Shown here piece after piece: positions 1-61,754 of a stretch of 61,754 bases of DNA. A program made the translations under genes and the position numbers. The DNA is taken from NCBI GenBank assembly GCA_023664045.1, contig JAMPGH010000002.1:1-61754 (forward strand). The letters are read 5' to 3'. Numbering within the stretch: the stretch's first letter is position 1; each line of letters begins with the position of its first letter. The stretch is from Alistipes senegalensis (GTDB lineage Bacteria > Bacteroidota > Bacteroidia > Bacteroidales > Rikenellaceae). The notes under the pieces were generated by a model. That model was not told where the DNA came from. It saw only the letters and a list, made by a program, of their open reading frames with translations, and made no database searches.

Positions 1-1097
1 AATGGTGCATGATGTACGAATCCCTGCGTAACGGCAAACACGGCAAAGGTTCGCATGGATACGGCGGAATCTGGGGCGGTGCGCCGGCATCCTTCCATCA
101 CAACATCCTCGCTCACCACGATTCCCGGAACCCGAGGTTCGACGGCCCGGAGCAGTACGGCGATCAGGAACAGGGACGCGAGGCCTCCAAGTCGAAAGGC
201 ATCACCTCCGACAAACGGCTGGTCGACTTCCGCAACAACGTGGTTTACAACTTCTGCAACTTCCCCGGGTACGGTGGCGTCGGTATCAAGATGAACTACA
301 TCGGCAACTACTACAAATGGGGACCCGCTTCGTACAAAGGAACCGGTCCGAGCTATAAGGACGGGAAGGAAAGCGCCAGCAAAGCCTGCCAGCGGCTGTG
401 GTTCTTCTATGCCGATACATACTATAACGGCAATGGACTGAAGACGCCGGTTCAAGGCCAGCCGAGCATCTATATCGGCGACAACAAGACCAACAAGTTC
501 GATACGACGGTCGGCGACGCCTCCAAAGGAGAAGCCCTGACGGCAGACAACAAAAAAGCGATGGTCGTCAATGCCAACAGCTCGTCGACCGTTCCGCAAG
601 AATTCATCTATTCCGGCAATGCGTATCCGGTAGAAGTCGACGGCAAAACGTGCCGTGTAACGACCCACAAGGCCGACGAAGCATTCGATCTGATGACGCA
701 GTATTGCGGCGCATCGCTCCGGCAGGATGCGGCCGACGAACGCGTACTTGCGGATGTGAAGAACGGCACCGGAACTTCGGGCGAAAACACGACGACGACC
801 AACGCCAACGGACTGAAGAGAAGCTGGTACGGGCTGATCGATATGCCCGAAGACAAAGGCGGCTATCCGACGCTGACGGCGACCGATGAAGAAAAGGAGC
901 GCATCAAGGATAGCGACGGCGACGGCATTCCCGACTATTACGAAGACCTCTTCGGTCTGGACAGCGAGAATCCTGCCGACGCCAACGAAAAAACCTTCGA
1001 TCCGCGCTACACCAATCTGGAGATCTACCTCCACTATCTGGTCAAAGACATCACCAAAGCGCAGACCGAGACGGGTACCTACGCCGAAATCAAGTAG
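1..1097 (+). CDS. Pectate lyase, PL1 family, C-terminal part (5' truncated by window edge)
   Basis: The frame is already open at base 3, ahead of the first ATG at 9, so the true start lies outside the window. Pectate lyases cleave polygalacturonan by beta-elimination, giving 4,5-unsaturated oligogalacturonides. Visible here are RNGKHGKGSHGYGG and ASFHHNILAHHDSRNPRFDG, a HHN..H..RNPR block typical of the PL1 beta-helix substrate-binding face. The C-terminal ~60 residues contain DSDGDGIPDYYEDLFGLD, a calcium-binding thrombospondin-3/dockerin-like acidic repeat common at the ends of secreted Bacteroidota lyases. It is followed by a hairpin terminator and then the SusC/SusD pair in the same direction, which supports a pectin role. 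Family is confident; the exact subfamily cannot be judged from a fragment. Confidence 0.85.
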   Translation, partial: WCMMYESLRNGKHGKGSHGYGGIWGGAPASFHHNILAHHDSRNPRFDGPEQYGDQEQGREASKSKGITSDKRLVDFRNNVVYNFCNFPGYGGVGIKMNYIGNYYKWGPASYKGTGPSYKDGKESASKACQRLWFFYADTYYNGNGLKTPVQGQPSIYIGDNKTNKFDTTVGDASKGEALTADNKKAMVVNANSSSTVPQEFIYSGNAYPVEVDGKTCRVTTHKADEAFDLMTQYCGASLRQDAADERVLADVKNGTGTSGENTTTTNANGLKRSWYGLIDMPEDKGGYPTLTATDEEKERIKDSDGDGIPDYYEDLFGLDSENPADANEKTFDPRYTNLEIYLHYLVKDITKAQTETGTYAEIK

Positions 1098-1109
1098 TGC
1101 AAGCGATCC

Positions 1110-1166
1110 GGCACCGCGGAACGGGAGATACGAAACTCCCGCTTCGCGGTGTCGCGATCCTTTTTC
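1110..1166 (+). terminator. Rho-independent terminator after the pectate lyase
   Basis: A long imperfect hairpin (left arm about 1111-1127, loop ATACGAAA, right arm 1136-1152 with one mismatch) lies 13 nt after the lyase stop. A T5 run follows at about 1160. The remaining ~220 bases to the SusC start are AT-rich and hold no gene; I see no clear TAnnTTTG box there. Confidence 0.7.
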
Positions 1167-1389
1167 GCCCCGATCGGATTCCGGATTCTTTAAAAACGAA
1201 AAGGATACGCCCGCCGACAAACCGACGGACGGAGACGACGGCGACAGCACGACGGAATCGGGCTGACAAATTTTACCATATAATTGATAAAATTTACCTG
1301 CCGTACGGAAGCATAATCCTTAATTTCGTTTATCCGAAACATGAGAATTATTAAAATTTTTCCAAAACCCTAACTAAAAACTTCTAACT

Positions 1390-4300
1390 ATGACAGAGAA
1401 ATTCAACTCTTTCACCAAAACGGCGGCGCTACGTCTGACGCTCGTTTTGGCGTTCGTTTCTTTGGCGGTGGGGAGCGTCTCGGCTCAAAGCCGGGTCATC
1501 TCCGGTACCGTCAAGGATTCAATGGGGCCCGTGCTGGCCGCTTCGGTCGTGGTGGAAGGGACGACTCTCGGCGTGAGCACCGATATGGACGGTAAGTTCA
1601 AGCTGGAAGTTCCTGCATCCGCCAAGCAGCTCCGCGTGAGCTTCATCGGTTACGATGACGCTTTCGTAACGCTGCATGCGTCGCAGACCGAATACGATAT
1701 CACGCTCAGCGAAAGCTCGAACCAGCTCGACGACGTAGTCGTGGTGGGTTATGCCACCGTGAAACGCCGCGACGTCGTGGGTTCGGTATCCTCCATCGGC
1801 AACGAAGCGCTGACCCAGATGCCCGTCGCCTCGGTGAGCGAAGCCATGTCGGGCCGCATGGCCGGCGTACAGGTAACCGCGACCGAGGGCGATCCCGACG
1901 CCGACGTGAAGATCCGCGTCCGCGGTACGGGCTCCATCACGCAGGACAGCTCGCCTCTTTATATCGTAGACGGCTTCCCCGTGGAGAGCATCTCCGATAT
2001 CCCGGCATCGGACATCCAGTCGATCGATGTCCTGAAGGACGCTTTCTCGACGGCCATCTACGGTTCGCGAGGTGCCAACGGCGTAATCATCGTAACGACC
2101 AAGAGCGGCGAATCGGGCCGCATCACGGTGAACTACAACATCTACGGCGGTGTGAAGAACATGGCCAACAAGGATGCGCTGGTTCCCCAGAACACCTACG
2201 ACTTCGTACGTACGCAATACGAATACTCGATGCTGAAGGGCAACACCAGCAGCTACTATACGCCCAACTACGGCGTATGGGAAGATATGGACCTCTACCG
2301 CAACATGCCCGCCAACGACTGGGTGGAGCAGGTATTCGGACGTACGGGTACGGTCTTCGATCACAACATCACGGTATCGGGCGGCGGCGACAAATACAAG
2401 TGGACGGCCGGCTACTCGCACCACGATGAGAAGACGATCATGATCGGCTCGGATTACAAACGCAACAACCTCAACTTCAAAGGCCAGTTCAAACCCGTGA
2501 AGCGCGTGTCGATCGACCTGAACATCCGCTATTCGGACGTAGACGTAACCGGCTCGGGCGCCAACGGCGTCAACGACCGCGGTTCGTCGTCGGGCAACTC
2601 GCGTCTGAAGAACGCCATCGTCTACTCGCCGATTCCGCGCTACGCCGCGATCGTCGAAGAAGACAACCCGGACGACTATCAAAACTACGTACATCCCATC
2701 CAGGCGGTCCGCGAAAACGACTCGCGCTACAACCGTACGACGTGGAACGCCAACGCCGCATTCCAGTGGGAGATCATCGACAACCTGCGTCTGCGCGTGG
2801 AAGCCGGTCTGGACGACTACAAGGAGACCCGCGACCGCTTCTACGGCGTATCGAGCTACGCGTCGCGCTACGCATCGGCCGGCTATCAGAACATGCCGCT
2901 GGCCGAGTGGACGGGAACCTATCGTGAGAAGGTGCGCAACACCAACACCCTGCAGTACGATTTCAAGGACGTGCTCAACAAGGATCACAACCTGAACATC
3001 CTGCTCGGTATGGAGTATCTGCGTACGAGCCAGAACGCAATGAACACCGTAGTCGAGGGTCTGCCCGACTTCTTCGATTCCGAAATGGCATGGAAGTTCA
3101 TGGCCTCCGGCGAACACCCGCTGTCGATCTCGAACAAATACTCCAACGACGACATCCTCTTCTCGTTCTTCGGTCGCGTGAACTACGACTACAAGGGCAA
3201 GTACATGCTTTCGGCCACGATGCGTGCCGACGGTTCGTCGAAATTCGCCAAAGGCAACCAATGGGGCTACTTCCCCTCGGTAGCGGCTTCGTGGCGTCTC
3301 TCGGGCGAAGAGTGGCTCAAGAACGCGACGTGGATCGACAACCTGAAGATCCGCTACAGCTTCGGTACGGCCGGTAACAACAACATCCCCTCGGGACAGA
3401 CCTCGACGCTCTTCAGCGCTTCGTCCACCTCGTGGATCAGTCAGGGTACCGTGATCTGGACCAACGGTTCGGCCATGTCGAACCCCGACCTGAAGTGGGA
3501 AACCACCTATTCGCACAACCTCGGTGTGGACTTCGGTTTCTGGAACAGCCGGCTGACCGGTAGCGTCGAGCTATACCAGTCGAACACCAAAGACCTGCTC
3601 ATCAACTTCCCCGTAACGGGCGGTTATTCGAATCAGTACCGCAACCTCGGCGAAGTGCAGAACCGCGGTCTGGAGGTAACGCTCGGCGCCGCGATCGTCC
3701 GCAAGGAGAAGTGGGGCATCAACTTCGACGCCAACATCGCATTCAACAAGAACGAAGTCGTAGACCTCGGCGGTCTGGACAAGATCACGGCATCGGCCGG
3801 CATGTTCTCGACCGAGATCAACTACGACTACCTGATTCAGAAAGGACGTCCTCTGGGCGACATCTACGGTTATGTGAATCAAGGCATGTACACCGTCGAC
3901 GACTTCGACTACAACAACGGTACGTGGACCCTCAAGGAAGGCATCGCCGACAGCTCGCCCATCACGGGCGCCGAGCTCCGTCCGGGCGCACCCCGTCTGG
4001 CCAAGCTCAGCGACGACGATCCGACCAAGATCACGCAGAACGACATCACCCGCATCGGCAATACGCAGCCGCTCTTCACCGGCGGTTTCTCGCTGACGGC
4101 CTATGCCTACGGCTTCGACATCGCAGCCAACTTCACCTATTCTTACGGCAACGAGATCTACAACGCCAACAAGATCGAGTTCTCGACGACCAAGACCACG
4201 CAAGGTCAGAACGCCCTGAACACCGTATCGCCCTCGAACCGCTGGACCAACATCGACTGGGCGACCGGCGAACTGGTGAACGACCCCGCTACGCTGGCTT

Positions 4301-4620
4301 CCATGAACGCCGGCAAGACCATGTGGACGCCCTACTCGAACAAACGCGTGGCTCAGAGTTGGGCCATCGAGGACGGTTCGTTCCTGCGTCTGTCGTCGCT
4401 GACGATCGGTTACACGATTCCCGAGCATCTGACCCGCAAGATCCGTCTGACCCGCGTACGCGTCTATGCGACCGGCACGAACCTCTTCTGCTGGACGCCC
4501 TACTCGGGCTACGACCCCGAGGTCGACACGCGCCGTTCGACTCCGCTGACTCCCGGTGTGGACTACTCGGCATTCCCGAAGAGCCGCTCGTGGGTATTCG
4601 GACTCAACCTTTCGTTCTAA
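1390..4620 (+). CDS. SusC/RagA-family TonB-linked outer-membrane transporter
   Basis: 1076 residues, normal for SusC. A signal peptide ends near residue 32 (SVSAQS). It is followed by a carboxypeptidase-regulatory-like beta-sandwich (about 36-115; RVISGTVKDSMGPVLAASVV). Next is a plug domain starting LDDVVVVGYATVKRRDVVGS and then PLYIVDGFPVESISDI, both SusC signatures. The remainder is a 22-strand barrel ending in an aromatic residue (FGLNLSF). It would take up pectic oligosaccharides through the outer membrane using TonB energy, with the SusD lipoprotein as lid. The SusD gene follows after 30 nt, so the two are one operon. Substrate is inferred from neighbouring pectinases, not from the sequence of this protein. 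Confidence 0.95.
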   Translation: MTEKFNSFTKTAALRLTLVLAFVSLAVGSVSAQSRVISGTVKDSMGPVLAASVVVEGTTLGVSTDMDGKFKLEVPASAKQLRVSFIGYDDAFVTLHASQTEYDITLSESSNQLDDVVVVGYATVKRRDVVGSVSSIGNEALTQMPVASVSEAMSGRMAGVQVTATEGDPDADVKIRVRGTGSITQDSSPLYIVDGFPVESISDIPASDIQSIDVLKDAFSTAIYGSRGANGVIIVTTKSGESGRITVNYNIYGGVKNMANKDALVPQNTYDFVRTQYEYSMLKGNTSSYYTPNYGVWEDMDLYRNMPANDWVEQVFGRTGTVFDHNITVSGGGDKYKWTAGYSHHDEKTIMIGSDYKRNNLNFKGQFKPVKRVSIDLNIRYSDVDVTGSGANGVNDRGSSSGNSRLKNAIVYSPIPRYAAIVEEDNPDDYQNYVHPIQAVRENDSRYNRTTWNANAAFQWEIIDNLRLRVEAGLDDYKETRDRFYGVSSYASRYASAGYQNMPLAEWTGTYREKVRNTNTLQYDFKDVLNKDHNLNILLGMEYLRTSQNAMNTVVEGLPDFFDSEMAWKFMASGEHPLSISNKYSNDDILFSFFGRVNYDYKGKYMLSATMRADGSSKFAKGNQWGYFPSVAASWRLSGEEWLKNATWIDNLKIRYSFGTAGNNNIPSGQTSTLFSASSTSWISQGTVIWTNGSAMSNPDLKWETTYSHNLGVDFGFWNSRLTGSVELYQSNTKDLLINFPVTGGYSNQYRNLGEVQNRGLEVTLGAAIVRKEKWGINFDANIAFNKNEVVDLGGLDKITASAGMFSTEINYDYLIQKGRPLGDIYGYVNQGMYTVDDFDYNNGTWTLKEGIADSSPITGAELRPGAPRLAKLSDDDPTKITQNDITRIGNTQPLFTGGFSLTAYAYGFDIAANFTYSYGNEIYNANKIEFSTTKTTQGQNALNTVSPSNRWTNIDWATGELVNDPATLASMNAGKTMWTPYSNKRVAQSWAIEDGSFLRLSSLTIGYTIPEHLTRKIRLTRVRVYATGTNLFCWTPYSGYDPEVDTRRSTPLTPGVDYSAFPKSRSWVFGLNLSF

Positions 4621-4650
4621 TCACCTCCAAATTCAAGAAGACAGACAGAT

Positions 4651-6678
4651 ATGAAAAAGTTATTATATAGTATTTCCGCACTCCTCGTCATGGGCGGCCT
4701 CGCGACCTCCTGTCTCGACGATGCGCTGGAAGTCGAGCCGCAGTCGACGTTCGATGCTTCGATCGTATACTCCACCTATCAGCTGGCCGAGTATTCGGTG
4801 ATCGGTATCGGCGAGATCTTCGCACACACCAACTCCTACAACGCCCGTCTGAACCACATGTACGGCTACAACACCGACATCGAGCTCAAAATGGGATCGA
4901 AGGCTTCGGGTGCCAAAGTCGAGGAGTACACCCTCTCGGAATACGACACTCAGATCAACAACGGCTCGCTCAACACCGCCAACAACGGTTACAACGAGAT
5001 CATGATCGGCATCGAGCGCGCCAACCTCGCCATTCAGGGTCTGCGCCAGTACGGCAACACGGCCAATGATCCCGACATGGCCTATCTGCTGGGCGAAGCC
5101 CTCACCTACCGTGCGCTCTACTATTACGAGCTGATAAAAATGTGGGGCGAAGTGCCTCTGCACCTCGAACCGCTGACCTCGGAGACCCTCTATGATCCCA
5201 AGAGCGATCGCGACGACCTCTATGCCGCCATGCTCGCCGATCTGGACGAAGCGTCCGAATACCTCTACTGGCCTTACGAGGCTACGCAGACCATGCGCGC
5301 CGACCGTATGAACAAAGCATTCGCCAAAGGTCTCTACGCCCGCATCGCGCTGAACGCCGCAGGTTATTCGTGGCGCCCCGAGGACGGCAAGGTCGGCACC
5401 GGCGATCCGGGCAGCCTGCGCACCTCCAACCGCGAAGATATGCAGAAATCCGTGCTCTATCCGAAAGCGATGAAGCATCTTCAGGATATCATCGCCAGCG
5501 GTTCGCTCAGCCTCGACTCCGATTTCGAGTCGCTGTGGCGCAAGTTCAACGACTTCTCGCACGTCGACGCTTCGCGCGAGGTGATGTTCGTACAGCCGTT
5601 CGGCAACAGCCGCGGCCGCTGGAACTACGCCCACGCCTATCCTCACACGGCCAACTCGCCTTTCATCGCCGACAAGTCGTCGAAAGGCGGTGCTACGGGC
5701 CCCAACCCCACGCTGTGGTGGAAATACCTGAAGCAGGACACGCGCCGCGACATCACCTGCGTACCCATGCGCTGGAATCAGGACGCCAACGACAAGCAGG
5801 GCGGCTGGGAGATGCGCAACGCTTCGAGCTTCTACTGGGGCAAATACCGCTACGAATGGATGATCGACTATCCCGGCGGTACGGGCGACGGCTGCAAACC
5901 CATCGTCATGCGTTATGCCGACGTCTATCTGATGGCTGCCGAAATCGCAGCTTGGGAGGGTGATCTGGAGGCCGCCAAAGGCTACCTCGCAACCGTTCGC
6001 AAACGTGCCTACAAAGGCAACGAGGGTCTGGTCGACACCTATGTCAATGCGCTGACCATCGGTTCGGCCGCCGGCAGCGACGATGCCGCCATCAACGACT
6101 TCGATGCCGACAACACCATCATGAAGGCCATCATCGACGAACGTGCGCTGGAGTTCGCCGGCGAGTTCCTCCGCAAGCAGGACCTGATCCGCTGGGGTCT
6201 GCTGAAAGAGAAGATGGACGAGGCTTCCAAAGACATGAAATCGCTGGCCATGATGCAGGGCGAATATGCCGAATATGCGAAGTACACCGAGCCGAAGGAG
6301 TTCAAGAACTCGAAAGGCGATCAGGTGCTGGCGACGTTCGACACCTACTACGTATACTGGCGCGAAAAGGGTCAGGGCATCGAGACCTACGGTCTGGAGA
6401 AAGACGAAATCGGCAAAGTTCCCGCCGGCTACAACGGCAAGGAGGACGACGGCGGCTGGAACCGTCTCGACTTCCTTTCGCAGGGCGTTTTCTATCAGGT
6501 TTCGTCCGCCAACTCGACGGTCGACACCTACAACGACGAAATGTCCTACCGCTGGAAGTACTTCTACAACAACAGCTACAACGATCCCTACCCGCGTTCG
6601 ACCTGGCCGCTGTTCGGTCTGAATCTGAGCAACTCGCAGGGTTCGCTGGTCAACGACTTCGGTTACGAGAACTTATAA
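4651..6678 (+). CDS. SusD/RagB-family glycan-binding lipoprotein
   Basis: 675 residues. The N-terminus is a lipoprotein signal with lipobox LATSC (Cys21), so the protein should sit on the outer leaflet of the outer membrane. The body has the TPR-rich SusD fold: TYRALYYYELIKMWGEVPLH in the N-terminal half, and the C-terminal RagB/SusD signature IIDERALEFAGEFLRKQDLIRWG. SusD proteins bind the glycan and cap the SusC barrel. It is 30 nt after SusC and 28 nt before the next surface lipoprotein, so all three are probably cotranscribed. Confidence 0.95.
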   Translation: MKKLLYSISALLVMGGLATSCLDDALEVEPQSTFDASIVYSTYQLAEYSVIGIGEIFAHTNSYNARLNHMYGYNTDIELKMGSKASGAKVEEYTLSEYDTQINNGSLNTANNGYNEIMIGIERANLAIQGLRQYGNTANDPDMAYLLGEALTYRALYYYELIKMWGEVPLHLEPLTSETLYDPKSDRDDLYAAMLADLDEASEYLYWPYEATQTMRADRMNKAFAKGLYARIALNAAGYSWRPEDGKVGTGDPGSLRTSNREDMQKSVLYPKAMKHLQDIIASGSLSLDSDFESLWRKFNDFSHVDASREVMFVQPFGNSRGRWNYAHAYPHTANSPFIADKSSKGGATGPNPTLWWKYLKQDTRRDITCVPMRWNQDANDKQGGWEMRNASSFYWGKYRYEWMIDYPGGTGDGCKPIVMRYADVYLMAAEIAAWEGDLEAAKGYLATVRKRAYKGNEGLVDTYVNALTIGSAAGSDDAAINDFDADNTIMKAIIDERALEFAGEFLRKQDLIRWGLLKEKMDEASKDMKSLAMMQGEYAEYAKYTEPKEFKNSKGDQVLATFDTYYVYWREKGQGIETYGLEKDEIGKVPAGYNGKEDDGGWNRLDFLSQGVFYQVSSANSTVDTYNDEMSYRWKYFYNNSYNDPYPRSTWPLFGLNLSNSQGSLVNDFGYENL

Positions 6679-6706
6679 ACCGTCAAGTATTATAACAGTA
6701 TAAATT

Positions 6707-9700
6707 ATGAAAAAGATATTCAGAAATCTGAAATTCGGGCTCATGCTCTGCGCCGGGGCGCTGGTCGCTTCGTGCTCGGATGTCGATGACGCCATGAACG
6801 AGATTCCGTATACCCGCGTGCTGACGCCTCTGAACTTCGAAGCGGAGGTCGACGCGTCGGTCGGCACGGACATCAAATTCTCGTGGAGCGCCGTTTCGAA
6901 CGCCGACTCCTATGTCCTCGAACTCTTCGAAGCCGTTCCCACCGTTTCGGAAGAGGGCGAGGAGACGTTCGACCTGCCCGAGAGCTTCGACGGACTCGAA
7001 CCGTTCGATATGATCGAAGTCGGCAAGGACGACGTACCCTACACGGTCAAGAATCTGGAAGTCGACAAGTCGTTCTGGGCCCGCGTTCGCGGTGTCAGCG
7101 GAAAGCTGGACGGCTCGCACTGGGCTTGTCTCACGGAGCCCGTTACGACGTCGGCCGTGCGCAAGGGTCTCAACCCCGCGATCGCGGAGCGTACGACGAC
7201 AGCCATCACCCTCAAGTGGGACGATGCCGACGACAAGACCGACCTGACGTCGGTCCGCTGCGAGCTGGTCGTTCCCGTCGAGGGTGTTACGCCTGTCAAC
7301 AAGCCGCTCGGCGAGGAGGAGATTCAGAAATGCTCGGTTACGTTCGACAATCTCGATCCCTGCACCAACTACAAGTTCACGCTGCTGTTCGGCAAGTCGG
7401 GTTCGCGCGGCATCATCACGGCCTACACCCGTCCCGATACCGAGGGTGTAAATACCGTCGCTTCGGCCGATGCCCTTTACAACGCACTCAACGGCGCAAC
7501 GGGCGAAGTCAAGTTGCAACTCGCCTACAACGACGGAGCATTGTACGATCTGACTCCGTTCATGCCGACCAAAGACGGCGTACACGAGCCGCTCGTCCTG
7601 ACCTGCTCGCTCTCGCTCTACGGCGAATCGACCGCCGAGGGTGCAAAACCCGTTCTTCGTGCGGCGTTCACGTCCGCGGCTGCCGAATCGGCTATCCACA
7701 TCGAAGACCTTGTGTTGGACGGCGGCAAGGAACTCGGCGCTACCGTTACGACCGGCGGCCCGATGACTTCGGCCGAGTTCATCAACTGCGAATTTTTCGA
7801 TTTCACCAAAGGTCTCTGGAGCGGTTCCGACAAATTCACCGTAGGCAGCCTGATCTACGACAACGTCTATGCACACGACATCAATGCCACGGGCAGCGTC
7901 GGCGGCGACTTTATCGACATCCGCATAAAAGAGGGAACGGACAACTACGGTTCGCTCGAAATCAAGAATTCCACGTTCTACGCCTGCGCACGTTCGTTCC
8001 TCCGCTGCCGCGAAGGTTCCGGCATCGGCAGCATCTCCGTGGTCAACTGTACGTTCAATCAGGTTACCGCTACCACCGGTTCGAGCAACAACGCGGGTAT
8101 CTTCGATCTGCAGAAGTTCACCCCTACGGCTTTCAATCTGACGAAATGCGTCTTCCTCAACGAGAACAATCCCAACGAAGTAGCTTCGCAGGACAAGCAG
8201 CAGTGGGTAAAACTGACAGGTAACAAGAACACGAACATAGCTCCTACTTGCGTAGGCAATATCTTCTACAATGTCGGTACTACCGATAAAAACGGGAAAA
8301 ACTTCTTCTTCAACCAGCCGTCCGTCGATTTGGCAGGCAATACGCTTTCGCAGGAACTGGCCCTGAAAGAGGGCGGCATGATGCTCGAAGAGGATCCGTG
8401 CATCAACTCGATCGCCGGCAAGATGTATCTGAAGAACGGCGCGATCGCAGCCAACAAGGCTGGCGACCCCCGCTGGTGGAACGCTACGCAGCCGGAGATT
8501 GTCCGTGCAACGGAACTGGAGACGGTAACGGAAGACTACACGTGGAACTTCACCGAGAAGACCATCTTCGACACCGAGACCATCGAAAAGAACACGATCA
8601 TTGACAACATCCGCATCTATGCGCCCGCTGAAGTAGTTATGAGCGAAGGCGTTACGTTCGCGAATGCCGCTACTGTCAACACCAAAGGCGTGCCGACCAA
8701 CAGCGCACTGGCTTTCAAGGCCGACGGCTACGGTTCGGTCGAGGTAACGGCACTGGGCGCCGGCATTACGTCTACGGTTCAGATCATCGCAGGCAACGAC
8801 GCCTACTCGATCAACGCCGACGGCAAACCCCACAAGGTAGTATTCGGCGACCTGATCGGCGAAAACGAAATCTATGTCCTGCCCAGCGTACCCAATATCA
8901 CTTTCACCCAGATCTCTTGGATCAAGGACACCACGCCCGAAGTCGTTACCGAAGCTCTGGCTACGCCCGAAATTACATGGGATCCGGCAAAAGTAAATGC
9001 CGGCGACGCTACGGAAGCGGTAGCTTCGTGGACTGCCGTACCGAACGCAGCCTCGTACGATGTCGTATTCAACGGAACGACAGTCAACACTACTGAGACT
9101 TCTTACACGCTTGCAGCTGCAACCGTTGCTGGCATGGCTGCCGGAGACTATGAAATTTCGGTTGTAGCCAAGCCTACCGAAACCTCGACGAAATACACTC
9201 CGTCCGAGGCCGGTAAAGCCAAGTTCAAGGTTCAGGCCGTCGGCAAACCGATCAAAATGTCGTGGATATTCGCAGATGCGGCGTTTAACAAACTTCTTGA
9301 GGACATCGGAGAGCTCAAGACTGCAAATGGAAACGTCAATACGACCTTAGAGGGGCTGACCATCAAATCGTCGTCGGCTGCCACGATCCAATTGGAAGAA
9401 CGCAACAGTGCCCGAGGCATTCGCTTCAATAAGGCAGGTAGCGCATCCACGACCTATTTCTCGTTCGTCGTACCCGACAACGCAACCTCCGGCAAACTGA
9501 CCATCACCGGTAGAAACCCGAGCAGCAGCGTAAGCGCCATCAACTTCGTGGCAAGCATCAAAGGCGCAGAAACCAAAGCGGCCTGGGTAAAGAACGACAC
9601 TCCGGTTTCGTTCGATATCAACATAAAAGGCGGCGACGTCGTTTATGTCTATCCGGATCAGGGATTCTGGTTCCAGTCGATCGTCTTCGACTATGTGGAC

Positions 9701-10231
9701 CCGACGCAGTCGGCCGACGTAGTTTGGGATTTCACCGAAATCGTCAAAGTAAAGACTACGCTTGTCGACACCACCGACGAGGGAAGTTATAAGTTGAACG
9801 ACGACGGCACGGTCAGTGCAGCAGCAACGCCGACCGCTACGGAGACGCTTTACCTCTTTGGCGGAAGCAAGAAAATCTCCACGAACGAGCGTATCTGCAC
9901 AGCCGATTCCAAGACCTACTTCCCGATGAGCTACGGCGGTGGCGCTGCTTATGCCTATTTCAATGCGAACGGGGGAGGAACGCTGACCGTCGTAGCGGCA
10001 CACGCCAAAGCGCCGGCCGACAATGCCACGTGCGTAATTTCCATTGCAGTCGACGGTACGGAACTTTCCGAAACGTTCTCTTTGGAACCGCAAGATTTGG
10101 CCAAACCGCTCTGCGGCGCCAAAGAGATGTCGTGGGAGATTCCCTCCACGGCTAAGAAAGTCGCAGTAATGAAGAAGAGCGGCAGCACGTCGCCCGACAT
10201 CTACTCGATTACGTGGACCCCGGCCAACTAA
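6707..10231 (+). CDS. Large surface lipoprotein with FN3, DUF4957/DUF5123-type beta-helix and C-terminal beta-sandwich modules
   Basis: 1174 residues with a lipoprotein signal (VASC, Cys23). Residues ~35-250 look like fibronectin-III modules (TPLNFEAEVDASVGTDIKFS). Residues ~260-610 resemble the DUF4957/DUF5123 right-handed beta-helix that accompanies SusCD in pectin loci (SAEFINCEFFDFTKGLWSG, NCTFNQVTATTGSSNNAGIF). Another FN3 follows (~760-850), then two jelly-roll-like segments to the C-terminus. No lyase or hydrolase catalytic motif is apparent, so a surface glycan-binding protein is the best guess. It is the last gene of the SusC operon and is followed by a strong terminator. Domain names are from memory of family patterns; function is inferred. 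Confidence 0.75.
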   Translation: MKKIFRNLKFGLMLCAGALVASCSDVDDAMNEIPYTRVLTPLNFEAEVDASVGTDIKFSWSAVSNADSYVLELFEAVPTVSEEGEETFDLPESFDGLEPFDMIEVGKDDVPYTVKNLEVDKSFWARVRGVSGKLDGSHWACLTEPVTTSAVRKGLNPAIAERTTTAITLKWDDADDKTDLTSVRCELVVPVEGVTPVNKPLGEEEIQKCSVTFDNLDPCTNYKFTLLFGKSGSRGIITAYTRPDTEGVNTVASADALYNALNGATGEVKLQLAYNDGALYDLTPFMPTKDGVHEPLVLTCSLSLYGESTAEGAKPVLRAAFTSAAAESAIHIEDLVLDGGKELGATVTTGGPMTSAEFINCEFFDFTKGLWSGSDKFTVGSLIYDNVYAHDINATGSVGGDFIDIRIKEGTDNYGSLEIKNSTFYACARSFLRCREGSGIGSISVVNCTFNQVTATTGSSNNAGIFDLQKFTPTAFNLTKCVFLNENNPNEVASQDKQQWVKLTGNKNTNIAPTCVGNIFYNVGTTDKNGKNFFFNQPSVDLAGNTLSQELALKEGGMMLEEDPCINSIAGKMYLKNGAIAANKAGDPRWWNATQPEIVRATELETVTEDYTWNFTEKTIFDTETIEKNTIIDNIRIYAPAEVVMSEGVTFANAATVNTKGVPTNSALAFKADGYGSVEVTALGAGITSTVQIIAGNDAYSINADGKPHKVVFGDLIGENEIYVLPSVPNITFTQISWIKDTTPEVVTEALATPEITWDPAKVNAGDATEAVASWTAVPNAASYDVVFNGTTVNTTETSYTLAAATVAGMAAGDYEISVVAKPTETSTKYTPSEAGKAKFKVQAVGKPIKMSWIFADAAFNKLLEDIGELKTANGNVNTTLEGLTIKSSSAATIQLEERNSARGIRFNKAGSASTTYFSFVVPDNATSGKLTITGRNPSSSVSAINFVASIKGAETKAAWVKNDTPVSFDINIKGGDVVYVYPDQGFWFQSIVFDYVDPTQSADVVWDFTEIVKVKTTLVDTTDEGSYKLNDDGTVSAAATPTATETLYLFGGSKKISTNERICTADSKTYFPMSYGGGAAYAYFNANGGGTLTVVAAHAKAPADNATCVISIAVDGTELSETFSLEPQDLAKPLCGAKEMSWEIPSTAKKVAVMKKSGSTSPDIYSITWTPAN

Positions 10232-10244
10232 ACGAGGTTATCTG

Positions 10245-10280
10245 AAAAAAAGAGGAGCGGATAATCCGCTCCTCTTTTTT
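10245..10280. terminator. Bidirectional hairpin terminator between convergent operons
   Basis: A seven-A run and GAGGAGCGGA pair with TCCGCTCCTC followed by six T. Because the A-tract precedes and the T-tract follows the stem, it can stop transcription from both sides. It lies 14 nt past the rightward operon, but about 460 nt past the stop of the leftward GH105 gene. Confidence 0.85.
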
Positions 10281-10737
10281 ATTCCCCGATCAGCAACAGC
10301 AAGGAGAGACGAAACGCAGAAGGATTCAGGCAGATCGATCGGGCAAAAACGGAGAGGTCCGGACGGACGACCGAGACCGTCGAGATAGTCGGAGAGAGCA
10401 GACGCCGAACGATCCGGTTCGGAATATCGAGACGGACCGATGCGGGAAACCGAGACGGTCCGGCATGAAAAAGTCCGGATGCGTCTGCAACCGGACGAGA
10501 AATCGCCTTTTCTTGATGTCGGGACGGTCGGAAATGTGAGGGAAACAGCAACCAAGACGTCCGGCAACGAAAAAGCGGCGCCCGGAAAAACCGCACGCCG
10601 CGAGAAAAATACAAGCTGAAACAACCGGAAAAGAGACCGAGACGACCGACCCGGCCGGAGAACGAGCCGCAACCCGAGAAACCGGAAAAAAGGGCCGGAA
10701 CCGCAACCCGGAAAAACCGGAGCCGGAACTGGACCGC
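10281..10737. other. 457-nt non-coding spacer with strong purine/pyrimidine strand bias
   Basis: No convincing gene. The + strand is dominated by A, G and C with very few T, in degenerate repeats of short units such as CCGGAAAAACC and GACCGAGACGACCGA. Overlapping leftward frames of 111-144 codons exist but give low-complexity Arg/Ser/Phe-rich products and share the same bases in several frames, as expected from biased composition. If GH105 transcription runs to the terminator at 10.26 kb, this stretch is a long 3' UTR. Confidence 0.6.
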
Positions 10738-11961
10738 CTAATCGAGCGTCAGACGTCCGCGGGCGGCATCATACTCCATCGAAGCCCAAATAAAGGGGCC
10801 TACGCCCTTGCAATCGTTTTCGATGATCGGCTCGGAGATGTAATACTCGAACGACCCGTCGCGCATGTCCCTGCCGCCCAATCCGGCGACGGCGCAACAA
10901 TCCGTGATGGAGATCGTGCCGTCCTCGTTCTCGCGCACGAACCGCTCGACGAATCGCTCGTAGAGCCGCATGGCTTCGGGCTTCAGCTCGGCGGGCAGGT
11001 ATCCCAAGCGCACGCCCTTGAGCATGGCGTAGACGAACATGATCGACCCCGTGGATTCGAGATAATTGCCCTTGCGGCCCGGCTGGTCGAGCACCTGATA
11101 CCACATACCCGTCTCGGGATCGGCGAATCCGGGCAACACGCGGTAGATATGCTGCAGAATATCGACCATCGGCTGCGTCGTGTCGTCGACACCGAGGTAC
11201 TGCAACGTCTCGACGATAGCCATTGCGTACCACCCCATCGCACGGCCCCACGCATGGGGCGTCTGTCCGGTGGTCGGGTCGCACCAGAACATCTCGCGCG
11301 AGACATCGCAAGCATGGCGATAAAGCCCGGTAACGGGGTCGTAGGTATGTCCCGCCACGGTAACGAACTGTTGCACGATGTCGGCTTTCAGGCTATCGAA
11401 CGTCTCGCTCTCGCCCATCTTGCGCACGGCATACTCGGCATAGAACGGCTCGGCCATGTAGAGACCGTCGAGCCACATCTGATGCGGATAGGTCTGCTTG
11501 TGCCAGAAACCGCCGTCGTCGTTGCGCGGATGCTCCTCCAACTGGGCGAAAAGCGTGTCGAGGACCTGCGCGTAACGGGCTTCGCCCGTGCGCTCGGCGA
11601 TGCGGAACAAGGGGCGCCCGGGGCAGATGTGGTCGAGGTTGTATTTCTCTTTCCTATAGGTGATGACCGACGCATCGGGCCGCACGATCGAATCGTAGTA
11701 ACGCAAGGCGTAGTCGTAGAAATCGGAACGTCCGTAGATGTCGCCGGCATCGATCATCGAGAGCAGTTCGAGCCCCGTGGTGTAGTTCCACTTGATTTTG
11801 CCGGGAGCGATGCCGTCCAGCGACGCGGGCGACGGATGCCGGGCGATCTCGCTTTCGACCATCCGCACAGCCAACGGCTTGCGCGAATCGATCAGCCCCC
11901 GATGCCCGATGCAAGCGGAGAACGACAAGGCGGAAAATGCGAAGAAAAGGATTCGTTTCAT
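10738..11961 (-). CDS. GH105 unsaturated rhamnogalacturonyl/galacturonyl hydrolase, lipoprotein
   Basis: 407 residues with a lipoprotein signal (SFSAC, Cys17). The (alpha/alpha)6-barrel family is recognisable from WNYTTGLELLSMIDAGD near the start, the catalytic-region block HACDVSREMFWCDPTTGQ, HAWGRAMGWYAMAIVETLQY, and DCCAVAGLGGRDMRDGSFEY near the end. The enzyme removes the 4,5-unsaturated uronic acid left at the non-reducing end by pectate or rhamnogalacturonan lyases, so it complements the PL1 enzyme at the left edge. It starts 1 nt after the stop of the upstream HTCS gene and is surely cotranscribed with it. Confidence 0.9.
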   Translation of the reverse strand: MKRILFFAFSALSFSACIGHRGLIDSRKPLAVRMVESEIARHPSPASLDGIAPGKIKWNYTTGLELLSMIDAGDIYGRSDFYDYALRYYDSIVRPDASVITYRKEKYNLDHICPGRPLFRIAERTGEARYAQVLDTLFAQLEEHPRNDDGGFWHKQTYPHQMWLDGLYMAEPFYAEYAVRKMGESETFDSLKADIVQQFVTVAGHTYDPVTGLYRHACDVSREMFWCDPTTGQTPHAWGRAMGWYAMAIVETLQYLGVDDTTQPMVDILQHIYRVLPGFADPETGMWYQVLDQPGRKGNYLESTGSIMFVYAMLKGVRLGYLPAELKPEAMRLYERFVERFVRENEDGTISITDCCAVAGLGGRDMRDGSFEYYISEPIIENDCKGVGPFIWASMEYDAARGRLTLD

Positions 11962-11962
11962 G

Positions 11963-14900
11963 TTATTTAGGGTCTTGGTTTTGCTTGAGGTTATGCGTTT
12001 TGAGGTACTCGGCGGGCGACATGCGGAACTGTTCGCGGAAGCAGCGGCTGAAGTAACCCGGATCGGAAAAACCGACCTTATAGGCGACCTCCGAAACGGA
12101 GAACTGCCCGGTGCGCAGGAGCAATTTGGCTTTGGTGATGCGGTACTCCTTCAACAATTCGACGGGCGACTTGCCGGTGAGACTCTTGAGCTTGTTGTAC
12201 ATGGTGGTTCGACCCAGCCCCAGATGCGAGGCGAGCTGGTCGATCGTCAGGTCGGAGTTCTCGATGTTCTTGCCCAGCCACGACATCACCTCCTTCATGA
12301 ACTCCTCGTCGCGGTCGGTAACGACGACATCCTCGACGACCAGCTCGGCGACCTTGTTGCGGGCCGACTGCGTGGAGAACTTCTCGAACAAAGTACGCCG
12401 CTGCGTGAGGAGGTTGTCGATGCGCGCCAGCAGCAGCTCGATGCTGAAAGGCTTGGTGATATAGCCGTCGGCACCGAACTCCATCGCCTTGAGGCGGTCA
12501 TCGGGCGAGTGCTTGGCCGTGAGCATGACGATCGGAATGTGGCTCATGGTGAAGTCGTGGCGAACCTTGTCGATCAATTCGATGCCGTCCATGCGGGGCA
12601 TCATCAGGTCGGTAACGATGATGTCGGGCATGTCGCTGCGGATCTTCTCCAACGCCTCGACGCCGTCGTCGGCCTCGATGACATTGTAGGTGTCGATCAG
12701 GCTGTTGTAGATGAAGACCCGCAACTCGCGGTTGTCCTCGACCAAAAGGATCTTCTGCGCATCCTCGGGCGGATGGACGTCGGTGCGCCGCTGGCTGTCG
12801 ACCGACGTGAAGTCGCTGACCATGTAGGCGGACTTACCGTCGCTGCCGGCGGCACCCGTGAAGTCGATCTGCTCCATGCCGAAATGGGCATTGCCCATGC
12901 GGAGTTTGACGGTGAAGACCGAACCCTCGCCGGGGGCGCTGGAGACCGAGATTTCGCCGTGGTGCAAAGCCACGATCTCGCGGCAGAGCGAGAGTCCGAT
13001 GCCGGAACCCTTCATGTTGCTGTCGACGGCCCGCGAAGCCTGCACGAAGCGCTCGAAGATATGACCGATCTTGTCGCGCGGGATGCCGATGCCGGTGTCG
13101 CGGACGATCAGGGCGACGCTCTCCTCGGCCTCGCGCACGGAGAGGATGACCTCGATCTTGCCTCCCGAAGGCGTGAATTTCAAGGCATTGGAAAGGAGGT
13201 TGTAGATGACGCTCTCGATCCGCTCGGGATCGACCCACACGAGGATCGAACGCCGCGAAACGGTGAACAGCAGTTCGATACCCCGCTCGGAAGCCATTTC
13301 GCGGAAGTCGTCGAGCGCATCCTCGACGACGGGCACCAGATCGACGCGCGAGATCTTGAGCTCCATCTTCTCCTTGACGATCTTGCGGAAATCCAACAAC
13401 TGATTGATGAGCGTGAGCATACGTTTGGCGTTGCGATGTGCGAGCGTGAGGCTGTTTTCGGCGCGCGCGGAGAGCTGGTCATGCCGTTGCACGTCCTCGA
13501 TGCCGCCCAGAATCAAAGTGAGAGGCGTGCGCAGCTCGTGCGAAATGTCGGTGAAGAACCGCAGCTTGAGGTCGGTCATGTCCTGCTCGACGCTGGCGGC
13601 GCGGCGCATGCGCACGACGGAACTCGCAGCCCGGAAAACGACGGCGGCGACGATCAAGGCCGACAAGACATAAAGCATTTTGGCCCACCACGATAGCCAC
13701 GGGGGGGGGAGAATTTCGATGCCGATCCGGATGCCGTCGTCCTGCGTTTCGGCATGGCCTGCGAAAGCCTTGACATGAAGCATGTAGCTGCCGGCCGGCA
13801 CGTTGGAATAGGAGGCGCGGTTGATCGCACCCGAAACATTCCAGTCGCGGTCGTAACCCTCCAGCTTGTACATATAATGTACGGCGTGCCGCACGGCGTG
13901 GTTGAGCGCGGCGAACTCGATGCGGAAGTTGGCATAATCGTGTGGCAGGACGATCTTCCGGGCTTCGGGAAGCGCCACGTCGAGCATGGAGCCCCGATCC
14001 GCCGCGACGGGTCGGTTGCGCACGTCGAGCCCCGTGAAACGCAGGTTGTAGTCGATTTCCGACGAACGGATACGGCTGGGGGCGAAACGATAGATATGGC
14101 GTCCGCCGCCGAAAAGAACGTTGCCGTCGGGTGCGGTCAAAGCGGTGGCCTCGCTCAGAATGGCATTGCGCATGCCATCGTAGAGGTTGTAGGTTGCGAA
14201 CGTTTCGCCGACAGGATCGAAACGCGAGACGGCATTGTGGGTGGAAACCCACAAGTCGCCCCGATGATCCTCCGTAACGGCCATGCAGATATTGCTCGGC
14301 AGACCGTCCGCGAGGTCGTAACACCGGAATCGCGGCAGGCCGTCGGCATCGTACCCCTCGATGAGGTTCAGACCGCCGCCGTAGGTCGCCAGCCAGATGC
14401 GGGCGGACGAATCCTTGAAGATATGGATGATGTCGTTGTTGCCCAGCGAAGCGGTATCGCCCGGAACCTTCTGCACGAGGCGGAAGCGCATCTGCTTGTA
14501 ACTTGTGCGGGGATCGAAGATCAGCAGCCCGTCGACCGTAGCGGCGAACATCCGGTCCGGACGATCGAACAACAACCAGCGTACGCGTCCCGCCTCGTCC
14601 GAGGGATAGTGTTTCAGCTGGTTGCCGGCATGGATGAACCGATCGCCGGCAGGATCGTCCAGCACGTCGATGCCGCCGCCGTAGGTAGCCACCCAGATTC
14701 GTCCCCGGTCGTCCTCCTCGATCGAATAGACCTGATCGTCGTTGAGCGAATAGAGGTCGGAAGGACGATGCACGAAGTGTTTCACGGCGAAGCCGTCGCC
14801 GCGTGGTGCGAGCCGATAGAGGCCTTCGCCTTTGGTGCCGACCCAGATGTTGCCGGCGCGGTCCTCCCGAAGGGTGTAGATCATGCCGGGATTCTTCAAC

Positions 14901-16342
14901 GGCAGACGATAGAGCGGTCTGTTGCCGGCACCGAATGCGATCAGCTCGCCGTCGCGCGTGCCGACCCACATGCGGCCCCGACTGTCGCACATCAAAGCCC
15001 GCACCTCGCCCGAGAGAGAGTTCTCGCCGGGAGCATCGAGCGTGAAGACCTCGGCGGGCTGCTCCAGCAAGACGGCCTTGCGCAACCCTCGCTCATAATA
15101 AGTCGACAACCACAAGACATCGTCCTGCACGTCGAAACGCACCACGCAGTTGGTCATCTGGCAATCCGCCCGATCGGGATCGTTGTAGAACGGCTCGATG
15201 CGGTCGTTCTCCCGGTCGTAGAACCCGAATCCGTACTTGTTCATCTTGACCCACAGACGTCCCCGGCCCTCGGCGATACGCGTTACCGTATCGAGGTTGT
15301 AGGAGACGGTATAGGGTTTCTGCTCGAAATGCTTGCAATCGTCGGTCGCGGGGTTGTAACGCGTGATACCGGCTTCGGGAGTGGTGATCCACACGAGGCC
15401 GTGCGAATCGGGCATCAGACTGCGGATCCGGCCCGAGCGGGCACCCCGCGGCGAGAGGCGGACCAACGCGTCGCCAGCAACCCGGAACAGGCCGCCCGAA
15501 CGATCGCCCGCATAGATCTCGTGCCGCACGGAGTCGGCGGCGATGGCCGTGAGGCCGTTCCGCCCGCCCGTCAGCAACGCGACGTCGGATCCCTTTTTGG
15601 AAGCGCGCACGATACCCTGCGGAGTGGCGCAATAGACCGCGGCGGAATCGGCGACGAAATCGAAAGCCTGAGCCGGCAGCTCGCAGACGGTACGCACGGT
15701 TTTTCGCCCGTCGGCCGCCACCCGGTTGAGCTGGCCGTCGGTCGCGGCGATCCACGCGGTGCCGCCGTCGTCGACGAACATGGCCGAAACATCGCCGCCC
15801 AACACGGGAGCGTCCAGCAACGCATCGACCTCGACCGGAGAACGATCGGCCCGGTCGACGAAACGTACGACGCCCAGTCCGGCGATCGCAACCCACGTCC
15901 CGCCGTCGGCATCGTGCAGGCAGTGGGTCATGCGGTAGTGCTTCGGATCGAAGCCCTCGATCAAGGCTGCGACATCCTCGAACTGCTCGGTGAAACGGTT
16001 GAAACGATAGATATGCAGGTTGTAGGTCGTGAACCAGAGGTGGCCGTTGGAGTCCTCGCTCACGGAGACGAAGCGGTGGTGCGACAAGGGCGAAAAATCG
16101 CCCGGCACGGCGTTGAAATTCCGGAACGTGTAGCCGTCGAAGCGGCTCACGCCGTACCACGTGCAGACCCAGACGAATCCCCGCGAATCGGTATAGATGT
16201 CGGCGATGCGATCGTGCGTGAGTCCGTCGATCGTGGAGTAATACTGGAAAATACACTGCGGCGGCTCGGCAGCGTCGACATGCGTCGCGCCGCAGCAGGC
16301 CAGCAGGAATATCAACAAAAACCGTTTCATCGTTTTCTGCAT
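11963..16342 (-). CDS. Hybrid two-component system (HTCS) sensor-regulator of the pectin locus
   Basis: 1459 residues. After a signal peptide (an alternative start, MKRFLLIF, lies at 16330) come ~14 Reg_prop beta-propeller repeats forming the periplasmic sensor, then a Y_Y_Y domain. A membrane segment lies near residues 885-905. The kinase has FFTDISHELRTPLTLILGG (phospho-His near 936) and HATPase blocks (NLLSNALKFTP, DTGIGIPRDKI). A receiver follows, with ILLVEDNRELR and acceptor Asp in DIIVTDLMMPRMDG near 1244. The C-terminus is an AraC-type HTH (~1350-1450, GFSDPGYFSRCFREQFRMSPAEYL). HTCS proteins bind a specific oligosaccharide in the periplasm and activate the matching locus; here presumably a pectin fragment. 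A run of nine C on the coding strand encodes the PPP just before the membrane segment. Confidence 0.95.
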   Translation of the reverse strand: MQKTMKRFLLIFLLACCGATHVDAAEPPQCIFQYYSTIDGLTHDRIADIYTDSRGFVWVCTWYGVSRFDGYTFRNFNAVPGDFSPLSHHRFVSVSEDSNGHLWFTTYNLHIYRFNRFTEQFEDVAALIEGFDPKHYRMTHCLHDADGGTWVAIAGLGVVRFVDRADRSPVEVDALLDAPVLGGDVSAMFVDDGGTAWIAATDGQLNRVAADGRKTVRTVCELPAQAFDFVADSAAVYCATPQGIVRASKKGSDVALLTGGRNGLTAIAADSVRHEIYAGDRSGGLFRVAGDALVRLSPRGARSGRIRSLMPDSHGLVWITTPEAGITRYNPATDDCKHFEQKPYTVSYNLDTVTRIAEGRGRLWVKMNKYGFGFYDRENDRIEPFYNDPDRADCQMTNCVVRFDVQDDVLWLSTYYERGLRKAVLLEQPAEVFTLDAPGENSLSGEVRALMCDSRGRMWVGTRDGELIAFGAGNRPLYRLPLKNPGMIYTLREDRAGNIWVGTKGEGLYRLAPRGDGFAVKHFVHRPSDLYSLNDDQVYSIEEDDRGRIWVATYGGGIDVLDDPAGDRFIHAGNQLKHYPSDEAGRVRWLLFDRPDRMFAATVDGLLIFDPRTSYKQMRFRLVQKVPGDTASLGNNDIIHIFKDSSARIWLATYGGGLNLIEGYDADGLPRFRCYDLADGLPSNICMAVTEDHRGDLWVSTHNAVSRFDPVGETFATYNLYDGMRNAILSEATALTAPDGNVLFGGGRHIYRFAPSRIRSSEIDYNLRFTGLDVRNRPVAADRGSMLDVALPEARKIVLPHDYANFRIEFAALNHAVRHAVHYMYKLEGYDRDWNVSGAINRASYSNVPAGSYMLHVKAFAGHAETQDDGIRIGIEILPPPWLSWWAKMLYVLSALIVAAVVFRAASSVVRMRRAASVEQDMTDLKLRFFTDISHELRTPLTLILGGIEDVQRHDQLSARAENSLTLAHRNAKRMLTLINQLLDFRKIVKEKMELKISRVDLVPVVEDALDDFREMASERGIELLFTVSRRSILVWVDPERIESVIYNLLSNALKFTPSGGKIEVILSVREAEESVALIVRDTGIGIPRDKIGHIFERFVQASRAVDSNMKGSGIGLSLCREIVALHHGEISVSSAPGEGSVFTVKLRMGNAHFGMEQIDFTGAAGSDGKSAYMVSDFTSVDSQRRTDVHPPEDAQKILLVEDNRELRVFIYNSLIDTYNVIEADDGVEALEKIRSDMPDIIVTDLMMPRMDGIELIDKVRHDFTMSHIPIVMLTAKHSPDDRLKAMEFGADGYITKPFSIELLLARIDNLLTQRRTLFEKFSTQSARNKVAELVVEDVVVTDRDEEFMKEVMSWLGKNIENSDLTIDQLASHLGLGRTTMYNKLKSLTGKSPVELLKEYRITKAKLLLRTGQFSVSEVAYKVGFSDPGYFSRCFREQFRMSPAEYLKTHNLKQNQDPK
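13701..13709. repeat. Homopolymer tract (G9 on +, C9 in the HTCS coding strand)
   Basis: Nine consecutive G within the HTCS gene, encoding L-P-P-P-W at the Y_Y_Y/membrane junction. A one-base slip would truncate the protein before the kinase. Confidence 0.8.
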
Positions 16343-16358
16343 TAACGGAACTCCTCTC

Positions 16359-16470
16359 CGAGGTCGAAAATACGATTAAGCCGAGAGCAAAAAAACGAAT
16401 CGATTCGATTTTTTGCCGAGACGACGTATCTTCGGCGAAGTCAAAGATACGATTAAGTGAGCGCAAAAAC
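16359..16470 (-). promoter_or_regulatory. Duplicated promoter-like element upstream of the HTCS gene
   Basis: Two ~37-nt near copies (16359-16395 and 16434-16470) share AATACGATTAAG / GATACGATTAAG, followed by GAG.GCAAAAA. Read leftward, the distal copy contains TATCTTTG (16449-16442), an exact Bacteroidota -7 box (TAnnTTTG). The proximal copy has the near match TATTTTCG. A CGAATCGATTCG palindrome (16396-16407) lies between them. The leader from the distal box to the HTCS start would be about 90 nt. Confidence 0.6.
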
Positions 16471-16527
16471 AAGTCCGCCCGTACCGGCCGAACGGAAGTT
16501 TCGTCGGTCGCACCGGAGATACGCTTC

Positions 16528-18174
16528 TTATCGCAAAGCGGCGCACGCTTCGAACGTATCGAGCACCCGCGAAGCCTCTTTGGCCGAGAGCTGTCGGGAC
16601 CACTTCACGCGCTCCGAAGCCGCAGCGCCGGGGCCCCGGGAATCGAACTCGCCGTAGCGAGCCGTCTTATGAGCGCGGGGCTTGTTCCAGTCGTGCCACC
16701 CGGCCGGCCGGATATGCTCGCCGAGCGTGCAGCCGAAGAAATAGGTCTGCGCGTAATCGCGCCACGGACGCCCGAGGTAGCAAGCCTCGACCCCGTCGTC
16801 GGCCGTCAGGAGGCAATTTATGAAAATGAAGCCCGCAGGTTGTCCCTCACAGGTCGAAGCGGCCGTGATGTAGGAGTCGGCTTTGGAGCGGATTTCGCAG
16901 TCGCGGAACAGCGCGGCAGCGGCCCCGAAAATGAAGTCGGTGGTACCCTCGACATAACATTTCTCGAAGAAGCAGACCGAATTTTCCGGAACTTTGCGCC
17001 CGTCGCAGTTGCCGCGGCCATGCAGGTAGAGCGTATCCTGATCGCCCAAGAAGCGGCAGCCGAAGAAATGCAGATCGGTGCCCAGACACTGCACGGCGAC
17101 GGCCTGCCCTACCCGACCGGCCGTATTCTCGAACGTAAGATCGCGGATCTGCCAATGGTCGCCGCCGAAGTAGACGGTCGACGAACCGGAAGTGCCGGTC
17201 GGATGACCCGTAGCCCCGATTTTCGAAGCGTAGTCGCCCCACGAGATCACGACCTCGCCGCGCCCCTCCAGCACGACGTTGCGCTTGGTGGCGGGAATGG
17301 CGACCTTTTCGCGATAGAGACCCTCGCAGATCGCGATTCGGGTCGTCGCACCGCAATAATCGGGAATGGCGGCGATCGCTTCGCCGACGGTGAAGAAGTC
17401 GCCCGAACCGTCTTTCGCGACGATGAAATCGTAATCGCGGAAATGTCGTCCCAGCTCCGGAATCTGCTCCCGAAGCCGCTCGCCGACCATGCGGGCCACG
17501 ACGTGGGCGCCGCGCACGTTAAGATGCGTATCGTCCTGCCGGCCGTCGGGATAGAGCGGGCAGACGCCCGGTGCCACCCACATGAAGCAGGCTTTCGAGG
17601 TTTCGTCGCCCAGCGCAGCCACCCACTCGCGGGTCAGGGGCTCCATGTCGATCAGCGGCACCTGCTCCTCGGCCGCCACGCGGCGCACGGCGGCAGGATA
17701 TTCGCCGTGGGTGTCGGTCAGGACCCCGTCGACGAAGTTGCGACGGACGATCGGGGTCAGCAGCACGGGCCGAGCACCTTTCGCACGCGCCTCTCGGACG
17801 TAGCGTCGCAGATTCTCGGCATATCGCTCCGGAGCGGAATAGCGAGTGGAATCGTTGATTTTCTGGTCGTTATGGCCGAACTGGATGAAAACGTAGTCGC
17901 CCGACCGCAGGCCGTCGCAGACGCGGTCCCAACGTCCCTCGTCGCGGAACGACTTGGTAGAACGGCCGTTGACGGCGTGATTCTCGATAACGACCGTCTC
18001 GTCGAACAGAGGTTGGAACATGTGGCCCCAGCCCCGTTCGGGATTCTGCTTGTCGAGTTTCTTCGTCGCGCAGGTCGAATCGCCGATCAGGTAGACACGC
18101 AACGAATCGGCCGCCCGGACTCCCGACGCCATACACAGCAGGCCGACAGACAAAAGAATATTTCTGAATTTCAT
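16528..18174 (-). CDS. Fused CE12 rhamnogalacturonan acetylesterase - CE8 pectin methylesterase
   Basis: 548 residues from the ATG at 18174, chosen because it begins a clean signal peptide (MKFRNILLSVGLLCMASGVRA); the frame stays open 35 codons upstream with no signal. The first domain (~25-235) is an SGNH hydrolase of family CE12: IGDST with nucleophile Ser33, GHND with Asn102, and DDTHLN with Asp215/His217. The second (~248-545) is a right-handed beta-helix pectinesterase: GDQDTLY (Asp380), DFIFG (Asp413), YLGRPW near the end. The protein would strip acetyl and methyl groups from pectin so that the lyase and GH28 can cut. It is exported to the periplasm. The catalytic residues of both domains look intact. 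Confidence 0.92.
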   Translation of the reverse strand: MKFRNILLSVGLLCMASGVRAADSLRVYLIGDSTCATKKLDKQNPERGWGHMFQPLFDETVVIENHAVNGRSTKSFRDEGRWDRVCDGLRSGDYVFIQFGHNDQKINDSTRYSAPERYAENLRRYVREARAKGARPVLLTPIVRRNFVDGVLTDTHGEYPAAVRRVAAEEQVPLIDMEPLTREWVAALGDETSKACFMWVAPGVCPLYPDGRQDDTHLNVRGAHVVARMVGERLREQIPELGRHFRDYDFIVAKDGSGDFFTVGEAIAAIPDYCGATTRIAICEGLYREKVAIPATKRNVVLEGRGEVVISWGDYASKIGATGHPTGTSGSSTVYFGGDHWQIRDLTFENTAGRVGQAVAVQCLGTDLHFFGCRFLGDQDTLYLHGRGNCDGRKVPENSVCFFEKCYVEGTTDFIFGAAAALFRDCEIRSKADSYITAASTCEGQPAGFIFINCLLTADDGVEACYLGRPWRDYAQTYFFGCTLGEHIRPAGWHDWNKPRAHKTARYGEFDSRGPGAAASERVKWSRQLSAKEASRVLDTFEACAALR

Positions 18175-18201
18175 GATTGTTCGCTTGTTAAGTTTATACG
18201 A

Positions 18202-18230
18202 CGAGTGAGGGCATGCCCTCACTCGTTTTT
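18202..18230 (+). repeat. 24-nt perfect palindrome with a T5 tail
   Basis: CGAGTGAGGGCA and its exact complement abut (18202-18225), followed by TTTTT on the + strand. It lies 28 nt upstream of the leftward CE12-CE8 start, where no rightward gene ends. It may be an operator, a leader structure in the leftward mRNA, or a terminator against antisense transcription. Confidence 0.6.
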
Positions 18231-18344
18231 CGATATGTCGTCGCCGGAGTTCGGCAGCGCGATCGCGGCGCATCGGCACAGTTCTTCGACCTCGGGCCTT
18301 CGAACCTTCCGATCCTCGAGCCGGCCTCCGGCCGCGGCTCTTTT

Positions 18345-18385
18345 CAGCCTCCAGTCAGCCCCCAGTCAGCCCCCAGTCAGCCCCC
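18345..18385. repeat. Short direct repeats of CAGCCCCCAGT type
   Basis: Three to four imperfect copies of a 10-11 nt unit, CCCCCAGTCAG, in the GH28 / CE12-CE8 spacer, followed by CCGG-rich sequence. No gene is visible between 18175 and 18422. Confidence 0.6.
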
Positions 18386-18422
18386 CCTTCAGCCCCTTCC
18401 GGCCCTTTTCCGGCCCCGGGGA

Positions 18423-20084
18423 TTATTCGATCGTTACGGCAGAGGCCGCAGCGGCCGAAAGGCTGGCATTGGCAGAGGCGATCTCTTTCGAGGAGATGCG
18501 GATGTCGCGGTTGCGACTGCCCGTAACCACCAGCGCAGGCTTCATGTCGGCAGGACATCCGAAGTTCTCGGCGCGGAAATTCTTCACGTTGTTGAGAATC
18601 AGCGCCGCTCCCTGCTCGGGTACGACCGTTACGTCGCGCAGCACCACGTCCGTCGACTCGCAGATCTGCGCACCCGTCCGGGCATAGATCCGGGCATTCT
18701 CGACCTCCACGCGTTCGACGTTCATCTCGGGCAGGCCGTTGAAATACATGGCCCGATTGGCACCGCGGCACCAGACGTTGCGGATGCGGATGTCGCGGAA
18801 CGCCGGCGTCGTCTCATCGACAGGCTTCAAGGCCATATCGGTCGGCTCGCCGCCCTCTTCGGCCGCCTCGGATGCCGACTTGCCTCCGTAGAAGAGGTCG
18901 AACAGCAGGGCGTCCTGCAGGATGTTGTTCATCGTGATACCTTCGATATGGATATTTTCCACTACGCCGCCGCGGCCGCGCGTCGACTTGAAGCGCAGAC
19001 CCACGTCGGTGCCCGAGAAGGTGCAATCGGTAACGCAGACGTTCTTCACGCCGCCCGACATCTCGCTGCCCACGACGAAACCGCCATGACCGTGGAAAAC
19101 GACGCAGTTGTCGACGACGATATTCTCGCACGGAATGCCGCGGTCGCGACCCGCCTTGTCCTTGCCGCTCTTGATGCAGATGCCGTCGTCGCCCACATCG
19201 AAACGCGAATCGGTCAGTATCACGTTCTTGCACGATTCGATGTCGATGCCGTCGCCGTTCTGCGCATAATCAGGACAGCGGACGGTGATGTCATGAACGG
19301 TGAGGTTGGTACACATGGCCGGATGGATATTCCAACAGGGCGAGTTCTGGAACGTTACGCCCTCGAGCAACACGTTTTCGCAGTGGTGTATGGCAACCAG
19401 CACCGGGCGCAGGAAATCCTTCATCTTCTCGAAATCCTCGCGGCTCCGGGCCCATGTCGAGACGTTCTGGTCGGAGCCCGACGTCGCGCCGAAGCGGTAA
19501 CTCTCGGAGGGATACCACGTCTGTCCGTCGTCGGAGAGGATGCCGCCGCTCTTGACTTTGGCGCTCCACTGCCCGGCGGTCAGTTTGCCCCTCTTGACCG
19601 CACGCCACGCATCGCCGTTGCCGTCGATGATGCCGAAGCCGGTGATGGCGACATTCTTGGCGTTCATGGCCGAAATCGGAGACTGGCACCGCCACGTATT
19701 GAGACCCTCGAAAGTGATCTCCACGAGGGGATAGAGCGACTTGTCGTCGCTGAAGACGATCATGGCGTTCTGCGCCAGATGCAGTTCGATGTTGTCCTTC
19801 AGGACGATCGGACCCGTATACCAGACCCCCTCGGGCACGACGACGCGACCGCCGCCCTGCTGCGAAAGCGCCTCGATCGCAGCGGCGAAAGCCGCGGTGG
19901 CGAGCGTATGGCCGTCGCCCACGCCGCCGAAGTCGGCGACGCTCGCCGAGCGTGCGGGAATGGCAGGCCGCGCGACCTGCGGCATTTCGAACGGAAGCGC
20001 CGCACCGGAAGACTCCGCCCGGCTCTGGCAGGCGACGAGCGATGCCGCAGCGGCCAGCGACATCAGGAAGTGTTTCGGATTCAT
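18423..20084 (-). CDS. GH28 polygalacturonase, lipoprotein
   Basis: 553 residues from the ATG at 20084, selected because it gives a lipoprotein signal (SLVAC, Cys19) and sits 38 nt after a leftward -7 box. The beta-helix hydrolase carries all GH28 motifs: QNGDGID, VGDDGICIKSG (catalytic Asp pair), HGHGGFVVGSE (His) and RFKST (Arg-x-Lys). It hydrolyses alpha-1,4-galacturonide or rhamnogalacturonan linkages. The unusually long loop between DLFYGG and FRDI suggests an exo-type or unsaturated-substrate enzyme, but that is inference. CE12-CE8 lies 248 nt downstream in the same direction and may be cotranscribed or separately controlled. Confidence 0.9.
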   Translation of the reverse strand: MNPKHFLMSLAAAASLVACQSRAESSGAALPFEMPQVARPAIPARSASVADFGGVGDGHTLATAAFAAAIEALSQQGGGRVVVPEGVWYTGPIVLKDNIELHLAQNAMIVFSDDKSLYPLVEITFEGLNTWRCQSPISAMNAKNVAITGFGIIDGNGDAWRAVKRGKLTAGQWSAKVKSGGILSDDGQTWYPSESYRFGATSGSDQNVSTWARSREDFEKMKDFLRPVLVAIHHCENVLLEGVTFQNSPCWNIHPAMCTNLTVHDITVRCPDYAQNGDGIDIESCKNVILTDSRFDVGDDGICIKSGKDKAGRDRGIPCENIVVDNCVVFHGHGGFVVGSEMSGGVKNVCVTDCTFSGTDVGLRFKSTRGRGGVVENIHIEGITMNNILQDALLFDLFYGGKSASEAAEEGGEPTDMALKPVDETTPAFRDIRIRNVWCRGANRAMYFNGLPEMNVERVEVENARIYARTGAQICESTDVVLRDVTVVPEQGAALILNNVKNFRAENFGCPADMKPALVVTGSRNRDIRISSKEIASANASLSAAAASAVTIE

Positions 20085-20121
20085 AAAGGTATAGATAAAG
20101 TTCATAGGTTTAGCACTATGA

Positions 20122-20129
20122 CAAAAGTA
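20122..20129 (-). promoter_or_regulatory. Leftward -7 promoter box for GH28
   Basis: TACTTTTG on the minus strand matches TAnnTTTG exactly, 38 nt before the chosen GH28 start. No convincing -33 box. The stretch 20130-20241 otherwise shows nothing. Confidence 0.5.
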
Positions 20130-20241
20130 CGGAAAGAAGCCGCCGCACGATAGGATTTTTTGACGCAAAACAAGGACTTTTCGCCGTAGAATCCCGTTCC
20201 GACCCGCTTCGCCCGCCCTCAGGGCCGCCGGGCAAGGTCCG

Positions 20242-21531
20242 CTACCGCAATCGCTCCGCACGCACCTCCGGATAGGGAACGTTACCGGGAAGTCCCGATG
20301 CGGGGGAAGTATAGCAGGCTTCGAAAGCCTGCAGATCGTCCTCCGCACCGGCCCACCCGACGAACCCGCTTTTGCGCCAGCCCATGACGAACCAGTAGTC
20401 GATCCGGCCGTCGAGGGGATGCAGCTGGCACAGATAACTCTTCGCGTCGTCGATCTGCGAAAGGACCTGCCGGGCCGGAAGCCATACGGCCAGCCCGACC
20501 GTCTCGCGCTCCCACTTCAAGGTATCGTTTTCGGGGAAGTCGCAACCGACGGTCTCCAGCAGATAACGATCGTCGTCGCGGACGATACGCACCCGGTTGT
20601 CGGCGATCTTCATGATACCGGTCGTGAACTCCAGCCCGTCGACGCCCTCGCCCTCGATGAAATTCTCCGCCTTGACGACCGAACCGCCGCCGTAGAGGAT
20701 GTAGCGCGACGTCATGTCGATCTCGCGGCCGCCGTACTTCCACCCTTCGACCCGCATGTCGACCACCGTGCGCAGGGGACCGCGGGCACGGATCGTCGCT
20801 TCGCGGCGCCGCATGTCGGAGATATGCTCCATGCGACGCTTGGCGGCATTCCAGCCCTTAAGCGCCCCGACGGAGATCGATCCGAAGACCCGCAGGTTGT
20901 CGTGTCCGTACCCGGCCGCGAGCTGCTCGTCGGAGGGGTACCACATCGTCTCGCGAAGCTCCAGCCGCAGCTGCTTCTTGCCGTAGGTGTCGATGCTCTG
21001 TTTCTTGTCGAAATAGATGCGGTAGGCGGCGTACTCCGACTCGAAAGCGGGGCCGTGATGATGCAGCTTATGATACATGTCGTCCTTCTCCGAGGAGAGC
21101 TGCGACTTCTCGGCGAGCGTCTTGTCGGGATTCTTCCACCACATCCGGGCATCGACCAGCGGCCGGTAATCGTGGGACACAGGCTGCGTCGAATAGTCGA
21201 CCCGCACGCAGGCGGCCCGGTCAGCGCCGAACGTTACGGGAAAGACCAGTTCGTCGAAGAGACCGTCGCCGTCCAGATCGTCCAACTGCGAGGGCAGCTC
21301 CGCGATCTTACGGCAACCGCTCCGGCGATCGGCGTCGAGGGATTCGAGCAGGTAGACCGTCGCACCCTGCACGTCGGCCGGCACGTCGCGCACGACAGCC
21401 CACGTCGGGCCCGCGGCGGCAGCCGTGAGACGATAGTACGCCTCAGTGATCTTGGCTTTCGTTTTCGGAGTTCGGGCATCCGCCTCATCGAACGCAACAA
21501 GTGCGGCGAACAACAAAAGAAGGTGTTTCAT
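20242..21531 (-). CDS. DUF4861-family secreted protein of pectin loci
   Basis: 429 residues with a short signal peptide (ending near FDEADA). MWWKNPDKTLAEKSQLSSE, HHHGPAFESEYAAYRIYFD and AGYGHDNLRVFGSISVGALKGW resemble DUF4861, a beta-sandwich family found next to GH105 and pectin genes. Its enzymatic activity is not known to me; an aldose epimerase- or lyase-like fold is possible. Its start is 1 nt after the stop of the upstream esterase, so the two form a tight operon. Confidence 0.75.
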   Translation of the reverse strand: MKHLLLLFAALVAFDEADARTPKTKAKITEAYYRLTAAAAGPTWAVVRDVPADVQGATVYLLESLDADRRSGCRKIAELPSQLDDLDGDGLFDELVFPVTFGADRAACVRVDYSTQPVSHDYRPLVDARMWWKNPDKTLAEKSQLSSEKDDMYHKLHHHGPAFESEYAAYRIYFDKKQSIDTYGKKQLRLELRETMWYPSDEQLAAGYGHDNLRVFGSISVGALKGWNAAKRRMEHISDMRRREATIRARGPLRTVVDMRVEGWKYGGREIDMTSRYILYGGGSVVKAENFIEGEGVDGLEFTTGIMKIADNRVRIVRDDDRYLLETVGCDFPENDTLKWERETVGLAVWLPARQVLSQIDDAKSYLCQLHPLDGRIDYWFVMGWRKSGFVGWAGAEDDLQAFEACYTSPASGLPGNVPYPEVRAERLR

Positions 21532-21532
21532 A

Positions 21533-22927
21533 TCATTTCAGGTTTTCGATCATGCGTTCCAGCTCTTCCCGCGAACGGATCGCCCCGGCAGGCAATCCTG
21601 CGACGAAACTCTGCAGCGCCTCCTCGGGCTGCAACACGACCCGGGATTCGTCGGCCTGCGAGAGGTCGAGGTCCAAGACCTCGGCGAAAAACTCGTAGAC
21701 CGCGCGCCGCTTGTCGGGACCGTAGTCGTGGCGCTGGTCGGGCAAATGGACATTGCGCACCCGCTCTCCCGCCCCGTAGAACTCCCAGATGCGCCGCAGG
21801 AACGGATATTCCAGTTCGGGATAGGAGGCCGTCCAGTCGCCGCCGTCGCTCACCGTCAGCACGGGCCGCGGAGCCATCGCCGCCGCCAGCAACTCGGGCG
21901 TGCAGCTTCCGCCGCCGACTAACGTTACGGGGCGTCCGCTCTCGCACGGGCAACCGCCGTCGAAATGCGAAACGAGGTGTACTACGGGTGCCAAAGCGGC
22001 GAAACGATCGTCGACCAACGCCAAGAGCAAGGCATGCGTCGCGCCGCCCGAGCCGCCGGTAGCTGCCATCCGCGAAGTATCGATGTCGCGCCGCGAGGCG
22101 ACGATCCAGTCGGTAACGGCTTTCGACCACAGCACCTGCAGCTGCATGGCATAGGACGTCGTATGGGACTCGTGACCGATCTGCCGCTCCGAGTCGCCCC
22201 ACCCGAGGATATCCATATCGACGGCCACGGCTCCCATGCGGGCGAAAGAGGCCATGCGCAGCTGCTGGTCGGGCCGGCAGCGACCGCCCTCCCAATGGCC
22301 TGCGGGCGAGACGATCAGCGGATGCTTCCCGCGGTTGGTCGGAGCGTAGATCGTACCGCAAACGTACAGCCCCGGTAATGTTTCGAGTGCATAGTTCTGC
22401 GTCGTGTAACCGTCATGCTTCGTCCGGCGCCCCAGTTGCACGTCGGGATCGGCGACCAACCCTCGCACGAACCGATCGAGCGCCAACGCTTCTTTCGCTC
22501 CGTCGAGCAGCATGCTGCGGCGGCGTTCCCAACTTTCGAGGTCGGCATACTGCGCCGAAAGCCACGCCAACAGTTTTTCGCCTTCGGCCGGAGTACGACG
22601 ATAATATTCATAAGGCTGCACCGTAATCTTGTCGCTGCCGCTCCAGACCAGATCGAGCGGAGAGAGCAGGTTGTCGAGGGTCTCCCTCAGCGAATAGGAC
22701 CGCCAGCGGGAGTCGGCATAAGCGACGCGCACGGTGTCGGGCGAAAATCTTTTGCAACGGATCCGCACGCCGAAATGCGTTTCGACCCGCTCCAGCATCT
22801 CGGACAGCGGACGATCGCCGATCCGGGGAAAGGAGGAAAGCTCGGCCGCCGGCCGGTTCTGCCCGGCAGCAACCGCACACAGGCAAAGTGCGACAAGGGA
22901 AAGGATTTTACGAAATATCGGGTTCAT
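21533..22927 (-). CDS. Alpha/beta-hydrolase esterase with an N-terminal STN-like domain
   Basis: 464 residues with a signal peptide (ending near AVAAGQ). Residues ~28-110 (PLSEMLERVETHFGVRIRC to SDKITVQPYEYY) have the rhythm of secretin/TonB short N-terminal domains seen at the ends of FecR and the starts of TonB receptors. The rest is an acetylxylan-esterase-like hydrolase: oxyanion region SPAGHWEGG, nucleophile elbow GGSGG, a PRPVLTVSDGGDWT Asp region and a C-terminal HDYGPDKRRA His. It would be a periplasmic carbohydrate esterase, plausibly deacetylating pectin. The STN fusion is unusual for an enzyme. First gene of the leftward pair, with its own promoter. Confidence 0.75.
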   Translation of the reverse strand: MNPIFRKILSLVALCLCAVAAGQNRPAAELSSFPRIGDRPLSEMLERVETHFGVRIRCKRFSPDTVRVAYADSRWRSYSLRETLDNLLSPLDLVWSGSDKITVQPYEYYRRTPAEGEKLLAWLSAQYADLESWERRRSMLLDGAKEALALDRFVRGLVADPDVQLGRRTKHDGYTTQNYALETLPGLYVCGTIYAPTNRGKHPLIVSPAGHWEGGRCRPDQQLRMASFARMGAVAVDMDILGWGDSERQIGHESHTTSYAMQLQVLWSKAVTDWIVASRRDIDTSRMAATGGSGGATHALLLALVDDRFAALAPVVHLVSHFDGGCPCESGRPVTLVGGGSCTPELLAAAMAPRPVLTVSDGGDWTASYPELEYPFLRRIWEFYGAGERVRNVHLPDQRHDYGPDKRRAVYEFFAEVLDLDLSQADESRVVLQPEEALQSFVAGLPAGAIRSREELERMIENLK

Positions 22928-22949
22928 CCGTCGGTCGGTTTCAGTAGGA

Positions 22950-22957
22950 CAAATATA
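22950..22957 (-). promoter_or_regulatory. Leftward -7 box of the esterase operon
   Basis: TATATTTG on the minus strand, 23 nt before the esterase ATG. It lies back to back with the rightward tRNA promoter. Confidence 0.55.
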
Positions 22958-22976
22958 GAAATTTTAACGGCATTTC

Positions 22977-23007
22977 TTGTTCGTTTGTCAAAAAGATTCT
23001 ATATTTG
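22977..23007 (+). promoter_or_regulatory. Promoter of tRNA-Ser
   Basis: TTG (22977-22979), a 20-nt spacer and TATATTTG (23000-23007) match the Bacteroidota sigma consensus well, 38 nt before the tRNA. Confidence 0.75.
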
Positions 23008-23045
23008 CACACCTTTTCACGCGCCGCGGCGCGACGAGAGTGTCC

Positions 23046-23137
23046 GGAGAGATGGGTGAGTGGCTGAAACCACCGGTTTGCTAAACCGACGTACGGAGTA
23101 ATCCGTACCACGAGTTCGAATCTCGTTCTCTCCGCCA
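23046..23137 (+). tRNA. tRNA-Ser (anticodon GCU), CCA encoded
   Basis: The acceptor arm GGAGAGA pairs with TCTCTCC, followed by discriminator G and encoded CCA (23135-23137). The anticodon loop TTGCTAA reads GCU (serine AGC/AGU codons). A long variable arm (GTACGGAGTAATCCGTAC) and T-loop GTTCGAATC identify a class II serine tRNA. Mobile-element genes begin directly downstream, so its 3' end is the likely attachment site. Confidence 0.95.
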
Positions 23138-23171
23138 AGACCCGAAGCCGTTTCGGGGACAAGCAAAGACA

Positions 23172-23205
23172 AATCCCGCAAAATCAAGGTTTTGCGGGAT
23201 TTTTG
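23172..23205 (+). terminator. Terminator downstream of tRNA-Ser
   Basis: AATCCCGCAAAA, a six-base loop, then TTTTGCGGGATT and further T. It ends the tRNA transcript 35 nt past the CCA. Confidence 0.8.
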
Positions 23206-23261
23206 TTTCTATTTCCACGTCATCCAAAAGACACGAAAAAGCCCCGTTCGGACAAAGTCGC

Positions 23262-23316
23262 GTTACTAAAACCGTTACTAAAAGCCGGTCGACCGTTTTA
23301 GTAACGATTCAGTAAC
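23262..23316. repeat. Inverted and direct GTTACTAAAA repeats, candidate integrase arm/att sites
   Basis: GTTACTAAAA occurs at 23262-23271 and 23274-23283. The complement TTTTAGTAAC is at 23296-23305 and a shorter copy CAGTAAC near 23310. They surround a CGGTCGACCG palindrome (23286-23295). This arrangement between tRNA and integrase is what integrase arm-type or Xis binding sites look like. Confidence 0.5.
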
Positions 23317-23450
23317 GATTTACGACACAAGTCGCTGATTTGTCGTCTGTTGTCATGAAAACGTCTGCTCGAAAACCGAGTATTAACCGTTCCTTTGCCG
23401 ACGGCGATTCGTTAGAAAATCGCCCGGCGAGAACAAAAACAAGAGGTATT

Positions 23451-24683
23451 ATGAGCAAGAGCACATTCACGATTCTTTTCTATGCCCGGAAGAATCAGGT
23501 AAACAGAATGGGCAAGGCGGGCATTATGATTCGTATTACGGTCAACAGCGAATCCGTACAATTCAGCTCGAAGCTGGACATCGAACCGGAGCTGTGGGAT
23601 GCGACGAATCAAAAGATGCTCGGCGCGACGAAAGCAGCCCGCGAATTCAACACGCTGCTGGACGAGATACGGACGAGTCTGCGCAACCACTATCGGGAAA
23701 TCGAGAAATATGAGGTCTATGTAACGGCAGAGAAAGTACGCAACGCCTTTTTAGGGATTACTGTTCGTCAACAGACCCTATTGGGAACGTTTCGCAAACA
23801 CAACGAAGATGTGCAGAAGCTGGTGGGCATCAGCAAGAGTGCGGCGACCTATGCCAAGTATGACCGTTGCCTGCGAAGATTGGAAGAGTTCATTCAAGCG
23901 AAGTATCGGGTCAAGGATGTTGCGCTGAAAGAAGTGTCGCACTCCTTTATCGTGAGCTTCGAACAATATCTGCGGACGGAAAAACAATGCTGTCAAAACA
24001 CGACAGCCAAGTTCATGCAGACGCTTCGCATGATTATTATTCTGGCGAAGAACAACGGATGGATTCTTGCCGATCCGTTCCTCAACTATAAAATCCGGCT
24101 GAAACGGGTCGACCGAGGCTATCTGACCGAAGAAGAATTGCGCCGCATCCTGCAAAAGAAGATGCCATGCACGCGATTGGAGCAAGTGCGCGACGTATTT
24201 ATCTTCTCGTGTTTTACGGGTTTAGCCTATATCGATGTGCGGGAACTGACCGCAGACAACATCCGCACCTCGTTCGACGGAAAGCTGTGGATCATGACCC
24301 ATCGCCACAAGACGCAGACGTCGGTAAATGTCCCGCTGCTGAAAGTCCCCCAGATGCTGTTGAAGAAGTACGAAGGAACACTGCCCGACGGACGGTTGCT
24401 GCCGGTGCTGAGCAATCAAAAACTCAACTCCTATCTGAAAGAGATTGCAGACCTGTGTGGCATCGAGAAAAACATTACCTTCCACCTTGCGAGACACACC
24501 TTTGCGACGACGATGACGCTGGCCAAAGGAGTACCGATCGAAACGGTATCGAAGATGTTAGGGCACACGAATATCGTTACGACCCAAATTTATGCCCGCA
24601 TTACCAACGACAAGATCGGCCGAGACATGCAAGCGTTGGCGGGGCAATTAGACGAAATCGAGAAAATAGCAATGGAAGCATAG
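23451..24683 (+). CDS. int: Tyrosine recombinase / ICE integrase (CTnDOT type)
   Basis: 410 residues from the ATG at 23451; an in-frame ATG 111 nt upstream precedes unfamiliar sequence, and MSKSTFTILFYARKNQ is the usual start. An arm-binding N-terminus (~8-90) and SAM-like core-binding domain (~105-200, TAKFMQTLRMIIILAKNNGW) precede the catalytic domain. Visible catalytic residues: Lys in HRHKTQT, HLARHTFA (His-x-x-Arg), GHTN (His) and TQIYARI (Tyr nucleophile). The first catalytic Arg is replaced: FTGLAYIDV has Ala where most enzymes have Arg, as in other Bacteroidota ICE integrases. It catalyses integration and excision at the tRNA-Ser site. Confidence 0.93.
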   Translation: MSKSTFTILFYARKNQVNRMGKAGIMIRITVNSESVQFSSKLDIEPELWDATNQKMLGATKAAREFNTLLDEIRTSLRNHYREIEKYEVYVTAEKVRNAFLGITVRQQTLLGTFRKHNEDVQKLVGISKSAATYAKYDRCLRRLEEFIQAKYRVKDVALKEVSHSFIVSFEQYLRTEKQCCQNTTAKFMQTLRMIIILAKNNGWILADPFLNYKIRLKRVDRGYLTEEELRRILQKKMPCTRLEQVRDVFIFSCFTGLAYIDVRELTADNIRTSFDGKLWIMTHRHKTQTSVNVPLLKVPQMLLKKYEGTLPDGRLLPVLSNQKLNSYLKEIADLCGIEKNITFHLARHTFATTMTLAKGVPIETVSKMLGHTNIVTTQIYARITNDKIGRDMQALAGQLDEIEKIAMEA

Positions 24684-24700
24684 AACCCGAAAAACGTGAA

Positions 24701-25093
24701 ATGATGAACCGAGGAAAGATTACGATAACGCCTGACCGCATTGCGGTTACACTGTCTACGGACGGAACGGTGCGGATGACCGTCGAAGAAATAGCGACGA
24801 TATTCCAAGCGACGGTGGCGAGCGTCGAAAGACGAATTGCAAAACTACTTGCCGAGGGAGAATTGGACGAACGCGAAGTGCGAACGGAAGAAGTAAAGAT
24901 ACATGGAGGGCGTCAATACATTGCGGAATACTACAACCTCGATATGGCGATTGCACTCTCCTATCGGATCGACACATCTGCAAGCAAAGCGTTCCGAAAG
25001 TGGGTCGGAGAACGAGTGATTCGGTCGCTGAAAAGAGAGGCGGCACCACCCTTAATTCTGAGAATCGCCCAAGCGACAGACAGAATAAACTGA
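24701..25093 (+). CDS. RhuM-like DNA-binding domain protein (short)
   Basis: 130 residues. MTVEEIATIFQATVASVERR looks like a helix-turn-helix; GELDEREVRTEEVKIHGGRQ and EYYNLDMAIALSYRIDTSAS, then FRKWVGERVIRSL, follow the N-terminal domain of RhuM-family proteins, which are normally over 300 residues. Only the N-terminal half is present, so this is either a remnant or a stand-alone repressor. It starts 15 nt after int and ends just before a terminator, so it is probably cotranscribed with int. Confidence 0.6.
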   Translation: MMNRGKITITPDRIAVTLSTDGTVRMTVEEIATIFQATVASVERRIAKLLAEGELDEREVRTEEVKIHGGRQYIAEYYNLDMAIALSYRIDTSASKAFRKWVGERVIRSLKREAAPPLILRIAQATDRIN

Positions 25094-25107
25094 ACGATCC
25101 AGAACTG

Positions 25108-25140
25108 GCGGAAGAATCGGATATTCTTCCGCCGGTTTTT
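25108..25140 (+). terminator. Terminator ending the int operon
   Basis: GGCGGAAGAAT, loop CGGAT, ATTCTTCCGCC, then GG and five T. Its stem is nearly identical to the terminator at 25438-25474. Confidence 0.8.
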
Positions 25141-25143
25141 ATG

Positions 25144-25212
25144 AATAAAGCTCAAATACGGTGCGATTTTGGTGCGAAATGAAGAAAAGTGAGCTTTATT
25201 TACATATATTTG
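25144..25212 (+). promoter_or_regulatory. Inverted repeat and -7 box ahead of a small reading frame
   Basis: AATAAAGCTCA (25144-25154) is exactly complementary to TGAGCTTTATT (25190-25200). The 35-nt loop holds two GGTGCGA copies. TATATTTG (25205-25212) follows immediately, matching the -7 consensus, 40 nt before the small ORF. This resembles a repressor-controlled promoter. Confidence 0.5.
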
Positions 25213-25251
25213 TGAGCTATAAACCCGGAAGCATAAAAACACAACACCTGC

Positions 25252-25416
25252 ATGCGATTTATGGAATATCGGCAAAAAGCCTCTCATCCATCTGTAATCG
25301 TTCCGGACAATCGAATACAAGAAAGCAATGTGCTACTCTACGAACAGAATAATATCGCGGCATTCAAACGGATATTCATCGAACAATTCGAATTCGCGGT
25401 AGAGACGTACTTCTGA
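25252..25416 (+). CDS. Small hypothetical protein, 54 residues
   Basis: An uninterrupted frame (MRFMEYRQKASHPSVIVPDN at the start, a Phe-rich tail ending VETYF) sits between a good -7 box and a terminator, with ordinary codon use for the region; ATG at 25261 is an alternative start. I do not recognise it. It could be an intact small regulator or the tail of a decayed gene, since the flanking terminators are duplicates. Confidence 0.4.
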   Translation: MRFMEYRQKASHPSVIVPDNRIQESNVLLYEQNNIAAFKRIFIEQFEFAVETYF

Positions 25417-25437
25417 TAATCGAAACGAACATAACGA

Positions 25438-25474
25438 CGGCGGAAGAATTAGATGTTCTTCCGCCGTTTTTTTT
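25438..25474 (+). terminator. Terminator, near-duplicate of that at 25108
   Basis: CGGCGGAAGAA, loop TTAGATG, TTCTTCCGCCG, then eight T. Confidence 0.85.
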
Positions 25475-25571
25475 GTGCCATGCGAAAAAACATTCCATAG
25501 TCATTACCTACTATGGAAAATGCTGTTTTGTGAAACGTCATTTTTGCTGCCGAAACCACAAAACGGCAGCT

Positions 25572-25913
25572 ATGGAAATCATCACATTCGACCACGAAGT
25601 ATACAAGGATTTGAGCGACAAAATCGAACGGATCGCCGATTATGTCTTGAAGAAAGAGGAACGACCGCAACACGCTCCGGAAATCTGGCTCACGAGCGAG
25701 GAGCTGGCCGACCTGCTGAAAATAAGCACCCGAACCCTGCAACGCATGCGCAAGGAGCGGGTCATCCCCTACTCGATGATGCGCAGCAAATGCCTCTATC
25801 GCCTCTCCGACGTGGAGGAGTGCATCGCCCGCCGCATCGTTACCTGCGCCCCGCAGACGCTGGCGGAGTTTCGCAAGAACTATTTTCTTACCCACGAATC
25901 GTTCGACCAATGA
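25572..25913 (+). CDS. Helix-turn-helix (excisionase/MerR-like) protein
   Basis: 113 residues from the ATG at 25572; upstream in-frame codons are unlike a protein start. A short coiled N-terminus (SDKIERIADYVLKKEE) precedes a winged-helix block IWLTSEELADLLKISTRTLQ, RMRKERVIPYSMMRSKCLY, RLSDVEECI. This is the HTH_17/excisionase pattern. In CTnDOT-type elements pairs of such proteins promote excision and tra expression. It overlaps the next gene by ATGA. Confidence 0.8.
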   Translation: MEIITFDHEVYKDLSDKIERIADYVLKKEERPQHAPEIWLTSEELADLLKISTRTLQRMRKERVIPYSMMRSKCLYRLSDVEECIARRIVTCAPQTLAEFRKNYFLTHESFDQ

Positions 25914-26239
25914 TTCTTGAAAGGGAAACTTTCGAGCGCTGCATGCGGGAAATCATCGACCGGCTCGACCGCCAAGAGCAGCTGTTGCTCTCGCTCAAAG
26001 GCGCGGAAGTCAGAGAGGTGATGTATGTGAACGGCGAGCGGCTGCTGGACAATCAGGACTTGTGTCAGCTCTTGCAGACGAGCAAGCAGTCGTTGCAGCG
26101 TTACCGCAGTTCGGGTTTGCTGCGCTATCGGAAGCTGCGGCACAAAACCTACTACACGGAATCGGACGTGCAGGAGTTTCTGAAAAACCATTTGAAAGAG
26201 TTCGCCGCAGGTCGCAAGGCTTCCATCCCGAAGCCCTGA
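25910..26239 (+). CDS. Second helix-turn-helix (excisionase/MerR-like) protein
   Basis: 109 residues, start codon overlapping the previous stop (ATGA), so translation is coupled. N-terminal helix RCMREIIDRLDRQEQLLLSL, then the HTH block ERLLDNQDLCQLLQTSKQSL, QRYRSSGLLRYRKLRHKTYY, TESDVQEFLKNHL. It parallels its upstream neighbour in layout and probably acts with it, like Xis2c/Xis2d of CTnDOT (by analogy only). The 21-bp tandem repeat begins 3 nt after the stop. Confidence 0.8.
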   Translation: MILERETFERCMREIIDRLDRQEQLLLSLKGAEVREVMYVNGERLLDNQDLCQLLQTSKQSLQRYRSSGLLRYRKLRHKTYYTESDVQEFLKNHLKEFAAGRKASIPKP

Positions 26240-26241
26240 CA

Positions 26242-26283
26242 ACGCCACAAACTATCATTTCGACGCCACAAGCCGTCATGCAA
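26242..26283 (+). repeat. Tandem 21-bp unit, locus A
   Basis: Two consecutive 21-nt units beginning ACGCCACAA, the first continuing ACTATCATTTCG. Related pairs occur at 51345-51386 and 53088-53129. Here the repeat is non-coding. Confidence 0.75.
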
Positions 26284-26360
26284 TACCGGAACGATACCCG
26301 CACCGGCGACGGCCGCTATCTTCGTGAGGTATAACACGTATACTTATAAATCGATAACGT

Positions 26361-27824
26361 ATGGAACAGAAAAAGAAAGAACAGGATGTCCTGATCGTCC
26401 AAGATGAAAAGACGGGCGAAATCGGCGTGGTAGCCGGTCTGAAAAGCGACGGCACGCCGAACCTGAAACCCGCCAAAGCGGAACACGCGCAGGACTTCCT
26501 GCGTTTCGACCGGCACGGCGACGTACTGGACAACTTCTTCGCCAACTTCTTCCGGCAATGCAAGGAGCCGAACCGATTCGGGTTCTACCGTGTGGCGGTC
26601 GAAGGCATGGCCAAGGTCGTCGAAGTAATGAAAGAGCTGCTCAAAGACCCCGTGGGGTTTCGGGAGGTGCTTGCCACGCACAGGGTCGATACGACGAAGT
26701 ACGAGCAGGCGGCCGCACAACAAGTGCAGGAACAGCAGACCGAACCCGAAAAGCAGGCGGAGCGCCCAAACGAGGGTTACAAGGGCATCGACGAAATGCG
26801 CATCGACAGCGAAGAGTTCGAGCGACGCTGGGGTTTGAAAATCGACGAACTGCGCCAATCGGGCGACTGGGAACGGATGCTCAGCCACGGCAAATCGCGT
26901 CTGACGACCTGCTACCCCGAAATCGGGGACGTGCGCTTTCCGGTCGAGGCCCGGCTGTCGCTGCGGGAGAATCCCGACGGAACGGTTTCACTCGTGCCGC
27001 ACCCACTGCGAAAAGAACCCGACCTAAAAGCCTACAAGAATATCGAGTTCACGGACGAAGATCGGGACAATCTGAAAAAGACGGCCAATCTGGGCCGTGT
27101 GGCCGAAGTCCTCGACAAGCAGACCGGAGAACTCGTACCCTCTTATATCAGCATCGACCGTCAGACGAACGAAACGATCGCCATACCCGTCGATGCGATC
27201 CGCATCCCCGACGAGGTGAAAGGCGTCAAGCTCGACAAGGAGCAGCAGGCGGCACTGGCCGCCGGCAAGGGTGTCTATTTGGAGGGCATGACCTCCAAGA
27301 GCGGCAAGAAGTTCAATGCTACGATTCAAATCAATGCCGACAAACGGGGATTGGATTTCCACTTCGGAGGCAGACGACAAGCGCAACATCAAGAACAGAA
27401 GAATGGGCAGACACAGGACGACGGCCGCAAGGTTTACATCGGTAAGACGCTGCTCGGACTGCCGATTCTCGACGAGATGCGGCAAGGCTGGGCACAGAGC
27501 AAGTGGGTGCTGATGGAGGGTCTTACCGACAAGAAAGGCCGCACGTTCGACGCCTACGTCCGTCCGAATCACGAGAAAGGCAAGTACGACTTCCGCCGGA
27601 CGGTTGCCGACCCGTCGCAGATTCATGAAATAAAACCCACGCACGCCTCCCGAACGCAGGTGGCGGTCAACTCGGAGGGCAAGACGCACGAGGCGACCAA
27701 GTACACGGGCGAACCGCTGAAAAAGGGACAGACCGCACCTGCCGATACGAAACAGCAGGAACGGCAGCAGCAAGGCGAGAACCGTCGTCAGGATACCCGC
27801 AAACGATCGGGATTGAAAATGTAA
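26361..27824 (+). CDS. DUF4099/DUF3945 domain protein of conjugative elements
   Basis: 487 residues. The N-terminus (KKEQDVLIVQDEKTGEIGVV, HAQDFLRFDRHGDVLDNFFA) is the DUF3945 region next to topB in Bacteroidota ICEs. DUF4099 follows from ~140 (GIDEMRIDSEEFERRWGLKI), and then tandem ~60-residue modules: KGVKLDKEQQAALAAGKGVY and LLGLPILDEMRQGWAQSKWV are related. The C-terminal 50 residues are Gln/Lys/Arg-rich and disordered. Biochemical role unknown; position before the topoisomerase points to DNA processing during transfer or maintenance. Confidence 0.8.
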   Translation: MEQKKKEQDVLIVQDEKTGEIGVVAGLKSDGTPNLKPAKAEHAQDFLRFDRHGDVLDNFFANFFRQCKEPNRFGFYRVAVEGMAKVVEVMKELLKDPVGFREVLATHRVDTTKYEQAAAQQVQEQQTEPEKQAERPNEGYKGIDEMRIDSEEFERRWGLKIDELRQSGDWERMLSHGKSRLTTCYPEIGDVRFPVEARLSLRENPDGTVSLVPHPLRKEPDLKAYKNIEFTDEDRDNLKKTANLGRVAEVLDKQTGELVPSYISIDRQTNETIAIPVDAIRIPDEVKGVKLDKEQQAALAAGKGVYLEGMTSKSGKKFNATIQINADKRGLDFHFGGRRQAQHQEQKNGQTQDDGRKVYIGKTLLGLPILDEMRQGWAQSKWVLMEGLTDKKGRTFDAYVRPNHEKGKYDFRRTVADPSQIHEIKPTHASRTQVAVNSEGKTHEATKYTGEPLKKGQTAPADTKQQERQQQGENRRQDTRKRSGLKM

Positions 27825-27845
27825 TTCCGACCATCTATCAAAATC

Positions 27846-27877
27846 GGGACCTTCAGTCCCACAACCACTAAATCCAC
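27846..27877 (+). promoter_or_regulatory. Hairpin plus CCACTAAATCCAC motif upstream of topB
   Basis: GGGACcttcaGTCCC hairpin followed by CCACTAAATCCAC (27865-27877), 20 nt before the topB ATG. This is one of at least seven copies of the motif in the element. Confidence 0.55.
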
Positions 27878-27897
27878 AGTAAATAAATCCATTCAGT

Positions 27898-29985
27898 ATG
27901 AAAACTATCCTTGCAGAAAAGCCGAGCGTGGCGCGGGAAATCGCCCGCATCGTGAAAGCTACCCGCCGCGAATCGGGGTACTACACGGGCGGCGACTACA
28001 ACGTAACATGGGCTTTCGGCCATCTGGTGCAGCCCGCCCTGCCGGACGGCTACGGCATCAAGGGATTCCACCGCGACAACCTGCCGATCATCCCGCCGGT
28101 CTTCAAGCTCGTGCCGCGGCAAGTCAAGACCGACAAAGGCTACAAGCCGGACAGCGACGTGGCGGCGCAGATCAAGATTATTGCGCGGTTGTTCCGCGAG
28201 AGCGAACGCATCATCGTCGCGACGGATGCGGGACGCGAAGGCGAACTGATCTTCCGATACCTGTACGAGTATATCGGCTGCGCCACGCCGTTCGACCGTC
28301 TTTGGATCAGCTCGCTTACGGACAAGGCCATCCGCGAGGGGCTGGCACGTATCGAGAGTGGCGACAAGTACGACAACCTCTACTATGCGGCCAAAGCCCG
28401 CAGCGAGGCCGACTGGCTGGTGGGTATCAACGCCACGCAAGCTATCACGGTAGCCGCCGGACGCGGCACGTATTCGCTCGGCCGCGTGCAGACGCCTACG
28501 CTGGCGATGGTCTGCGACCGCTATCGCGCCAATCGGGACTTCAAGCCCGAAACCATTTGGCAGACACACTTCGCCGTCAAGGGCGACAACGACGTTGTGC
28601 TGAAATTTTCGTCCGTCGAGAAGTGGAAAGAGAAAGCCCCTGCCGAAGCAGCCAGCGAAGCCTTACGCCGAGAGGGCACGGCAACCGTCATGCGCGTGGA
28701 GCGCAAGGAAGTCGTACAGGAGCCGCCTCTGCTCTACGACCTGACGACACTCCAAAAGGAGGCCAACATCAAGCACGGATTTTCGGCCGAAAAGACCCTC
28801 TCCATCGTCCAAAAGCTCTACGAGAACAAGCTGACGACCTATCCCCGCACAGGCAGCCGCTACATTCCCGAAGATGTCTTCGCGGAGATACCGGCCCTGC
28901 TTCGCACGCTGAAAGACAACCTGACGTGGAGCGACCGCCTTGCAGTGGAGATCCAACCTACGCGCCGCAGCGTGGACGACGGCAAAGTTACCGACCACCA
29001 CGCGCTGCTGATTACGGGCGTTAAGCCGAAGATGCTTTCCGCCGACGAGCAGACGATTTACGATATGATCGTCGGACGCATGATAGAATCTTTCGCTATG
29101 CCGTGCATCAAAGACAGCACGACGGTAACGGCCGTATGCGATGGTGTGGAATACGTGCTGAAAGGGGCGATCGTCCAGCAGGCAGGCTGGTGCGACGTCT
29201 ACGGCGCAGAAGCCGATGACCCGACGATTCCGGCGTGGACGGAGGGCACGACGCTGACGCTGGCCTCCTCGTCGCTGACCGAGGGCAAGACCAAACCGCA
29301 ACCGCTGCACACCGAAGCGACGCTTTTGGCGGCGATGGAGACGGCCGGGCGCGAAATCGAGGATGACGAGAAGCGGCAAGCTCTCAAAGCATGCGGTATC
29401 GGCACGCCGGCCACCCGTGCGGCGATTATCGAGACGCTTTTTGCGAGGGAGTATATGGTACGACAGAAAAAGTCGCTCGTGCCGACCGAAAAGGGGTTGG
29501 CACTCTACTCAGTCGTCCGAAACATGCGTATCGCCAACGTAGAGCTGACGGGCGACTGGGAGGCTGCGCTGGCCAAGATCGAACGCGGCGAGATGCGGGC
29601 CGAAACGTTCCGTGAGGCCATCGAGATCTACACCAAGCAGATTACCTCGGAGCTGCTCGCCTCGGACAAGCTCTTTGCGCACAAGGAATCGGGCTGCACC
29701 TGCCCCAAGTGCAAGACGGGACGGATGCAGTTCTACGGTAAGGTCGTGCGCTGCGACAACGCCGCGTGCGGACTGCCCGTGTTCCGCATCAAGGCGGGAA
29801 AGACGCTCTCCGACGCGGAGATGACCGAACTGCTCGCAAAGGGACGCACCGGAGTGATTCGGGGCTTCAACAGCAAGCAGGGCCGCGCGTTCAGTGCCGC
29901 GCTCGCATTCGACGAGAACTTCGACACCGTATTCGTCTTCCCGGAAAAGAAAAACGACCGTAAAACCGCCGAGCGAAAGAAATAA
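27898..29985 (+). CDS. topB: DNA topoisomerase III (type IA), ICE-encoded
   Basis: 695 residues. TOPRIM domain at the N-terminus (MKTILAEKPSVAREIARIV; acidic motif ATDAGREGELIFRYLYEY), the cap and gate domains, and the active-site tyrosine in LTTYPRTGSRYIPEDVF (near residue 313). SYLGRVQTP-type motif appears as SLGRVQTPTLAMVCDR. Near the C-terminus a four-Cys ribbon (CTCPKCKTGRMQFYGKVVRC) and a TOPRIM-associated C-terminal repeat (GVIRGFNSKQGRAFSAALAF). It relaxes or decatenates DNA through single-strand passage; the CTnDOT relative (exc) acts in excision. Appears complete. Confidence 0.93.
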   Translation: MKTILAEKPSVAREIARIVKATRRESGYYTGGDYNVTWAFGHLVQPALPDGYGIKGFHRDNLPIIPPVFKLVPRQVKTDKGYKPDSDVAAQIKIIARLFRESERIIVATDAGREGELIFRYLYEYIGCATPFDRLWISSLTDKAIREGLARIESGDKYDNLYYAAKARSEADWLVGINATQAITVAAGRGTYSLGRVQTPTLAMVCDRYRANRDFKPETIWQTHFAVKGDNDVVLKFSSVEKWKEKAPAEAASEALRREGTATVMRVERKEVVQEPPLLYDLTTLQKEANIKHGFSAEKTLSIVQKLYENKLTTYPRTGSRYIPEDVFAEIPALLRTLKDNLTWSDRLAVEIQPTRRSVDDGKVTDHHALLITGVKPKMLSADEQTIYDMIVGRMIESFAMPCIKDSTTVTAVCDGVEYVLKGAIVQQAGWCDVYGAEADDPTIPAWTEGTTLTLASSSLTEGKTKPQPLHTEATLLAAMETAGREIEDDEKRQALKACGIGTPATRAAIIETLFAREYMVRQKKSLVPTEKGLALYSVVRNMRIANVELTGDWEAALAKIERGEMRAETFREAIEIYTKQITSELLASDKLFAHKESGCTCPKCKTGRMQFYGKVVRCDNAACGLPVFRIKAGKTLSDAEMTELLAKGRTGVIRGFNSKQGRAFSAALAFDENFDTVFVFPEKKNDRKTAERKK

Positions 29986-30059
29986 TGCGTAACTTCGCCA
30001 CTGAGTTCACGGTCATAGGTCGTTGCGACTACTCGATAGCCGATACCGATTTATCTACT

Positions 30060-30138
30060 GTGGATTTAGTGGTGGCACTCGACGGGGACGTCGGGTGCCT
30101 TTTTCTTTCGCACCGATATTACAATCACTAAATCCACA
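30060..30138. promoter_or_regulatory. Inverted pair of CCACTAAATCCAC motifs around a terminator
   Basis: The motif occurs reversed at 30060-30072 and forward at 30126-30138. Between them GGCACTCGAC/GTCGGGTGCC (30074-30099) forms a hairpin followed by TTTTT, likely the topB terminator. The forward copy ends 5 nt before the DUF1896 start. Confidence 0.55.
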
Positions 30139-30143
30139 AGAAT

Positions 30144-30584
30144 ATGAATCAAAACAACAAACCCGTCGAACTCTCCTACTACGGGCTGTATCTCTTATCC
30201 TATCTTCGGGAGCATCATCCCGACAAGGCGCACGATGCGGCATTCGTCGCCGAGCGGGCCAACCATGCCGCCGAAACGTTCGAGCAGGCCCGCCGCGAAG
30301 GACATCTTCCGGAGAGCGCACAGGAGCTGGCGATGAACGCCCTATTGGAAGGTCTTCACTTCTCCAAACACGACACCCTCGTCGAGGTGCTGTGGAACGA
30401 GTTCGCGGACGAGGTACCGCAAAGCGACGCTCCGACCGTCGCCCTCACCCTGCAACCCTACATGGAGGGTATTTTCGCCCTCTATCCGCTTTCGGACGAC
30501 TTCGCCTACCCGCCCGAATACGAACAGCTCTGCACGGAGCTGACGGGTGCCGTAGCCATTCATTTCGAGGAAAATGGCATTTAA
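30144..30584 (+). CDS. DUF1896 family protein
   Basis: 146 residues, starting [20 protein letters not shown], with [20 protein letters not shown] and [12 protein letters not shown]. This is the DUF1896 pattern, a small acidic alpha-helical family found almost only beside the methylase-helicase gene in Bacteroidota conjugative elements. No catalytic motif. It overlaps that gene by 11 nt, so the two are translationally coupled and may act together (inference). Confidence 0.8.
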
Positions 30585-33500
30585 CCGCAAAGCCAAGCTG
30601 CGGGACAACATCGAGGCGATACGCACGGTGTTCGAGTTGGACGAGGCAGGACGGGCGGCCACTCCCGAAGAACGGGAACGGCTCGCCCGCTACTGCGGCT
30701 TCGGCGGGTTGAAATGTATTCTCAACCCGGCAAGCAGTCTGACAGACGCCGTGCAGTGGGCGAAATCCGACCTCGAACTGTTCCCGCTGACGGTAGAACT
30801 GCACAAGCTGATCCGTAAGAACAGCACTTCGGAGATGCAGTACAAACAATATGTCGACAGTCTGAAAAGCTCCGTGCTGACAGCATTCTACACCCCGGCA
30901 GCCATTACGAAGGCATTGGCGGACGTACTGCACGACTATGGCGTGAAGCCGCACCGCCTGCTGGAACCCTCGGCCGGACACGGTGCATTCGTCGAGACAT
31001 TCGCACGACACAATCCCGATGCGGAGGTGATGGCTTTCGAGAAAGACCTGCTGACGGGTAAAATCCTTGCGCACCTCCACCCCGACAAGCGTGTGCGGGC
31101 GGAAGGTTTCGAGCGCATCGAAAAGCCGTTCGAGAACTATTTCGACGTGGCCGTCTCCAACATCCCGTTCGGCGATGTGGCGGTATTCGACCCCACATTC
31201 GCCGCAAGCAAGGAAGAGGGACGGCATGCTGCCACGAAAGCCGTACATAACTATTTCTTCCTGAAAGGGCTGGATGCCGTGCGCGACGGCGGCATCGTGG
31301 CCTTCATCACCTCGCAGGGCGTGATGGATTCGCCGCGCAACGAGGCGGTGCGGCTCGAAATGCTCAAAAGTGCGCACCTCGTATCGGCCATCCGGCTGCC
31401 GAGCAACCTCTTTACTGATGAGGCCGGAACGGAGGTCGGCAGCGACCTCGTCGTCCTGCAAAAAGACACCCGCAAGGAGGGGCTGACGGAGGATGAAAAA
31501 CTGTTTGTCCAAACGGGAACGCTGCACGGCGTAAACACCAACCACTACTTCATCGAGCACCAAGAGCAGATCATCTATACAAGTGCGAAGCTGGACACCG
31601 ACCCTTACGGCAAGCCGGCAATGATTTACACGCACGAGGGAGGCGTCGAGGGCATAGCGTCCGACTTGCGCAAACAGCTCGACCAAGACTTGCACGCGCG
31701 GCTGGTCATGCGGCTCTACTCCGGCGGTATTCGGGATGCGCGGCTACGAGAGCAGCAGGCCGAAATCCAGACGACCGAACAGCCCCTGCAAACGGGAAAA
31801 ACTGAAATTGCATCGATCGAGGAGAAGTCCGAAATCGAGCCGCCGGTCATGACACTCTACGACCTGTTCGGCTTCACGGCGGAAGAGCGACGCATCGCCC
31901 AAATGGGCGGCAAGCCCCGCCGCCGAAGCAACCGTTCCAAGCCGGTGCAGCCGCGTCAGCCGTCGCTGTTCGACGCACCGGCACAGCCCGATGCGAGAAC
32001 AGCACATTCCGACCGGGCCTCAGCAACCGATTATTCCGCTGCGAATGCTGCCCAGAGCGAACCTCGCAATCGGATGTCGCCGGAGGAACGGCAGCGCAAG
32101 CACGAAGAGGAGATGCAGCCCCGACCGTTCAAAGAGATGTTGGAGCCGCACCACCGCGAGGGGTCGCTCGTCAAAGCAGACATCGACGAGGGACATTATC
32201 AGATCGGCTACCTGAAAGACGTAACCGGCTACGGGGCGACGTTTCATCCGCTCGATTTGGAGCCGATGCAACAGCAGAAAGCGGCGGCCTACATCGGGCT
32301 GCGCGACGCTTACCAACGGCTCTACGCCTACGAAGCCGAGTATCAGGACGAGGGCGACGCCATGCGCAAAGACCTCAATGTCCGTTACGATGCGTTCGTC
32401 GCCCGCTACGGCAACCTGAACGCCAAAGCGAACGTCAAGTTGATTATGATGGACGCTTCGGGACGCGACATTCTCGCGCTGGAGCGGGCAGAGGACGGGC
32501 GGTTCGTCAAGGCCGACATCTTCGACCACCCCGTAGCATTCTCACTCAACGGAATCACGCACGTCGATACGCCCGAAGAGGCGCTCTCGGCCTCGCTCAA
32601 CCGCTACGGCGGTGTGAACCTCGACTACATGAAATCCCTGTCGGACAACAGCCGCGAAGAGCTGATCGCCGAACTGAAAGAGCGCATCTTCTACAATCCG
32701 CTGGCCGGAAGCTACGAAATCAAAGACCGTTTCATCGCGGGCAATGTAGTCGAGAAAGCGGAGCGTATCGAACGCTGGATGGCCGAGAACCCGCACGGCG
32801 AGCGCGAGAAGGAGGCTCTTGCCGCCTTGCAGGAGGCCGCGCCGCGACCGATTACGTTCGACGAGCTGGATTTCAATCTCGGCGAGCGGTGGATACCCAC
32901 AGGCATCTACTCGGCCTATGCCTCCTACCTGTTCGACACCGACGTGCGCGTCGGCTACTCGGAGAGCATGGACGAGTATGCGGTGAAGTGCAGCATGCGC
33001 AACGCCAAGATCTACGACCAGTATTGCGTGCGGGGCTACTACCGCACCTACGACGGTATCGCCCTGCTGAAACACGCTCTCGTGAACACCGTACCCGACA
33101 TGACCAAGAGCATCGGCAAGGACGCCGAAGGTCGAGACATCAAAGTGCGCGACAGCGAGGGCATACAGCTCGCCAACAGCAAGATCGACGAGATACGCAA
33201 CGGCTTCTCGGAGTGGCTTGCGGAGCAGTCGCCGGAGTTCAAGGAGCGGCTGACGGAGATGTACAACCGCAAGTTCAACTGCTACGTGCGTCCGCAATAC
33301 GACGGCAGCCACCAGACCTTTCCCGACCTCGACCTGAAAGCCCTCGAACGGCGGTTCGGAATCAAAGATGTGTATCAGAGCCAAACGGATTGCATCTGGA
33401 TGTTGAAGCAGAACGGCGGCGGCATCTGCGACCACGAAGTCGGTACGGGAAAGACCCTGATTATGAGCATTGCGGCGCATGAGATGAAACGGCTGGGGCT

Positions 33501-36009
33501 GGCGCACAAACCGATGATTATCGGACTGAAAGCCAACGTCGCGGAGATCGCCGAGTGCTACCGCACGGCCTATCCGAACGCGAAGATTCTCTACGCCACG
33601 GAAAAAGACTTCACGCCCGCCAATCGCGTGCGTTTCTTCAACGACATCAAGAACAACGACTGGGATTGCGTCATTATGTCGCACGACCAATTCGGCAAGA
33701 TTCCCCAGTCGCCCGAATTGCAGCAACGGATTCTCCAAGCCGAGTTGGACACCGTAGAGGAGAATTTGGAGGTGCTGCGCAGGCAGGGAAAAGATATTTC
33801 GCGTGCGATGCTGCGGGGATTGGAGAAGCGCAAAATCAACTTGTCCGTCAAGTTGGAGAGCATCGCCCACGCCATCAAGTCGCGCACGGACGACGTGGTG
33901 GACTTCAAGCAGATGGGTATCGATCACATCTTCGTGGACGAGAGCCACCAATTCAAGAACCTGATGTTCAACACGCGCCACGACCGAGTAGCGGGGTTGG
34001 GCAATCAGGACGGCAGCCAAAAGGCGCTCAACATGCTCTATGCGATCCGCACCATACAAGAGCGCACGGGCAAGGATCTGGGTGCGACGTTTCTGTCGGG
34101 CACGACCATCAGCAACTCGCTGACGGAGCTATACCTGCTGTTCAAATACCTGCGGCCGAAAGAGCTGGAGCGGCAGAACATCAACTCGTTCGATGCGTGG
34201 GCGGCGATCTTCGCCAAGAAGACCACCGATTTCGAGTTTTCGGTAACGAACAACATCGTGCAGAAAGAACGCTTCCGCTACTTCATCAAAGTACCGGAGC
34301 TGGCGGCTTTCTACTCCGAGATTACCGACTACCGCACGGCGGAGGACGTAGGTGTGGATCGGCCGGAGAAGAACGAGATACTCCACAACATTCCGCCCAC
34401 ACCTCAACAAGAGGAGTTCATCGGCAAGCTGATGGAGTTCGCCAAGTCGGGCGACGCGACGCTGTTGGGACGCGGAAAGCTATCCGACACCGAAGAAAAA
34501 GCGAAGATGCTGATCGCGACGGACTACGCCCGCAAGATGGCGCTCGACATGCGTATGATCGACAACGACCTGTACGAAGACCACCCCGACAACAAGGCTT
34601 CCCACTGCGCGGCGACGATTGCGGAGTATTACCGCAAATACGACGTGCAGAAAGGGACGCAGTTCGTCTTCTCGGATTTGGGGACGTTTCAGCCGGGGCA
34701 ATGGAATGTGTATAGCGAAATCAAGCGCAAACTTGTGGAAGATTACGGCATACCTGCTTCGGAGATTCGCTTTATTCAGGAGTGCAAGACCGACAAGGCC
34801 CGCAAAGCGGTAATCGACGCGATGAACGAGGGCAAGGTGCGGGTGCTCTTCGGCTCGACATCGATGCTCGGCACGGGCGTGAACGCCCAACGGCGAGCCG
34901 TCGCGGTGCATCATCTCGATACGCCGTGGCGGCCCTCCGACCTTGCGCAGCGCGACGGTCGTGCCGTGCGCAAAGGCAACGAAATAGCCAAGCTGTATGC
35001 GGACAACAAGGTCGATGTCATCATCTATGCCGTCGAGAAATCGCTCGATAGCTACAAATTCAACCTGTTGCACTGCAAGCAGACGTTCATCTCGCAGCTC
35101 AAAAGCGGCGCGATGGGAGCGCGAACCATCGACGAAGGGGCGATGGACGAGAAATCGGGCATGAACTTCTCGGAGTACATGGCCATCTTATCCGGCAACA
35201 CGGACTTGCTCGACAAAGCGCGGTTGGAAAAGAAAGTGGCGGCGTTGGAGAGCGAACGCAAGTCGTTCCACAAGGCCAAAAGCAACTCCGTATGGAAATT
35301 GGAGGAGTACACCAAAACGCTTGCCTCCAACAACGAGTGCATCACCAAGATGTCGGCGGACTACGAGACGTTCCTCGCGCGGGTGCAAACCGACAAGGAG
35401 GGCAACAAGCTCAACGCCCTGCGGCTCGACGGGTTGGACGCCACCGACCACAAGAGTCTCGGCACGCGCCTACAAGAGCTTGCGAAGAACGCCGCGACGG
35501 GCGGCGAGTATCTGCGTATCGGCGAACTGTACGGATTTCCGGTTCTTGTCAAAACCGAATCGACCTTGAAAGAAGGTGTAGAGGTCAAGCAGAACCGTTT
35601 TTTCGTGGAGGGAGCCTACAAGTACACCTACAACAACGGGCAGATAGCGATGTCCGACACCAAAGCAGCGGCGATGAATTTTCTCAATGCTTTGGAACGT
35701 ATTCCCAAGCTCGTGGAGCAATACCGTGAAAAGAACGTCGAATACGAACGAGATATTCCGATTCTGCAAGCCACTGTCGGCGGCGAGTGGAAAAAGGAGG
35801 ACAAATTGAAGCAGTTGAAAACCGAAGTCGCGGCGCTGGAACGCAAGATTCAGTTGGAGTTGGCGCCGCCGAAGCCAGATATGCAAAAAAACGAAGAACC
35901 GATCGAGAAAGCAAATATTTCGCTGTCCACCAACGATTCCGGTCATTCCGTACGGTTCAGACAAGCAGGTGAAAACAATAATACTTTTTATAAAGGTTGT
36001 AAGATCTAA
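30574..36009 (+). CDS. Giant N6-adenine DNA methylase / SNF2-like helicase fusion
   Basis: 1811 residues. An N-terminal methyltransferase domain has the SAM-binding motif [15 protein letters not shown] near 129 and a catalytic motif VSNIPFGD near 194 (a variant of N-P-P-Y). A central region of no recognised fold holds low-complexity sequence (~400-520). The helicase has Walker [12 protein letters not shown] near 957, a VDESH box near 1120, and a superfamily 2 C-terminal domain with [20 protein letters not shown] and [12 protein letters not shown] coiled-coil tail follows. Such proteins are standard in CTnDOT-type ICEs and are thought to protect or remodel the incoming element. Some family members are longer; this one ends shortly after its coiled coil. 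Confidence 0.85.
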
Positions 36010-36014
36010 TTCGG

Positions 36015-36044
36015 ATAAAGGCGGCGATAATCAGTCGCCTTTAT
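36015..36044 (+). terminator. Hairpin after the methylase-helicase gene
   Basis: ATAAAGGCG pairs with CGCCTTTAT across a 12-nt loop, 6 nt after the stop. It separates the ICE backbone from the cargo. The T-tract is weak. Confidence 0.6.
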
Positions 36045-36182
36045 TCTTGAAACAGAATCTCCGTTTTACCCGATTTGTCGATCGTGAAACAGATTTACAA
36101 TTTCCGAATATTAGCATCGTTACCCCTTTTTGAGATTTTTTATTTATCTTTACAACACACCGAAATAACGAATAGTAGACAT

Positions 36183-37847
36183 ATGATAAAAGAAAAGGCC
36201 GGACTGATATTATTGTTTTTGCTGGGTTGCGCGGGATGTGCAAAAGATGCTGCGCAGGTTACAGAACAACTACAAACGGCAGCATCGCTCATACAAGAAA
36301 GGCCGGATAGTGCATTATATATTCTGGAACACATCGATTCCGGCAATTTATCGTGTCGGAAAAACAAGGCCCAATACGCCCTGCTTTATTCGCAAGCGCT
36401 CGACAAGAACTATATTGATGAAACAAGCGATTCCTTGATCCGCATTGCCGTGAATTACTATCGGAATCACGGAAGCCCAAAAGACAAAATGCTCGCAAAC
36501 TATTATTTGGGGCGAATCCAGTTCAATGCGCATGATTATTCTCGATCTATCATCTCTCTTTTTCAAGCAAAAGAAGATGCCTCGGCGTTGCAGGACTATC
36601 TGTATGCAGGATTGATATGCAGAGGAATAGCGGACATTTACAATACAACGTTCAATTATTTCGAGGAACTGAATTATTTCGAACAGGCTTACGAATTTTT
36701 CAAAAAAGCGAATGCCGATCGACATGCGAATTATGCTTTGTTGAGCATCGGAGTAGCCTATAACAACCAACGTGAATTCAAAAAAAGCGAGGATATTTAC
36801 GAACGGGTATTAGACCTCGCCCGTAAGGATGCAGACACAATACTTTTGGAACAATGCTTGACAAGGTATGCCAATTTGTGTATGGCGACGGAGCAGCCCG
36901 GCAAGGCGAAACGAATGTTTCTTGCGGTACAAAACGAATTACAAATCGAGCTATCTCCTTCCGATCTCGGTAATTTGGCATGCGCCTATGCGCAAACCGG
37001 TCATGCAGACAGTGCAGCAGCATTGATTCGTTTGGCCAAGCGGCATATGCCTGATGATATTTTGGATCAAGCCAAAATAGTACTTCACGAATATCGCCTC
37101 CATGTTTACAATCGTAATTATCGCAATGCTCTTGCTTGTTACGAACAGGTTGTCGGCATTCAAGATTCCATTCTTCATAATGTATTGGACCAATCCGTAG
37201 TTGCCGCCCAACGCGATTTTTTTCAAAGGCAGTCGGACGATGAACGCCATAAACTGATCGTACACCGGCAATTCTCTGCAATGGCGATCGTTATCCTATT
37301 CCTTCTTATTGCATTCGGCATCTTCTATTTTTACAGACGTCTGCAAATCAAGAATCTGGAGATAAGCAAGTATATGAACATGGCTGCCGATATACGAACG
37401 TCGTTGCAAAACCGCAATATCGAAATGGCCGGAATGGCACAACTCACGCAGCAGCTATTCAAAGAAAAGTTCGAATTTATCGATAAACTCGGCAATACCT
37501 ATTACGAACGGCATAACACGCCCGCAGAACGGGAAGCTATTTACAATGAAGTAAAAAGAGAGATCGATAATTTGGGAACCGATAAAAAAACGATTGCAGA
37601 GCTGGAAAAGATCGTTAATTCGTGCAAATCCGGTATCATGCGGAAATTAAGAGAGGAATTGCCCACTTTGAAAGAAACCGATTTTCAACTTCTCTGTTAT
37701 TTCTATGCTGGTTTTTCTTTTCGGGCGATCAGTATCTTTACCAAAGATAAAATAGAAAATATTTACAATCGCAAATCGCGTTTGAGAGCAAAAATCGCAG
37801 CTTCGAATACCCCGAACAAGAACTTTTTCTTGGATGCAATGAGATAA
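36183..37847 (+). CDS. TPR-containing membrane regulator with C-terminal LuxR-like HTH
   Basis: 554 residues from the ATG at 36183, chosen for its signal/lipoprotein-like start (KAGLILLFLLGCAGC). Residues ~25-350 are tetratricopeptide-like helices (SIGVAYNNQREFKKSEDIYE, NLACAYAQTGHADSAAALIR). A membrane span follows at ~362-385 (MAIVILFLLIAFGIFYFY), then a cytoplasmic coiled coil and a C-terminal helix-turn-helix (LKETDFQLLCYFYAGFSFRA, NIYNRKSRLRAKI). The layout is a one-component sensor: periplasmic TPR domain reading a peptide or protein, cytoplasmic DNA-binding tail. Placed first in the cargo and co-directional with the peptide genes, it is the likely regulator. AT-rich codon use differs from the ICE backbone. 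Confidence 0.75.
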   Translation: MIKEKAGLILLFLLGCAGCAKDAAQVTEQLQTAASLIQERPDSALYILEHIDSGNLSCRKNKAQYALLYSQALDKNYIDETSDSLIRIAVNYYRNHGSPKDKMLANYYLGRIQFNAHDYSRSIISLFQAKEDASALQDYLYAGLICRGIADIYNTTFNYFEELNYFEQAYEFFKKANADRHANYALLSIGVAYNNQREFKKSEDIYERVLDLARKDADTILLEQCLTRYANLCMATEQPGKAKRMFLAVQNELQIELSPSDLGNLACAYAQTGHADSAAALIRLAKRHMPDDILDQAKIVLHEYRLHVYNRNYRNALACYEQVVGIQDSILHNVLDQSVVAAQRDFFQRQSDDERHKLIVHRQFSAMAIVILFLLIAFGIFYFYRRLQIKNLEISKYMNMAADIRTSLQNRNIEMAGMAQLTQQLFKEKFEFIDKLGNTYYERHNTPAEREAIYNEVKREIDNLGTDKKTIAELEKIVNSCKSGIMRKLREELPTLKETDFQLLCYFYAGFSFRAISIFTKDKIENIYNRKSRLRAKIAASNTPNKNFFLDAMR

Positions 37848-37875
37848 TTATATTATTATCAATACATTGTAAATA

Positions 37876-37884
37876 CCCCCCCCC
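37876..37884 (+). repeat. C9 homopolymer in the regulator/DUF3244 spacer
   Basis: Nine consecutive C in an otherwise AT-rich spacer, about 190 nt upstream of the small secreted protein. Confidence 0.8.
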
Positions 37885-37942
37885 GAATGAAATTTATATA
37901 TCGCTAATAATCAGCAACATACAAACGTGATATAATTTCAAT

Positions 37943-38000
37943 ATCTATCAAGATCGCAACTGACTAAAAATTAATCAGTTGATATTATCCCTTGATAGAT
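37943..38000. promoter_or_regulatory. Nested inverted repeat (58 nt)
   Basis: ATCTATCAAG (37943-37952) and CTTGATAGAT (37991-38000) are exact complements. Inside, CAACTGA (37957-37963) pairs with TCAGTTG (37975-37981). It is either a multi-site operator or a structured RNA. Confidence 0.55.
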
Positions 38001-38022
38001 TATTCCAGCCGATTTTTTAGGA

Positions 38023-38066
38023 TTTTGAGTTTGATCGATCGTAATTTTGTATCATCAAACTCAAAA
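38023..38066 (+). promoter_or_regulatory. Promoter inside a 13-bp perfect inverted repeat
   Basis: TTTTGAGTTTGAT (38023-38035) and ATCAAACTCAAAA (38054-38066) flank an 18-nt centre holding TAATTTTG (38042-38049), an exact -7 box. The right arm ends 3 nt before the ATG of the next gene. A regulator bound here would cover the polymerase site. Confidence 0.6.
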
Positions 38067-38069
38067 GCT

Positions 38070-38447
38070 ATGAAAAAAATTTTTCTTATCATTTTTGCTG
38101 TGATCTGCGGAATCGCGGCGATCTTTACGTGTCGCGCCGACGAACAAAAAACACGTTGCATTGAAATTCAAATCAAACAAGGGCCAGTCAAAGGTGCGCC
38201 TCGAAGCATTTCCATCATACCAGTAACGTGTTTTTATAATTCCGGCACCCTATCCTTGACCTTTATCGACGAGATCGGGAGCGTAACCGTCATTGTTTTC
38301 AATCAATCTACGGGTGAACAATGGATCGATTATATCGATGCGGACGATGGATACGCAACAATGCAAATATCCGAAGATGAAGGAGACTATGCTATCGAAA
38401 TAGTAACCGATACCGGAATCTGTTACAGCGGTTATTTCACGCTTTGA
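38070..38447 (+). CDS. Small secreted protein, DUF3244-like
   Basis: 125 residues from the ATG at 38070, which begins a clear signal peptide (MKKIFLIIFAVICGIAAIFT). The mature ~100 residues are predicted beta-rich (GTLSLTFIDEIGSVTVIVFN, DGYATMQISEDEGDYAIEIV), the pattern of DUF3244, a family of short secreted immunoglobulin-like Bacteroidota proteins of unknown function. Two Cys in the mature part could form a disulphide. Between the regulator and the peptide precursor, it could be an immunity protein, a sensor ligand or a cosecreted factor; nothing in the sequence decides. Confidence 0.65.
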   Translation: MKKIFLIIFAVICGIAAIFTCRADEQKTRCIEIQIKQGPVKGAPRSISIIPVTCFYNSGTLSLTFIDEIGSVTVIVFNQSTGEQWIDYIDADDGYATMQISEDEGDYAIEIVTDTGICYSGYFTL

Positions 38448-38604
38448 GAAATAAAACGAAGGTCGGGATTACGCGTTGATCCTGTATTTATAGCGGACTT
38501 GCCATCCTCTGTAAATAAAAAGCCCTCTTCCAAAAAGGAAATAGAGTAAAGTGGTGAGGCTCTATACTATTCACTAATTCGGAAAAAGGCTGACAAAGAT
38601 AGAT

Positions 38605-38632
38605 AATATTTGATTTATTACAAACAAATCAA
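38605..38632 (+). promoter_or_regulatory. Possible promoter and dyad of the precursor gene
   Basis: AATATTTG (one mismatch to TAnnTTTG) at 38605-38612 overlaps TTGATTT-N9-AAATCAA (38610-38632). The TTTGAT half-site resembles that in the dyad at 38023-38066. The leader to the precursor ATG would be about 80 nt. A weak TTCC-AAAAA-GGAA dyad near 38528-38540 precedes it; the rest of the spacer shows no gene. Confidence 0.35.
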
Positions 38633-38699
38633 TGCAGAACGCCCTATCTGTATAAATCAATGGGGGAAAGATAATTTCATAAACATAAAATCGTAAACC

Positions 38700-38882
38700 A
38701 TGAAAAGTAAACTTTCGATTAAAGACGTAACGGTAATCAAGGCTAACGATGCTTTTTCCAACGACGAAATGTCGAAGATTCTCGGCGGTAACGCCGAGAT
38801 GGGGTGCGTTTGCCGTTGTGGAACGAATACCGCAAGTATGGCGGCAGAGCATATAAAACACGACAAAGTCGAACGTCCGTAA
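38700..38882 (+). CDS. RiPP precursor peptide, double-glycine leader, CxCxC core
   Basis: 60 residues. The first 30 (MKSKLSIKDVTVIKANDAFS, then NDEMSKILGG) form a leader ending in Leu-Gly-Gly, the cleavage signal for C39 peptidase exporters and typical of the GG-Bacteroidales class of rSAM-modified precursors. The 30-residue core has three Cys at 36, 38 and 40 in GCVCRCG, then a Thr/Ser/Ala stretch and a His/Lys/Asp-rich C-terminus ending VERP. The adjoining radical SAM gene and C39 exporter support this reading. A hairpin follows within 20 nt, so the precursor can be made in excess. The actual modification is not known. Confidence 0.85.
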   Translation: MKSKLSIKDVTVIKANDAFSNDEMSKILGGNAEMGCVCRCGTNTASMAAEHIKHDKVERP

Positions 38883-38899
38883 CGTAATTTCCGCCAAGT

Positions 38900-38930
38900 C
38901 TACTCTCGTTGTTCTACGAGAGTAGGCTTT
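38900..38930 (+). terminator. Hairpin (terminator/attenuator) between precursor and maturase
   Basis: CTACTCTCGT, six-base loop, ACGAGAGTAG, then GCTTTT. It lies 17 nt after the precursor stop and 33 nt before the radical SAM start; partial read-through would give low maturase and high precursor levels. Confidence 0.75.
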
Positions 38931-38962
38931 TCACTAATTTATGAGACTTTATATGTATTAAT

Positions 38963-40297
38963 ATGAATGTCGTAATATCGAAATATACATATCAATGGAT
39001 CTCGACACGGGGAGATCATTTGATTTATTGCAGCAGGACAAACTCCTATCTTAAAGTAACACCCGAACTATATGAATTCATAAACGATTGTCGCGATAAC
39101 AGCGAATTGCTATCCGAAATAGATAGCGAATTGCTTGCAATATTGCAAAATCATAAAATCGTCGTATCCGAATACGATGACGACGATTACATTCTGGAAC
39201 GCCAATTCAAAGAAGATCAATGTACATTTTCGCCCTCTACGATAGGCCTCGTATTGGTTCCTACGACATCCTGTAATTTCGACTGCCCCTATTGTTTCGA
39301 AGAAGGTAAAAAGCCCAGCAATATGAGCGACGAAACAATCGAGGCTTTGATATCTTTTTTAAAACTTCATAAATTAGCGAAAAATATTGCACTCACGTGG
39401 TATGGCGGCGAGCCGTTGTTGGCATTTGGTACAATCAAAAAAATATTAAACAAAATAGAATCGGAAACCGGTTTACCGATCATCGACCAATCGATCATTA
39501 CCAATGGATATTATTTTTCCGATAACGTCATAGAATTTTTCAAGCAACATCCATTAAGCAATATCCAAATAACGTTAGACGGCAACAAAGCCCGACACGA
39601 CACTATTCGGAAGCAAAAAGGGACGGGAGTCGGCAGCTACGATCGGTTGATAAACAACATAGACAACATTCTTAACAAACTTCCGGATACGCAGGTTTCG
39701 ATTCGTGTAAATATCGACAAGGCCAATAAAGACGAGTTTTTTGACGTGCATGCTCGCCTCTCTGAAAAGTGGAGAAATAAAAAGATTAAAATTTATCCCG
39801 GCATATTGAGAATCGACAATGAGGCCAAAACCAATTTGGCGTGCAGCGTATTGAGCCAATCGGAAGCAATGGAGTTATATTACGATCTCCGGCAAAAGCA
39901 AATGATAGATGGTTCCATATACCCCACATTGCAACATCATGAAGGGTGCTGTGCCACGGTCGTTAATTCATACATTATCGGGCCTGACGGTGAAATATAC
40001 AAATGTTGGAATGACGTCAGCAATAACGACAGAATCGTAGGCAATATCCGAGAACAAAAGATTCGCAATACATCGTTATTTTACAGATATATCATTGCGT
40101 CCAAGACTTGTCGAAACAAAGCATGTTTGGACTGTTCGATGTTGCCGATATGTTCAGGCAGTTGCGCCTACTATCGATTACGAAACATATACGAGAAAGG
40201 AGAATATGCGCTGTGTCAATGTCTCCAAAAAGAGCCTGAGATGTTGGAAAAAAGCCTTGAATCGTATTATTACGACCATTATAGCAAATCAGAATGA
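38963..40297 (+). CDS. Radical SAM/SPASM peptide maturase
   Basis: 444 residues. An N-terminal ~90-residue region (GDHLIYCSRTNSYLKVTPEL) may bind the leader. The radical SAM 4Fe-4S motif is CNFDCPYC (Cys104, 108, 111), followed by WYGGEPLL and ITNGYYFSD. The C-terminal SPASM domain has Cys before GPDGEIYKC, then C-LD-C-SMLPI-C-SGS-C exactly (Cx2Cx5Cx3C) and a final CQC, so two auxiliary clusters are expected. Relatives form thioether or C-C crosslinks in Cys-containing precursors; with a three-Cys core thioether formation is plausible but unproven. The stop overlaps the next start (ATGA). Confidence 0.92.
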   Translation: MNVVISKYTYQWISTRGDHLIYCSRTNSYLKVTPELYEFINDCRDNSELLSEIDSELLAILQNHKIVVSEYDDDDYILERQFKEDQCTFSPSTIGLVLVPTTSCNFDCPYCFEEGKKPSNMSDETIEALISFLKLHKLAKNIALTWYGGEPLLAFGTIKKILNKIESETGLPIIDQSIITNGYYFSDNVIEFFKQHPLSNIQITLDGNKARHDTIRKQKGTGVGSYDRLINNIDNILNKLPDTQVSIRVNIDKANKDEFFDVHARLSEKWRNKKIKIYPGILRIDNEAKTNLACSVLSQSEAMELYYDLRQKQMIDGSIYPTLQHHEGCCATVVNSYIIGPDGEIYKCWNDVSNNDRIVGNIREQKIRNTSLFYRYIIASKTCRNKACLDCSMLPICSGSCAYYRLRNIYEKGEYALCQCLQKEPEMLEKSLESYYYDHYSKSE

Positions 40298-42672
40298 CCA
40301 GACTTGTCGTCGCGATGAAGAGACTCATTTCGTTTGTCCTTTTCGGGGGATTTTGTTTGTTGCCGCTATGCTCTTTCGGGCAAGTTTCCGGCAATAGCAT
40401 CTGCGGACGGGTCGTCAGCAACGACCGGCCGGTGGACTATTTTTGCGTAACCTTGTCGTCTCCGACCGATTCGCTTTTTCTGGCGGGCGGTGCTTTCGAG
40501 AACGGCGAATTCCGTTTTTCCGGATTGGAGTTGAATAGCTACGATGTCGAAATTTCCTCTTTGGGATATGTCCCGATCCGGAGAAGGGTTCATATAGACC
40601 ACGGGACATTCGATTTCGGCACTTTGAACCTCCTGGAAGATGCCCGGCAAATCGACGCGGTTGCCGTCGTCGCTGCCCGGCAACTATTCAAGCAGGATAA
40701 AGGATTGCTTACGGTGAATGTGGGCGGTACGATGCTCGAAAATGCAGGCTCGTTGTTCGATGTGCTCCAGAGAAGTCCGGGAGTGATCGTAGATCGGAAC
40801 GAACAAATCAAGGTCTTCGGCAAAGGCGAGCCGGTAATTTATATCGACAATCGGGAAATCGTATCCCTCGAAGAGCTGAACGCGCTGCAATCGACCGACA
40901 TAGACCGCATCGAAATTGACCGCAACCCCTCCTCGAAATATTCGGCGGCAGGACATGCCATCCTGCGGATACGCACCAAACGAAGCCGCACGGACAATTT
41001 CTCGGTCGCAGTGTACGACCGGATTACCGTCGGTCGCAAAATCAGCAACAGCGTCGGCGCGCAATTCAACAACAACAAGAACCGCTGGGCCAATCTGTTG
41101 AGTTACGCTTACGAATACGCCGACAAACTGGATTACAACAAGTCTTACGAATTCAACACCCAACCGACCTGCGTGATCGAAAATTTCGGCGACATCTCGA
41201 ACCTCTATCATCACGGACGGCACACGCTTTTTTCCGGAAACGAATACCGCATCAGCGACAGAAGCCTAATCGGATTGCAGTTCAACGGTTATTGGCAGAA
41301 CAACGACAGCGACCGGCAACAGATCCAGCAGATCAGAAAAAGCGGCGAAGCGGAGATCGACAAACTGATCTTGCTGCGCGAATTCGGCAACAGCAGCCTG
41401 TATAACACGAATGTCAGCTATCAACTCAATCCGGACTCGACCTCCAACCGGCTGGAGGTCGTGCTCGGATACGCCTATACGAGCAATGCTACGGACATCG
41501 ATACCGACGAAAAACGGCTGCCGGCTTTTCCGAGCCTACTCTATGAAATCAACAGCCGAAGCGCTTTCAGCGTATATTCCGCCACGGCGGATTATCAGTT
41601 CCGGTTTCTGAAGTTTTTGGATGTGGGCGTAGGAGCCAAATATTCGTATGTGCACAACGACGGAAGCAGCCGGCAATTCGATTTGGAGTCGGGCCATACG
41701 CTCTATGCCCAGCAAAGCCGAATCAACGATAAGATAGCGGCCGGCTATCTGCAAATCAAAAAGAAGACCGGCAAATTCGATCTTTCAGCAGGGTTGAGAT
41801 ACGAGCATACGGCCTCCGAAACGACTGTGGATGCCGCACTCATAGACACGACCTACAACAGCTTTTTTCCGAGTTTTCGGGCAAATTATGCTCCCAACGA
41901 CAACCTCGATTTCAGTTTGTCGTACTCGAAGCGGATCGTCCGTCCGGGATTCAAACAGATCAACCCCAACATCATCTACCTCGATTCCCTCTCCTACGGG
42001 GTCGGCAACCCTCTTTTGACGCCGGTTTACATAAACAACGTCGAACTGAATGTCTCGATCCACGATTTTACGCTCATCGCCGGATATACGCACAAACGGA
42101 ATCACATCATCGAAACGGCCGAAAACGATCCGGCGAATCCGGATATCACCCGATGGTCTTACCGGAACCTGCCTCGGAGCCAAAGCGTGCTTTTGGGCGG
42201 AATTTACTCCAAACGGTGGGGATTCTACGCCCTAAATGCCGAGGCTTATATCGAGAAACCTTTCGTGTCTGTGCTTTATCTGGACGAAATCATCAAACGG
42301 AATAAGCCGCTCTGGATGTTTTCCGTCTCCAACAGTTTCACGTTACGCAAGAATCTGTCGCTGTATTGCGCCTTCGAGTACCAGAGCGAAGGCGATGACG
42401 GCATAACGAGGTGCGGAGAGTCCTGCAATCTGTCCGCCGCCCTTATCTGGCGGCTCTTGCGGGATCGGCTGCGGTTGAGTCTGAGCGCGAACGACCTGCT
42501 GGGAACCGTCAACGGCAACACGTGGGAAGACCGCCACAACAACATCGTTACGGGCATGAAATCGCGGCAGGACAGCCGATATGTCCGGTTCGAAGTGCGA
42601 TTCCATTTCAACAACACGCAAAGCGGCGTCAAGAACAGGGCTAACAACAGCGATGAACTGAATCGCATGTAG
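40294..42672 (+). CDS. TonB-receptor-like outer-membrane beta-barrel protein of the RiPP system
   Basis: 792 residues; another ATG at 40315 (MKRLISFVLFGGFC) starts the signal peptide more naturally. Mature N-terminus: carboxypeptidase-regulatory-like domain (ICGRVVSNDRPVDYFCVTLS), a plug (GSLFDVLQRSPGVIVDRNEQ, PVIYIDNREI), then an OMP_b-brl_3-type barrel (SFFPSFRANYAPNDNLDFSL). This belongs to the outer membrane beta-barrel family rather than SusC. It overlaps the maturase gene by 4 nt, so it is part of the peptide pathway. It may carry the peptide across the outer membrane or take up a cognate ligand. No TolC-like channel is present in the cluster. Confidence 0.85.
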   Translation: MTRLVVAMKRLISFVLFGGFCLLPLCSFGQVSGNSICGRVVSNDRPVDYFCVTLSSPTDSLFLAGGAFENGEFRFSGLELNSYDVEISSLGYVPIRRRVHIDHGTFDFGTLNLLEDARQIDAVAVVAARQLFKQDKGLLTVNVGGTMLENAGSLFDVLQRSPGVIVDRNEQIKVFGKGEPVIYIDNREIVSLEELNALQSTDIDRIEIDRNPSSKYSAAGHAILRIRTKRSRTDNFSVAVYDRITVGRKISNSVGAQFNNNKNRWANLLSYAYEYADKLDYNKSYEFNTQPTCVIENFGDISNLYHHGRHTLFSGNEYRISDRSLIGLQFNGYWQNNDSDRQQIQQIRKSGEAEIDKLILLREFGNSSLYNTNVSYQLNPDSTSNRLEVVLGYAYTSNATDIDTDEKRLPAFPSLLYEINSRSAFSVYSATADYQFRFLKFLDVGVGAKYSYVHNDGSSRQFDLESGHTLYAQQSRINDKIAAGYLQIKKKTGKFDLSAGLRYEHTASETTVDAALIDTTYNSFFPSFRANYAPNDNLDFSLSYSKRIVRPGFKQINPNIIYLDSLSYGVGNPLLTPVYINNVELNVSIHDFTLIAGYTHKRNHIIETAENDPANPDITRWSYRNLPRSQSVLLGGIYSKRWGFYALNAEAYIEKPFVSVLYLDEIIKRNKPLWMFSVSNSFTLRKNLSLYCAFEYQSEGDDGITRCGESCNLSAALIWRLLRDRLRLSLSANDLLGTVNGNTWEDRHNNIVTGMKSRQDSRYVRFEVRFHFNNTQSGVKNRANNSDELNRM

Positions 42673-42787
42673 CCAACAAGCGACCGACAAAGGCCCTCCC
42701 GCAATCGAAGCAGCCGATTTAATGACTTCACCCGGAACAGAGCATTTCAGAATGGCAGGATAGCAAACGCTCCGAAATAAATATAAT

Positions 42788-44998
42788 ATGCGATTCCCTT
42801 TTTTTATTCAACCTGATGCAATGGGCTGCGGCTCGTGTTGCTTGAAAATGATCGCCTCTTATTACGGGCGCGACTATTCATTGGACAAACTTCAGAAGCG
42901 CACTTTTACGAGCATCGACGGTGTTTCGTTGCAGAATATAGCATCGGCGGCCGAAAAACTGGGATTCAAAACTGTCGGAGGGCTGGTTACGTTCGAGACA
43001 TTGGCAACGACGGCCGTATTGCCCTGTATCGTTCATTGGAATCAGAATCATTTCGTAGTCGTTCACAAAGTAAAAAAGCATAAAAAGAACACGACTATCC
43101 ATGTCGCCGATCCCGGATGCGGACTGGTAGCCTATACGAAAGAGGAATTCCTGACCCACTGGCTCAGTACATCCCGAAACGGAGAAGAAAAGGGCGTCGC
43201 TCTTTTTATGGAACCGACCGTGCGTTTCTATGAGCAGCAAGGCGACGAACAAATGCCGAAAGGATTGGGAAAAATCCATTTCCTTTATCGATATTTTATT
43301 CGCTATAAACAATTCTTCGGGCAACTTTCCATCGGACTGCTCGTCGGTTGTGGATTGCAGTTGCTGTTCCCGTTCTTGACGCAGTCGATCGTCGATGTCG
43401 GTATTTCCGGACGGGACATTCCGTTCGTTTGGCTGATTCTAATGGCGCAGGCGATGCTTTTGCTGGGTCAGGCAAGCATCGATTTCATTCGCCGCCGGAT
43501 TCTGCTGCACATCAGCACGCGAATCAATATTTCATTGATCTCCGATTTTCTTATCAAACTGATGCGTTTGCCGATGAAGTTCTTCGACACGAAGCAGCTC
43601 GGCGATCTGCTGCAACGCATCGAGGATCATCGACGCGTGCAGGATTTTCTTACGGCGCAAACCCTGAATGTTCTGTTTTCCGTATTTACATTCGTGATCT
43701 TCGGCGCCGTACTCTGTATTTACAACATGAAGATATTTTTGGTCTTTTTGGTCGGCAGTATTCTTTACGGAATCTGGATTCTGTTTTTTCTTCGGCGACG
43801 ACGGATTCTGGACTACAAATACTTCGAGCAGCAGGCACGAGACCGGAATTCCACCTATCAACTCATTACCGGCATGCAAGAAATCAAGTTGCAAAACTAC
43901 GAGCTGCAAAAACGCTGGGAATGGGAGGACATTCAAGCCGACAAATTCGATGTGAACCTTCAATCCTTGTCGTTGACCCAAACACAGGATGCCGGAAGCA
44001 TCCTGATCAACGAGGGTAAAAATATCCTGATTACGGCCATGACAGCGATCGCTGTGATCGACGGCAATATGACTTTGGGCATGATGCTGGCCGTACAATA
44101 CATTATCGGACAACTGAACACTCCGGTCGAACAGTTGATGAATTTCGTCTACCAATGGCAGGATGTAAGCATCAGTCTGGATCGAATGAATGAAATTCAT
44201 GAACGGAAAGAGGAAGAGAATACCGATCGGACGATCGCTTCTTTCGTACAAAATGCAGAGAAGACGATACGCATCGAGAACCTTTCATTCCAGTATAACG
44301 GCAGCAATTCGCCGATGGTTCTCAAAAATATCGATCTTGTGATCCCTGAGGGAAAAACGACCGCCATCGTCGGAGCAAGCGGCAGCGGCAAGACCACGCT
44401 TGTCAAATTGCTGTTAGGTTACTATGAACCGACACAGGGAGAAATTTCGGTCGCCGGACAATCTTTGCAGCATTTCAATCTCTCTTGGTGGCGAGCACAA
44501 TGTGGAGCCGTCATGCAGGACGGCTATATTTTCTCGGAGTCGATAGCGAAAAATATCGCCACTTCCGATGAAAAGATCGATTTGGAAAAGTTGCGTTATG
44601 CTGCGGAAGTCGCCAATATTCATGAATATATCGAACGCCTCCCGCTGAAATACAACACCCAAATCGGGCAGGACGGACAAGGGCTGAGTCAAGGGCAGAA
44701 ACAGCGTATCCTGATTGCACGAGCCGTGTATAAGAATCCGCAATTCATCTTTTTCGATGAAGCGACCAATGCACTCGATGCAAACAACGAGCGACGAATT
44801 ATCGATAATTTGGAGCGATTCTACGAAGGAAAGACCGTGATTATCGTTGCCCATCGTTTGAGTACCGTGAAGAATGCGGACAATATCGTCGTGCTTCATA
44901 ACGGCGCGATCGCAGAACAAGGAACGCATGCAGAACTTACGTCCGAACACGGCATGTATTATCATCTGGTGAAAAATCAACTTGAACTGGGCAACTGA
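42788..44998 (+). CDS. Peptidase-containing ABC exporter (C39 leader peptidase)
   Basis: 736 residues. The N-terminal C39 domain (1-~150) has Gln8, catalytic Cys14 in MGCGSC, His88 in NHFVVVH and Asp108 in HVADPG, so it should cut the precursor after its Gly-Gly. The membrane domain (~165-460) has six spans. The nucleotide-binding domain has Walker A GASGSGKTTL near 530, signature LSQGQKQR near 633, Walker B FIFFDEA near 652 and a His switch (IIVAHRLS). It exports the trimmed, modified peptide across the inner membrane. A 115-nt spacer separates it from the barrel gene with no visible terminator. Confidence 0.93.
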   Translation: MRFPFFIQPDAMGCGSCCLKMIASYYGRDYSLDKLQKRTFTSIDGVSLQNIASAAEKLGFKTVGGLVTFETLATTAVLPCIVHWNQNHFVVVHKVKKHKKNTTIHVADPGCGLVAYTKEEFLTHWLSTSRNGEEKGVALFMEPTVRFYEQQGDEQMPKGLGKIHFLYRYFIRYKQFFGQLSIGLLVGCGLQLLFPFLTQSIVDVGISGRDIPFVWLILMAQAMLLLGQASIDFIRRRILLHISTRINISLISDFLIKLMRLPMKFFDTKQLGDLLQRIEDHRRVQDFLTAQTLNVLFSVFTFVIFGAVLCIYNMKIFLVFLVGSILYGIWILFFLRRRRILDYKYFEQQARDRNSTYQLITGMQEIKLQNYELQKRWEWEDIQADKFDVNLQSLSLTQTQDAGSILINEGKNILITAMTAIAVIDGNMTLGMMLAVQYIIGQLNTPVEQLMNFVYQWQDVSISLDRMNEIHERKEEENTDRTIASFVQNAEKTIRIENLSFQYNGSNSPMVLKNIDLVIPEGKTTAIVGASGSGKTTLVKLLLGYYEPTQGEISVAGQSLQHFNLSWWRAQCGAVMQDGYIFSESIAKNIATSDEKIDLEKLRYAAEVANIHEYIERLPLKYNTQIGQDGQGLSQGQKQRILIARAVYKNPQFIFFDEATNALDANNERRIIDNLERFYEGKTVIIVAHRLSTVKNADNIVVLHNGAIAEQGTHAELTSEHGMYYHLVKNQLELGN

Positions 44999-44999
44999 T

Positions 45000-45470
45000 A
45001 TGGAAGAACGGAAAGATATAGAACTGCGTAGTGAAAAGGTGCGGAGCATTATCGGAAAGATGCCATCTCTTCTCCTTCGTATGGGGATTTCCATAATTGC
45101 AGGAGTTATACTCGTCGTTTTAGGACTGCTGTATTGTATCCCCTACCCGCAAACGATCACCGTTCCGGTGAGCATCGATCATTACAAAGAAGATTCGACC
45201 AACCACGCTATGGCGCATATTCCCCTGCAAGAAGCTCGTCCCATCCAAATCGAACAAGATGCGACGATAACCATTCAAAGCCTGCAAGGCAATTACAACG
45301 TATATGGACAGGTGCATGAACTGGTGGAAAAGAACGGATTTGTCGATATCGATATTCTCCTGACAGATACCGCGTCCCGTTCCGAACATTTGAGCACCCG
45401 CCCTACGGGCATGGCGACAATTCATATTTCGAGAAAGCCGATTTTAAAGAGAATCATCAAAAAATCATGA
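45000..45470 (+). CDS. Very short HlyD-like membrane fusion protein
   Basis: 156 residues from the ATG 2 nt past the exporter stop. A cytoplasmic N-terminus, one membrane span (~27-48, MGISIIAGVILVVLGLLYCI), then PYPQTITVPVSID and a beta-rich C-terminus (QDATITIQSLQGNYNVYGQV, GMATIHISRKPILKRIIKK) like the membrane-proximal barrel of HlyD adaptors. The usual lipoyl and coiled-coil hairpin regions, normally 150-250 residues, are absent and the frame is intact. Either a minimal adaptor specific to this system or an internally deleted one. Confidence 0.65.
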   Translation: MEERKDIELRSEKVRSIIGKMPSLLLRMGISIIAGVILVVLGLLYCIPYPQTITVPVSIDHYKEDSTNHAMAHIPLQEARPIQIEQDATITIQSLQGNYNVYGQVHELVEKNGFVDIDILLTDTASRSEHLSTRPTGMATIHISRKPILKRIIKKS

Positions 45471-45634
45471 AGCCAGAACAAACTCCCTATGGAATTTAGT
45501 CGTGCATTATAAAATGGCACATCGAGTTCGCATATAAAAGATTATTCACCTTTCAAAGAATAAATCTCCCCCATCACTATCGATAACATATAAGAATCGA
45601 AATCGAGAGATTTATAACTAAAAGATGAATAATT

Positions 45635-46204
45635 ATGGCATATCATATTACGGCGGAAGCACTATTTTGCTGTATAACAGAGGGAATTACGGCTCACGAC
45701 AACCGATTAGCGAAATTTACGGAACTATTGCATGATCTGTACGATACGAGTACGAACGCCATCGAATTGTTTCGTATTTTGAATCATACGCGTATTCAAT
45801 TATTGCATCGTCCTCCCGCAATCGCCGATCATATCGACCGTTTGTTGAAAGTCGCTATCGGCTATATCGACACCGAATTGGATTTACTCGCACGTTACGG
45901 CAACCGGAATATCCCTCATGAGACACGTTTTCGCTGGACGGGCAGTCTTGTAGAATTGGTCGAGGTCATTTACGCACTCGACGAATTGCATTGCATTAAC
46001 GACGGCGAAGTGTCTATCAACGAGTTGTTCATGTTCTTCGGAAGATCGTTCGGTATGGATATGAAAGAAAGCTACTGTTACAATGCTTATGCAGATATGA
46101 AACGTCGCAAGAATGACAGTCGCACCTACTTTCTCGATAAGATGCGTGAGCGGCTGAATCTGCGGATGCAGCGCGACGACGAAAAGGAACGGATGCGCAA
46201 ATAA
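45635..46204 (+). CDS. rteC: RteC-family regulator
   Basis: 189 residues. The C-terminal two thirds (FRWTGSLVELVEVIYALDEL, FGMDMKESYCYNAYADMKRR, KNDSRTYFLDKMRERLNLRM) match RteC, the CTnDOT regulator whose winged-helix domain binds the excision-operon promoter. The protein is slightly shorter than the usual ~215 residues at its N-terminus. rteA/rteB, which normally precede it, are absent here: the cargo lies directly upstream. The 164-nt spacer before it has no recognised gene. Confidence 0.85.
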   Translation: MAYHITAEALFCCITEGITAHDNRLAKFTELLHDLYDTSTNAIELFRILNHTRIQLLHRPPAIADHIDRLLKVAIGYIDTELDLLARYGNRNIPHETRFRWTGSLVELVEVIYALDELHCINDGEVSINELFMFFGRSFGMDMKESYCYNAYADMKRRKNDSRTYFLDKMRERLNLRMQRDDEKERMRK

Positions 46205-46216
46205 GCGAGAACGACG

Positions 46217-46246
46217 AACGGGAGAAACATTTTTCTCCCGTTTTTT
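46217..46246 (+). terminator. rteC terminator
   Basis: AACGGGAGAAA and TTTCTCCCGTT with a four-base loop, followed by T-rich sequence, 12 nt past the rteC stop. Confidence 0.85.
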
Positions 46247-46248
46247 AT

Positions 46249-46256
46249 TACCTTTG
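46249..46256 (+). promoter_or_regulatory. -7 box of the DUF1016 gene
   Basis: TACCTTTG matches TAnnTTTG, directly after the rteC terminator and 18 nt before the ATG. Confidence 0.5.
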
Positions 46257-46274
46257 TTATAAAGTCAATTCGCA

Positions 46275-47333
46275 ATGGGAAAAGAGACCGCCATATCGTT
46301 ATGCAGCGGGGATTTCATTCATGAAATCAAGCAGATCGTCGTCCAAGCCCGCCAAAAGGCATACACCGCCATCAACTCGGCGATGGTCGAGGCTTATTGG
46401 CTGATGGGCAAGCGCATCGTAGAGCAGGAGCAGCAGGGGAAAGACCGTGCCGACTACGGTTCGCAGTTGTTGAAATCACTATCGAAAGAACTTACGGCAG
46501 AGTTCGGCAAAGGGTTTTCAGTCAATTCGCTGTACTACTTTCGCCAGTTTTATCTTGCTTTTTCTGAAAAACTCCCCACAGCGTGGGGAATTTTGACATG
46601 GTCGCATTACAAGCGTCTGTTGAGCGTGTCGAATGCCGATGCCCGCGCATGGTATCTGAAAGAGGCGGCCGAGCAAATGTGGAGCTACCGCACGCTCGAC
46701 CGCAATATCGGTTCGCAGTATTACGAGCGATTGTTGCTTTCCCAACATAACGATGCGGTCAAATCCGAAATGGAGGCTCTGACCGCTCCGTTCGAGCGCG
46801 ATCGCATGGAGTTCATCAAGAATCCGACCGTCGCCGAGTTCATCGGTCTTGCGCCCAACAGCGACTTCACGGAATCGGACTTGGAAAGCGCCATTATCGG
46901 CAACCTGCAAAAGTTCCTGCTCGAACTGGGCAAAGGTTTCTCGTTCGTGGCACGACAGAAATTGATTCGCACCGAGAAGAAAGACTACTTCATCGACCTG
47001 GTATTCTACAACTATATTCTCAAATCGTTCGTACTGATCGACCTTAAAACGACGACCATCACGCACCAAGATGTCGGACAAATGGATATGTATGTGCGGA
47101 TGTATGACGAGCGGGTACGCGGCGAGGGCGACAACCCCACTATCGGCATCGTGCTCTGCTCGGAGACGGACGAAGATATTGCCCGCTACTCGGTTCTACA
47201 TGACAACGACCGCCTGTTCGCCTCGAAATACATGCTCTATATGCCGACCGAAAAAGAACTACGAGAGGAAATCGAACGACAAAAGGAGTTCTATCGATTG
47301 CAGCACGAAACGAACGAATTGCAAAAACAATAA
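46275..47333 (+). CDS. DUF1016 / PDDEXK nuclease-like protein (YhcG family)
   Basis: 352 residues. N-terminal DUF1016 domain (VQARQKAYTAINSAMVEAYW, MGKRIVEQEQQGKDRADYGS, SVNSLYYFRQFYLAF, TWSHYKRLLSV) and a C-terminal PD-(D/E)XK-like domain: KDYFIDLVFYN, then SFVLIDLKTTTITHQDVGQM supplying Asp and Lys. Such proteins are presumed nucleases of mobile elements, sometimes tied to restriction or defence; the target is unknown. It has its own -7 box and terminators on both sides, so it looks like an independent cargo gene. Confidence 0.88.
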   Translation: MGKETAISLCSGDFIHEIKQIVVQARQKAYTAINSAMVEAYWLMGKRIVEQEQQGKDRADYGSQLLKSLSKELTAEFGKGFSVNSLYYFRQFYLAFSEKLPTAWGILTWSHYKRLLSVSNADARAWYLKEAAEQMWSYRTLDRNIGSQYYERLLLSQHNDAVKSEMEALTAPFERDRMEFIKNPTVAEFIGLAPNSDFTESDLESAIIGNLQKFLLELGKGFSFVARQKLIRTEKKDYFIDLVFYNYILKSFVLIDLKTTTITHQDVGQMDMYVRMYDERVRGEGDNPTIGIVLCSETDEDIARYSVLHDNDRLFASKYMLYMPTEKELREEIERQKEFYRLQHETNELQKQ

Positions 47334-47336
47334 AAG

Positions 47337-47367
47337 AACCGAGCCGCGAATACGGCTCGGTTTCTTT
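47337..47367. terminator. Terminator shared by the DUF1016 gene and mobC
   Basis: AACCGAGCCG, six-base loop, CGGCTCGGTT, then TCTTTT; between convergent genes. Confidence 0.8.
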
Positions 47368-47371
47368 TCAT

Positions 47372-49378
47372 TTAGTTCTGCTGCAACAGGTGCGCCAGCG
47401 CCGGATCATTCTTAATGCGTTCCAATTCGTCGGCAACGATTTGCCGCACGTCGGCTTTGATGCGGTTGTAGTTCTCTTGAATCTGCTCTTTCATGCGGTC
47501 GTTCCCCTCCTCGTCCGTGAAATCGGTAATGACAGGTATGGGTTTATAGGCTCGCTCCTCCCGTCTTACTTTCTCCGCATCGACGACGATTTCGGCATGG
47601 AAAATCTTCTGCTCGATTCGCTCGGTGAAATTGTCCGACACCGCCCCGACGAACATGCCCTGTGTGAGCGTCGAGATTTTCGACTGCGGGATAAGGCTGT
47701 CCATCTGCGTCGATATGGAGGTGGAGGTGTCGTTACGGTTGATCGAAATGGACTGCCGACGCTGCAAGACTTTACCGAAGCGTTCCGATAGCGTCTTGGC
47801 CGTTTCTCCGACCACCTGACCAGAGAAGATATTGCCGACGGTGTTCATTACGACTTTGGCCTCCTTGTCGCCGTAGTCGCGCACAAGCTGTGAGAAATCC
47901 TGAAAGCCCAGACATACGGCGACCTTGTTGCTTCGGGCCGTCGCAATCAAATTATCCAACCCTTTGAAATAGATCGTCGGCAGTTCGTCGATGATAACCG
48001 ACGACTTCAACATCCCTTTCTTGTTGATGAGCTTCACGATACGCGAGTTATACAAACCGAGCGCTGCGCCGTAGATGTTCTGTCGGTCGGGATTGTTGCC
48101 CACGCCGAGGATTTTCGGCTCTTCGGGATTGTTGATGTCCAGCGTAAACTCGCTGTCGGACATCACCCAGTAGAGCTGGGGCGAAATCATGCGCGAAAGC
48201 GGTATCTTGGCCGATGCAATTTGGCCCTGCAGCTGCTCCGCCGCCCCTCCGAGCCAAGCATCCATAAAGGGCGAGAGGTAGTTTTCGAGTTCGGGATAGG
48301 AAGTTAGTATCGGGAAAATATCCTCGTAGCGGCGATTCAGGAACTCAACGGCGTGCGGGAACGTGCAATACTTCCCGTTCCGGTAGATTTTGAGATACCA
48401 AATAATCGCAGCAAAGAGGATGATGGGCGATTCGACGAAGAAATCGCCCTGCTTCTGCACCCACGTTCTATTGAGATTGAGCATGATGGTGTAGGCACTC
48501 TCGTAGGCGTCGGTAATATCCTCCATGAAGTCGGGATGTATGGGATTGCAACGATGCGAACGGCGAGGGTCGTCGAAATTTATCACGTAGAATTTCGGTT
48601 TTACCTCGTACCCGTCCAAGTGGTTCAGCAGGTGATTGTAGGCAATGGTCGAGAGGTCGGGAAACTTGAAATCGTAGATATACATGGCAAACCCTTTCTC
48701 GATCTGCTGCTTGATGAACTGATTGACGACAGCATAGCTCTTTCCGCTGCCCGGCGTGCCTAACACGATTGCTGCACGGAACGGGTTCACAACGTTGATC
48801 CAACCGTCGTTCCATCGCTTGCGGTAGTAGAAGCGTGTAGGCAGATTCACGGAGTATTCATTGGTCAAGAGGCGCGTTTCCTGCTGGAACGATTCGTTCT
48901 CGTTGTTGAACACGTCGTCCATCAGGTTGTCTTTCAACAACCGGCTCGCCCACAATCCGGCCATCAGCAGACAAATGTACCCTGCGGTCGTCGTTACGAC
49001 GTAGAGCGACGTCATCGCCATAAGCGGGAGCGGCAGGTCGAGCAACCACCCATTCATGAAATAGAGCACCGCCCCGACCGCAAATGCCGTCCAGATATGC
49101 GGCCACGCGATCTTCTCGTTCTTCACGCCTTTGGTTCCGAGGCACGACAAACCGAGCAGCACGACGGCAAAAAGTTTCGTATATAGCATCGAATGGAACA
49201 AATGCGCCGTACGGTCGAAGTTCAGCAGGATTCTGTCGACCGTACCGATATTCACACCCCATGCGAGGATCGCTTCATAGCAATACCAATAGACGTGCAT
49301 CACGACCAATAATATACTTACGGCTCGCAGAAAATCCATGATTTTCGCCAATGCCCTCAAATCATCTTCTTGTTGCAT
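47372..49378 (-). CDS. mobC: Type IV coupling protein (Bacteroidota MobC, TraG/VirD4-like)
   Basis: 668 residues. Four N-terminal membrane spans (e.g. SILLVVMHVYWYCYEAILAW, SLYVVTTTAGYICLLMAGLW), then a RecA-like ATPase with Walker A VLGTPGSGKSYAV near 206, Walker B SSVIIDELPTIYFKG and a TraM-recognition/AAD-like C-terminal part. The hexamer links the relaxase-DNA complex to the mating channel. It is the last gene of the leftward mobA-mobB-mobC group, 5 nt after mobB. Confidence 0.92.
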   Translation of the reverse strand: MQQEDDLRALAKIMDFLRAVSILLVVMHVYWYCYEAILAWGVNIGTVDRILLNFDRTAHLFHSMLYTKLFAVVLLGLSCLGTKGVKNEKIAWPHIWTAFAVGAVLYFMNGWLLDLPLPLMAMTSLYVVTTTAGYICLLMAGLWASRLLKDNLMDDVFNNENESFQQETRLLTNEYSVNLPTRFYYRKRWNDGWINVVNPFRAAIVLGTPGSGKSYAVVNQFIKQQIEKGFAMYIYDFKFPDLSTIAYNHLLNHLDGYEVKPKFYVINFDDPRRSHRCNPIHPDFMEDITDAYESAYTIMLNLNRTWVQKQGDFFVESPIILFAAIIWYLKIYRNGKYCTFPHAVEFLNRRYEDIFPILTSYPELENYLSPFMDAWLGGAAEQLQGQIASAKIPLSRMISPQLYWVMSDSEFTLDINNPEEPKILGVGNNPDRQNIYGAALGLYNSRIVKLINKKGMLKSSVIIDELPTIYFKGLDNLIATARSNKVAVCLGFQDFSQLVRDYGDKEAKVVMNTVGNIFSGQVVGETAKTLSERFGKVLQRRQSISINRNDTSTSISTQMDSLIPQSKISTLTQGMFVGAVSDNFTERIEQKIFHAEIVVDAEKVRREERAYKPIPVITDFTDEEGNDRMKEQIQENYNRIKADVRQIVADELERIKNDPALAHLLQQN

Positions 49379-49383
49379 AATTC

Positions 49384-50631
49384 TTAAACTTTTCGATTTC
49401 TTTTCTTCTTCTTTTTTCGCCGCTGCATTTCACGCATGAAGGCCTCCTCCTCGGCATCCGTCCCTTGCGTATCGGCAGAGAACAGTCCCAGCCCGCCGTC
49501 CGTCGTGTTATCGTAGAAGGTCGATTGCGTCGGCGTGTTTTCTGTGCTCGATTGTAGCGAGAGGACAATCGGGAGCGGTATGCCTGCCGCCGGAGGTGCG
49601 AAGTGCTCCTGCAAGGCATTCGCAGAAAGCTCCTTACCCAGACGAGAGCCGTTCAGCACACATCCCGTACGGTGGTCGATGAACGTTGCACCGTAGATAC
49701 GCCCCGTGTCTGTCTCACGCAATACGACGTCCACGCCTTTGGCTTTCATCAAGTCGATAAACTCCGCGCAGTCTTTCGTTCGGCGCAGGGCAGCCATCGC
49801 CGTCGCTTTGGTCATGTCGCCGAGCTTCCTTGTTTTGATCTGCTCCTTGCTTACGGCGCACCACTGCTCGAACGCCTCGTAGCCGTACCGCTTACCGAAA
49901 CGGGAGGCTTTGAATGGTATACCGACCTTGTTGCCTCGGTCGTCGATTGCGGAATAGACGAAGCCGCGATACTCCCTGCCATACGCTTCGCCTCGGCACT
50001 CCTCGACGGTAAGGCGATAGAGCGAGAGCAGTGCGCGGTACTCTCCGAGCGTCTGGAAACGGTATTTACCCGATATGCCTTTCAATACGTTGCCGATCTG
50101 CCGTTTCACGTCGCCGGCCGCTGCATCCACCGCGCGGAGCGGTTCGGTCTGCGTCTGCCGCTTATGCTCGGCGGGATGCAGATTGTATTTGCGCTCCAAA
50201 TCATTCGTAATCCTTTTGCTTCTTCGATGCAAAAAATCCTTATTCAACCGCTTGCCGTTTTCTCCGACATTTATGGAGATGATATGCAAGTGGTGGCGGT
50301 CGATGTCCTCGTGTTTGAACACGGCATAGGGCTGGTCGCCGTAACCGAGCCGTGCGAGATACTCCTCGGCGATGACCGTCAGTTCCGTGTCGGTCAAGCG
50401 GTCGTCGGGATGCGGGTTGAGCGAAACATGAATAACCGTATTCCGTGTGCGAGTCCGTTCGGGCAAGTAACGAGCGAAGTCCTCCGCCGCTTGACGGATG
50501 TCGAGACACCCTGTCCCGTCGTCGAAGATTTTATGCGTGGCGAGCAGTCGTCCCTGTCCCTCGTTGATCTTCTCGCCGTTATAGGCCAACGCCCCGTAAA
50601 GGGAGCGACCTACGTTAATTTTGGCAACCAT
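49384..50631 (-). CDS. mobB: Relaxase / mobilisation nuclease (MobB)
   Basis: 415 residues. N-terminal relaxase domain with a likely nicking Tyr near residues 12-17 (GRSLYGALAYNGEK), NTVIHVSLNPHPDD, and the three-His metal motif KHEDIDRHHLHIISINV. The C-terminal half is helical and ends in a basic tail (RRKKKKKRNRK). It nicks oriT and leads the strand into the recipient. Its start overlaps the end of mobA by 22 nt. Confidence 0.92.
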   Translation of the reverse strand: MVAKINVGRSLYGALAYNGEKINEGQGRLLATHKIFDDGTGCLDIRQAAEDFARYLPERTRTRNTVIHVSLNPHPDDRLTDTELTVIAEEYLARLGYGDQPYAVFKHEDIDRHHLHIISINVGENGKRLNKDFLHRRSKRITNDLERKYNLHPAEHKRQTQTEPLRAVDAAAGDVKRQIGNVLKGISGKYRFQTLGEYRALLSLYRLTVEECRGEAYGREYRGFVYSAIDDRGNKVGIPFKASRFGKRYGYEAFEQWCAVSKEQIKTRKLGDMTKATAMAALRRTKDCAEFIDLMKAKGVDVVLRETDTGRIYGATFIDHRTGCVLNGSRLGKELSANALQEHFAPPAAGIPLPIVLSLQSSTENTPTQSTFYDNTTDGGLGLFSADTQGTDAEEEAFMREMQRRKKKKKRNRKV

Positions 50632-51041
50632 TGTTGTTGAAATTCATGGGTTAAGTCGAGGATTCGGCGGCTCAAAGCGACGAGTTCAACGGTCTGCTTT
50701 CCCAATCTGTAAAGTAAAGCCATCGCCTTCTTCTCCGAAAAACGGCTTTTCAACTCTTTCACGGTCTGGTTGTAATTGACGCCGACGGCGCGGAATTGAG
50801 CGTGCAAGGAAGCGAGTTTCGTGTAATAATCGAGCAATGTTTTGTCGACTTTCAGTACGCGAAACTCGGCATCGAAGACGCGGGCTTTGATGAAAACCGC
50901 CTTCGCATAGACACCCGACTGCTCGTACATAGTGAGGAACCGAACGTATTCCTTGTCCGTAAAACGCACCATCACCTGGTGGCTGGCCTTGTCGGATTTG
51001 GGCGGGCGACCGCCGACGCTTGTTTTTCCTTTGCTCATCAT
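50610..51041 (-). CDS. mobA: Relaxosome accessory protein (MobA)
   Basis: 143 residues, starting KGKTSVGGRPPKSDKASHQ, then a ribbon-helix-helix-like segment (VMVRFTDKEYVRFLTMYEQS) and a helical C-terminus with FRAVGVNYNQTVKELKS, the signature of MobC/MobA relaxosome proteins. It binds near oriT and helps the relaxase open DNA. The CCACTAAATCCAC-like motif abuts its start codon (51045-51058, minus). Confidence 0.88.
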   Translation of the reverse strand: MMSKGKTSVGGRPPKSDKASHQVMVRFTDKEYVRFLTMYEQSGVYAKAVFIKARVFDAEFRVLKVDKTLLDYYTKLASLHAQFRAVGVNYNQTVKELKSRFSEKKAMALLYRLGKQTVELVALSRRILDLTHEFQQQWLPKLT

Positions 51042-51044
51042 ACT

Positions 51045-51058
51045 GCGGATTTAGTAGT
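51045..51058 (-). promoter_or_regulatory. CCACTAAATCCAC-like motif before mobA
   Basis: ACTACTAAATCCGC on the minus strand, 3 nt 5' of the mobA ATG; 11 of 13 positions shared with the consensus. Confidence 0.5.
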
Positions 51059-51148
51059 TACACGACATAAGCCATCACGAGAGCTGCTGCCAGTCCGTAA
51101 TCGAACGGCTCCCCGACTTCGGAGGAAGAGCCACGCCCCCTGCAAGGA

Positions 51149-51242
51149 CAAGGTGCATTTCGGGTTACCCGAAACCTTTTGAGTTACTCAAAGGACACCT
51201 TGCTATGTTCCGACGAACATAAAAATCCGCCTTCGGACGGAT
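51149..51242. other. Putative oriT: cluster of hairpins
   Basis: Outer arms CAAGGTG (51149-51155) and CACCTTG (51196-51202) enclose two adjoining hairpins: TTTCGGG-TTA-CCCGAAA (51158-51174) and CCTTTTGAG-TTA-CTCAAAGG (51175-51194). ATGTTC/GAACAT (51205-51220) and ATCCG/CGGAT (51225-51242) follow. Position between mobA and traA, upstream of the relaxase genes, is where Bacteroidota ICE origins lie. The nick site is not identifiable by eye. Confidence 0.6.
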
Positions 51243-51344
51243 TGCGGGAGAGCCGATTTCGACCGCAGCATGAAGCCGTGCGGTACGCCCTGTCGCTTGG
51301 GCACAAAGGTAGAGGCTTCCGAGGCGACATTGCCGAAGCCGAAA

Positions 51345-51386
51345 ACGCCAAAAGCTATCATCTCGACGCCACAAGCTATCACCTGC
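51345..51386 (+). repeat. Tandem 21-bp unit, locus B
   Basis: Two consecutive units starting ACGCCAAAAGCTATCATCTC and ACGCCACAAGCTATCACCTG. It is non-coding, between the oriT candidate and traA. The rest of 51042-51739 carries no gene I can support; a frame open into traA from 51179 is unlike a protein. Confidence 0.75.
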
Positions 51387-51739
51387 CGTCGAAAGGGCGG
51401 AAGCTGCAATTTTCTACTGTTTATTTGCCGTCGGAACCAACGGACAACGGTCGGTTGCGACGGACGGAGAACGAGCGGTATGCACCGATGGGCGAACAGA
51501 CGCTCCGACGGACGAACAAACAAACGGGCATTCCGATAAACCGACGAACGGACATTGCGAAAGCTATCGCGACCGCCCAACTTTGTGACCAACCGATGTT
51601 GGGCCATTGGAGTGTCGGATGGTTGGGCAGTTGGGCGGAATATCCGTCCGCACCTACGGCTCTATGGTGGGCCGACGATAGAAACCGACGTACGCGAAAA
51701 CGGACAACTCTATGTATAACCATTAAAATTTACAACCGT

Positions 51740-52495
51740 ATGAACAAACCGACCTACGTAGCTTTCTCCACGCAAAAGGGAGGAGCCGGAAAAACGACCA
51801 TCACGGTACTGGTCGCAAGCTACCTGCACTATGTCAAGGGGTACAACGTCGCAGTGGTCGATTGCGACTTCCCGCAGTACAGCATCCATGACATGCGCAA
51901 ACGCGACATGGAGATGACGATGAAAGACGACTACTACAAGTCGATGGCCTACGAGCAGTTCAAGCGCCTTGCGAAGAAAGCCTATCCGGTGGTGTGCAGC
52001 AAGCCGGACGATGCGGCGGACGCGACGGCGCGTTTTATAGAATCGGGCGTTCCGCTGGACTTCGTGTTCTTCGACCTGCCGGGCACAGTCAACAATTCGA
52101 GCGTGGTGAAGACCATCGCCACGATGGATTACATTTTCTGCCCCATTGCTGCCGACCGGGTGGTCATGACGAGTTCCATGCAATTCGCTACGGTCATCAA
52201 CGAACACATGATAAGCACGGGTAAAACCGCCATCAAGGGACTGCACCTGCTGTGGAACATGGTGGACGGACGCGAGAAAACGGAGCTGTACGCCACCTAC
52301 GAAAAGATCTGCGCCGAGTTGGCGTTGCCGATTCTGAAAACCTTTCTGCCGGACAGCAAGCGATTCCGCAAAGAGGCGGCGACGAAACGCAAGGCAGTGT
52401 TCCGCTCCACGCTTTTCCCGGCGGACAAGGCCCTCGTCAGAGGCAGCAACCTCGATGCGCTGGTCGATGAAATACTCACCATCATAAAGCAATAA
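51740..52495 (+). CDS. traA: ParA-family ATPase, conjugal transfer protein TraA
   Basis: 251 residues from the ATG at 51740, where the deviant Walker motif protein begins (YVAFSTQKGGAGKTTITVL). FVFFDLPGTVNNSSVVKTIA is Walker B. A complete MinD/ParA fold, first gene of the tra operon in CTnDOT-type elements. It probably positions the element or the transfer apparatus; its exact job is unproven. traB follows 4 nt later. Confidence 0.92.
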   Translation: MNKPTYVAFSTQKGGAGKTTITVLVASYLHYVKGYNVAVVDCDFPQYSIHDMRKRDMEMTMKDDYYKSMAYEQFKRLAKKAYPVVCSKPDDAADATARFIESGVPLDFVFFDLPGTVNNSSVVKTIATMDYIFCPIAADRVVMTSSMQFATVINEHMISTGKTAIKGLHLLWNMVDGREKTELYATYEKICAELALPILKTFLPDSKRFRKEAATKRKAVFRSTLFPADKALVRGSNLDALVDEILTIIKQ

Positions 52496-52499
52496 GGCT

Positions 52500-52907
52500 A
52501 TGGCGAAAAAGACGAACATCGAAGACATCGACGAGAACTTCATCATCAACTCGTTCCGGCAGGACGATCTGACGATTCCGCCGTCGGCGCGGGCGACGGA
52601 GACACCCTCCGACAACGAAGATACGGAACCGACACCGCGGGAGGAGCCTCGCCGCCGCAAATCCAAAAACAAGGAGACGGACTATCGCTCGCTGTTTCTG
52701 AAAGAAGCGGTCATCCCGGCACGCATCGGCAAGACGGTTTATGTTCGCAAGGAGTATCACGAGCGGATACTGCTCATATTGCGGGTCATCGGCAAAGACG
52801 AGGTGTCGCTGTTCAGCTACATCGACAATGTGCTGGCCCACCATTTCGACACCTATCAGGCCGAAATCACCGAGTTGTACAACGAGCATAACCGCTCTAT
52901 CTTTTAG
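52500..52907 (+). CDS. traB: DUF3408 protein, conjugal transfer protein TraB
   Basis: 135 residues. A charged disordered N-terminus (DNEDTEPTPREEPRRRKSKN) and a DUF3408 C-terminal domain (YVRKEYHERILLILRVIGKD, DEVSLFSYIDNVLAHHF, DTYQAEITELYNEHNRSI), which resembles a ribbon-helix-helix fold. Likely DNA-binding partner of the ParA-like TraA. It is followed by the next gene after 3 nt. Confidence 0.85.
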   Translation: MAKKTNIEDIDENFIINSFRQDDLTIPPSARATETPSDNEDTEPTPREEPRRRKSKNKETDYRSLFLKEAVIPARIGKTVYVRKEYHERILLILRVIGKDEVSLFSYIDNVLAHHFDTYQAEITELYNEHNRSIF

Positions 52908-52910
52908 CCT

Positions 52911-53594
52911 ATGGAAACCCTGTTGGTCTGCCTGCTCGCAGGCTACGGCGTGTGGCTGGCGGCATATCTGCTTTGGGAAAAACGCCAGACAAAACACCCC
53001 GCGTCGGAGTCGGATGTTGCGCTGCCGAAACACAAGGACGACATGCCGGATATTGTCGGCAAGAGCCGCTTCCGCATGAAGCCGACGACGCCAAAAGCTA
53101 TCATTTCGACGCCACAAACTATCACGGGGGCCGAAACGGAATCGACGGCTGAAAAAGCGTCTACATTTGTCCCCGAAACCGAAAAGCGCCACTCCGCACG
53201 TCTTAGCGACGAGGAACTGGACGCCGCGTTCGAGCATCTGGAAATTCCCGACGTTCCGCTCGAATACGAGGACGAAGAACCGCCGGAAGACGAAGAGATG
53301 TCGCTGGACACAGGACGAGCCTACGCCACGGGAGTGAGCTTCGACGAGATCGCGACTGCGATGAAAGTCGCCACCGCCCCCTCGACTACCGACGACGAAC
53401 GACGCCGAGCCGGAAAGGTCTTCGGAGAATTGGAAGGCACGGAGCTGTTCGACCGCCTGACGGCAGCGACACCGGTCATTGCCGGTAAAATCGCGGAGAT
53501 GATAGATGCCTATTTCAGTCAGCCATCATCCCCCGATAACGATGCCGGCACGCGGAGCGACACGGACGGGTTCAACATTCGGGATTTCGTGTAA
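52911..53594 (+). CDS. TraC/TraD-position conjugal transfer protein
   Basis: 227 residues with one N-terminal membrane helix (METLLVCLLAGYGVWLAAYL), a variable Pro/Thr-rich segment, then an acidic conserved-looking part (SARLSDEELDAAFEHLEIPD, DTGRAYATGVSFDEIATAMK). It resembles proteins at the traC/traD position of Bacteroidota tra operons. The variable segment contains the 21-bp tandem repeat translated as TPKAIISTPQTIT, which looks like an insertion tolerated in a disordered linker. Confidence 0.65.
   Translation: METLLVCLLAGYGVWLAAYLLWEKRQTKHPASESDVALPKHKDDMPDIVGKSRFRMKPTTPKAIISTPQTITGAETESTAEKASTFVPETEKRHSARLSDEELDAAFEHLEIPDVPLEYEDEEPPEDEEMSLDTGRAYATGVSFDEIATAMKVATAPSTTDDERRRAGKVFGELEGTELFDRLTAATPVIAGKIAEMIDAYFSQPSSPDNDAGTRSDTDGFNIRDFV
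53088..53129 (+). repeat. Tandem 21-bp unit, locus C (in-frame in a tra gene)
   Basis: Units begin ACGCCAAAAGCTATCATTTC and ACGCCACAAACTATCACGGG. In frame they add TPKAIIS and TPQTITG to the protein. Confidence 0.75.
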
Positions 53595-53614
53595 CGATTA
53601 AAAACGGACGAACG

Positions 53615-53671
53615 ATGAAAGAGAAAGATTACGGGTAGCTGTCCCGCGAAACAGCAGACCACTAAATCCAC
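53615..53671 (+). promoter_or_regulatory. Micro-ORF, hairpin and CCACTAAATCCAC before traE
   Basis: ATG-started MKEKDYG frame (53615-53638) overlaps a small hairpin GCTGT...ACAGC (53638-53654), followed by CCACTAAATCCAC (53659-53671). traE starts 66 nt later. It could be a leader controlling the downstream genes. Confidence 0.4.
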
Positions 53672-53737
53672 AAGTAAAAATCAGTATCGACCCGCCGGAC
53701 GGACTATCCACCCGTCCGGCACAATTCGGAACAATCT

Positions 53738-54037
53738 ATGACGAAGAAACATCTTCTTTTTACGGCGGTATTTCTTACCGTCGCCTCCTCAGCACTCGCG
53801 CAGGGAAATGGCCTTTCGGGTATCAACGAGGCCACGAGCATGGTAACGAGCTATTTCGACCCCGCGACGAAACTGATCTACGCCATCGGCGCAGTCGTGG
53901 GATTGATCGGCGGCGTCAAGGTCTACGGCAAGTTCTCGTCGGGAGACCCCGACACATCGAAGACCGCCGCCTCGTGGTTCGGGGCATGTATCTTCCTGAT
54001 CGTAGCGGCGACGATTCTGCGTTCGTTCTTCCTCTAA
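53738..54037 (+). CDS. traE: DUF4134 protein, conjugal transfer protein TraE
   Basis: 99 residues: signal peptide (ending SSALAQG), then two membrane helices (KLIYAIGAVVGLIGGVKVYG; ASWFGACIFLIVAATILRSF). Size and layout suggest a VirB2-like pilin; DUF4134 is the traE family of Bacteroidota ICEs. It is exported and probably forms the conjugative pilus. Confidence 0.92.
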   Translation: MTKKHLLFTAVFLTVASSALAQGNGLSGINEATSMVTSYFDPATKLIYAIGAVVGLIGGVKVYGKFSSGDPDTSKTAASWFGACIFLIVAATILRSFFL

Positions 54038-54048
54038 TCCGGCAGACG

Positions 54049-54387
54049 ATGGCAGAGTACCCTATCAACAAGGGAATCGGCCGTTCGGTAGAGTTCAAGG
54101 GGTTGAAAGCGCAGTACCTCTTCATCTTCGCGGGCGGACTGCTCGCCTTGTTCGTCCTGTTCATTATCCTGTATATGGTCGGCATCGACCAATGGTTCTG
54201 TATCGGCTTCGGGGCGGTGTCGGCCTCCGTTTTAGTGTGGCAAACATTCGCCCTGAATGCCCGATACGGCGAACACGGACTGATGAAATTAGGCGCACAG
54301 CGCAGCCGTCCCCGCTATATACTCAACCGCCGCCGTATTTCCCGATTATTCACCCGTAACCAAGCAAAGCATGAGAAATACACTTAA
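54049..54387 (+). CDS. traF: DUF4133 protein, conjugal transfer protein TraF
   Basis: 112 residues from the ATG at 54049, 11 nt after traE. Two membrane helices (YLFIFAGGLLALFVLFIILY; FCIGFGAVSASVLVWQTFAL) and a basic C-terminus. VirB3-like in size and place, next to the VirB4 ATPase. It overlaps traG by 17 nt. Confidence 0.9.
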   Translation: MAEYPINKGIGRSVEFKGLKAQYLFIFAGGLLALFVLFIILYMVGIDQWFCIGFGAVSASVLVWQTFALNARYGEHGLMKLGAQRSRPRYILNRRRISRLFTRNQAKHEKYT

Positions 54388-56872
54388 AGCTGCGACGCTC
54401 GAATCGAAGTTCCCGCTGCTGGCCGTCGAGGAGGGTTGCATCCTCTCCAAAGATGCCGACATCACGGTGGCTTTCGCGGTGGAGCTGCCGGAGCTGTATA
54501 CCGTAACCTCCGCCGAGTACGAAGCGATACACGCCGCATGGTGCAAGGCGATCCGCGTGCTGCCCGATTTCAGTATCGTGCACAAGCAGGACTGGTTCGT
54601 GCGCGAGGAGTACCGACCGGAGCTTCAGAAAGAGGATATGAGCTTCCTTTCGCGTTCGTTCGAGCGGCATTTCAATGAACGCCCCTACCTCGACCACACG
54701 TGCTACCTGTTCCTGACGAAGACGACCAAAGAGCGCAGCCGCCGACAAAGCAACTGGAGCACCCTCTGTCGGGGACATATCATCCCCAAAGAGATCCGAG
54801 ACAAGGACGCTGCGGCCAAGTTCATCGAGGCGACGGAGCAGTTCGAGCGCATCCTGAACGATTCGGGATTCATCCGCCTGCGCCGCCTCTCGTCGAACGA
54901 AATTACCGGCACGGCGACCGAAGCCGGGCTGGTCGAGAAATACTTCTCCCTTACACCAGAGAACACCGCCTGCTTGCAGGACATCGCCCTTGCACCGGAC
55001 GAGATGCGCATCGGCGATAACATTCTCTGCCTGCATACGCTCTCCGATGCCGAAGACCTGCCGTCGCATGTGGCGACCGACAGCCGCTACGAAAAACTCT
55101 CGACCGACCGGAGCGACTGCCGTCTGTCGTTCGCCTCACCTGTCGGATTGCTTCTCTCGTGCAATCATATCTACAACCAGTACGTGCTGATCGACAACAG
55201 CGAGGAGAACTTGCAGCGGTTCGAGAAGAGCGCCCGCAATATGCAGTCGCTCTCGCGCTACTCGCGCTCGAACCAAATCAACAAGGAGTGGATCGACGAG
55301 TACCTGAACGAAGCGCACAGCCTCGGCCTCACCTCCGTACGTGCCCACTTCAACGTCATGGCATGGTCGGACGACAGGGAGGAGCTGAAACGCATCAAGA
55401 ACGACGCAGGTTCGCAGCTCGCGGCGATGGAGTGTACCCCGCGCCACAACACGGTGGACTGTCCGACGCTCTTTTGGACGGCCATACCGGGCAACGAGGC
55501 CGATTTTCCCGCCGAAGAATCGTTCTACACCTTCATCGAGCAGGCCGTCTGCCTCTTTACCGAGGAGACCAACTACCGCTCGTCGCTCTCGCCTTTCGGC
55601 ATCAAGATGGTGGACAGGCTCACGGGAAAACCGCTGCATCTGGACATTTCAGACCTACCGATGAAGCGAGGCGTTACGACCAACCGCAACAAGTTCGTGC
55701 TGGGGCCGAGCGGTTCGGGCAAGTCGTTTTTCACCAACCACCTCACGCGGCAATACTACGAACAGGGAACGCACATCGTGCTGATCGACACGGGCAACTC
55801 CTATCAGGGCTTGTGCGAGATGATCCGCCGCAAGACGGGCGGCGAAGACGGCATCTACTACACCTATACCGACGAAAATCCTATATCGTTCAATCCATTC
55901 TACACGGACGACAAGGTGTTCGACATCGAGAAGCGCGAGAGCATCAAGACGCTGCTGCTGACGCTATGGAAGAAAGACAATGAACCGGCCACCCGTGCGG
56001 AAGAAGTCGCCCTCTCGAATGCCGTCGCCCTCTACATCGAGCGCATCAAACGCGACGAGACCGTCGTGCCGTCGTTCAATACGTTCTACGAGTTCGTGAA
56101 GAGCGACTACCGCACCGTCTTGGAGGCGAAGCAGGTGCGGGAGAAAGATTTCGACATCGCAGGCTTTCTCAACGTCTTGGAACCGTATTATCGCGGCGGG
56201 GAGTACGACTACCTACTGAACAGCGACAAGCAGTTGGACTTGTTGCAGAAGCGGTTCATCGTCTTCGAGATCGACGCCATCAAAGACCACCCGATTCTCT
56301 TTCCCGTTACGACGATTATCATCATGGAGCTGTTCATCAACAAGATGCGCCGTCTGAAAGGCATCCGCAAAATGATACTTATCGAGGAGGCGTGGAAAGC
56401 CATCGCCTCGGCGAATATGGCCTCCTACATCAAGTACCTCTACAAAACGGTTCGTAAGTTTTACGGCGAGGCCGTCGTGGTTACGCAAGAGGTGGACGAC
56501 ATCATCGCCTCGCCGATTGTCAAGGAGAGCATCATCAACAATTCGGATTGTAAAATCCTGCTCGACCAGCGCAAGTACATGAACAAGTTCGACCAGATTC
56601 AGGCGCTGCTCGGCCTGACGGACAAAGAGAAAGGGCAAATCCTCTCGATCAACATGGCCAACGACCCCTCACGACTCTACAAGGAGGTGTGGATCGGGCT
56701 GGGCGGTACGCAGTCGGCGGTCTATGCCACCGAAGTGAGTATCGAAGAGTATTTGGCCTATACGACCGAGGAGACCGAGAAAATGGAGGTTTACGCCCTT
56801 GCCGAAAAGCTGGGCGGCGACATCGAGGCGGCGATCCGGCAACTTGCCGAGCGGCGCAGAAACAAAGAGTAA
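54371..56872 (+). CDS. traG: TraG, VirB4-type conjugation ATPase
   Basis: 833 residues. An N-terminal domain of ~400 residues, then Walker A VLGPSGSGKSFFTNH near 445, Walker B KMILIEEAWKAIAS near 670, and VTQEVDDI-type sensor sequence. VirB4 proteins energise assembly of the pilus and channel at the inner membrane. Complete length for the family. Walker residues appear intact. Confidence 0.93.
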   Translation: MRNTLKAATLESKFPLLAVEEGCILSKDADITVAFAVELPELYTVTSAEYEAIHAAWCKAIRVLPDFSIVHKQDWFVREEYRPELQKEDMSFLSRSFERHFNERPYLDHTCYLFLTKTTKERSRRQSNWSTLCRGHIIPKEIRDKDAAAKFIEATEQFERILNDSGFIRLRRLSSNEITGTATEAGLVEKYFSLTPENTACLQDIALAPDEMRIGDNILCLHTLSDAEDLPSHVATDSRYEKLSTDRSDCRLSFASPVGLLLSCNHIYNQYVLIDNSEENLQRFEKSARNMQSLSRYSRSNQINKEWIDEYLNEAHSLGLTSVRAHFNVMAWSDDREELKRIKNDAGSQLAAMECTPRHNTVDCPTLFWTAIPGNEADFPAEESFYTFIEQAVCLFTEETNYRSSLSPFGIKMVDRLTGKPLHLDISDLPMKRGVTTNRNKFVLGPSGSGKSFFTNHLTRQYYEQGTHIVLIDTGNSYQGLCEMIRRKTGGEDGIYYTYTDENPISFNPFYTDDKVFDIEKRESIKTLLLTLWKKDNEPATRAEEVALSNAVALYIERIKRDETVVPSFNTFYEFVKSDYRTVLEAKQVREKDFDIAGFLNVLEPYYRGGEYDYLLNSDKQLDLLQKRFIVFEIDAIKDHPILFPVTTIIIMELFINKMRRLKGIRKMILIEEAWKAIASANMASYIKYLYKTVRKFYGEAVVVTQEVDDIIASPIVKESIINNSDCKILLDQRKYMNKFDQIQALLGLTDKEKGQILSINMANDPSRLYKEVWIGLGGTQSAVYATEVSIEEYLAYTTEETEKMEVYALAEKLGGDIEAAIRQLAERRRNKE

Positions 56873-56895
56873 TCAATCATCAAAACAAGAAAGAA

Positions 56896-57261
56896 ATGAG
56901 TACAAACAAACAACGGCTGCTCACGTTGAGCGGTTATTTAGTAGGCTTGGCGGCCATGATGCTGCAAGCCTGCACCGAGACGAAAGAGACGGATTGCGGC
57001 AAGCTCTGCGGCAACTGGGTCAGCGTGCAGGGCAAACCCGACGTGCTGATCTACCGCGAAGGCGACGCCTACAAGGTTACGGTATTCAAGCGCGGCGGCC
57101 TGCGCCGCAAGCCGAAGCCCGAAACCTACCTACTGCGCGAGGAGGAGGGCAACCTCTTCATCAACACGGGCTACCGCATCGACATCGCCTACAACGAAGC
57201 GACGGACGTGCTGACCTTCTCGCCACACGGCGACTACACCCGTGCGAACGAAAAACAATAA
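56896..57261 (+). CDS. DUF3876 lipoprotein of the tra operon
   Basis: 121 residues from the ATG at 56896. Membrane-targeting N-terminus with lipobox-like LQAC (YLVGLAAMMLQACTE), then a compact beta domain (GNWVSVQGKPDVLIYREGDA, LFINTGYRIDIAYNEATDVL), as in DUF3876. Found between traG and traI in related elements, sometimes called traH. Role unknown; the place suggests a periplasmic channel part. Confidence 0.75.
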   Translation: MSTNKQRLLTLSGYLVGLAAMMLQACTETKETDCGKLCGNWVSVQGKPDVLIYREGDAYKVTVFKRGGLRRKPKPETYLLREEEGNLFINTGYRIDIAYNEATDVLTFSPHGDYTRANEKQ

Positions 57262-57274
57262 CCGCTAAATCCAC
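57262..57274 (+). promoter_or_regulatory. CCACTAAATCCAC-like motif before traI
   Basis: CCGCTAAATCCAC, one mismatch, ending 6 nt before the traI ATG and directly after the preceding stop. Confidence 0.55.
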
Positions 57275-57280
57275 CGGAAA

Positions 57281-57910
57281 ATGAAACAAAGAATCATTTT
57301 ACTTTTCAGCCTGTGCCTGCTTCTCGCAGGCCGGGCCTCCGCCCAATGGATCGTAACCGATCCGGGCAATCTCGCGCAAGGCATCATCAACGCCTCGGAA
57401 AACATCATCCACACCTCGAAAACGGCGGCCAACATGGTGTCGAATTTTCAGGAGACCGTGAAGATTTACGAGCAGGGCAAGAAGTATTACGACGCCCTCA
57501 AATCGGTAAACAACCTTATCAAAGATGCCGTCAAGGTCAAAAACACGATTCTGATGGTCGGCGAAATCTCGGAAATCTACGTAACGAATTTCCAGCTTAT
57601 GCTGCGCGACGGGAACTTCACGTCCGAAGAGCTGTCGGCCATTGCGTTCGGCTACACGAAGCTCTTGGAGGAGAGCAACGACGTACTCAAAGAGATGAGA
57701 GACGTGGTGAACATCACGACGCTCTCGATGAGCGACAAGGAGCGCATGGACGTGGTGGACAGATGCTACAACAGCGTGCGGCGATACCGCAATCTGGTGA
57801 TGTACTACACCAACAAGAACATCTCGGTCAGCTACCTGCGCTCGCGCAAGAAGAACGACATGGACCGAGTGCTGGCGCTCTACGGCAGCCGCAACGAACG
57901 CTATTGGTAA
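57281..57910 (+). CDS. traI: DUF4141 protein, conjugal transfer protein TraI
   Basis: 209 residues: signal peptide (LLAGRASA), then WIVTDPGNLAQGIINASENI and a long helical region (NFQETVKIYEQGKKYYDALK). This is the DUF4141/TraI family, a VirB5-like minor pilus component in outline. Periplasmic. It precedes traJ by 19 nt. Confidence 0.9.
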   Translation: MKQRIILLFSLCLLLAGRASAQWIVTDPGNLAQGIINASENIIHTSKTAANMVSNFQETVKIYEQGKKYYDALKSVNNLIKDAVKVKNTILMVGEISEIYVTNFQLMLRDGNFTSEELSAIAFGYTKLLEESNDVLKEMRDVVNITTLSMSDKERMDVVDRCYNSVRRYRNLVMYYTNKNISVSYLRSRKKNDMDRVLALYGSRNERYW

Positions 57911-57929
57911 ACCTAATACCTACCTCATT

Positions 57930-58943
57930 ATGACGTTGCTTGCAATAGATTTCGAGAACCTCCATACGATTCTGCGCTCGCTCTATTCGGAGATGATGCC
58001 GCTCTGTGCGAACATGGCGGGCGTAGCGAAAGGCATCGCGGGGCTGGGTGCGCTGTTCTACGTGGCCGTGCGCGTGTGGCAGTCGCTCGCCCATGCCGAG
58101 GCCATCGACGTGTATCCGCTGCTGCGACCTTTCGCCGTCGGCTTCTGCATCATGACTTTCCCGACGCTCGTGCTCGGCACGATAAACAGCGTATTGAGCC
58201 CCGTCGTACAGGGCACGAACCGTCTGCTCGAATCGCAGACGATGGATATGAACCGCTACCGCGAGCAGAAAGACAAGCTCGAATACGAGGCGATGATGCG
58301 CAACCCCGAAACGGCCTACCTCGTGTCGAACGAGGAGTTCGACCGACAACTCGAAGAACTTGGCTGGTCGCCCGGCGACATGGTAACGATGGCCGGCATG
58401 TATATCGAGCGCGGGATGTACAACATGAAAAAGAGCATCCGCGACTTCTTCCGCGAAATTCTGGAACTGATGTTCGCCGCGGCGGCACTCGTCATCGACA
58501 CCGTGCGCACGTTCTTCCTCGTCGTGCTGGCCATACTGGGGCCGATCGCGTTCGCCATCTCCGTGTGGGACGGATTCCACGCTACGCTCACGCAGTGGAT
58601 CTGCCGCTACGTGCAAGTCTACCTGTGGCTTCCCGTCGCCGACCTGTTCAGCACCATTCTGGCGAAGATTCAGGTGCTGATGCTGCAAAACGATATCTCG
58701 GAGTTGCAGAACAACCCGAACTTCTCGCTCGAAGCCTCCAACGGCGTCTACATCGTCTTCCTCATTATCGGCATCATCGGCTACTTCACCATTCCGACTG
58801 TCGCGGGATGGATCATCCAAGCCGGAGGCATGGGCGGGTACGGCCGCAACGTAAACCAAGTGGCAGGACGTGCGGGCGGTTTGGCCGGCAGCGTCGCCGG
58901 TGCGACGTCCGGCAATGTCGCGGGCCGTCTGTTCAAACGATAA
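57930..58943 (+). CDS. traJ: Conjugal transfer protein TraJ (VirB6-like membrane protein)
   Basis: 337 residues with about six membrane helices (GVAKGIAGLGALFYVAVRVW, LMFAAAALVIDTVRTFFLVV, GVYIVFLIIGIIGYFTIPTV) and a Gly/Ala-rich C-terminus (GRAGGLAGSVAGATSGNVAG). Position and topology match TraJ/VirB6, an inner-membrane channel part. Confidence 0.92.
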   Translation: MTLLAIDFENLHTILRSLYSEMMPLCANMAGVAKGIAGLGALFYVAVRVWQSLAHAEAIDVYPLLRPFAVGFCIMTFPTLVLGTINSVLSPVVQGTNRLLESQTMDMNRYREQKDKLEYEAMMRNPETAYLVSNEEFDRQLEELGWSPGDMVTMAGMYIERGMYNMKKSIRDFFREILELMFAAAALVIDTVRTFFLVVLAILGPIAFAISVWDGFHATLTQWICRYVQVYLWLPVADLFSTILAKIQVLMLQNDISELQNNPNFSLEASNGVYIVFLIIGIIGYFTIPTVAGWIIQAGGMGGYGRNVNQVAGRAGGLAGSVAGATSGNVAGRLFKR

Positions 58944-58965
58944 ATAACCCGAAAAACACGAATAC

Positions 58966-59589
58966 ATGGAATTCAAATCATTGAAAAACATCGAAACATC
59001 GTTCCGGCAGATACGTCTGTTCGGAATGATATTTCTCGCGCTATGCGCCCTCGTAGCGGTCTATTCGGTGTGGAGTTCGTACCGCTTCGCCGAACGGCAG
59101 CGGGAGAAGATCTACGTGCTCGACGGCGGCAAGTCGCTGATGCTGGCACTCTCGCAAGACCTCACGCAGAACCGCCCCGCCGAGGCGCGGGAACACGTGC
59201 GCCGTTTTCATGAGCTGTTCTTTACGCTCTCGCCCGAAAAGAGCGCCATCGAGCACAACATCAAACGCGCCCTGCTGCTGGCCGATAAGAGCGTCTACAA
59301 CTACTACGCGGACTTCGCGGAAAAGGGGTACTACAACCGTATCATCGCGGGCAACATCAACCAGGTGTTGCAGGTCGATTCGGTGGTCTGCGATTTCGAC
59401 CGCTATCCCTACCGTGTGAATACCTATGCGCGGCAGATGATTATCCGCGAGAGCAACGTAACGGAGCGCAGCCTCGTAACGGCGTGCCGCCTGCTGAACG
59501 CTTCGCGCTCGGACGACAACCCGAACGGATTTACCATCGAGGGCTTCACGATTCTGGAAAACCGCGACCTGCAAACATTAGATAGATAA
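58966..59589 (+). CDS. traK: Conjugal transfer protein TraK (VirB8-like)
   Basis: 207 residues: short cytoplasmic N-terminus, one membrane helix (LFGMIFLALCALVAVYSVWS), then a periplasmic NTF2-like domain (GGKSLMLALSQDLTQNRPAE, CDFDRYPYRVNTYARQMIIR). Matches TraK/VirB8, which scaffolds the inner-membrane complex. traL follows 4 nt later. Confidence 0.92.
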   Translation: MEFKSLKNIETSFRQIRLFGMIFLALCALVAVYSVWSSYRFAERQREKIYVLDGGKSLMLALSQDLTQNRPAEAREHVRRFHELFFTLSPEKSAIEHNIKRALLLADKSVYNYYADFAEKGYYNRIIAGNINQVLQVDSVVCDFDRYPYRVNTYARQMIIRESNVTERSLVTACRLLNASRSDDNPNGFTIEGFTILENRDLQTLDR

Positions 59590-59593
59590 GCCT

Positions 59594-59905
59594 ATGAGAA
59601 AGTTAATCGAACGTCTGAACGCATGGACGGAGAGACAAGACGAGCGGTTTCGCAGTTGGCTCGAAGCCCTCCCGCAGCGCACGAAAATCATCGTCGTGCT
59701 GTCGATCTTCTCGCTCTTTACCCTCTGCACCCTGTTTTCTATCTGTGCGGCATTTTATCAGATAGGCCGTGAGCGAGGAATCGAAATCGAACACATCAAG
59801 CAACTCGACCTGCCGCAGAAGCAGGACAGTATTCACCATTTCAACAACAATGATTATGACACAGAACAAGAATCCCACGACCTCCCCGAAAGAGGCGAAG
59901 CCTGA
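59594..59905 (+). CDS. traL: DUF3989 protein, conjugal transfer protein TraL
   Basis: 103 residues with one membrane helix (IIVVLSIFSLFTLCTLFSIC) and a hydrophilic tail. DUF3989/TraL by order and topology. The last ~50 nt overlap traM in another frame, so the tail is constrained by both genes. Confidence 0.85.
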   Translation: MRKLIERLNAWTERQDERFRSWLEALPQRTKIIVVLSIFSLFTLCTLFSICAAFYQIGRERGIEIEHIKQLDLPQKQDSIHHFNNNDYDTEQESHDLPERGEA

Positions 59906-61202
59906 AACGCCGCTCACGGAGGAACAGCAGCAACGCCGCCGCAAACTGCTCGTGTACCCGCTTATGGGACTGCTTTTCATCGGCTCCATGTGGCTGATCT
60001 TCGCACCCTCCGAAAAGGAGAAAGCCGAAGCGCAACAGGGTATCGGCTTCAATACCGAAATGCCCCTGCCCGCCGAGTCGGGCATCATCGCCGACAAGCG
60101 CACCGCCTACGAGCGAGCGCAGATGGAGGAGAAGCAGAGAGAGCGTCGGGCACAGATGAACGACCTTGCCGCACTCTTCTCGGACAAGGACGCGGAGAGC
60201 GATTCGTCGACGGAGGAGTTCGACCTGCTCGACCCCGAACCGCGACGACCTGCCCGTACTTACGGCGGAAGTTACGCACGACAGCCGATTCGCTCTTCGG
60301 CGGCGGCCTACGAGGAGATCAACCGCACGCTCGGCAATTTCTACGAAACGCCGAAAGACGACCCCGAAAAGGAGGAGTTGCGCGAACGCGTCGAGGAACT
60401 GGAAGCGATGATGGCACGGCAGACCGAACCGTCCGGTTCCACGCTCGACGACCAAGTGGCCTTGCTTGAAAAATCCTACGAGCTGGCGGCCAAGTATATG
60501 CCCGCCGGACAGAACGGCGCAGCACAGCAATCGGCGGCGCCCGACGCAGAGGTAGACAAAAAGTCGGTGCGTAACGGCAAGGCGGTAGCGCAACCCGTCG
60601 GGCAGGTGGACGAACGCATCGTCTCCACACTCGCACAGCCCATGACCGACAGCGAGTTCATCACGACGCAGACCGCCGAGCGGAATTTCGGATTCCACAC
60701 GGCCATCGGAACCTCGGAGGCGGTCGGTCGCAACACCATTCCGGCGTGCGTACATGGCAATCAGACCGTAACCGACGGGCAAGCCGTCCGTCTGCGGCTC
60801 ACGGAGCCGATGCAGGTGGCCGGAGTGCGCATCCCCCGCAACACGGTCGTCGTGGGAACGGCACGGGTGCAGGGAGAGCGGCTCGGCATCGACATCACCT
60901 CGTTGGAGTATCGGGGGACGATCATCCCCGTCGAGCTGGCCGTTTTCGACAGCGACGGGCAGAAGGGAATCTTCATTCCCAATTCGATGGAGGTAAGCGC
61001 GGCCAAAGAGGTGGCGGCCAACATGGGGTCGTCGCTCGGCAGCAGCATCAACATCTCCACCGACGCAGGGGCGCAACTCGCCTCCGATCTGGGCAAAGGG
61101 TTGATTCAAGGCACGAGCCAATATATCGCCAAAAAGATGCGCACGATCAAAGTGCATCTGAAAGCCGGATACAAGGTCATGCTCTATCAACCGGAAGATT
61201 AA
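59856..61202 (+). CDS. traM: Conjugal transfer protein TraM (VirB10-like)
   Basis: 448 residues from the ATG at 59856 (another at 59850). Cytoplasmic N-terminus, membrane helix (LLVYPLMGLLFIGSMWLIFA), a long acidic, coiled linker, then a C-terminal beta-barrel domain (QTVTDGQAVRLRLTEPMQVA, GVRIPRNTVVVGTARVQGER). This is the TraM/VirB10 fold, spanning inner to outer membrane in the channel. It overlaps traL by 50 nt. Confidence 0.9.
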   Translation: MTQNKNPTTSPKEAKPETPLTEEQQQRRRKLLVYPLMGLLFIGSMWLIFAPSEKEKAEAQQGIGFNTEMPLPAESGIIADKRTAYERAQMEEKQRERRAQMNDLAALFSDKDAESDSSTEEFDLLDPEPRRPARTYGGSYARQPIRSSAAAYEEINRTLGNFYETPKDDPEKEELRERVEELEAMMARQTEPSGSTLDDQVALLEKSYELAAKYMPAGQNGAAQQSAAPDAEVDKKSVRNGKAVAQPVGQVDERIVSTLAQPMTDSEFITTQTAERNFGFHTAIGTSEAVGRNTIPACVHGNQTVTDGQAVRLRLTEPMQVAGVRIPRNTVVVGTARVQGERLGIDITSLEYRGTIIPVELAVFDSDGQKGIFIPNSMEVSAAKEVAANMGSSLGSSINISTDAGAQLASDLGKGLIQGTSQYIAKKMRTIKVHLKAGYKVMLYQPED

Positions 61203-61236
61203 GGAAGATTCGAGAAACGACTATTTATTAAAATTC

Positions 61237-61264
61237 GGACTCTTAGTCCGGCCACTAAATCCAC
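61237..61264 (+). promoter_or_regulatory. Hairpin plus CCACTAAATCCAC motif before traN
   Basis: GGACTcttAGTCC hairpin, then CCACTAAATCCAC (61252-61264), ending 6 nt before the traN ATG; the same hairpin-motif order as at topB. Confidence 0.55.
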
Positions 61265-61270
61265 TGTAAA

Positions 61271-61754
61271 ATGAAAAAATTGTTTTTTATGTTGTGCGCC
61301 CTCGTCATGGGCGCGACCGCCGCCTCGGCGCAGCAGACCGCAGGCGACCTCTACGAAGGTCTTACGCGCAAACTCACATTCGACCGCATGATTCCGCCGC
61401 ACGGGCTGGAAGTTACCTACGACAAGACCGTACACGTCATCTTTCCGGCGGCGGTGCGTTACGTCGATCTGGGTTCTCCGAATCTTATCGCGGGCAAGGC
61501 CGACGGTGCGGAGAACGTAATCCGCGTAAAGGCTACCGTGCGCGACTTCCGCGCCGAGACCAATATGTCGGTCATCACCGAAGACGGCTCGTTCTATACC
61601 TTCAACGTCCGCTATGCGGCAGAACCGCTACTGCTCAATGTCGAGATGTGCGACTTCATCCACGATGGCGAATCCGCGAACCGTCCCAACAACGCGTTGG
61701 AGGTCTACCTGCGGGAGCTGGGCAGCGAATCGCCGCTGTTGGTGCGTCTGATTA
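61271..61754 (+). CDS. traN: DUF4138 protein, conjugal transfer protein TraN (3' truncated by window edge)
   Basis: First 161 residues only; the frame is open at the right edge. Signal peptide (MKKLFFMLCALVMGATAASA), then LTFDRMIPPHGLEVTYDKTV, HVIFPAAVRYVDLGSPNLIA and FYTFNVRYAAEPLLLNVEMC, the DUF4138/TraN pattern (VirB9-like in position). Family members are about 300-330 residues, so roughly half is missing. Confidence 0.9.
   Translation, partial: MKKLFFMLCALVMGATAASAQQTAGDLYEGLTRKLTFDRMIPPHGLEVTYDKTVHVIFPAAVRYVDLGSPNLIAGKADGAENVIRVKATVRDFRAETNMSVITEDGSFYTFNVRYAAEPLLLNVEMCDFIHDGESANRPNNALEVYLRELGSESPLLVRLI

Follow-up and report, generated by a model that had tools for sequence, protein, structure and literature searches.

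A radical-SAM RiPP cassette as cargo of a putative CTnDOT-related conjugative element in Alistipes senegalensis

A 61,754-nt stretch of Alistipes senegalensis DNA (the window) contains seven consecutive rightward genes, described in an initial annotation as a full peptide pathway lying between the methylase-helicase gene and rteC of a CTnDOT-type integrative conjugative element (ICE). The question raised by this locus is what these genes would make and whether the element is really their vehicle. A mobile radical-SAM RiPP cassette is, in our judgement, the probable overall explanation.

The cassette and its element

All seven cassette ORFs (36183–45470, Table 1) are present, intact and free of frameshifts on the plus strand, with the methylase-helicase gene before them and rteC after them, as first described. 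The gene identities initially proposed are borne out by Pfam matches (TPR, DUF3244, Radical_SAM, OMP_b-brl_3, and Peptidase_C39 with ABC), except for the last, “HlyD-like” protein (45000–45470), which has no Pfam or NCBIfam match. The maturase stop codon overlaps the barrel start in an ATGA at 40294–40297 (an alternative barrel start is possible at 40315), and the adaptor starts one base past the exporter stop, suggesting translational coupling. The seven genes are a radical-SAM RiPP cassette, which is probably functional; with product and activity predicted from its genes, it would probably make, chemically staple and export a 30-residue peptide. The opposite reading, of silent passenger cargo that is intact yet unexpressed or functionless, is very improbable given the seven intact ORFs and the retention of cluster ligands and leader features, although three observations point towards it: the cassette (36010–45634) has a G+C content of 45.0%, versus 55.7% and 54.9% in two parts of the backbone and 59.4% in the chromosome to the left; the maturase is found at E ≤ 1e-60 in 2/268 genomes of the family, including the window's own; and, by eye, transposase-like genes interrupt the exporter gene in one copy of a cargo in another genome of the family (G212, see below).

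Table 1. Features of the element and its cassette (window coordinates)
Feature	Position	Strand	Remarks
tRNA-Ser(gct), attachment site, left boundary	23046..23137	+	Homology to empty site stops at 23140
Tyrosine integrase	23340..24683	+	ORF from 23340; start matching G144 relative near 23451
Topoisomerase-like backbone protein	27898..29985	+	Named by eye; 80% identical in G144
Methylase-helicase	30574..36009	+	Left flank of cargo slot
TPR membrane regulator	36183..37847	+	Pfam TPR; lipobox-like signal by eye; putative HTH
Small secreted DUF3244 protein	38070..38447	+	Pfam
Precursor ORF	38700..38882	+	Double-glycine, Cys-containing
Precursor leader, residues 1–30	38700..38789	+	Gly-Gly at end
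Precursor core, 30 residues, and stop codon	38790..38882	+	CxCxC (C36, C38, C40)
RRE-radical SAM-SPASM maturase	38963..40297	+	Pfam Radical_SAM; RRE-like domain predicted
Outer-membrane beta-barrel protein	40294..42672	+	Pfam OMP_b-brl_3; regulatory-like N-terminal domain
C39-peptidase ABC exporter (PCAT)	42788..44998	+	Pfam Peptidase_C39 and ABC
Single-pass mini-adaptor	45000..45470	+	ELRSEKVR motif
RteC-family protein	45635..46204	+	Right flank of cargo slot; Pfam
DUF1016/YhcG PDDEXK protein, backbone	46275..47333	+	Pfam
TraG-type coupling protein	47372..49378	-	
Relaxase	49384..50631	-	
MobC-like protein	50610..51041	-	
Transfer genes incl. P-loop TraG, CTnDOT TraJ, TraM	53738..61202	+	Contig ends at 61754

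The integrase, the attachment site and the left end of the putative ICE are visible in the window. In the related genome G144 the corresponding chromosomal region is uninterrupted by the element (it matches window 21750–22816 at 78% and 22958–23140 at 93%), and this empty site places the left end at the tRNA-Ser gene, at about 23140; the right end lies beyond the visible sequence, because the contig ends at 61754. This left boundary takes in the 36–45 kb region, and radical SAM/C39 gene sets occur in other such elements, so that homologous clusters are not always chromosomal; the placement of the cassette inside an ICE is therefore supported. Behind a tRNA-Ala gene at another place, G144 has a related element that matches window 23109–35879 (in pieces) and 45848–48680 at 80–87%, and not the cassette. 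The empty site and the same backbone with other cargo led us to reject a chromosomal island. Plasmid or phage cargo was also rejected: plasmids gave no near match to the cassette and nothing in a precursor search, and phages gave a single 9% match, to the DUF1016 gene.

The label “CTnDOT-type” stands in part. Like CTnDOT/ERL-type transposons, the window element has a methylase-helicase, RteC, TraG, TraJ, TraM and a relaxase, but its visible part lacks tetQ-rteA-rteB, it is inserted at a tRNA 3' end, and its diverged RteC shares about 35% identity with that of tetQ elements. Searches with tblastn gave no match to tetQ or rteB within the window, and rteA matched a sensor gene at 12.4–13.5 kb, left of the element. 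Its genes mark the element as a conjugative relative of CTnDOT, and it may move between strains. A 48-nt repeat has three copies inside it (26232–26279, 51335–51382 and 53078–53125; with 75% and 92% identity to the reference copy) and is a possible element-specific control site. To the left of the element, window 9–22927 appears by eye to be a chromosomal polysaccharide-use region, with a SusC/SusD-like pair, a hybrid two-component sensor, and glycosyl hydrolase and esterase-like genes.

Contents of the cargo slot

With the methylase-helicase end as query, 27 places were found in 20/268 genomes of the family; cargo was readable in 14, including the window. The count leaves out G066, which lies at the end of a contig, and 12 matches that are short or diverged. 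In eight of the 14 slots tetQ is followed by rteA or at least its beginning (G144:C4, G017, G221, G004:C5, G202, G152, G013 and G180; rteA reaches the contig end after 57 residues in G144:C4 and 80 in G152). Radical SAM and C39 genes fill three slots (the window and two places in G212), and the remaining three have other cargo, read mostly by eye (G144:C3, G172 and G225). The cassette thus occupies the usual tetQ-rteA-rteB position, and this comparison shows the slot that carries it to be variable. A TPR regulator comes first after the helicase in 4/6 slots without tetQ. The G144:C3 slot (L054 15167–19991, L055 2–1480) has a TPR regulator followed by subtilase-like, membrane and oxidoreductase-like genes, with no peptide system (partly by eye).

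The G212 slot contains a TPR gene, a DUF3244-like gene (21.6 bits, cut-off 25), a maturase that passes TIGR04148 (473 bits against a cut-off of 300), a short pseudo-rSAM of TIGR04150, and LanC-like and HlyD proteins; no precursor was identified in it. By these family matches, the G212 cargo is another RiPP type (TIGR04148/LanC-type) in the same slot, and the same kind of cargo lies at two places behind the helicase in G212:C1 (L059/L062 and L063). Outside the slot count, a further gene set in G004:C98 adjoins traG and integrase fragments. It consists of a TPR gene, a DUF3244 gene (25.3 bits), a GG peptide and a related maturase (34%) that are separated by an S41 peptidase gene (L061 2042–3484), and a C39 exporter of which the start is present.

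In an order-level sample of 393 genomes, RteC was found at 20 places in 17 genomes, including the window's, and 18 of the 19 others were inspected (G537 being at a contig start). The helicase lies upstream in the same direction in 8/18, with rteA-rteB between the two in all eight and tetQ also in seven; none of these eight slots has a maturase or exporter match at E ≤ 1e-5, and the swap has therefore been seen so far only in the window's family, where peptide systems look like swappable cargo.

Precursor, maturase and the predicted thioethers

The leader of the precursor ends in Gly-Gly and the same cluster encodes a C39 peptidase-ABC protein, as required of a double-glycine peptide exported by a C39 transporter. 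The only plausible family match of the precursor is TIGR04149 GG_sam_targ_CFB, at 19 bits (E 0.00099), below the 25-bit cut-off. At most maturase loci, a Cys-containing GG peptide is encoded immediately before the maturase. In the maturase, the RRE-like domain at the N terminus would bind the 30-residue leader, and the radical SAM and SPASM clusters would install thioethers between the Cys residues of CxCxC and the residues at +6, which are Ser/Thr in the window's core and Asn in related precursors. We infer this linkage from the pattern of the precursor family, the predicted maturase fold and the conserved cluster ligands.

The five closest precursor cores read CxCxC[GK]xN[ST] and have N/S/T at Cys+6 in 13/15 cases, a count not reached in 5000 shuffles, as is also true of eight other loci (24/31). 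Over 18 CxC-type cores the count is 56/67 (maximum 35 in 2000 shuffles), and with one core for each of 14 loci it is 40/50 (shuffle maximum 28); this group was chosen after the pattern was seen, its sequences are related, and the regular spacing of C and N in its cores adds side peaks at +4 and +8. The excess over all 52 cores (95/214, exceeding all 2000 shuffles) is carried by the CxC group, the 34 cores outside it having no +6 bias (39/147, which 1976 of 2000 shuffles reach). A general Cys+6 rule across the maturase family was rejected for this reason; the pattern is confined to the CxC type, for which it suggests Cys-X5 thioethers in the products. The thioether acceptors described in the available text of two papers include Asn, Thr and Asp (PMC8939145, PMC8326336), and PapB is described as tolerating 0–6 residues between Cys and Asp (PMC9413430), so that a CX5 link would be chemically reasonable.

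C104, C108 and C111, together with C329, C348, C388, C391, C397, C401 and C418, are invariant in 25 maturase sequences and show the CX3CX2C motif and the seven-Cys SPASM pattern (CX9-15GX4C...CX2CX5CX3C...C) of radical SAM/SPASM peptide maturases. The best structural match of the maturase model, with the best Z, is the thioether-forming CteB (21% identity in the structural alignment). This alignment covers model residues 6–439 (399 aligned), including the N-terminal region, where strands and helices predict an RRE-like domain; CteB possesses an RRE (PMC8326336). None of the NCBIfam families listed has an equivalog cut-off passed by the maturase (best TIGR04463, 195.6 of 525 bits), and TIGR04148 GG_samocin_CFB (cut-off 300 bits) is not among its best 25 of 62 families; by these scores, the maturase belongs outside the curated families. 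Distant relatives occur in 117 plasmid records, all below 60% identity, and in viral contigs none were found with the single maturase as query and five (25–32% identity) with the maturase alignment.

It is quite possible, if short of probable, that the maturase installs another modification: alpha-carbon thioethers (sactipeptide), epimerisation, a cyclopropane, carbon-carbon links, or a bond from Cys to Asn43. The fold neighbours anSME, ChlB and TigE have scores near that of CteB or not much lower; all five closest cores have Asn43, in a register that is not +6; and the 34 unbiased cores are consistent with such an alternative. The Cys-rich character of the closest precursors, with their regular spacing from Cys to N/S/T, and the rank of CteB, with its N-terminal region included in the match, argue for the Cys-X5 thioethers. 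The SCIFF/CteB and PapB ranthipeptide maturases share the RRE-radical SAM-SPASM architecture and a Cys-rich precursor, but the available text gives spacings of 2 or 5 from Cys to Thr, and CX3D (PMC8326336, PMC9413430), against CX5[N/S/T] in the CxC-type precursors. A ranthipeptide has its Cys thioethers at beta- or gamma-carbons, and for such links the Cys+6 bias of the CxC cores is suggestive. The Cys+6 pattern offers a precise and cheap mass-spectrometry prediction for this maturase group.

Export, control and relation to known systems

The C39 exporter would cleave after Gly-Gly and release the 30-residue product, which the mini-adaptor and the coupled outer-membrane barrel may take across the envelope. 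The link of the adaptor to HlyD comes from 39% identity over 43 N-terminal residues with the 422-aa HlyD of a relative; the mini-adaptor is probably too short for the hairpin and lipoyl parts of an HlyD protein. Proteins of 67–221 residues with RSEK[VI][RK] and a membrane helix lie 3' of the C39 exporter in the window and at 8/15 other exporters with a readable 3' side (six more were unreadable). The ELRSEKVR family adjoins C39 exporters in the window, L007, L008, L010, L012, L016, L017, L020 and L023.

A unique seven-gene layout, as the initial annotation had supposed, was rejected: precursor, maturase, barrel, C39 exporter and mini-adaptor recur in the same order in four other Bacteroidales (L012, L016, L017 and L023), and in L017 a DUF3244 gene (40.7 bits) also precedes them. 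In Hallella L007, a TPR gene (7310–8908), a DUF3244 gene (9077; 29.8 bits), two GG peptides, the maturase and the barrel follow the window's order, with a 195-residue C39 peptidase-only ORF after the barrel and the full C39 exporter and mini-adaptor just upstream of the TPR gene. L083 also has a DUF3244 gene (29.3 bits); look-alikes in L019, L021, L029 and L084 fall below the Pfam threshold.

The TPR regulator has a lipobox-like signal (by eye), a TPR array, one membrane helix and C-terminal helices resembling an HTH; its structure model (pLDDT 82.3 overall) has a helical array, a long helix over the membrane segment and four C-terminal helices, which may bind DNA. Among solved structures it has weak TPR matches only, and the DUF3244 protein (28.4 bits, Pfam cut-off 25) has no useful relative. 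Control of the cassette genes would fall to the TPR protein, which would sense an extracytoplasmic signal, perhaps together with the DUF3244 protein. The sequence TAATTTTG (38042..38049, +), 20 nt ahead of the DUF3244 start, matches a Bacteroides -7 box, possibly by chance. A promoter scan gave sigma-70-like sites at chance level (17 versus 18.2 expected), the two-box Bacteroides promoter pattern matched on the minus strand only, and terminator-like sites numbered 18 versus 11.3, a count to which no interpretation is attached.

The peptide would most likely act between bacteria, as an antagonist or signal. Rather doubtful is a purely signalling role, in which the peptide would tune the element or its host by quorum-like control of transfer and would not be an antagonist. 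Such a role would agree with the regulator at the head of the cassette, in the position held in related elements by rteA-rteB, the usual controllers, with the absence of a recognised immunity gene in the cassette, and with the tabulation of SCIFF peptides under quorum sensing in part of a review (PMC8326336). However, L007, which lies outside any recognised element, shares the TPR/DUF3244 head, which is thus not specific to the element.

The kind of system is already known; the window's version stands out by its type of precursor, by a maturase that the curated families do not cover, by the mini-adaptor and by its place as alternative cargo where tetQ usually lies. GG-Bacteroidales systems (TIGR04149 precursor, TIGR04148 maturase, TIGR04150 pseudo-rSAM), exemplified by a B. 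uniformis cluster (PMC4573289), share with the window, as far as partly available descriptions go, a double-glycine precursor, a radical SAM enzyme, a C39-type exporter, an adaptor and the order Bacteroidales. The window differs from these in its precursor, below TIGR04149, in its maturase, which is not TIGR04148, in lacking a pseudo-rSAM or LanC, in its extra coupled barrel and in the mini-adaptor that replaces HlyD. Bacteroidales clusters BGC1-9 share a PCAT with GG precursors, an outer-membrane protein and, in some, TPR, but no ELRSEKVR adaptor appears in the available text (PMC10352776). ICERanRCAD0133-1 of Riemerella (PMC6491836) is also conjugative and carries TonB receptors and two genes for C39 “bacteriocin” transporters, and its “arylsulfatase regulator” may, in our reading, be a SPASM maturase; it belongs to another ICE family and host, and the accessible part of its description contains no RiPP cluster. 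Among the titles and abstract openings listed for RiPPs on Bacteroidales conjugative elements, none describes this system.

A joint reading, which we consider unlikely, would have an element lineage swap tetQ-rteA-rteB for exchangeable TPR/DUF3244-led peptide cassettes and spread by arming its host or signalling with it; the product would be a new RiPP with an interlocked Cys-X5-Asn/Ser/Thr thioether ladder, and C39 export would use a membrane-fusion protein shrunk to a 67–221 residue ELRSEKVR anchor.

The available text of the survey describes PCAT and OMP in BGC6-9 with no adaptor found (PMC10352776, section 3.2), and the mini-adaptor family is a candidate for this missing part. According to the same survey, Bacteroidales have many radical SAM RiPP areas; in its available text, where the word “conjugative” occurs 0 times, these are not tied to conjugative elements (PMC10352776). 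If peptide cassettes recur in the tetQ slot, vehicles that spread resistance would also spread peptide weapons or signals.
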